NCBI GenBank assembly: GCA_009760855.2
Contig: WPIO01000007.1
Span: forward strand, 6,666,501-6,730,500
DNA length: 64,000 bases
Direction of reading: 5' to 3'
From: Cristatella mucedo
Taxonomy: Eukaryota > Bryozoa > Phylactolaemata > Cristatellidae
Shown here one piece after another: positions 1 to 64,000 of the stretch. Below the pieces are notes generated by a model, which searched no databases, was not told the DNA's origin, and was given only the letters and a program-made list of their open reading frames with translations. Made by a program: the position numbers and the translations under genes. The first letter of the stretch is position 1. The number at the start of each line of letters is the position of its first letter.

Positions 1-295
1 TATCGACCGAACGTAGCTAATGTTCAAAAGAGTCTGGTCGTCTTGGAACACCCCCCTGGGGATGCAAGCCATTGTCCACCAGCATGGACACCACGAAAAT
101 GAACACCACTATTTGTATGTATCCCTGCCATCCTGACCGATGCCAATATAACGAAGCCAAAAGGCAAAGAATATAAAAACAGCAATCGAGACCAAGAAGC
201 CAAACTCTCACAGGAACACAGTTGTGCCTCGGATAAATACTGCAAGGAGCAAAGGAGCACAACAACAAGCACAAGATTCCTAGTGAGTCAATAGG
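1..295. other. Unassigned flank
   Basis: I see no exon, RNA gene or recognisable repeat here. The stretch ends where a LINE 3' fragment begins. Confidence 0.4.
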
Positions 296-1010
296 TCCAT
301 GCATTTGTGACATCCGGTCTTGACTTCTGTAACTCACTGCTTGCTGGCCTACCGGCATGTGCGATCAGGCGATTACAGACGGTGCAAAACTCCGCAGCTA
401 GGCTTGTCTGTGGTGAGCGTCGCAGTTGCCACATTACACCACTTCTCGCCGGCCTGCACTGGCTACCAGTCAAGCAACGGATTGACTTCAAGGTTCTGTC
501 ACTCACTTGCAGGTCCCTTCATTCTTTGGCTCCAGGCTACCTATCAGACCTACTCCACCACCAGGCCAAGCATCGTACCACCTGCTTTTCGGAATCCAAT
601 AGTTTACCAATACCTCAGACAAATCTCTAATCCTTTGGAGACCCTGCCTTTAGTTCGTATGCTCCCAAAGCCTGGAACTCACTCCCGATTTACGTCATGA
701 CATCCCCTGACTTGACCACATTTAAAAAGAAACTAAAAACAACTATTTAGGACAGCATTTAGCGGGTCCCTGTGATTCGTCCTTGATGTGCTTATGCGTG
801 CTGACACTGCATGCTGCCACTAACCACACTTGCATGCTGACCCTGTGCATGTCACCCCTAACCATGTTATTCACGTTCTATCAAGCATGATACCACTCAC
901 CATTCGATCGTGTTTCTTTGCAGCAAATGTAAAGCGCCTAGAAAGAGATTGAGTTCTCTGAGGGTGCTTTATCAAGTGTATTATTATTATTATTATTATT
1001 ATTATTGTTA
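296..1010 (+). mobile_element. LINE-1 family 3' fragment (CR1/L2-like)
   Basis: A 5'-truncated non-LTR retrotransposon. The frame from about 307 carries the conserved tail of CR1/L2-type polymerases (SRFDFCNSLLAGLP-like start, RLQTVQNSAARLV, LLAGLHWLPV, RIDFKVLSLT, SLHSLAPGYLSDLL). It is followed by about 250 bases of 3' UTR, a GC-rich hairpin near 930-970 and an ATT microsatellite tail at about 980-1006. ATT repeats are the usual 3' end of this family in the window. The polymerase core is missing, so this is a dead copy. Confidence 0.9.
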
Positions 1011-1983
1011 ATAATAATCGAGAACAAGAATCACAAAAAGCTAAGATGAGACCGACAAGTCACAATATAAAAAAGTGGCAGTTTGCACGGTGGGCTGAAT
1101 TTGCAGCCTGCAATTTGGAAGTCAGCAGGAATTAAAAACCTGCCAGCGAATCACAAAAACTCAGTGCACTTTCCAGGAGCTTTCTACCAAGCGGTGGGCA
1201 AGGTTAGTTACTCATAGCCTCAGATTGCCATTGCCAAGTTCTATCTCTGCCCTCATTTTAGCAGTGAACGCTGAGCTGAACAGTCGGCAAGGCTTTCGAG
1301 CCCAGCATGAGGAAACGATGGCGTGACACGACATACTTGCAAATATACGTCAAGATCAGCACAATTCCGTGCTGGTCAACACCCCTAACACGATGGAGCC
1401 GAAACGTATGAGCAAATGCCCGACTGCTTGGGCCATAATGGACAGGTGATTGTGCGGCAATCGGGGCCAAACTGCTCTGACACGGCACAAAGCTATTATT
1501 TGAGCTTCTCATTGCGGGCACACGACTTCGGCAGTAACCTTCACCCCCAGAAGGGCCTCTTTTGACAGAACAGCTTTGTCTGTGGTAGCCAGTGTGTTGG
1601 AAAAGTGGTTACTGGCCCTGAATAAGACTGCAGCTTGTCGCCACGAGGGTGCTTATTGTGAGCTGTTGATAATATGACAAGGCAAAAAGATAGCACCAAG
1701 ACACCGAAGGCACATGTATGTCCTTTAGTGTCCTATGTCGAAGCAAGCCCCCCCCCCAGGGTTGATATCAAACAAAACCGGACACGAATTCGGAGGTTTG
1801 ACAGAAACGGTTTCGAAGCATGGCTCATAACAAAACAGTAAATTCCTCTCGTTAAAAGGTCTACGAATTAGCCAGACTATCGTATTTCGACTGTGCACCG
1901 GTGACAGAGCACACATGAGCAAACTGCAGTCCGGCCACCGGGGTTGTACAGTCGGCTCGTATCGATCCTTTCATCTCTCTCTC

Positions 1984-2064
<81 letters not shown>

Positions 2065-2475
2065 CTGGCTGGCAAGCTGGTGCCAGAGTCACAAGGAAAA
2101 GGCGACTGCTCCAGCTCCCAGCGACTGCTCCGTACTTGTTACGGTATTTGGGTTATTATTGGCTTATTATTACGGTATTTGGGAGCCACCAGTGTGCTCC
2201 TCAGCAGGAGGTAGCTGCCACCTGGATTCACTATTCACCCGAAAGTAAGGGCAAAGTCAAAATGGGAAACCGATAAATGCTACTATTTTTTTGAGGCCGA
2301 GAAGCTTATGCCCGGGCAGCAGAAACCGGATGTTACTGAAGTCGATCGCTGGCGACACCGCCGCTAACTGGCATGCCACGTCTGTTACGGATCATGCAGT
2401 TAGTGTAGGTGAGTGAGGCACCAGATAAGCGATTTCAGTAGCTAGATATTTGTTATGAAGCAAAGCCCATCGCCG
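1011..2475. other. Intergenic or 3' region of the AKAP1-like gene
   Basis: Nothing in this stretch is convincingly coding. It contains a C run at about 1750 and the long TC repeat at 1974. The last exon or 3' UTR of the minus-strand AKAP1-like gene may lie here, but I could not identify it. Confidence 0.4.
1974..2061. repeat. (TC)n microsatellite
   Basis: About 88 bases of nearly pure TC dinucleotide with one interruption. It produces artificial Arg-Glu or Ser-Leu reading frames. Confidence 0.97.
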
Positions 2476-3576
2476 CTACAATGCCAGCCCTGCATGCAGA
2501 TTCAACGGCCAAAGGGTGAAGAGATCGTTCAAACAAAAGTCACCGACGGACTGTGACGACTCGCCGACGAGCAATTGGGTAGCGACACACGCAGCCCAGC
2601 AGTTCGGCGGCGGTGGCGACTCACTTTCACGCGGCTTCACGTGAGCCAGAGAGCACTCCACGGCCTGGAAAGGCAAACTCAAGAAGTCGGGCCTACAACG
2701 ACCGCGGCTGACCTGACCGCTAGCCGCAGCTAGCGCTTGCGACTGGCTTTGGGCCAATGCACCGTGCATGCTCGCAAGCCACCAGCACCGACGCCAGTGC
2801 ATGCACACTGTGCACTGTCGCTCGCATGCGGACGCTACCTTAGCAGCCGGACACGGGCAATCGGCACCGTCTCGTAGCCGCCATAGTCGATGTAGCGCAG
2901 CTGAACACCGATCTCTGCCACACCGTACTGTTCGCATTGCTGAATGACTATGCCGCGGTACCAGACGCCGTCAGATTCGACGGCGCACAGCGCACCAGCT
3001 GCAAACGCACCGAGGTTGCCGAGCTTCGCTTAAGCTCGGCAACGGCCAAACGACAGCAGCACCCGCCCGCCCGCTCGTGCCGGTCCCAACGACGACAGAG
3101 CAGGAGCTGTGGCGAGCCGAGCAAGCGGCGGCGGTGGCGAGGGACAAGCGAACCGCCTTTGCAGACGCGCCGTGGGCAGCCAAGGCCTCCACGAGTCGAC
3201 GCTCCTCCCATGCCAGCAGGCACAAAGGAAGAAAGAGAAAACGAGCCGCTTGCGCGAGTGCTCGAGATTAGCACTCGAGGCCAAATGCTGGCCCGCCCAC
3301 CGGCAATCGGCGCCGACGATGCGTGAGCAGCAATGCCGCGGCGCCGCCGGCTGAACTAGATGGATGACGTCACACAGCACACTCACGAGCGACGGGCTCT
3401 GGCAAGGGAGGCGGAATTTCGTCGGCAGTAGCACCCGAGTACACTTCCAAGAGGGTGGCCGACAGCCGCTCCAGTGACGGGTAGGTAGGGTGTGTGGGCA
3501 GCTGCACAAAGGCCCGAGTGGCGCCAGCCATCGAGGCCAGCACCACGTTGACGGCCGAGTGCGGAACGAGCTGAAG
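2476..3576 (-). CDS. AKAP1: Tudor-domain exons of the AKAP1-like gene
   Basis: Three exons, 3576-3387, 2998-2839 and 2692-2625, join in frame. The first reads AVNVVLASMAGATRAFVQ and THPTYPSLERL, which parallels the segment before and at the start of the human AKAP1 Tudor domain. The second has the Tudor core: GALCAVESDGVWYRGIV, then QLRYIDYGGYETVPIARV. The third gives RPDFLSLPFQAVECSLAHV. The Tudor aromatic residues W, Y, Y and Y are all present. A donor-like GTGAG follows at 2624. Without splicing there, the frame stays open to a stop at 2476-2478 but loses family similarity, so one or more further exons are likely. Confidence 0.9.
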
Positions 3577-6500
3577 CTAAAAAAAAGAATAAGAGAGAAA
3601 TGAGGATTTAAGGAAGTCTCGCTTCGACCACGTGAGACACCTAGTGACACTGACACTGAGTGGTGAGAGACCAAACGAAGTGCTTCACTGAGCACTGCTT
3701 ATAAAGGTGGCGCATGTAAGCGACCACAATAGCCCGCCTGTGTCTAGTGCAGGCCTTCACAATAAACATCGACATAAACTGCAAGCCCATCGTCTGTGTT
3801 GTGGGCGCCTGTGGCTTCTCGGCCGCGATGTATGCCCGGGTGGTTGAGCCTTTGACGTAAGCATGTGGCCCACCACAGAGGCACTCCATTATCTGTGGTG
3901 AGTCAGTCAGCCCCCAGTCAGCTCGTATATGTAGCTGCTAGGGAATAAAGAGACGAGAGAGTCTCCTCACTGCTCACGTTTGCCCGCGCTCGTGTCTTCG
4001 TGAGACTCCATTAGAACAACCGCCACCGGAGACACGGTGACATAACATCTGCTGCCTTCCCGGCTGGCCGTTTGCGAAGCACGCTCGACCGGATCCACTT
4101 GCGCAACAACGACTTTATACCCAAAGGCAAAACCAGGTGCAGGCACGCGACTACGCGATTACTTTCCACGAGTCGTCACTCCAGTGGGCCGAACGATGGG
4201 AGCCACTTCCGACCATTAGGCCAAGCAAAACAATTACTTCAGACAGGGTGCTAAGCTAAGTCATCGTGAGTCTATTCTGTCAAGTAAGCTCAACTTCTAG
4301 GACTGTGGGGCACGAACAGCAAGCAGGCCTCCCACCACCAGGTAGATGAGCACTGAATCATCACTCGGATACCTGCAGATAGGAACGTGAGCAGTGTCAG
4401 AGATGGTCAAAGCAAAAAAAAGAGACTTTCTTACATGTCTAAGCTGTTACACGTGAGTGAACGCCAGGCAATACGACAAGAAATATGCTACGCTCAGAAG
4501 TAAAAATAAAGAGCGGGCCTACTTGGGCAAGAGATAATACATCTATCGCTATCAATAAGCAATGGCACAATCGGCAACCACTGCCTTGTTTTTGACGAAC
4601 ACCATTCCAGGCTATCTTACACCGGGAAAGAGGCTCCATATTACAAGGATTTGTACCATTTGTACGAACCCAGCAGCACTGCTTGGTCGACTCTGGAAAA
4701 CGGTTAAAAATATACGCCAGCAGCATTGGTTGGATACTCTAGCTGCATACACTCTAACCGAGTCCATCTACACATCAGCCAACTAGAGCCCTCAATTGCC
4801 GCTTGGGTAGGTACCCATGGGCAACCATTGCTAAAGCGTGCCGGCCCTGCACATCCATCGCCAAGAAGTTCGGTCGTCATACCACCCATACGCATACTCA
4901 GATCGCCTTGCTCTTGCCAGAGCCGCTGTCTCGGATCACATAAACAAATACTAGCTGATTTAACAGCCTCCTTTTGTATAGCGATAGAAGAGCCTTTAAG
5001 GCTGTCGCCACCGCTTGCAGTGGCATAAAAGGATCGCCCACCACAGGATTCGAACCCACGACCTCGGGGGGCGAGGTCGTGAAAAGCAACCGCCTTACCT
5101 AGTGAGCCATTACGACTCATACACGGGCGTCTCACCATCAGCCAGCGACTTCTTCTTCAGCTCGCGCTCAATCGTGGTGGCCTCAACGTTAATCTTAATT
5201 AGGACGTATTTAGCAATTTCGATTTGAACTTTAATAGCCGGTCGCTCCGATCCTGACCTGACGCCCGAATCTAAAGGACCCGACCAAAACTCGGCCAAAA
5301 ACTCTATCTTCGGGCAGACTTGGGCGGGCATTCAAACTCCTAGAGGCACCATCAAATGCAGTTTTCACAAGGCAGGCCAATACCTACCCATGCCCAAGCA
5401 TAGATCACAGCTGCCACATACACGCCCACCCACGGCACCGTGAGTATGGATACCCAGAGCTGAGAGCTCTGCAGCCTGCACCCTTGCCATACATGTGGCC
5501 AAAGTTAGATAGCAAGTTCCCCGAGCTCACGTTAGATTGACCGAGCATACACCACTGCTACTCGACAGCAAAGTAATACACGACACCAGTACGCCTCCTG
5601 GAGAAGGGCAGCCAATGAGAGTAGAGCGGATTCATGCGAGCAGTCTCAGCAGACACAAGACAGCCACGTGCATAATATCGTTAGCTACCATTTAGAAATG
5701 TATCGAGTCCTACTAGAAGCCACTACGGTTGTTATAATATAATGATATTAATTCATTTGTATAGTGCCCTAAGAGAACTTAATCTCTATTCAGGCGCTTC
5801 ACAATGCCTCAGGGCTCGAGCCCACGACCTACCTCAGCCAGGCCTTGGTCGGGGCGAGCTCCTTAACCACTGGACCAAACCAAGAGCAGATTGTAAAGAA
5901 ATAGTACCTAACTTGAATAATGTATACATAATGCGTAGAGGCAGTTCTAAAGCTCCTTGGCTCTGACAAGACATCCCCATCAAGCAAAACAATTAATTTG
6001 AAAACGGGCTAAAAAGTAGAAGCATCTTAATGCAGACGTGTAGATATAGAGCTTGAAAACGTTGGTCTTTCTAGTATGAGCCTGAATCCTTATGGAATCA
6101 CACGTGTACGAGATGGTTGGTCGCCATGCAGCCACCAGCCTACCAACTGCAGTGGTACGGCAGTACCAAGCAAACAATGTCAGACCCATATGGCGAGCCG
6201 CTCTCACGTGCAACCACAGCAGCGCTGCTTCCGGCAATGAACGAAAGTTGGCTGGCAGCTACCTGCAGGCGGTTCACGTCGATAGCAGTCACAGCACCAG
6301 CTCCGATGGGTGTAGAAGCCACACAGGCATGAGCTCCCAAGACTTCGCTCAACTCCGGGAACCTCTCAACAATAGCATCTACGGCTTTGCTGATGGCTTC
6401 AGCAGATCCTGGGAGAATGAACACGAAAGGCGGCTGTGCTGCAAGCTGCTAGGCTTATGCAACTGGAATCACGGAATTGCTAGTCGACACCAATACCACA

Positions 6501-9500
6501 GTCAAACAACACTGTGAAAATCGTGCTAGCCAGCAGACTTTGTGCCGACTTCTTTCACTACCGGACTACCGGGCGAGTCTCTGCAATGCTTCCTAGCCAA
6601 ACAGAACAGCATCGAGATGCAATGCTCCCTAGCCAAACAGAACAGCATCAAGGCATACATAAATAGCTTAATTGGGTGCTTAGGCCATCCAATAGCTGGG
6701 CTTGACCTCTGTATGGTTTATGAGACCTGCAGCACACATTAAGATTAAAGCAAGGGTCAGACCCAGACTAGGCACGATATGCAAAATGAGCCAGGAGAAC
6801 TTCTGACCACAAATCTGGCAGTCACATCTAGCTAATTGTTTATATGCCTACTCGACCACTCCAGTCATCATAGCAGCTGCTGCCACGGCTGCACACAGTG
6901 GCAATATTTTTTATTGTACCTTACTAGCTGGCCAGGTAACAGCAGGATGGTAACTTCGATCGGCCTCATAGAGCTCCACAGCAGTTGGTTCAATAGCAAT
7001 ATGCATAAGCATGCACTGGCTCGTTTTTACAGTCATGCATCATCAGCAGCAAGACTTGAAACTCGGACCAATTAAAAAAACATAAGCATGATCCTACAAC
7101 TTTCAGCTAGCTTTTAGCTATTCATTACGATTATGCATAGCTTCTGATTTTTCATTGTCGTCTGGAGTGCAACTTGGATCAACATCAAGGCGATCTCGAG
7201 GCATCAACAAGTCCCCCACATCATTAAAGAGCCAGCATCACTTTGTTGTGGACACCTAAATACAAGTCTTTGCAATAGCACACCGGATTTCCTTGCTAGT
7301 CACGATCAAGGGTTCTTCCTCGCTAACGACATGAACGAAATGACCCCAGGAAACATACAGGAAGAGCCTGGCATTTAAAGGCAAAAAACAGCACTCGTCT
7401 TTAGCAATGCCAATCAAGCATATCGACTTCAAGGTCCTGTCATTCACTTTGAATGTTGCCATTCTCTAGTTCCTGTGCATCAAATTCCTCACAAAATTCC
7501 CCAGGGATTCCATTGTACAACTTGCTCCAGTGACCCAGGTTGCTTATCATTTAGCTGTGGCTAACTAACCACATGTCTATAGAAGACAGTGCCATAGGTA
7601 CCACTGCTGCCAAAGCCTGGAACATGCTACTGACTGACATCGACAATATCCATCGATGACGACATTAAAAAAGGAAGCTAAAAGCCCACCTCTTGCTCAC
7701 AACATTTGCTCACTCTGTGCGATTGCTGCCATGAGCTTACACTCACTGGAATTGTACATGCTATTGCTAATCAGTTAACATGCTTGCTCTCCAGCATAGA
7801 TAAAAGTGCTAGATAGAGATTTAGTTCTCTAACGATGCTATATTAATATTTTAGCAGCATTCTGGTGGTCTTTCCAGATGATTTTCCCTAAAGTAACAGT
7901 GGGTGCACATCGGCAGGGCCTCGATTTGTGGAAATCCACATGTAAAAGCTGAAGAGCTCTGGTGAAGGCATAAGTTGCTCTACCAGCTATTGAGAGGCAC
8001 TGGGTTCACACATCGTTCTGACTCTCCCAGTCTGTGTGACTCTGGTGCCCCAAAAAGACCTTACGAGATAGCATTTTCAACACCAGATGATGTCCAAGCA
8101 GAGATGTCGCTTTTGGATCATGCAAAGCACCCTGATTGATCGACGGCCAGTAGTCTACTACTGATAACCAATCATCACGTAGGGACTGCTTGGCACGAGT
8201 CATCACATCCTACTAGTCACAACTGCAGAAATCGAAAGAGCTCGCAGCACCTATCCACACCTTTGATGACACAGAGGTGTCTATCCCTAGCGGTAGGCAA
8301 TGCTTCCACGTGAATGAATGCACCCGATTTAGCTTTCAAATGGTTGACATTCCTGCCTTTCTTTCCAATAAAGAGGCCACACATGGTAGTGGGCAGGTAG
8401 AAGTTGAAGACTTGCTCCACACCAACCTACGAAAATGCATGATAGACGCTTGCCACACAACCAAATGCATACTGAAACACCAAAAGCACGACAAACGAGC
8501 ACCGTAATCCCTTAACTGTCCACTACCTTCAAAGCTACTTCCTCACTATTTCTTGAGCTCACACAGAAACCTTAACAGATCGGACCTCCAAGGCAAAGGG
8601 CTGTCCGGTGACTTTTTAAACGACTACATCGCTCGGCCGATCACAAAGATGAGGTCGAGCGAGCACAAGACTAGCAACACGGTCGAAGGGGCATAGGCAG
8701 CTGAGTCAGCTCGGCTGCACTGCAAGCACTTAGTGGATCGTCACCGTGTAACTCAGAGCACAGGCTACTTGCTTACTGGTTCGTCACACTGCCAAGCACA
8801 TCTACGGCTAAACAAGTGTCCCTGTATTACCTTCACAGACTCACCATGGCGGCTCTGCCAAATACGATACCCTATATATTTTCAGCACAAGGCTTAACAT
8901 AATCATGGCAAGTAGAAAAAAAGGGGTGGCCACATGATTAAAAAGCACGAGACGATGACCAAAGGCACGAACCTTAAGCACCAAACAAATACAAGACATA
9001 CAAGGCCCTAATCTTGCTGGCAATCATAGAACGGCAGCATCCCGGCTATATCATAACAATAGCTAGAAATTCAAGTAGGAGCTGCTTCAATCCAGCACCT
9101 CTATTAACGTGCAGGGATATATCCGTGGCAACAAGCACACTTTCAAGCGAAAATATGCACCCGATTTGGCTTTTCGGTGAATGGCATTCATGCCTTCTTA
9201 AACCGAATGCAATTGCTTCATGGAAACAGCAGTACGACCATCAAACGTCTGCACTCCCCTATAAAGTTTGAGAATACTGAGTCGGCTGGATCGTGTGCGA
9301 TGGCCCAACTAGTTAGAGAAAATCAAGTACGAGCCAAAGTTAGGAACAGGTAGGCATACGGTTGCTCCCAACGTCTCGACAGCTCTATGTGGCAGCCCAA
9401 AGACATTGCCACTTTTGCCCACTGTAAGACCGCTATTTAATGAAGACACAAAGCGAATCGAGTCAAAGGCTGCAGGGGCATTGCCTTTGCACCCGCTTAT

Positions 9501-12500
9501 CAGAAAGAAGCAGGAATATCACAGTAAACTGAGCAAAACTGTCGTTCTGGGACACTGTCTCCGGATGCAGGATCCGATTTCTAGGCCATCATGCTATGTT
9601 TAGATGTTACTTTGTACAAGTCATGTGGACAATGAAGGCTCACATACACGCATGCACACGTCTGCAAAACGCCTTCTTGCTCAGGCAACATTGATGCGGT
9701 GAGAATGAGTTACCTGCTTTGTCTGATTGCTCTGGACGTTCGCTCGAAGGGCTTCAACGCTGTCGTGGGACTGCGGTAGTGGCGCCTGAGCGCTGCCTTC
9801 CGTGTCACAGCTCTGGCTCGAGTCTGCTGCAGCAGCAGGCTCAGCCCGACCATTCACTGTGCTGCTGCACGAAGCGTCCCCAGCACTGTTGCTGGCACAA
9901 TACAGCTCGTCGGTGGCCTCGAGGTGCTCGGTCACATTCTCACCCTGTGTGGGGGCAGTGCCAAGAGCAGCAGACTGCTCAGGTGAAATGTCGCCATCTG
10001 AACGGACGCTGACGGTCGAGTCGGGTGAATCTGTGACACTGCCAGAATGCTCTGCACTGCTGACCGTGTAGAAAGCCAAGACAATATTGTCGTCCGAAGT
10101 TGCAGCAGTAGCTCTGCAGGCACTGCTGTTGCTGCTGCTACTGACACTAGGAGCATGTGAAACTTCGTCTGTTGCTGAGCTATAATGACTGCCAGAAGCT
10201 GAAGCGTCTGCAGTGTTGACAGAATCACTGCTGCTGCTAACTACGGCAGTGCTTGGTGCCATGATAAATTCAAAGGAGCCATTGGTACTCAAGCTTCTTT
10301 CTTCCTCAGTTTCCAAAGAACAGACAGCAACAGCAGACGTAGCATCGTGTGCTTCCTCCACTTTCATAGCACCGGTGCCAAAATCAGATTCAGCAAAGAC
10401 GGCAGTCACTTGGTCAGAGCAAATCGAGATCACAAGTTCATCTTCAGCCGACTCGGTGGTAGCGCCCAAAGGAGGTTGGAATGCAACAGCAGATGCCACG
10501 ACGGCAGCAGCGTTGCAGCTGTGGACCGTTGCACTGCCATTCTTATTGCATTCGGGAGAGGCGCACAATGGATCAATGTAGACAATGCTATTGCTTGCGT
10601 CAAAAGCAATACTCTCGCATGACTCGAAACTTAGCATCTTGCCCTGAGCTGGAGGCAAGCACGTGGTCGTGATGCTGTTCTCCGAGGTAGTATTCTTGCA
10701 ATCAGGTGCATATGGCAAAAGGTTAGCGGGAACAGGCAAGGCAGAGGCACTGTCGTTGATATCGATTTGCATGGACTGAGCACCAACACTGAGGTGATCG
10801 TTTTCGGCAGCAATCGTCCCGACATAGCTATGGATCATGGCTGCCGTGTGACCATCAAGTGGAGCTACAGATGATAACACAGGTCCTTCTGATGCAGGAT
10901 GTTCCGAGGGTTTCAACTCCACTATCCCAGCATGATCCGACTGGAAAGACGTCACAGTCACCAGCTGGTCAGCATCTGTACCACGTTTTAAATTATTTGC
11001 TGCCGACTCTGCAAGCACACAGGATGACATAAGCAGACTATGGTCACCACTGCCAGATACTGATGCTTCGTGCACAGCCTGTTCACATGACGATGAGACA
11101 GTAACATATTCGTCTGGATGCTTGGGTACTTCTTGGCAGACGCCAGCACAATCACCTGCAGCAGTTGGTAGGATGAATAACTAAGAGTAGTTACTAAGAG
11201 TAAATATGAATGAACATAGCAGCACTAGGCAAACCAAATAGCCTGCGCTGGCAGTCGCATTAGGATGCAGACTCGGAGAACCAGGCTCACCTTCTGTCAA
11301 ACGGCTTTCACCACAAGAGTCGACAATCTCTTCTTGTGCAACCGAGTCTTGTGCCCCTGTAATATAGGAAGCACACTACCTGTCGACATATGATGACGAG
11401 ACGGTGCTTCGGTAAAACAAGTCTGAAGGTAGAGGGATACACATGGTTGCCACGGTATGTACCTTCAATAATGGTCCACTCGTTTCGAGAACTGAGCATG
11501 TCATACGATGAAAAAGACACAGAATCAGAAGCGGACGAATCCGGCACAGCTTTGACTGCACCTCCTGGATGCAAGCAGTAAGCATGCTCATGTTCAATAA
11601 CGGACGACTCGGTGGCCACATCTCTATCCATAGACTCCACGTTGTCAGCAGTAGAAAAGCACTTTTGTGCATGTGAAGAGGCCACGAGTTCCTCATGCAC
11701 GAAGCCCACAGTGTTGACGGCATCGTCGTCGGCTTTGTCGTCTGCTCCAGGCACCTGTACTAGAGATTCCTGAAAATGATCCGTCAGTTAGCTTGGTCTT
11801 AATTTAGACGTCTGCAACAGCACCAGCAGAAGCAGCACCAGGAGGGGGCAATGCAGGTAGTGCTGTGGAGTGCTAGAATTAATTAAGTGCAATACAAATG
11901 TCACGAGGACACCAAGCATGCTCATGTTACTATACACATCTGTCTTTACTTTCCATCCAACTTTCTTATCGGTACAATGCACTTAGTAATGCTCTTCTCA
12001 AACAATGTATAACAATGCAGCCACTGGCAGAAGGAGGGTATTGACAAATGACGGTTCCCCGGAGCTAGCTACCTAGGTATCTTGGTGTCATCAGCATCCA
12101 CCACCCATGCTCTTTTCTCCAGACTGGGCATAAGTGATGCTTATTGCCTACTCACCGAAGTCTGCACAACTGTCGTAAAAACATGCTTTCGGCTGCTGGT
12201 ATCATCACTTCCGGCAAGGCATGTGCTATTTGCAGGTGTACTTTCCTTACTATTCAGGGTACCTACAGAAACAGGCACGTGGTCAAGATCACAAGATTTA
12301 GTAAGCCAACTTTAGAAATCTAAAATAACCGTGACATTTGAAATGCTAACATCTTCGAGTCAACAAAATCTTAACTGAGAGTTGCTTACCATCAGACTGC
12401 TGTAGATCTCTGGCCACATGGTTCAGTGGTCTCACAGTCGCAGCTGGTCGGGCCGAATCAGTCGGTGCTGCAGCAGGCCTCTTCCTCCTCCGGCGGTGCT

Positions 12501-12576
12501 CCCACAGAGCAAAGCCTCCCACAAGCAGCACCCCGATCGATGCTGCTGCTATCACAGCCAATCTTGCAGTCAACAT
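2476..12576 (-). CDS. AKAP1: AKAP1-like mitochondrial A-kinase anchor protein (anchor, KH, Tudor)
   Basis: A multi-exon minus-strand gene. I assign exons 12576-12390, 12262-12156, 11769-11463, 11356-11291, 11155-9714, 8426-8261, 6408-6263, 3576-3387, 2998-2839 and 2692-2625. All have GT-AG borders and compatible phases. The protein starts with a hydrophobic segment (residues about 5-25) followed by RRRRKR, like the outer-mitochondrial-membrane anchor of AKAP1. A long Ser/Ala/acidic region follows, then a KH domain with GKKG at about 724-727 and a Tudor domain with GVWYRG and YIDYGGYE. Anchor plus KH plus Tudor is the AKAP1 (fly spoon) architecture. In that family the protein tethers PKA and mRNAs at mitochondria. 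About 946 residues are traced; if the last exon is read through to a stop at 2476 the total is 995 (human 903). I could not identify a PKA-binding helix or the true last exon. Confidence 0.9.
4946..5125 (-). mobile_element. SINE-A (tRNA-derived)
   Basis: Read on the minus strand it begins GAGCCGTAATGGCTCACTAG (A-box region), has a B-box-like GGTTCGAATCC and then a body with GATAGCC and AAGGCTCTTC before a TAAATCAGCTAGTATTT tail. The same structure recurs about ten times in this window. Confidence 0.85.
5740..5890 (-). mobile_element. SINE-B (tRNA-derived, LINE-1-like tail)
   Basis: On the minus strand it has a tRNA-like head (TGGTCCAGTGGTTAAGG as A box, GGGCTCGAGCCC as B box). The tail GAAGCGCC...AGAGATTAAGTTCTCT resembles the LINE-1 3' hairpin. 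Confidence 0.82.
6263..8426 (-). CDS. AKAP1: KH-domain exons of the AKAP1-like gene
   Basis: Exons 8426-8261 and 6408-6263. The first begins in phase 0 after the big Ser/Ala exon and encodes LPTTMCGLFIGKKGRNVNHL, then KAKSGAFIHVEALP and LCVIKG. The GxxG loop is GKKG and the spacing fits a type I KH fold. The second encodes GSAEAISKAVDAIVERFPEL, the last KH helix, and a linker ending in NRLQ. The KH domain is thus split by an intron inside the loop before its C-terminal helix. Human AKAP1 has the same order. In that family the KH domain binds nuclear-encoded mRNAs for mitochondrial proteins. Confidence 0.92.
7395..7850 (+). mobile_element. Degenerate LINE-1 3' fragment
   Basis: Patchy similarity to the LINE-1 tail: ATCGACTTCAAGGTCCTGTC near 7420, then a 3' end with AGATAGAGATTTAGTTCTCT near 7810. 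It is heavily decayed and lies in an intron of the AKAP1-like gene. Confidence 0.6.
9714..11155 (-). CDS. AKAP1: Large Ser/Ala-rich exon of the AKAP1-like gene
   Basis: A 1442-base exon that stays open throughout. It begins GDCAGVCQEVPKHPDEYVTV and is low in complexity, rich in Ser, Ala, Thr, Asp and Glu, with few basic residues. It is probably disordered. The corresponding region in vertebrate AKAP1 carries the PKA- and phosphatase-binding sites, but I cannot point to a clear amphipathic RII-binding helix here. The donor is CAG|GTAACT at 9714, and the next exon in phase 0 is the KH exon. Only the 5' half of this exon is conserved intact in the inverted copy. Confidence 0.88.
11291..12576 (-). 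CDS. AKAP1: N-terminal exons of the AKAP1-like gene
   Basis: Exon 1 (12576-12390) begins at the first ATG after the duplication border. It encodes MLTARLAVIAAASIGVLLVG followed by a tryptophan and a run of seven basic residues, a typical signal-anchor for the mitochondrial outer membrane. Exon 2 (12262-12156) encodes GTLNSKESTPANSTCLAG and what follows. Exon 3 (11769-11463) encodes ESLVQVPGADDKADDDAV and more. Exon 4 (11356-11291) encodes AQDSVAQEEIVDSCGESR. All four are repeated almost base for base in the right-hand copy, as are their introns. Confidence 0.88.
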
Positions 12577-12659
12577 GGCTGAATGAACTGGAAGAAAATT
12601 ACAATAGCACGATGGAGGATGTCGACATATAAGGTGTCAAGGCGACAAAACACACGTTT

Positions 12660-13281
12660 TAAACGTGCAATACATTTATTTGAGCACCCGCATTTAACTC
12701 GATCTCTGCGAACTAAAGGAGCGGTCTCCAAAAGATTTGAGACTCGTACAAGGTACAGGTAAACGATTAAAAACGCATATATGAGACAGACAGCAGTCAC
12801 TTCGGGTGACAGTACAAGGGGTCATAGTGCAGATAGCAAAAGCTGCAGGAATGCCATGGCCATCGTTAAAAGAAGCGTCTGGAGTTCACAGTCCAGTAAA
12901 GCTATAGAATTTTTTTATGTTCAACTCCAGCTATGAGAGTGCATGTTGCAGTAACACCTGGAAAATTAGCTAATTATTTCTCTCTTTCGGTCTTTTTTGG
13001 CATTCACCATTGCTGTAACACAATGTACCTACGACTAATAGATTGCTAGGGACTCTGCAGATAAGCCGTTATTCAGCAGTGTGTATCCTTGGAATTCAAA
13101 GCCGTCAATGAATTGCACAACTTAGAAACCATTGCCACTGTTGCCGTCCAAACACAAATATCTGAAAGAATCATTCTACTGCCCGAGGCTTCTGTGGCTG
13201 TTCATTCCACTGAGCCTGAGTTCTACTGAAAAGGTCTGCTACTGGTGTAGGCCAAACACTTCGCCTTAGCCGCCTGTCGTT
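12660..13281. other. Upstream region of the AKAP1-like gene
   Basis: No exon seen. A minus-strand LINE-1 remnant at about 12705-12770 (GGTCTCCAAAAGATTTGAG and flanks) sits close to the duplication border. The promoter of the AKAP1-like gene should lie here or just inside the duplicated block. Confidence 0.4.
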
Positions 13282-14545
13282 ATAATAATATTAATAATAA
13301 TACACTTGATAAAACACTCTCAGAGAACTCAATCTCTTTCTAGGAGCTTTACATTTGCTGCAAAGGAAACACGATCGAATGGTGAGTGGTATCAAGCTTG
13401 ATAAGCAATAAGAATTATGGTTAGGAGTGACATGCACAGAGTCAGCATGTAAGTGTGGTAAGTGGCAGCATGCAACAGTGTCAGCACGCATAAGCACGTA
13501 AAGGACGAATCACAGGACCCATTAAATGCTAAATAAGCACCTTCATCCATGTTTAAATCCATGTTTAAATAGGCAAGTTCTTTTTAAATGTGGCCAAATC
13601 AGGGGATGTCGTGAGGGAAGTCGGAGTGAATTCCAGGCTTTGGGAGCATACGAACTAAATGCACGATTTATAAAGGCTTTGAGGTTTGTACAAGGTATAG
13701 GCAAACAGATTTCGAAAAGCGGGCAGTTCGATGCTTGGCCTGGTGGGGAAGTAGATCTGACAGATAGGCTGGGGCCAAAGAATGAAGGGACCTAAAAGTG
13801 AGCGACAAAACCTTGAAGTCGACCCGTTGCTTGACTGGTAGCCAGTGCAAGTCGGAGAGAAGTGGTATGATGTGGCAACTTCGACGCTCACGACAGACAA
13901 GCCCAGCAGTCGTCTAACGAAAGGTCACTTTGGAACATGACACCTAGATTTCGTGCAGATTTAACAGGAGATATGATGGCAGAGCCGATTTTGAGCATCA
14001 GCCTTTCCAATTTCTGAATCACATTTTGTTTGCCTATAACTAGTAAATTAGTTTTATCATCGTTTAATTTAAGGAAGTTTGCTGCCATCAATGTGCGGAT
14101 GTCATCAATACATGCAGCAAGGGAGTTGAGAGAGCTCGAGGTGCTCGAAGGCTGGGAGGGATCAAAGCAAAGGTACAACTGAGTGTCATCCACATAGAAG
14201 TGAAAGCCTAGATCGTGCTTGGCAATCACGTCGGCAAGAGGAAGAGTATAAACCGTGAAAAGAACCGGACCAAGCACGGAGCCCTGAGGTACTCCATATT
14301 TCAGAGGTACCTCAGATGACCTTTGTCCATTCATACCAATACTCTGGAGTCTCCCACTGAGATAGGAACTGAACCATTGCAGAGCAGTGCCAGTGATGCT
14401 CAGGCGAGGTGAGAGGCGCTCAAGAAGAACTTGGTGATCGATAGTATCAAAAGCTCCCAAAAGATCGAGCAAAACAAGCAGAGATACTCTACCCATGTCC
14501 GCATTACTAAGTAGGTCGCTGTACACCCGAAGCAGCTCCAAAATC
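13282..14545 (-). mobile_element. LINE-1 copy with reverse transcriptase, internally deleted
   Basis: The minus-strand frame from 14541 gives reverse transcriptase motifs: LLVLLDLLGAFDTIDH, YGVPQGSVLGPVLFT, FHFYVDDTQLYL (catalytic F-x-DD) and FLKLNDDKTNLLVIG. After the segment LSLDD it jumps to the SCHIIPLLS-type C-terminal part and the 3' UTR, so the middle of the 3' half is deleted. It ends in an AAT/ATT tail at 13282-13300. The family belongs to the CR1/L2/Jockey group. Confidence 0.92.
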
Positions 14546-15324
14546 CTTCTGTGCAGATGAAATCGAGCGAATGGCTGGGCTACTGCAGTACAAGCTGCTC
14601 AGCACTTCTTTCGGACGCCTTTCAGCAAGCTGTTATCGAGCACATGAAGCATCCTACTTGCCTTAAAAGCTGAATTTAGACTTGCACCGACGAAGGCCAG
14701 CTCTATGCCACTTGTAGCAGCCCGCCCCCTAAGGGCTGACAAATTTCTCTTCTGACAATCTGAGTCCAAGGCGTGACGGATAGCTGCTGCACAGCATTGT
14801 CAATGGTGGGAAATATAGATCGCTTTCGCCAGCCGAACGTAGTGCAAGCCTCCTTGTAAAACCTCCTGGGATAACATACAATAGTTTGCCCTGGTTTAGC
14901 TCCTACTTCGGAGTTACCTAGAACAACCGCTCCGATGTGCAATATGAACTGACTATGTAGATACTTATGGGTCTAAGCCTTTTATAATCAGCTTTCTCGA
15001 CATGCTCTCACTTCAGTGCTCCAAGACTGTGACTCCCGAGCCAGGAAAGCAGACAGTAGCGCTTGGTAAAGAACCTCCTCTCCCTGAAGCCATTTTTCTT
15101 CTGCTAATTTCTTCCTCTGCTAATGTGCGACTCAGTCACAACGAGAGCCCCTTCGTGCTGAGCTTCGCTCGGTGAACTGTTCGAAAATGTTGCCCAATGT
15201 AAACGTTTGACACCACTTTTGTCCGACCGTCCACAAATATTGCATTGCACCAAACAAGGATTCTTCAAAAAGTACTTCACTAGCCTGGCAGTGTGCACAG
15301 GGTTGCCATCTTATCGCTCGGTTG
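14546..15324. other. Unassigned intergenic sequence
   Basis: Short open frames occur on the minus strand at 14942-14703 and 15298-15104. None matches a family I know and none has clear splice context. Confidence 0.4.
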
Positions 15325-15410
15325 AAGCGGTGATGATAACCATAAAGGCTCTACTGCCGCTATATAAATGAGGTAAATGAGGTAAATCAGGTAAGGTTTT
15401 ATCTAGCTAC
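15325..15410 (+). mobile_element. SINE-A tail fragment
   Basis: Matches the SINE-A 3' part only: GATAACCATAAAGGCTCTAC followed by a TAAATCAGGTAAGGTTTT-type end. It has a small duplication of AATGAGGTA. Confidence 0.6.
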
Positions 15411-16452
15411 AAAGTGTAACGACCTCCAAGCAGAGTATTGGAGCTTTGAAATCCAACTTGGCTGACCATCAACAACTTGAGCACAGTAATTTTTGAAAAA
15501 CAATGACGCGAACGGCATCAATAAAAAGCAAGCCACCCAGTATATAGACGAAGATCGAGAAAATCGAACCAACCAGTGCACGAGAAAACAGCCTGCAGCT
15601 GTCGAGGAGAGCGGGAGACGCAACGGGCAATTACTAAACGCAGTCCGTACGTGCGAGGATGCAAGCGAATCTGCTCAAAAGCCGCACGGAGTGGCGAGTA
15701 TCCAGCGCCTTTTGGAGACGAGAAGCGAAAATGGATTGCATTTGGTGGACTTACTAGGTGCCGGCAGCGACACCGTGCGGTCGCAAAGGCTCAGTTGGCT
15801 GCCACATCTCCAACAACCGGCTAGACGCACTTGCAGAACGCTCAGCCTTACCTCGCGGGCGAGCACGAGCACAGACTGTCCTGCCGCGCAGCTAGGAGAA
15901 CCACGAACAGCGGCACGAGGCGCACGGCACCTCGCAAAACACGTGCCCGTACAAGGAATAGCCGGCGACGACGCGGCTAGTTCGCATCTGTCCTCGCTCT
16001 CTAAAATAATCGCAAAAAAGCATTAAAAAACCCTATGAAAAACCTTAAAATATGAAAAATATCTAATCGGACTACGAATGGCCACGTACTTATTTACCTT
16101 TTGCTTCCGTTGATTGCTGGAACTGCCAATAAGGCCAAGGACGCGACGAGGTCATAGTGTAGCCCGTCCTCGGTTGCGCGATAGCGCCGTCTTTGTGTTC
16201 AGCTCGTCGTTCGTCTCTGTGCTCTGTGGATCTACCCACAGCGGAGCGTGCTGTTTCAGAGTTATTCGAAGCGTTTACTCATAAGCCAGAGGTCAGGAGC
16301 CGCCGCCGTCACCTTACTTCCGTGGAAGCTCTGCTCTACGATTAGACCGCCGCCGCTGGCGATATGCGCCGACCTCGCGACAGCGGCTAATATCGCGTGG
16401 CAGCGATACAAATCACAGCAGGGCCTAGCTTACGACGCTCCTATCGTTTGAA
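15411..16452 (+). promoter_or_regulatory. Upstream region and 5' UTR of the ULK gene
   Basis: The last 300 bases (about 16150-16452) are GC- and CpG-rich and end just before the ULK start codon. I did not find a clear TATA box. A minus-strand ATG at about 16000, with a donor-like GAGGTAAGG near 15850, could mark a divergent transcript, but I could not extend it. Confidence 0.4.
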
Positions 16453-40704
<24,252 letters not shown>

Positions 40705-41782
40705 TAGTTGTGAGAGCTGTTGCTGTTGTGAGCTTATTGTGTGTTCATTATTTTCGTGATTCTTGCTGTAGCAGATTTCAGATTGATCATCTTTGTTTGT
40801 AGATGAGTGCGAAGTCGAAAAACGGCTATACTATTTACAGAATCAGTGCTACGTGCTGGCATAGGGAGAGGAATCTATCCGATCGAAACATCATTGTATA
40901 TTATTATGGAAAAACAAAAAAGCCTAGTCCCGAAAGTGCCAATTAGCTGTAAACAGTCTGGAAAAGCATACTCAATGGTCAATGAGCCTTCTATTGATTG
41001 GGACTGTTGGTACAGCTTCAAGCCCTATGGATTTGTTTTGTTTTAGAAAGTTGACTAATCCAATTGCTCATAGCCGTTGCATTATGGAAAATTATGTACG
41101 AGCATGTGTGTGTTGCATGTGTTTCCCTGAGGCAATATATGGTTCATGTGTTAGTGCAGTTGCCACATTTTTTCGTATTATCTTGATTTGATAACGGCCT
41201 TGAGGGTGTGAATACATCCAATAATACCGTTGCTGGCCTGCACGTTTTTCGGCCGTCCATGTGGTGAGGTCTAACTAATTGCTGCGTATCGCAGTTGTAT
41301 CTGTGCCCTGTTTGGCTTAAAGCTTAGCTTGAGCTGCTGCTGCTGCTGCTAGTGCCTGCTACAGGCTGTCGGTGCTATTTTCAAGTCACCACGCCTGTAG
41401 ATGGCATATGATGTGGTCGGAGCCTGTGGTATGACCTGTTGTGGTAGATTAATTTTTGCATGCGCTCACAGTTGATTGGTATAGCAGGTACACTCTATTT
41501 GAGAACATGCAACAGTCGTCCGTGCATCAGTTACTGGGGTGCTCTATTTTTGCTTGTAGCAGTGGTCAGCTGATGCAAGCATTGCCGTTGTTCTTTTTTA
41601 AGATCTCAAATGCACAAATATGAAATGCCAATAAAGATATATTGAATTAACGAGTCACTTGATGACTTTGCCTGCGCATGTACCAAAAAAGCCTCGGCTG
41701 GACCCTGATTTTGCTTAGTCGTTTTTGGCACCACATATCGGAATGGGCGTATATGTATATGATAATTAATAAGAGCATTAAT
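40705..41782 (+). other. ULK 3' UTR and downstream sequence
   Basis: No exon after the ULK stop. A candidate polyadenylation signal AATAAA lies at 41630-41635, about 0.9 kb downstream of the stop. Earlier signals may exist that I did not recognise. Confidence 0.45.
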
Positions 41783-41928
41783 TTGATAATACATTAATCG
41801 TTTGTATAGCGCCCTAAAAGAACTGAGTCTCTACCTAGGCTCTTCACATATGCCACCAGGCTGGTGCCCGATACCTCGGTCGTCAAAGGCGAGCACCTTT
41901 ACCCCTGAGCTAAACCAGAGCAGCACAT
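41783..41928 (-). mobile_element. SINE-B
   Basis: Plus-strand reading TTGTATAGCGCCCTAAAAGA and AGTCTCTACCTAGGCTCTTC is the LINE-like tail. CCCCTGAGCTAAACCAGAG is the complement of the A-box head. Confidence 0.78.
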
Positions 41929-42349
41929 CATCGATCAAAGGCGTTTTTTGAAGCTATTGAGAATAGCAATCGATCTAATGGATGGTGCCTTGTCTTGGTT
42001 CGAGTCCTACCAGACCAACAACTCCATTTCGTATCTATTAATGATTAGGTATCAGCTAGCAGACGTTCTCTAGCTAATTTGCTTGTCTGTTCCTATGCAG
42101 CGTCTTCTCTCTCTAGAAAGAGTATTCGTCCCCCCCCCCCCCGCCCCGCAGCTTTTGCCTGCACTGCTACATTGGCACCGTCGATCAACTGTACTTATCA
42201 TTCAGACCTATCATTCAAACCCTCCGAGCCGGCTGTATGGGGTCTCAGCGAGTCGACTCCTGTCGTGCTCACGTAAGGAGCTGGCTCTCAGTCAACTTTC
42301 TGTCAATGCGCACTGCTTGATGATAAGAGGTAATGTAGTTATAATTATA

Positions 42350-43430
42350 ATATAGATCGGTTGAGTAGTGTATCGTCGAAAAGAACTTTATCTAGGCGCT
42401 TCAAAACTTGCTTCAAGAGAGTCATTGCCCGAGGGTCATTGATTTGCATGGTATAAAGCGTGCAAAATTTAACAAGAATCCTGCTTAGGCCCACATGCTA
42501 AGGCAACAATGAAATTCGTGGCCGCAGGTTAGTGAGACCTCCGGATAGACATGAATTGAATCATGCACAGGTGCAATCACGCAAAGCGGAGGCGGACAAA
42601 TAAAACACAAATTCATTGGACTGAAGGGAAAGCTGACCAGTACAGATGTGTCTTAACGGAGACTTGAATGAAAGGTCGCTGTAAGTAGTGACCGTAGCCG
42701 GAAGCAAGTTTTAGCCTTTTATTGCGTGCGAGCTGAAGGCTCGATCACAATAAGACTTCGATTGTGTGCTGGAATGCAAGATGACTAGATGCCGATGTGT
42801 GCGTGGTGGTACATTGGCACACTAGAGGAGCAAGAAGGTTGGGTTGTAAGCTGGTACTGGTAAGTGAAGCTTCTCTTTGGCCAAAGAGGGGTCTTGACGT
42901 CGATTCGATGCTTCACAGTGAAGAGCCAGTGAAGCTCAAGCAGAAGTTGCGTGATATTACACGCAATTACACCGTTGGCGACAGACCAGACGAGCTACTG
43001 AGTTGTGCATCAGTTGCAGCCTATTAAGGACACGGGCCGGGAGTCCTACTGTGTCACAAATTATTTCCATGTGATTTAGTTTTGGCTTCTCGTGCTCTCT
43101 TGTTAAAGCACACCCCGATTTGGGCAATGTTCCCCAACTGAAAGTAGGCTGGCTTGACATTAAAGCCAACATGCTCATACGAGAGCAAGTCGTTTTGGAA
43201 CAAGCCCAGATTTTAGGCAGACGTCACGGTAGTAATGCTAGATAAACTAATCCTGGGGGTGTGGTCTTCTAACTGTAGGGTGACGCAAGGCTTTCTAATG
43301 ATAATTTGGTTGATCTTACCATCGTTAAGCTTCAGGAAGTTAGTGGACATCTAATTGAGAATGCCGTCGATGCAGCCTGCAAGACACTCCAGTCTTGGCG
43401 GAGTAAAAGTGTACCCTATACAAACTATAT
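42350..43430 (-). mobile_element. Diverged LINE fragment (LINE-1-related)
   Basis: The minus-strand frame near 43000-43100 gives RLQLMHNSVARLVCRQR. Further upstream the complement of AAGCTTCAGGAAGTTAGTGG marks the FLKLN motif. The 3' end has GAACTTTATCTAGGCGCTTC. It is too diverged to call the same subfamily as the other LINE-1 copies. Confidence 0.65.
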
Positions 43431-45369
43431 TCAGGATGCGTCAGTGGCTGGCTACTCCTACTTTGTGAGATGTCACGTGCTGATCCATTCGTGCCCCATT
43501 CTCCGACCAGCCGGATCTTTTGGTGCTTTGCACTTCTCTGTGGACGAGGTCATGTACCCTGACCCTCTGACTAAGCAGCTGGAGCTCATTCGACTGAAGA
43601 GGGACGAGCAGCTGAAGTTTACTGTGACAGTGTGCTGGCGTTGTGTAGTTACACTTCCACTCAAGTTTCAACTGATCTGCAGTGGCACCACTTTTGATCC
43701 CAAGCCACTCAAGAAACACATCATAGTAAACCTTGAAAGATGCTAGCTTGTATGTTTCGGTCTCCACACACCACTTGCGCAGAGTCGGGCTGTGGTTCTC
43801 ATGTCCCTAGTATGCATACTGCTGGCAGTCCTCTTGCGGTCCGGCCTGGCGGCCCCCTAGTTATTTATTGATGGATCCAGCCTAGTTGAGTTGTAGCGGT
43901 TTTCTTCCCCTTCATTATAGAGGTACTTTGACTTACCCCAACTAACGAGTTTTTGAGGCGTGAGCCGTCTCTCGACTGCTTTTTGCTTGACTTGAGAGCT
44001 AACCGTTATTGTGCTTGATGTGCTTTTCGAATTTTGAAGTATCAAGTGGGCGTGGCCGCTGTGCCCACCCCGACCAGGCTGGGTGGGCGTGGTTTCCTCA
44101 GGCCTAGTGTGCCTTCTTGACCTCCTGAAATGGCCTAGAAGTCCGAAAAGTTTGCCGACATCTGTGTGCTAGACGAATTGGGGTGGCTCTGGATCAATCA
44201 GGAGACAAACTAAAATTTTGACTCTGACCCCCCAAGGCCTGCAATGGCTTGGCTCTTTCATGCCCACCTGGAACCTGGCAGCAGGCTAGTGGTTAGCTCG
44301 GCTCAGGATAACAAATTAGCTTGCCCTTTCTTTACTTAAAAAAGGAGCCTAACTTTTAAAGGGGGTGACCCTTGACCTTGACCAGGCCTTTCGACCACAG
44401 CGGAGGCTGAAGGTAGGCATGCTCTTTCTCTCTTCTAGGTCGCCTTACATGGGGACTAGCTGCAATTTGGCAGCCCCTCACATTCCCCCAGCCCTTCCCC
44501 GCACTACCGACGTATCCTATTGGCCGTTCTTTGCCACTAATCTTGTTAGTTTCTCACTTCCATAACTTAACCACACTCGGCCATGCTTCTTCACTACGGT
44601 CATTTACCACCAATTCAATGCCACTTACTTGTTTGAATGTCCTGACTCAGCTGAGCTACTCACCTTGTATGTGTGTGTGGCAAAGTGGTGAGCGACCGGA
44701 TGCGTCCCAGAAATCCCATTTAGCCTTGACTGGCTATAGAAAACCGCCTGTGCAAGAATCTCACTTACTAATTGCGGCTATATGGTATACATGGTATACT
44801 ATATGGTATACAGGTATATGGATGCATGCTCGTGCATACAAGCATATACATACAAGATAGATATATGCACAAATTCACACATCTATTCATAATGTAGATA
44901 CACACACGTACATATAGGTATGTACATGCCGTCAGTGCTGGCCCAAAAAAGTTCATGCACCCGGCTAAACTCATTACTTTTGAGTGCCAATGCGTTCCCT
45001 GTAAACTGCACAAACAAATTATGAAATACTAGTACCTGTTTTCGATCGGAGAAATCATAAGGAAACTCATTAGCTTCAGGCTCCATGGTAACGCCAATGT
45101 TTTTTACTGGACTCTTTTTACTGGAGACGAAAATTACCTCTGGCAGGACATTCGAAGTTACCTCCCCACTATGACAACTAGGTCGGGTAAATATTGACAG
45201 CCTGATGTAGCGAATCGCACGGGAATGTCTGAATGCAATTGCCAGCCCTCTGGGTACCACGTGGATATGCCAACTTGGCTTTGGCTGTTTTCGGCGGTCG
45301 GCAGTGCTCTACCTCCGATGATCCGGTTTTCCAAGCTCTCAAAAGTGCCTGAACGACGCAGCCCTCACG
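43431..45369. other. Mostly unassigned intergenic sequence
   Basis: On the minus strand about 45170-45028 is open (segment PVKNIGVTMEPEANEFPYDF) and ends at AACAG|GTACTAG. A good acceptor (TTTGTGCAG) is followed by TTTACAGGGAACGCATTGGC. This could be a pair of exons of an unknown gene. An open frame on the plus strand at about 43431-43746 has no recognised similarity. Confidence 0.3.
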
Positions 45370-46205
45370 TTGAAAATCGCGCAATTTGGACGAGGCCTGG
45401 TATTGCCGCAGCAACAGCGAGGTACAATTTGGATAAACTGGAACAGACCGGAACGATGAGTCGACAGATCGGGAGCGTTAGACGTCTTTGCTCGACGATA
45501 CGGGAGGACAGGAAAAGGAGATAGTAGGCGGCAATGCATATATAGCCGGTACAGCAGTTTGATGAAAATTAAGAAAGCGTTGGAGTTCTCCGGGATTACT
45601 TGTCAGCGAAAGAACGATTAGGAAGAGGCTCGGCGAGTTACGAGGTACGAGTTCCGACATTGGTAAAGACGGAGCTGCTACATAGCGGTATTCGCAAACG
45701 CAGCAGCTTGCAGCAGCTTGCCTTTGCCCTTAAATACCGGCGCTAGGACCCGGCTGAGGGGACCAAGGTAATCTGGACTGACGAGTCCCCAAAGTTCCCC
45801 TCGCTCTTTGCTACCAAAGTCTCGGGACAGTCAGCGAGTGTGGAGAAAATAAGGAGGAAACGTATCTATATGTTTGTCTCCAAAAGACGCTGGACTGCGG
45901 CTGCGGTAGGGGTAGTATTGTGGGGCAGCGCGAGCTGGTGTAGGGAGCTTGCACCTGGTTGGTGATAGCGGACCCAGAGCGCCATTTATATATCTTTGAT
46001 AATGTTGGCATCCCGTCAGCGCATAGCGTGCATGGTCTGGATGGTATTTGGTAGCTGGACAGTGATCCTAAGCATACTGCTGGAGCATTGTAAAATATTG
46101 TTATTACTAGGCTTAGAATAGTTACCGGGTCATGGAGTAGGTTAAGTCAGAGTCCAGATTTGAACCCCATTGAACATCTGTGGCTGGAGTAGGAGCATAG
46201 AAAAC
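45370..46205 (+). pseudogene. Tc1/mariner-type transposase, dead
   Basis: Pieces of a Tc1-like transposase in order. A helix-turn-helix-like part includes LDKLEQTGTMSRQIGS. IWTDESPKFP holds the first catalytic Asp. DSDPKHTAG matches the NDPKHTA block. LSQSPDLNPIEHLWLE holds the second catalytic region. Frames change between these blocks and a stop follows the last one, so the copy is inactive. I did not find terminal inverted repeats. A LINE-1 3' end follows immediately. Confidence 0.85.
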
Positions 46206-46209
46206 GTGA

Positions 46210-46448
46210 TCCAGTCAAGTCCGTGTGATTCCTACTTTGTGTGCTCATGAGTGCTGACACTGTGCCTACTGCCATTAACCATATTTGCATGCTGACCCTG
46301 TGTATGCCACCTCTAGCCATGTTCTGCTTGTTGTTCATTGAGCATGCTGCTGCTAACCATCCTATCATGCTTCCTTTACAGCAAATGTAAAGTGCCACGA
46401 AAGAGGTTGAGTGCTCTGAGGGCGCTATAACAAATGAATTATTACTAT
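46210..46448 (+). mobile_element. LINE-1 3' UTR fragment
   Basis: GCTGACACTGTGCCTACTGC, GCAAATGTAAAGTGCCACGA and AGAGGTTGAGTGCTCTGAGG are the LINE-1 3' UTR and hairpin. It ends in an ATTATTACTATAATTA tail. Confidence 0.88.
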
Positions 46449-46515
46449 AATTATTTCCCTTCACAACCCAGGTCGTGGTTTCGAGTCCTGCTGAAGGCAA
46501 TCCTTTTTTCAACTG
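46449..46515 (+). mobile_element. SINE-A fragment
   Basis: CACAACCCAGGTCGTGG and TTTCGAGTCCTGCTGAAGGC show the B-box region only, squeezed between LINE-1 and LINE-2 pieces. Confidence 0.65.
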
Positions 46516-46945
46516 GGGATGTAAAGTAATGTAATGTATCTCCGTCTGTAACTCCACAAAGTCATAAAGACCATGTGGGTGTTACGCAGGAGAGTTTTGT
46601 ATAGCGCACTCACAGCCTTAAGCGGCTTTCGGTACGCATTCGGTAGCCAACAGACTTCGTCTAAAGCAACAAAGAGAAAGTGGGAAGCATAGCACAGTCA
46701 GTAGAACAGTTGAGGTAGTGAGTAGCATGGAAGTAGCAGCTCAGGACCGCTGAAAAGGATGTGCCATAGTCGGCAGTAGGAGAGTAGTTGTCGTTGCGTA
46801 AGAATTGTGGAAGCGAGTTCCACAGTCTAGGACCTGCAGAGCTAAAGCTTCTGTCGCCAACTGTCTTTAAGCGGAGGAATGGGACAACGAATTTATTGTC
46901 CACACAGGACCTGAGGGCACAAACAGGCTGAAACTGATATGCTGC
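46516..46945 (-). mobile_element. LINE-2 3' fragment
   Basis: The minus-strand frame gives DNKFVVPFLRLKTVGDRSFS and RLWNSLPQFLRNDNYSP, then the 3' UTR and the TACATTACA end at 46516. Confidence 0.88.
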
Positions 46946-47487
46946 TCACTTTTGCCACGTTACCTGCTGGGTTGTCTGTTATGCACGTGCTGGTGACCGA
47001 TTATGTACTGCAAGCAGTTGGCACTTTGAGTGAGCTAGAGAAAGTTATCTGCACAACAGGCCCTTGAGCCCAGGCTTACTTGCTTGCATCTTCAGCTACA
47101 CTTAAAAGCCTTGTTGCATGACTCTTGCCTGACCTGTTAAGATGTTAAGGTGCCTGTTAAGAGCGGCTCGCGTTGGAGCTCACCGAAGCTTTGCGGGTCA
47201 AGTCCCAGATCTGGACGTTTCTCTGCAGATTATGGCTACTTTAGGGAAACAGATGCTCCAATGGGTGGGCTGCTGTGCAAAGGCTAAGGTCTCGCCCTCT
47301 AGCTAAATAGATGGCCACAGTGTTCAAAGAACTGTCACCCTTCCATATCTGATTAGATACGAAATGTCACTGATCAGCCAGTGTTGATCCGGTGCAGAAC
47401 TACCTTTCCCTCCTCTGCAGAGTGGCTTTGGGAGAACGTCAAGTTTTGGCATCGGCCAGCATTTTACCGGTGTGTATGCTCTTTTTA
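46946..47487. other. Unassigned sequence before the right duplication arm
   Basis: No gene or element recognised. It is not homologous to the sequence upstream of the left AKAP1-like copy. Confidence 0.4.
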
Positions 47488-47570
47488 AAACGTGTGTTTT
47501 GTCACCTTGACACCTTATATGTCGACATCCTCCATCGTGCTATTGTTATTTTCTTCCAGTTCATTCAGCC

Positions 47571-49816
47571 ATGTTGACTGCAAGATTGGCTGTGATAGCA
47601 GCAGCATCGATCGGGGTGCTGCTTGTGGGAGGCTTTGCTCTGTGGGAGCACCGCCGGAGGAGGAAGAGGCCTGCTGCAGCACCGACTGATTCGGCCCGAC
47701 CAGCTGCGACTGTGAGACCACTGAACCATGTGGCCAGAGATCTACAGCAGTCTGATGGTAAGCAACTCTCAGTTAAGATTTTGTTGACTCGAAGATGTTA
47801 GCATTTCAAATGTCACGGTTATTTTAGATTTCTAAAGTTGGCTTACTAAATCTTGTGATCTTGACCACGTGCCTGTTTCTGTAGGTACCCTGAATAGTAA
47901 GGAAAGTACACCTGCAAATAGCACATGCCTTGCCGGAAGTGATGATACCAGCAGCCGAAAGCATGTTTTTACGACAGTTGTGCAGACTTCGGTGAGTAGG
48001 CAATAAGCATCACTTATGCCCAGTCTGGAGAAAAGAGCATGGGTGGTGGATGCTCATGACACCAAGATACCTAGGTAGCTAGCTCCGGGGAACCGTCATT
48101 TGTCAATACCCTCCTTCTGCCAGTGGCTGCATTGTTATACATTGTTTGAGAAGAGCATTACTAAGTGCATTGTACCGATAAGAAAGTTGGATGGAAAGTA
48201 AAGACAGATGTGTATAGTAACATGAGCATGCTTGGTGTCCTCGTGACATTTGTATTGCACTTAATTAATTCTAGCACTCCACAGCACTACCTGCATTGCC
48301 CCCTCCTGGTGCTGCTTCTGCTGGTGCTGTTGCAGACGTCTAAATTAAGACCAAGCTAACTGACGGATCATTTTCAGGAATCTCTAGTACAGGTGCCTGG
48401 AGCAGACGACAAAGCCGACGACGATGCCGTCAACACTGTGGGCTTCGTGCATGAGGAACTCGTGGCCTCTTCACATGCACAAAAGTGCTTTTCTACTGCT
48501 GACAACGTGGAGTCTATGGATAGAGATGTGGCCACCGAGTCGTCCGTTATTGAACATGAGCATGCTTACTGCTTGCATCCAGGAGGTGCAGTCAAAGCTG
48601 TGCCGGATTCGTCCGCTTCTGATTCTGTGTCTTTTTCATCGTATGACATGCTCAGTTCTCGAAACGAGTGGACCATTATTGAAGGTACATACCGTGGCAA
48701 CCATGTGTATCCCTCTACCTTCAGACTTGTTTTTACCGAAGCACCGTCTCGTCATCATATGTCGACAGGTAGTGTGCTTCCTATATTACAGGGGCACAAG
48801 ACTCGGTTGCACAAGAAGAGATTGTCGACTCTTGTGGTGAAAGCCGTTTGACAGAAGGTGAGCCTGGTTCTCCGAGTCTGCATCCTAATGCGACTGCCAG
48901 CGCAGGCTATTTGGTTTGCCTAGTGCTGCTATGTTCATTCATATTTACTCTTAGTAACTACTCTTAGTTATTCATCCTACCAACTGCTGCAGGTGATTGT
49001 GCTGGCGTCTGCCAAGAAGTACCCAAGCATCCAGACGAATATGTTACTGTCTCATCGTCATGTGAACAGGCTGTGCACGAAGCATCAGTATCTGGCAGTG
49101 GTGACCATAGTCTGCTTATGTCATCCTGTGTGCTTGCAGAGTCGGCAGCAAATAATTTAAAACGTGGTACAGATGCTGACCAGCTGGTGACTGTGACGTC
49201 TTTCCAGTCGGATCATGCTGGGATAGTGGAGTTGAAACCCTCGGAACATCCTGCATCAGAAGGACCTGTGTTATCATCTGTAGCTCCACTTGATGGTCAC
49301 ACGGCAGCCATGATCCATAGCTATGTCGGGACGATTGCTGCCGAAAACGATCACCTCAGTGTTGGTGCTCAGTCCATGCAAATCGATATCAACGACAGTG
49401 CCTCTGCCTTGCCTGTTCCCGCTAACCTTTTGCCATATGCACCTGATTGCAAGAATACTACCTCGGAGAACAGCATCACGACCACGTGCTTGCCTCCAGC
49501 TCAGGGCAAGATGCTAAGTTTCGAGTCATGCGAGAGTATTGCTTTTGACGCAAGCAATAGCATTGTCTACATTGATCCATTGTGCGCCTCTCCCGAATGC
49601 AATAAGAATGGCAGTGCAACGGTCCACAGCAGCAATGCTGTTGCCGATGCAGCAGTAACAAGCGCTGAGGACCAGAGAGCCAGTAGCACCTCTGCTGCTG
49701 CCGTCTTGGCAATGGCTGTTGCATCCCAACCTCCTTTGGGTGCTACGACCGAATCGGCTGATGATGACCTTCTGATCTCGGTTTGTGCTGACCAACCAAA
49801 AGCAGGCAATGCTTAA
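47571..49816 (+). pseudogene. Truncated paralogue of the AKAP1-like gene (anchor half only)
   Basis: Exons 47571-47757, 47885-47991, 48378-48684, 48792-48857 and 48993-49816 mirror the left copy with the same splice sites. They are open for 496 codons and then meet TAA in the middle of the big exon. After the stop the homologous exon continues to about 50475 with frameshifts relative to the left copy. There is no KH or Tudor exon downstream, so any product would be a membrane anchor with a short acidic tail. Compared with the left copy it has about 25 extra codons (near ADAAVTSAEDQRASSTSAA) after the near-identical part. It may be a pseudogene, or it may encode a short dominant-type anchor. 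The sequence alone cannot decide. Confidence 0.85.
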
Positions 49817-50509
49817 TCTGATGGTGCCACCGGTGCCGTGGAAGTAGAGAAAGCAGACGATGCTGCATCTGCTGTTGCTGTCTGTGCTTTGGAAAATGAG
49901 GAAAGAAGGAGCTTGTATGCCAATCATGGCACCAAGTGCTGCCGTGGTTAGCAGCAGCAGTGATTCAATCACCACTGCAGACGCTTCAGCTTCTGGCAGT
50001 CATTAAAGCTCAGCGAAAGACGAGGCTTCACTTGCTCTTAGTGTCAGTAGCAGCAGCAGCACCAGTGCCTGCAGAGCTACTGCTGCAACTTCGGACGACA
50101 GCATTGTCTTGGCTTTCTACACGGACAGCAGTGCAGAACATTCTGGCCGTGTCACAAGATTCACCCGACTCGACCGTCAGCGTCCGTTCAGATGGCGACA
50201 TTTCACCTGAGCAGTCTGCTGCTTTTGGCACAGCCTCCACACAGTGTGAGCACGTGACCGGGCACTGCCAGGGCACCGACGAGTTGTATTTCGCGGCAGC
50301 CCTGCTGGGGAAGCTCAAGCACTATGAATGGTCGTGCTGTGCCTGCTGCTGCTGCTGCTGTAGCTGTACTCAAGCCAGAGCTGTGACAGGGAAGGCAGCG
50401 GTCAGGTGCCCTCCTGCAGCCCCACGACAGCACAACAGCCCTGCAAGCGGTCGCCCAGACCAATCAGACTAAGCAGGTAACTCCTATTTCTCCTTAAAAT
50501 TAAATTAAA

Positions 50510-50655
50510 TTAAATTATAGCTGATTTAACAGCCTCCCTTTGTATAGCGACAGAAGAGCCTTTAAGGCTATCACCACCGCTTGCAGTGGCGATAAAGGAT
50601 CGCCCACCGTAGGATTAAAACCCACGACATCGGGACCGAGGTCGTCCTTGCCGGG
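50510..50655 (-). mobile_element. SINE-A inserted in the right duplication arm
   Basis: Plus-strand reading AGCTGATTTAACAGCCTCCC, AGAAGAGCCTTTAAGGCTAT and GATAAAGGATCGCCCACCG. It is preceded by ATTAAATTAAATTAAATTA. Only the right arm has it. Confidence 0.85.
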
Positions 50656-50920
50656 TCAATGTGGCCTGAGTGAGAAGGCGTTTTGCAGGCGTATGCCTTC
50701 CTGGGTGTGCCTGAATTGCCCATACGACTTGTACATAGTAACATCCAAACATTGCATGGTGGCTCGTTATTGGATCTTATTGCATTTGGAGATTAGGTGG
50801 CAGAACGTCGTCTGCACAGTCTGCTCCACTGGTCCTGCACCTTTCTCATAAATTGATGCAAAGGCAATGCAGGCGCAGCCTCTGACTCGATTCGTTTTAC
50901 ATAAATGGTGCGCATTGGCT

Positions 50921-52040
50921 TATTCTACCAGGTATAGCATAAAGTGGTCTGCATCGAGAATTTAATAATAGCCATTTGACGATTGGTAGGATATGGGGAC
51001 TGTCCTGCTGCTCAACCAGTACATGTTATACCGTAGGTGCCATTTACTTGGATACTTGACCAATGTTGGTTCTTTTGTTTTATAGCCATTGCGATTAGTA
51101 GGTCTTTGGTTAGTGAAACCATTTACGATCTGCAAATCTGGTTCTCATCCCACTCTGATGAAGTATGTGCATAGCTCATAGCCGATGAAATTAAGAGCGC
51201 TCTAGGTGTGAACGTGTTTTGTCGACGCCATCCTTGGGAGCACAGCCTTGAGTATCTTGCTCGAGCCTGCCTCTCAATGGGGGGAGGGGCGAGACATTCG
51301 TCATATGCGCACCACTGCCTGCTGTTCGTGCAGCCTTGCAGCAGGGACGGTAGGCACTGAGAGAACTTTGCCATTCACCTCCCGTGCACCGCTTTGCCAC
51401 CAGCGGCCACGTCGGCAAAGCACGCCTGCCCACCGGATTCGAGCGTAGCAGCACGCAGCAGGCACGCACGCAGGCTCTAACGCTCCCTCGTTGCTTTGCT
51501 CCGGCGCCACTTTCTAGCCACAGTGCGGCACTGCTCCACGACCGCCCGAAGGCCTCCGGCAGACCGCAAGGCCTGCGCTGTGATGCCAGACTCTTGACGG
51601 TGAAAGCACGACAGCCAGATAGCCGCAGTGGCAAGAACGCGAGTCTCGATGCAGCGCCAGGTGTTCAGATTTTCGATCAGATTCGTCACGTGCACATGTA
51701 GCACGTGTAGTGCCCCTACCCGAGTTACCAAGCGACCCTGAGTTATCCACTTACTGAGGGTTTGGTGGACATACAGCTGTGGAGTGGTATCCATAGAAAT
51801 GTAGAACTGCAGGAGCACTGTATCACTTTTTAGTTTATGTTATTGCAGTGTAAGAGAATAGTAAATTGCAATATTTGATCAACATTATGTGTCGAGAGGC
51901 CGCTAGCACCCAGCATTTGCATTTTGCTAGGCATGCTGACAATTGATCAAGACAACTCCGAAGAAAGGAATCTTATGTAACCCGAGTTCACACCCCCCTA
52001 TTCATACACGATTCAGCTAGGAGCCTTAAAGCTACGTCAT
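50921..52040. other. Intergenic, with a possible minus-strand exon
   Basis: At about 51818-51477 on the minus strand a frame reads LIENLNTWRCIETRVLATAA, then ALRSAGGLRAVVEQC. Its composition looks protein-like (armadillo-like helix feel), but I recognise no family and cannot fix splice sites. The segment around 51190-51710 is GC-rich. Confidence 0.3.
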
Positions 52041-52044
52041 TATG

Positions 52045-53015
52045 GCAACAAATACCGGCCTCCTCCTCCTCCTCTGGCTCAGTCTGTGCACCTCAAAGAC
52101 GACCACACCAGTATCAAGATGTTGCTTAGTGCCGAAAGTATGGCGACTATGGGAGGGATGCGGCAAGAGACTCCAAAATGGTGTCATTCCCGGTGGCCTC
52201 CTAGAAAGTTTCACCAAGTCTCATTGTTCTTTTTGCCCATGGGACATGTTCTCGGAATGTGTTCCCTGTATGGGGAGAACAGCATCAGAAGGGGGCCAGC
52301 GGTAGGCCCCCCCCCCGAAGAAGGACCCCCTCCCCCCCCCCGAAGGTGCTGCTTATAACCTCTGCGAATTAAGTTAGGCCTCATCAAGAAATTTGTCGCA
52401 GCTGTTGACAATGAATCAACAGCTTTCAAGTACCTCAAAGATATCTGTCTTTCCACAGCTGTCGGTGACAAAGATGGTATCTTTGTTGGACCGCAGGTAA
52501 ATAAGATTGTAAATTGTGACTAGACCGCCAAGAAAATGAAGAGGATGGAGAATGCAGCTGATGGGAACAGCCTGATTGTAGCAGTTCACGACTTTCTGAG
52601 CAATCACAAGGCTGAATACTGTAAGCAATTGGATCAGGCTCTGATAGTAATAATAATACACTAGATAAAGCACCCTCAGAGAACTCAAATCTCTTTCTAG
52701 GCACTTTACATTTGCTGCAAAGTAAACACAATCAATTGGTGAGTGGTGTCATACCTAATAAACAACATGAAGAACGTGGTTATGGGTGACATGCACTGGA
52801 TCAGCATGCAAGTGTGGTTAGTGGCAGCATGTAACAGTGTCAGCATGCATAAGCACGGATAAGGAACTATGTCAAAATGGCAAGCAGAATGCACCCCAAC
52901 GTCCATATCCTTGGTGCTTATCTTGCCAAATTCGAGAACTTGGGAGCTTACTGAGAGACTCAAGGTGAGCGTGGTTCGCCAGCACACGATGGACTTTGAA
53001 CGTCATTACTGAAGC
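52045..53015 (+). pseudogene. Broken ORF of a repetitive uncharacterised animal protein family
   Basis: In order: QSVHLKDDHTSIKMLLSA, GGLLESFTKSHCSFCPWDM, LRIKLGLIKKFVAAVDNEST, DGIFVGPQVNKIV, VAVHDFLSNHKAEYCKQLDQ and, after a LINE-1 insertion at 52646-52870, ENLGAY with ERLKVSVVRQHTMDFERHY. From memory this matches a large family of uncharacterised proteins that recurs in many copies in arthropod and cnidarian genomes and is probably of mobile-element origin. It is broken in several places. I cannot say which element class carries it. Confidence 0.6.
52646..52870 (-). mobile_element. LINE-1 3' UTR inserted in the dead ORF
   Basis: Begins with AATAATAATACACTAGATAA and AGCACCCTCAGAGAACTC, then the CTTTACATTTGCTGCAAAG block, and ends near CATAAGCACGGATAAGG. 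Both sides continue the interrupted ORF. Confidence 0.9.
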
Positions 53016-53019
53016 TTGA

Positions 53020-53220
53020 TTTTGTGGCAGTGATTTGGATTGGTTTGGGCCTCTGCCTGCCGGGTGTTTTGGTCGTATAGGGGCCGGCTCTTCTCTGCGG
53101 CTCACCGGCTGATGGCACTTCAGAGTGTGACTCGAATGCTGGAAAGAGTGGCTGGGCGCTGTCGTGCTGTTAGGAGTCCCGAGGATAGAGCTGTCTGGCG
53201 TTTTAGAATACAGCCGTTTT
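53020..53220 (+). repeat. Unclassified GC-rich repeat, copy 1
   Basis: Shares with 55235-55460 the blocks GATTTGGAT, TTGGGC, GGGGCCGG, CTCTGCGG and TCACCGGC, and then AGAGTGGCTGGGCGCTGTCG. On the minus strand both copies read RPxxPAGxxPxxSKSL. The family is unknown. Confidence 0.65.
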
Positions 53221-53575
53221 TACTACAAGCCATTTCGACCTTTATCATGGGGGGCTACAGAAGTGCTGACAAAGCGTTGCCACGGTCGGTGATGCTTTTG
53301 CAAGTTGGTTGCTTGCCTCCGAGCTAAGGCTCGACGAGAGAGGTGCCGACCCGTCCGACTGGAAAAGGTGTTTGCCTTTGTTTGTGAACGACCTCGCTTT
53401 GTTGGTGTAATTCCGCTAAGTTAAGGTCACTTAAGACGACATCTTGCTGCTTCGGGAGGCTTTGATAACCGCACTGGTTATCCCCGGCCTGAAGAGAACG
53501 GCTGTTGTGGGCCGGTTGGGTGAACGCTGCTCGGACTCAGGGGGCCGACAGAAACGACCAGAAGTGGTAATAAAA
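53221..53575. other. Unassigned sequence
   Basis: Nothing recognised. It may belong to the same unclassified repeat. Confidence 0.35.
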
Positions 53576-54420
53576 ATAATAATAATACACTTGATATAGC
53601 ACCCTCACAGAACTCAATTTCTTTCTGGGCACTTCACATCTGCTGCAAAGGAAGCACGATCGAATGGTTAGTGGTAGCAAGCTCAATAAACAACAAGAAC
53701 AACATGGTTATGGGGTAACACATACAGGGTCAGCATGCAAGTATGTTTAGTGGTTGCATGCACACAAAGGATGAATCGCAGCGACCTACTAAATGCTGTG
53801 ATAAATGGTTGCGTTTTAGTTACTTTTTTGATGTGGTCAAGTCATGAGACGTCGTGACGTGTCGGGAGTGAATGCCAGTCTTAGGGAGCATACGAACGTA
53901 GTAAGGCCGCGGTCTCCACAAGATATGAGGTTTTTACGAGGTATAGGTAAACAGTTAGATTCTGAAAGCGAATGGTACGATGCTTAGCGTGGTGGGGCAG
54001 TATATCTGATAAGTAGGCTGGAGCAAAAGACTGGAGGGACCTAAAAGTGAGTGACAAAACCTTGAAGTCGATGTGTTGCTTGACTGGGAGCCAGTGCAGA
54101 TCGGCAAGAAGAGGTGAAATGTGGCAACTGCACCACTCACGGCGACAAGCCTAGCTGAAGAGTTTTGTACCAACTGTAAGTGATTGATTTCACAGGCCAG
54201 GAGACCAGCAAGCAGTGAGTTACAGAAGTCAAAACGGGATGTCACAAATGCATGAACCAATTTAGATGTGATATCCTTATCTAAACAAGCCCAAACTTTA
54301 GCAATGTTATGTAGCTGAAAGTAGGCAGATTTGACTGGAGCTGATGTAATCGTCCAATGAAAGGTCACTTTGGAATATGACACCAAGATTTCGTGCACAT
54401 TAAACAAAATATGTGCAGCT
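53576..54420 (-). mobile_element. LINE-1 3' fragment
   Basis: The minus-strand frame gives SAYFQLHNIAKVWACLDKDI, then SRFDFCNSLLAGLLACEINH and LQLVQNSSARLV. It is followed by the 3' UTR, the hairpin and an AAT tail at 53576-53592. Confidence 0.92.
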
Positions 54421-55234
54421 AGAAAAGCCGAATAGCACTAGCAGCAATCGCCAGCAGTAGCAGCAATTGCTGACGGTGTGCCTGGCGACTTCGGTTTGCC
54501 ATGCTGCAACGGTGGTCTAGGTGGTCTCTAGAAGGCGAAGGGGATGGTTTGCCAGGTGGTAATGGTGTGCCACAAGATGACAGTGAGCCGGGAGGCAGTG
54601 GAAGTACCGGTGGAGAGCGAGGGCAGCACCGGTGGTCAGCGAGACGAAGCCGTCCAGCAGAGAGGCGGTAGCCAGCCAGATGATGCTTATGGTTTGAGGA
54701 GAGGCAGAGCTGAGTGTGGCACCAGCACTGGCGGCGACTGCCGATGAGGTTGGCCAGACGCCCATCGAGCAGGCCTGCGAGGCGATCGCCGAGCGGCTGG
54801 GGGCAACGTCGGTTGACTGGCTGTAGGGAAAGGCACTCGAGCGGCAGAAGCTAGCTGAGACTGAGCAGGGGGCGGCTACGGCCTGTGAGGCGGTGGCGAA
54901 GCCCAGACAGGCAACAGGAGAGCCCGCAGAGGCGATAGCAAGAGTCCAAGCAGCGAGCGAGAAGAGACGGCGCCCGGTGAAGCTGCTAGAGCGAAGGCGG
55001 CCGCGGTCTACAAAAAGGTGGCTTCGGAGATCAGCTCTGCTCTGACGACCTCTGGTCCACGTAGCCGGCCGGTCGCACGAAACGCTGTGCTGCATTTCGC
55101 CCCCTCCGAGCAGCCATACGACAGCCTGCCTGCATGCCTGCCAATGAGCACGTTGTGGGGTATTTTTTAGCTTCGAATCTGGTTGCCCCGGACTATTGTG
55201 TGTGATATTTAGATCGCGGGGAATGTAGTTTATA
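54421..55234. other. GC-rich broken reading frames, probably element-derived
   Basis: The plus strand has discontinuous frames rich in Ala, Glu and Arg (for example ADEVGQTPIEQACEAIAERL and AEAIARVQAASEKRRPV). The minus strand has one long open frame of low complexity. Neither resembles a host gene I know. Its position between two copies of the unclassified repeat suggests it is the interior of that element. Confidence 0.35.
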
Positions 55235-55490
55235 AACTGCTGAAGCGATTTGGATCGGCTTGGGCTGCTGCCGGCAGGGCGTCTCGGCCGTGTGGGGCCG
55301 GATTTCCTCTGCGGTTCACCGGCCGGGTACACCCAGAGGGGGCTTGGAGTGCTCCGTTTGCTGCATGACCTTGGCGCAGGAGAGGCGCCGGCGACGCGGG
55401 AGAGAGCGGCTGGGGGCGGGTTGTCGTGCCGTGAGCCATCCCGTGGATCGAGCTTTCTGTGTCGCTTTGAAATGAAGCCGTGTTAACTAG
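55235..55490 (+). repeat. Unclassified GC-rich repeat, copy 2
   Basis: Same order of blocks as 53020-53220 with about 60 extra bases in the middle, in the same orientation, 2.2 kb away. Confidence 0.65.
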
Positions 55491-55947
55491 AATTACAGGA
55501 TAGGTTAGCCAAAACATGACGCGAGACTATGTTGGGGGATGTGATTTTCAGAATAGCCGCAAATCTAGAAAATCTAGTTATTACAGAACCCTTTTGAGTG
55601 GTCCTGTTTGGATTACTTTAGAGCAAATAATCGTTAATTTTGATTCATTTGCTATTTCTTCTAAATGTAAACAGCAGTACGTATATTGGCTGGTTTGCTC
55701 GTCGAAACTGCGGTAATTTCAAGTTCAGCACTATTCCGGTCGCAAAAGCAGAGTTCGCAAGGAATAGTGGACATTTTCTAGGCTTATGAGTCACAAGCTA
55801 TTAGGAAATAACGCTTACTAACATGGAACAATCATTGTTACGTAATGATAGGTCCGAAAAAATACTTTACCCAGCCAGGTATGCACACGTCATTTACTCG
55901 AACTATGTATCTACACGACCGCATTCTGCCCCCAGGCTAGGCTCTAA
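55491..55947. other. Unassigned sequence
   Basis: A/T-rich, nothing recognised. Confidence 0.4.
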
Positions 55948-56130
55948 ATAAATAAATCCTAGCTGATTAAACAGCCTCTTTTTGTATAGCGACAGAAGAG
56001 CCTTTACGGCTATCACCACCGCTTGCAACGGCGATAAAGAATCGCCCGCCGCAGGAATTGAACCCACGACCTCAATACCGAGATCGTGAAAGCAACCGCC
56101 TTACCTAGTGTGCCATCACGGCTCACTACT
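55948..56130 (-). mobile_element. SINE-A
   Basis: Plus-strand reading CTAGCTGATTAAACAGCC, ATAGCGACAGAAGAGCC and GGAATTGAACCCACGACC (B-box complement), up to AGTGTGCCATCACGGCTCAC. Confidence 0.85.
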
Positions 56131-56622
56131 ACGCTGCCAGAGATGCATGTATACTCGGGGGGGGGAGGGGAATTGAACGGCTCCACAAATGGTGACACTG
56201 CACCTTATTAGTGATCGGTGGATCACTTGCGCATCATTTTATTTCCTTAGGTCACCCTGCATTCTTGCCATGAGCAGCTATTGAGTAAGATAATAAAAGA
56301 ACAATTCTTGACTTTGTGCAAAAACACGTCGCTGCTACATTTGAGCGACACGCCAAAAAATGTCTTGACAGTCTACTACGAGCGACCGCAAAATGGTATC
56401 GTGTCGCAGCAGTGGCTCAGATGCTACAACGAGGGTAGATAAAGGTCCTACCTATGTTACGCAATTGCACGCGGAAATTGATGATAAGCGCAGAAAGTCA
56501 AGCAGAAACCAAATACTCGTACAATAGGGCGTCTGACGTAGGTCCTTGCTAACGGCCAGCTGCAATCTTCTGGCCTAATTCCTTCCAATAGCTTTAGTAA
56601 CTAGTGAAAACAATCGGGGCGC
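56131..56622. other. Unassigned sequence
   Basis: Contains a G run at about 56158-56172. I recognise no exon. Confidence 0.4.
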
Positions 56623-56799
56623 TCAGACGTAGGGCGACGCGCTGACGAGCTCCGCCGGGTCAATCAACTCGCTCGACCGCAACGCGCTCAGATCCGGCGG
56701 CAGCAGCAGCTGGTTCAGTCCAGTTGGGCCCGGCCCGGCCCATCGCGGCTCATTCGAGGTGAATGCAAGCGGACTACGGTCCGAAGCGAAATGCAAGCG
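56623..56799 (-). CDS. Candidate terminal exon of an unknown minus-strand gene
   Basis: After an acceptor GGTGTAG at 56803-56800 the minus strand is open for 58 codons and ends at TGA (56625-56623). The peptide begins RLHFASDRSPLAFTSNEPRW and ends PPDLSALRSSELIDPAELVS followed by ASPYV. Its composition is protein-like and GC-rich, unlike the flanks. I do not recognise the family. Possible upstream exons would lie above 56.9 kb, where the minus strand is GC-rich but not resolved. Confidence 0.35.
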   Translation of the reverse strand, partial: RLHFASDRSPLAFTSNEPRWAGPGPTGLNQLLLPPDLSALRSSELIDPAELVSASPYV

Positions 56800-57392
56800 C
56801 TACACCCGAGCTAACATTGTCAATCGACACAACAACAGTAAGGATAATAAAAATTTGTCTGCATAAAGTGCGGTAACTCGCGTTGCATGCGCGCTCCTAT
56901 TGTCGTGTCATCAACTTTCAGCAGACGCCCATCGCGTTCGCATGCCGCTCTCGTGCGGATCGGAAAGCGGCCGTGTCGTCTGGCGATTTGCTATGTCGCC
57001 GGGGTCAACGCGACCGCAGCGGCGGCGACGAAAGGTGCAGTTCTCCCGCAAGAGCGTACTATGTCTGCAATGTTTCTAGGTTAAGGAACGTAGCTCGATT
57101 AAGCGCTGAGCACGTGTAGCCCAGCCGCTCAGGAGCTCTGCCGTCGGCGACGCCGCAGGCCTTTGCCTAGCCCGTCGAGGACCGGCGGCTTGCCTGCGGC
57201 CACCGCGGCAGCAGGCAAGCCGGTCACCAACGCGTTTCGCTGTGGTTCCGCATTTGCATTCAAGTCTCTCGATGACGCTTTCAGCTAGTCAGTAAGAGAG
57301 CTAAGGGTACGCATCGCTATCTAACTTCGCAGATAACTGACGCGTCCGTTCACGAGCGCGCGGAGCAGATTCCAGTGGTTGGGCGGCTACTA
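56800..57392. other. GC-rich stretch with a perfect 12-base inverted repeat
   Basis: CGGCTTGCCTGC at 57186-57197 and its complement GCAGGCAAGCCG at 57211-57222 form a potential hairpin with a 13-base GC-rich loop. The surroundings are CpG-rich and could be a promoter or first exon. Confidence 0.45.
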
Positions 57393-58187
57393 TAACAATA
57401 ATTTTAATAATAATAATAATAATACATTTTAAATAGCACCTCAGAGAACTGAATCTCTTTCTAGGAACTTTACATTTGCTGCAGAGGAAGCCAGATCGAA
57501 CGGTTAGTGGTAGCATGCTCAATAAACAACAATAACGATGTGTTTACTTTGCAGAAAACGTAAAGCGCAAAGAAAAAGATTGAGTTCTCCGAGGGCGCTT
57601 TATAAAGTTTGTTATTATTATTATATTATTGTTAACATGGTTAGGGGTAAGATGCACAGGGTCAGCATGCAAGTATAATTAGTTTCGCCGTGCACAGCCT
57701 CAGCACCCATAAACACATAAAGGACTACTCACAAGGACCTACCGACTTGCTGTGATAAATGGATGCATTATAGTTTCTTTTTAAATGTGGACAAGTCAGG
57801 AGATGTTGCGACCCAAGTCGGGAGTAAGTTCCAGGCTTTGGGAACATACGAACTAAAGACACGGTCTCCACAGAGGATTTAAGGTTTGTACGAGGTATAG
57901 GTAAACGGTAAGATTCCGAAAAACGGGTGATACGATGTTTAGCCTGGTGGGGGAGTAGATCTGAAAGGTAGGCTGGAGCCAAAGGATGAAGGGACCTAAA
58001 AGTGAGTGACACAACCTTGAAGTAAATGCGTTGCTTCACTGGTAGCCAGTGCCGGCGAGAGTCGGCGATAGTGGTGACGCAAGGATAGTCGGCGAGAAGT
58101 GGTGTTATGTGGCAACTGCGACGCTCACGTCAGACAAACCTAGCTGCAGGGTTTTGTACCAGCTGTAAGCGCCTGATTTCACAGGCC
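57393..58187 (-). mobile_element. LINE-1 3' fragment with a second LINE-1 end nested inside
   Basis: A minus-strand LINE-1 tail (LHPLAPAYLSDLLPHQAKHR and 3' UTR), with an AAT tail at its low end. At about 57537-57637 it is interrupted by a plus-strand LINE-1 3' end (AAAGATTGAGTTCTCCGAGG and an ATT tail). Confidence 0.9.
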
Positions 58188-58221
<34 letters not shown>

Positions 58222-58915
58222 TTGCACTTGATAAAGCGCCCTCAGAGAACTCAATCTCTTTCTAGGCGCTTTACATTTGCTGCAAAGTGATACGCAATAG
58301 AATAGTAAGTAAAATCATGCTTGAAAAACAAACAAAATGAATAACATGGTTAGGGGTTACATGCACTGGGTCAGCATGCAAATGTGGTTAGTGGCAGCAT
58401 GAACAGTGTCAGCACGCATAAGCACATCGAGGACGAATCACAAGGACCCACTAAATGCTGTCCTAAATAGGTATGTTTTTAAGTTTCTTTTAAATGTGGT
58501 CAGGTCAGGGGATGTTCTGATGCAGGTCGGGAGGGAGTTCCAGGCTGTGGGAGCATACGAGCTAAATGCACGGTCTCCAAAGGATTTAAGGTTTGTACGA
58601 GGTATTTCTAGACTGTTGGATTCCGAAAAGCGAGTGGTACGATGCTTTGCCTGATGGGGTAGTATCTCTGAAAGATAGGCTGGAGCCATAGAAGATCAGC
58701 AAGCAGTGAGTTACAGAAGGAAAGACGGGATGTCACAAATGAGTGGACCAATTTAGATGGGATATACCTGTCTAAATAAGCCCGAATATTAGCAATGTTA
58801 TGTAGCTGAAAATAGACAATTGACTGTGGAGCTGATGTGGTCGTCTAATGAGAGGTCACTTTGGAACTTGAATCATAGCTAGATTTCGTGCAGATTCAAC
58901 AGGATTACTGGAGCG
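58188..58915 (-). mobile_element. LINE-1 3' fragment
   Basis: Starts with an AAT tract at 58190-58220, then GCACTTGATAAAGCGCCCTC, the 3' UTR, and a minus-strand frame MAPAYLSEILPHQAKHRTTR. It is placed directly against the preceding copy in the same orientation. Confidence 0.9.
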
Positions 58916-58952
58916 AAGCGCAGCGTCTTGAGCAGACCAGACGACGGATACA

Positions 58953-58993
<41 letters not shown>

Positions 58994-59130
58994 AATTAAT
59001 TATATATATATTCGAATTATATAGGTAATTAATATCTAATTATATATACATATAATTCATTATATATAATTCATGACACACACATATATATATATATAAT
59101 CGGTGAATATATATATATATATATATAATT
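58953..59130. repeat. (TA)n-rich tract
   Basis: Several TA blocks with imperfect spacers, able to form many alternative hairpins. Confidence 0.9.
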
Positions 59131-59142
59131 CATATTTATATA

Positions 59143-59258
59143 TAATTAATTTTGCTTGTATAGCACCGTAAGAGAACTTAATCTCTATTCAGGCACTTCA
59201 CAAACGCCATGGGGCTTAATCCCGCGATCTCGGCGGCCGCGGCGCTATCGAACCCTGT
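59143..59258 (-). mobile_element. SINE-B fragment
   Basis: TTGCTTGTATAGCACCGTAA, AGAGAACTTAATCTCTATTC and AGGCACTTCACAAACGCC (plus-strand reading) give the LINE-like tail. The head is partly lost. Confidence 0.75.
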
Positions 59259-59267
59259 CCGGTGTTA

Positions 59268-59480
59268 TATAATAATAATAATAATAATAATAATAGTAAT
59301 GCACTTGATAAAGCGCCCTCAGAGAACTCAATCTCTTTCTAGGCGCTTTACATTTGGTGCAAAAAGAAATGCAATTGAATGTTTATTAATATCATGCTTG
59401 ATAAGCAAACAAAATGAATAACATGGCTAGGGGTGACATGCACAGGGTCAGCATGCAAATGTGGTTAGTGGCATCATGCA
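59268..59480 (-). mobile_element. LINE-1 3' UTR fragment
   Basis: AAT tract, GCACTTGATAAAGCGCCCTC, then the 3' UTR up to GGTTAGTGGCATCATGCAC. It ends close to the upstream side of the candidate gene at 59704. Confidence 0.88.
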
Positions 59481-59703
59481 CACTCAAAAGCACAGCGAGC
59501 GCCTGCATCAGCACATCCTTTTGTCGGCGGGAAGTCGCGAGACAGTTCGTTGGACCATGGAATCAACTAGATGAAATCCGGGCAAGGCACTGTCGCAAGT
59601 GCCGAGGTGGGACTGAACTGTGATGACCGTTACTAGGCTCAAGGCCAGTACACTGGAAGCCGGGGGGGGGGAGGATCGCCAGTAGGGTTGACGGCGGAAG
59701 CGG

Positions 59704-60016
59704 ATGTTCAAGGCACCGGATGACCAATCCCGTGTTAGTTACGTACTGGCGCGTGCGTTCGAACGTTGTTTAATGATGGAGCGTAACCGTAGCCGTCAGT
59801 ACAAAGCAGGAAAGGTCGAGCAAGGCTTTTCCAAAGCGTTACGGTACTCGGAGAAGGTCGCGAATTCAAAAGATAAGCGGGTGGAGCGCCTAGCGGCCGT
59901 GAGAGGATTGATTGATGACGGTCCTCTCGACGAGGACGTTTCGGCACCTGCCTCGCCCGCCACCCAGCCAACGTCTTCGCCGGAAAAGGCTCCTGCTCCC
60001 GCGCCCAGTAAGGGTA
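59704..60016 (+). CDS. Probable first coding exon of an unrecognised gene
   Basis: Starts at ATG in a purine-rich context (GCGGAAGCGGATG) and runs open to AGTAAG|GTAAGT at about 60016, a strong donor. The peptide begins MFKAPDDQSRVSYVLARAFE and is basic and helical (NRSRQYKAGKVEQGFSKALR), then LAAVRGLIDDGPLDEDV. It ends with an Ala/Pro-rich linker (SPEKAPAPAPSK). GC content and codon use resemble the host exons, not the LINEs. I cannot name the family. Downstream exons are not found before the window ends; a frame at 63061-63243 is a weak candidate. Confidence 0.55.
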
Positions 60017-60854
60017 AGTTAGGTACTGGAGTAATGTTTACCGCCTATACGAGTCCGTTCTGGCGCTGCACTCCAGAAGCGTTTGAATGACCCGTTGGGC
60101 CGAATGATGTGTCTAGGTTGTTCGGTGTTTGGACCGCTTTGACGGCTTTACATGCCTAGCGGGTTAGCTGCATCTACGAATAATTTGCCTCAACTCCGAT
60201 GCCCTGCTTATAAGTTCTTTATATTTTAAAATCACATGGTCGCTGGCGGCAAACTTACACTGTAGTTATTGACTGCTCTTAGTCTATTCTTCCCAATTAA
60301 CTGGTACGCGCACGGAACATGAATATCGGCTACTGTTAGAACAGCGTATACTATTCTCTTCTTCTAAGATCTGCCCATTTTCTTTTAGCTTTACTATCCT
60401 TTCTGTGACTTTCCGATCCTTGGTATTTCGTACACTTTCGTTGGCTTCCGTGCTGAAATTTAATGGGAGGGGGATAATCATTTACTAGGGAATCGGCCTG
60501 TGTTTTCGTGTTGCATTACATATCGTAGTCAATATCAGCGCAGCTTGTGCTCATACTAAGCCAAAAAGCGTGTTGCTGGTCGGCTAAGTGAGGAGTCCAT
60601 GGGTCAATCCGTGCCATTGCAAATGTTACTTTGCGATTGGCTGCAAGTAATGCTAGGGTTTTAGCATTCACTTGAGTGCGAAGGGAGCGAGTGAAAATAA
60701 TTCTCATCCTAAAAAGGTACGTGTGATTGTGATTGCAACAATGTTGCGTGCTGATCTAAATTGACATAATGTCTTGGATAAGTTTCTCTTTTCGTTGTTG
60801 TAAGCTACCTGCAAGCAAGTGCTCACCGATCGCATCATTGGGTTTGAGTTTGCT
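60017..60854. other. Presumed intron, unassigned
   Basis: Nothing recognisable. Confidence 0.4.
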
Positions 60855-61420
60855 ATAATAATAATAATAATAATAAAATAATAATAATGAATCTGTATAG
60901 TCACTAAGAGAACTAAACCTTTTTCTAGGCACTTTACATATATTGCAAAGGACTCATAAGCCGGGTAGTGAAAGCATGCACACTGTCAGTGCGAGTAAGT
61001 CGACACTCATAAGCACAGAAGGGTTATTCATACGGAGCCAGCAAATACCGTGAGGAACATTTGAACTTTTAGTTATTTTTCTAATATCCTCAAGTAAATT
61101 GTTACACCAGTCAGGAGTTAGTTCCAGGCTTTGGTAGCCTACACACTGAAAGAACAGATTAAGGATTTGGAGTTGCATAACAGCACAGCTAAACGACTTA
61201 AGTCAGAAGAGTTGGTGGTATGATGCCGAGCCTGAATAAGAAATAGTTCAGATAGGTAGGCCAATGCAAGTTAATCAAGGGACCTAAACCTGTAGAAAAA
61301 AACACTCTTGTAGTCTTCGTTGCTGTGTACTTCCCTAGTCGTATAGGCCTAGTAACACGAAGTTGCAGCCAATGTTATTGACTCTTTTCTGGCAACACAT
61401 TTTGTTTTCCTTGCTGCCCA
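60855..61420 (-). mobile_element. Older LINE-1 3' fragment
   Basis: AAT tract at 60856-60890, then CACTAAGAGAACTAAACC, CTAGGCACTTTACATATATT and a diverged 3' UTR. The 5' limit is unclear. Confidence 0.75.
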
Positions 61421-61858
61421 CAAGCAATTGTTCGGTGGTTCCTTATCCTACTGTTCAAATGCAATATATTTCAGAAAAAAAGTACTGAAACCATATCTAC
61501 TTTGGCGACATTTAGCCCGGAAATGGGTGAAAAGGGGCCTAGCATCCAATGACCACATGATAGCATTGCATTGCAGCAGATTGATGGACAGGTTCATAGT
61601 CAGTGGCTAACAATGAACTACAACCATAGCCAGTTTACTATAGTCACCAAGCCTGCCGGTGTGTGCACTTTATAGGCATGCATATATACCATTTAGCAGC
61701 ACTTTCCTGCAAGTTGAGATTCACGAATAATAGGAGTTGCTTTAAATAACTGCATATCCTAACTTACAGGCACTTAAAAGGAATCATGAGATTCCAATTC
61801 TTTCATTTCTTCTCCTGCAACTTGCCTTCCCCAACTGGAAGAGTTGGCCTCCGGTGGG
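61421..61858. other. Unassigned sequence
   Basis: No gene or element recognised. Confidence 0.4.
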
Positions 61859-62440
61859 AATAATAATACATTTGTATGGCAAACTCAGAGTACTTAATCT
61901 CTTTCTAGTCAGTTTACATTTGCCGTAAAGGAAGCGTGATCAAAAGGTTAGTGTTAATATGTAAATGTGTGGTTAGTTAGTTTGTTAGTTGGCTAGTGGC
62001 AGCATGCACAGTGGCAACATGCACAGTGTCAGCGCGCATAAGCACACAAAGGACGAATCCCATGGCCCACCAAGTTCTGTGATAAATGGGTGCGTTTTTC
62101 TCGTGACGTCAGTCAGGAGTGAGTTCCAGGCTTTGGGAGCATATGAACTAACTGCACGGTCGCCAAAGGATTCGAGGTCGGTTAGAGGCATGTCGCAACG
62201 ATGACAATCAGAAAAGGGGTGGTACGTAGCCTGGTGAGGGAGTATTTCTTATAGGTAGGTTGGAGCCAGATAATTAAGGGACCTAAAAGTGTGTGAGAAC
62301 CTTGAAGGCGATGCAGTGCTTGATTGGGAGCAAGTGCAGGTCGGCGAGAAGTGGTGTGATCTGGCAATGGCTACGCTCACGGCAGACAAGCCTAGCTGAA
62401 GAGTTTTGCACCAAGTGTAAGAGACTGATTGGACATGCTT
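61859..62440 (-). mobile_element. LINE-1 3' fragment
   Basis: AATAATAATACATTTGTATG, ACTTAATCTCTTTCTAGTC, the 3' UTR, and a minus-strand frame LLHLVQNSSARLVCRERSHC followed by QITPLLADLHLLPIKHCI. Confidence 0.9.
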
Positions 62441-62502
62441 GTAGACCAGTATGGTCGGTGTTTGTGGCCACAGCTGCTAGACAAGAAGCTCTCTGACTCT
62501 CT

Positions 62503-62504
<2 letters not shown>

Positions 62505-62580
<76 letters not shown>

Positions 62581-62600
62581 TGCGTGTGCGTGTGTGTGTG
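62505..62600. repeat. (GT)n microsatellite
   Basis: About 70 bases of pure GT, then GT with a few interruptions. Confidence 0.96.
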
Positions 62601-62712
62601 CATATAACAAACAACTACCTGATCTAGTTTTTTCTATTTAGCATTTTAGATCCCGCATTTATTAAAGACTACATTAGCACAATGCCTACTCTTAAGCCTT
62701 ACTCATAGATGG

Positions 62713-63650
<938 letters not shown>

Positions 63651-63654
63651 AGTT

Positions 63655-64000
63655 TGAAGCTTGCTGGCCTACCGGCACGTGCAATCAGGCGCTTACAGCT
63701 GGTGCAAAACTATGCAGCTATGCTTGTCTGTCGTGAGCATCGAAGTTGCTACATCACATCACCTCTCACCGACCTGCACTGGCTACCAGTCAAGCAATGG
63801 ATCAACTTCAAGGTTTTGTCGCTCACTTTTAGGTCCCTTCATTCTTTGGCTCCAGCCTACCTATCAGATCTATTCCCCCACCAGGCCAAGCATAGTACCA
63901 CCCGCTTTTCGGAATCTAACTGTTTACCAATACCTCGTACAAACCTCAAATCCTTTGGAGACCGTGCATTTAGTTCGTATGCTTCCAAAGCCTGGAACTC
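63655..64000 (+). mobile_element. LINE-1 polymerase tail, runs off the window
   Basis: Begins GCTTGCTGGCCTACCGGCAC and continues with the LAGLPARAIRRLQLVQNYAA-type segment and WLPVKQWINFKVLSLTFRS. It closely resembles the copy at 296-1010 and continues past base 64000. Confidence 0.9.

Follow-up and report, generated by a model that had tools for sequence, protein, structure and literature searches.

An AKAP1-type gene is represented by two inverted copies of its 5' portion, 34.8 kb apart, within the window, by which we mean the 64,000-nucleotide stretch of the Cristatella mucedo genome analysed here (contig WPIO01000007.1, positions 6,666,501 to 6,730,500). They are nearly identical over 2.1 kb and then abruptly diverge within a single exon. 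This arrangement is probably best explained by an old partial inverted duplication that was followed by recent gene conversion from the first copy (arm A) into the second (arm B). The kind of process is already well known, namely ordinary gene conversion, and this instance is unusually legible.

Two inverted arms and their gene content

Arm A runs along the minus strand from 12663 to approximately 9434 (3.2 kb) and arm B along the plus strand from 47484 to approximately 50914 (3.4 kb). Each arm consists of a near-identical head and a diverged tail. In arm A, the head (10518..12663, minus strand; the presumed donor) contains what appears to be the 3' end of an upstream intron, exons 1-4, and the start of exon 5, while the tail (9434..10517, minus strand) contains the remainder of exon 5 and the beginning of the intron that follows it. 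In arm B, the head (47484..49630, plus strand; the presumed recipient), delimited by self-BLAST and base-level alignment, is followed by a tail comprising a diverged pseudo-exon 5 and an intron with a SINE-like insertion (49631..50914, plus strand). Self-BLAST recovered the heads as 47484-49646 versus 12663-10502 on the minus strand (99.7% over 2163 columns) and the tails as 49694-50483 versus 10511-9707 (82%), and a local alignment of the tails stops at A 9450 and B 50898. The pair is the longest and closest in the 204 kb compared, and no other self-match there reaches 95% identity over 500 bases or more; the runners-up, 498 bases long (96.0%) and 411 bases long (97.6%), both lie within repeat elements. 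Between the arms we identified a ULK1/2-type kinase coding stretch (29372..29659, plus strand), whose best PDB match is ULK1 (E 4.7e-43; query residues 41-136 of the translated 29252-29788, plus strand).

Judged from its sequence, arm A is an AKAP1-type gene with KH and Tudor domains downstream. Its modelled exons, all on the minus strand, are exon 1 with the start codon (12390..12587, the 5' edge resembling a splice acceptor by eye), exon 2 (12156..12262, GT-AG borders and an open frame), exon 3 (11463..11769), exon 4 (11291..11356), and exon 5 (9714..11155), which together give 703 open codons counted from the start codon, with splice borders placed by eye on GT-AG. Four small introns lie inside the head, one more than the first-pass annotation had counted. 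Further downstream on the same strand are a KH exon (8235..8396, minus strand; PF00013, E 1.3e-08, above the cut-off), also matched by tblastn with an AKAP1 probe sequence (E 4e-07), and then a Tudor region (2638..2990, minus strand; PF00567, E 1.4e-08 and 0.01), of which 2990-2838 exceeds the Pfam cut-off and 2700-2638 falls below it. This order of KH then Tudor is a likeness to AKAP1, as is a hydrophobic N-terminal stretch seen by eye. An Rfam scan of the window gave no match at gathering thresholds.

Arm B, as its exon content and reading frame indicate, is a partial pseudogene of this gene type, in which only the first five exons were found. These form a truncated reading frame of 496 codons (47571..49816, plus strand; exon model and translation), the first 435 of which are identical to arm A in DNA, and the splice signals are the same as those of arm A. 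A first stop follows these 496 codons, with seven stops in total when the frame is read onward, and six frame-changing gaps (17, 1, 1, 7, 10, and 1 bases) interrupt the tail exon. In contrast to AKAP1, no KH or Tudor domain was found for arm B: on its side of the 204 kb, the AKAP1 probe gave no match better than E 0.2, with chance-level matches at 51284-51400 (E 7.3) and 130496-130621 (E 0.22). Retroposition as a processed pseudogene was rejected, all four modelled introns being present in arm B.

The identity step and the borders of the tract

Aligned base by base, the heads (A 12663-10518 versus arm B) show 3 substitutions over 2146 columns, plus a 1-base intronic indel, and the longest run of identity is 900 bases; one head difference is a T4/T5 homopolymer length. 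The tails differ in 194 of 1054 aligned columns. Placing a changepoint at A 10517/B 49631, which sets 3/2146 against 203/1068 columns when the tail is taken down to A 9420, gained 223 log units, while 2000 permutations reach at most 10.3. The first-pass annotation had described, by eye, near-identical opposite-strand arms with few differences, a sharp step within one exon, and a diverged continuation with frameshifts and a SINE, all of which the alignment and changepoint test bear out, identity along the arms being far from uniform.

The near-identity of the head extends across site classes, with 0 of 1316 exon positions and 3 of 830 noncoding positions differing, as against 111/778 exon and 83/276 intron positions in the tail. 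Thus, the tract is near-identical at neutral and coding sites alike and ends in a sharp identity change inside otherwise continuous homology, both of which are hallmarks of interlocus gene conversion. The tail exon differences are spread evenly over the three codon positions (37/261, 37/258, and 37/259), as expected if arm B decays while arm A is held.

The step sits 4-5 bases from a gap in the alignment, where arm B carries an in-frame 57-base segment missing from arm A (49636..49692, plus strand), equivalent to 19 codons rather than the approximately 25 first estimated. An imperfect 10-base direct repeat, seen by eye in the alignment, flanks this segment, and the difference is perhaps a deletion in arm A. 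The SINE-like insertion in the arm B intron (50497..50645, plus strand), also missing from arm A, has 13 more matches in the 204 kb, some of them partial, at 74-91% identity.

At the other border, the inner limit of the tract (A 12663/B 47484) is precisely where homology stops. The inward flanks align with a score of 11.0, compared with a mean of 11.3 and a maximum of 14 among 50 shuffles, and when 5.3 and 5.5 kb of inward flank in gene orientation were compared by a sensitive BLAST, a single repeat match (233 columns, 75.5%) emerged, with nothing else better than E 0.098; hidden old homology inward of the tract was rejected on this evidence. On the outer side, intron homology persists at about 70%. 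Unconverted homologous sequence is present beyond the outer end of the tract; at the inner end there are just 64 bases, with 2 differences, and past them none was found.

Proposed history and competing explanations

We hypothesize that the first five exons of an AKAP1-type gene, together with the beginning of the following intron, were duplicated in inverted orientation approximately 35 kb away long ago, and that arm B, without the KH and Tudor exons, would have decayed through frame-changing gaps, stops, and the SINE-like insertion. Much later, a repair in arm B may have taken arm A as its template, presumably by strand invasion, as general knowledge of gene conversion suggests, copying approximately 2.1 kb bounded by the end of homology (A 12663) and, within exon 5, by the 57-base heterology at A 10513, the latter being a plausible stop of copying. 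The direction is most likely from A to B, since arm A reads as an AKAP1-type gene and arm B as a partial pseudogene; indirect evidence that strongly favours this direction is the 703 open codons of arm A, the stop after 496 in arm B, and the lack of codon-position bias in the tail, with the polarity drawn from the two arms themselves. The old duplication with later conversion of the 5' 2.1 kb put forward in the first-pass annotation is the best-supported reading, given that noncoding sequence is nearly as alike as exons, that the best candidates scored include no third copy, and that head and tail join in the register of the old paralogy. The direction, the pseudogene status of arm B, and the placement of the tract, with the 57-base gap on one side and the limit of homology on the other, go beyond that proposal. 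Searches of the 572-Mb assembly with the head (10550-12663) and with the arm B tail (49650-50490) each returned two matches among the best candidates scored, namely the two arms, and thus no third copy or better donor among them. Two independent duplications joined by chance are unlikely, given the join in register.

Several observations weigh against plain conversion. The tract stops where homology itself stops, an outcome that plain conversion would not lead one to expect. If the tail is a guide, the recipient would have shared only about 70-86% identity with the donor, below the roughly 92% that one review proposes for efficient conversion (PMC3966225), unless the likeness of the heads had been maintained up to then. 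At 2.1 kb, the tract is also longer than those described as usual in mammals, which seldom exceed 1 kb, though far longer ones are also cited (PMC3961182).

Concerted evolution, in which the head would have undergone conversion again and again after the duplication, with the tail escaping once the 57-base gap and the SINE broke homology, is a tentative reading that overlaps with the preferred one, so that our confidences do not sum to one. The step would then be the retreating edge of a process long under way, with no need to convert an 80%-identical recipient. Intermediate divergence at the inner edge is consistent with this, the 64 bases holding 2 differences and the remaining 2082 columns just 1 (Fisher p 0.0026, a test that rests on two bases and on an edge drawn after the differences were seen). 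A low-divergence tail segment (A 10149-9966) with 7 of 184 bases differing, versus 103/589 elsewhere in the exon tail, points the same way, 0 of 300 and then 4 of 3000 permutations reaching it. However, when differences at most 3 bases apart are merged, the best segment shifts and 247 of 3000 permutations reach it, and we retain an older second conversion tract there as no more than a hint. The uniform core of the head is equally explained by one event.

It is unlikely, though it would account for the long tract, that the head of arm B is a new insertion that overwrote no old head, arm B having kept just the old tail or having lost its head. Here, the broken tail end would invade arm A, copy 2.1 kb past the start codon by break-induced or template-switch synthesis, and be closed by end joining to unrelated DNA. 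What keeps this one-ended copying in consideration is that the tract ends exactly where homology ends, abruptly and with no trace of old homology. Furthermore, past its first 45 bases, much of the inner flank of arm A is made up of repeat pieces that recur in the assembly (40 matches scored among 1360 candidates, including the flank itself). Conversely, the two differences in the inner 64 bases hint, within the limits of two bases and a post hoc edge, that the edge predates the core, and no target-site or junction signature was seen by eye.

An assembly artefact, whereby the assembler or polisher placed the wrong copy at the head of arm B, is very improbable. The very high arm identity and the T4/T5 difference, a common error type, would fit, but head and tail of arm B meet in register, each arm has differences of its own, and both lie deep inside a 12.8-Mb contig; an assembler may swap copies at shared sequence and should presumably not make such sequence from 80% identity. 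Purifying selection on a functional truncated AKAP1 in arm B, held like arm A, could explain the open 496 codons and shared splice signals, but has next to no probability and was ruled out by introns nearly as identical as exons (summed, 1 of 754 intron bases differs without the inner edge), which is not expected from selection over 2.1 kb.

Comparable loci and implications

A comparable case of interlocus (ectopic) gene conversion between a gene and a pseudogene close by is human IDS and IDS2, in which IDS2 is inverted relative to IDS. Like arm B, IDS2 is described as a partial pseudogene, approximately 20 kb from its parent, that has homology to a few of the parent's exons and introns and recombines with it (PMC3115838). 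Here, in contrast, the pseudogene looks like the recipient, lies 35 kb away, and part of its arm escaped and decayed. The FLNA/EMD arms are kept alike by conversion. That region likewise has near-identical inverted arms around a gene-bearing interval, and is listed among human inverted-repeat inversions, for which signs of recurrence are given in 11 of 16 (PMC3961182); the present near-identity, however, spans only 2.1 kb before diverged sequence, in the one assembly analysed. Conversion between opposite-strand neighbours is also described for the hsp16-48 modules and an hsp70 pair in Caenorhabditis elegans, but with hsp16 arms 416 bp apart and an adjacent hsp70 pair (PMC3966223), rather than 35 kb with one copy a pseudogene. 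A literature search combining AKAP1, pseudogene, and gene conversion matched only Y-chromosome work, judged by title.

The locus offers a legible natural copying tract, from which one can read both ends as well as the likely donor, recipient, and direction. This long tract links inverted arms only about 82% alike where uncopied and ends beside a 57-base heterology. The locus also serves as a warning that gene calls here, and the ages assigned to paralogs, may be misleading, as an annotation could take the head of arm B for another intact AKAP1 start. We would give a low probability to the suggestion that a break in the old pseudogene tail primed one-ended 2.1-kb copying, restoring an intact 5' portion of the gene to a decayed remnant. 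If true, the event would be only on the order of 1% of the age of the duplication, by noncoding differences (3/830 versus 83/276), and the copying may still segregate, as may inversions of the ULK-bearing interval. More generally, the inverted near-identical arms could act as a substrate for inverting the 35-kb interval with its ULK-type kinase gene.

Inverted arms and the identity step

The window (C665:6666501-6730500) lies on a 12.8 Mb contig of an assembly comprising 572 Mb in 688 contigs. Self-comparison and alignment show two inverted arms facing each other across 34.8 kb: arm A occupies the reverse strand between 12663 and about 9434, arm B the forward strand between 47484 and about 50914. 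Both seem to start in the intron immediately 5' of the start-codon exon, with the splice acceptor judged by eye. In an enlarged 204 kb region, no other self-match reaches 95% identity over 500 bases; the next-best, of 498 bases (96.0%) and 411 bases (97.6%), both lie in repeat elements.

The first-pass annotation had described near-identical opposite-strand copies with a sharp step in identity, and both features are borne out by the alignment; its interpretation, an old duplication with later conversion of the 5' 2.1 kb, is supported with corrections. Of the 2146 aligned columns in the near-identical head (A 12663-10518), 3 hold substitutions (A 12643, 12600, and 12092); one T-run indel lies at A 11418, and the longest identical run common to both arms is 900 bases. 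The arms differ at 194 of 1054 columns in the remaining tail (A 10517-9434; Fisher's test against the head, 3e-94). With the alignment extended to A 9420 (3/2146 vs 203/1068), placing one changepoint at A 10517/B 49631 yields a gain of 223 log units, compared with at most 10.3 in 2000 permutations. Directly beyond this step lies a 57-base, in-frame segment present only in B, so that the added codons reported earlier do exist, numbering 19 rather than about 25. An imperfect 10-base direct repeat, read by eye in the alignment, bounds the segment, which may thus have been lost from A and not gained by B.

Gene, pseudogene, and direction of copying

Arm A comprises five exons whose GT-AG borders yield an open frame of 703 codons, while the same exon joins in arm B lead to a first stop after 496 codons and 7 stops in total when read on. 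The first coding difference falls at codon 436, and six frame-changing gaps in the B tail exon agree with the frameshifts previously claimed there. An AKAP1 search probe, with matches checked against Pfam, located two domains downstream of A on the same reverse strand, KH at 8396-8235 and Tudor at 2990-2838, the latter with a sub-threshold continuation in Pfam (2700-2638). On the B side, this probe had no match better than E 0.2 within the 204 kb examined. Given the open frame of A with KH and Tudor domains downstream, and the broken frame of B with no probe match on its side, arm A is, on sequence grounds, an AKAP1-type gene and arm B a partial pseudogene. Copying from A to B is strongly favoured on indirect grounds, since with B as donor the open frame of the A head would derive from decaying DNA. 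Queries with the head (10550-12663) and the B tail (49650-50490) each matched only arms A and B in the assembly, with no further donor copy among the best candidates scored.

Tract ends, age, and possible repeated conversion

Recurrent conversion of the arms is possible and overlaps with the preferred reading of an old partial inverted duplication followed by recent conversion of the head. Within the tail, segment A 10149-9966 has 7 differences in 184 positions, against 103 in 589 over the remaining exon tail (reached by 4 of 3000 permutations), and is possibly an older conversion tract; however, the signal weakens once differences within 3 bases are merged, the best tail segment then being reached by 247 of 3000 permutations.

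The outer end of the recent tract lies 4-5 bases from the 57-base heterology, and homology ceases at its inner end, A 12663/B 47484. The inner flanks align with a score of 11.0, no higher than shuffled sequence reaches (mean 11.3 and maximum 14 over 50 shuffles). When 5.3 kb was compared with 5.5 kb in a sensitive search, all hits but a single repeat match had E values of 0.098 or worse. Any old homology inward of the tract should have been detectable, since intron homology of ~70% is still evident on the outer side. Past its first 45 bases, the inner flank of A consists largely of genome-recurrent pieces (40 matches scored of 1360 candidates, self included); a repeat piece related to the LINE remnants described below begins 46 bases away from the arm's inner end. 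Because homology stops so abruptly, either conversion ran as far as the shared sequence reaches or one-ended copying took place and was completed by end joining. The latter is weakly countered by 2 differences in the inner 64 bases versus 1 in the remaining 2082 head columns (p 0.0026, for an edge set post hoc and two bases), which slightly favours an inner edge older than the rest of the head, and with it the prior existence of a head in B.

Selection does not account for the head identity, as noncoding sequence (3/830) is nearly as alike as the exons (0/1316). Tail differences amount to 111/778 in the exon and 83/276 in the intron, and this roughly two-fold lower exon divergence fits a decaying B and a constrained A. 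The exon differences are even across codon positions (37/261, 37/258, and 37/259), with crude site counting in the tail exon giving pS 0.18 (33/182) and pN 0.13 (76/589). Judged by the noncoding differences in head and tail, the latest copying would have roughly 1% of the age of the duplication, a figure that with three head differences may shift few-fold either way, and the copied head could still be polymorphic given ordinary heterozygosity of the species.

Known systems and surroundings

Arms A and B are a known kind of event in unusually legible form. IDS/IDS2 offers a close parallel (PMC3115838) and inverted worm paralogs also undergo conversion (PMC3966223). A review proposes ~92% identity for efficient conversion (PMC3966225), 1.2% heterology reduces templated integration in a mosquito (PMC8893643), and a human-inversion paper gives mean tracts of about 0.5 kb in Drosophila and mammalian tracts rarely above 1 kb, though it cites much longer ones (PMC3961182). 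Against these cases, the A/B tract is long, with a poorly matched recipient unless earlier conversion had kept the heads alike. In yeast, a replication barrier near inverted repeats is described as leading to conversions and inversions (PMC8748988). A ULK1/2-type kinase gene has coding stretches between the arms (26759-27421 and 29372-29659, forward strand), so inversion through arm-arm recombination would flip this gene and exchange sequence upstream of AKAP1.

A LINE remnant with reverse transcriptase (13888-14598, reverse strand; RVT_1, E 1e-18) resembles, by eye, another at 24607-25277 on the same strand, and related pieces recur in the window. Two long, nearly perfect TG/CA arrays, each with some 64 units, occupy 34742-34870 and 62715-62841. 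The reading frame of arm A exon 3 (11463-11769, reverse strand) matches BTBD8_C below threshold (PF15363; E 0.00029, 21.5 bits, cut-off 27); the short stretch that matches also resembles, by eye, a WxxI LC3-interacting motif.
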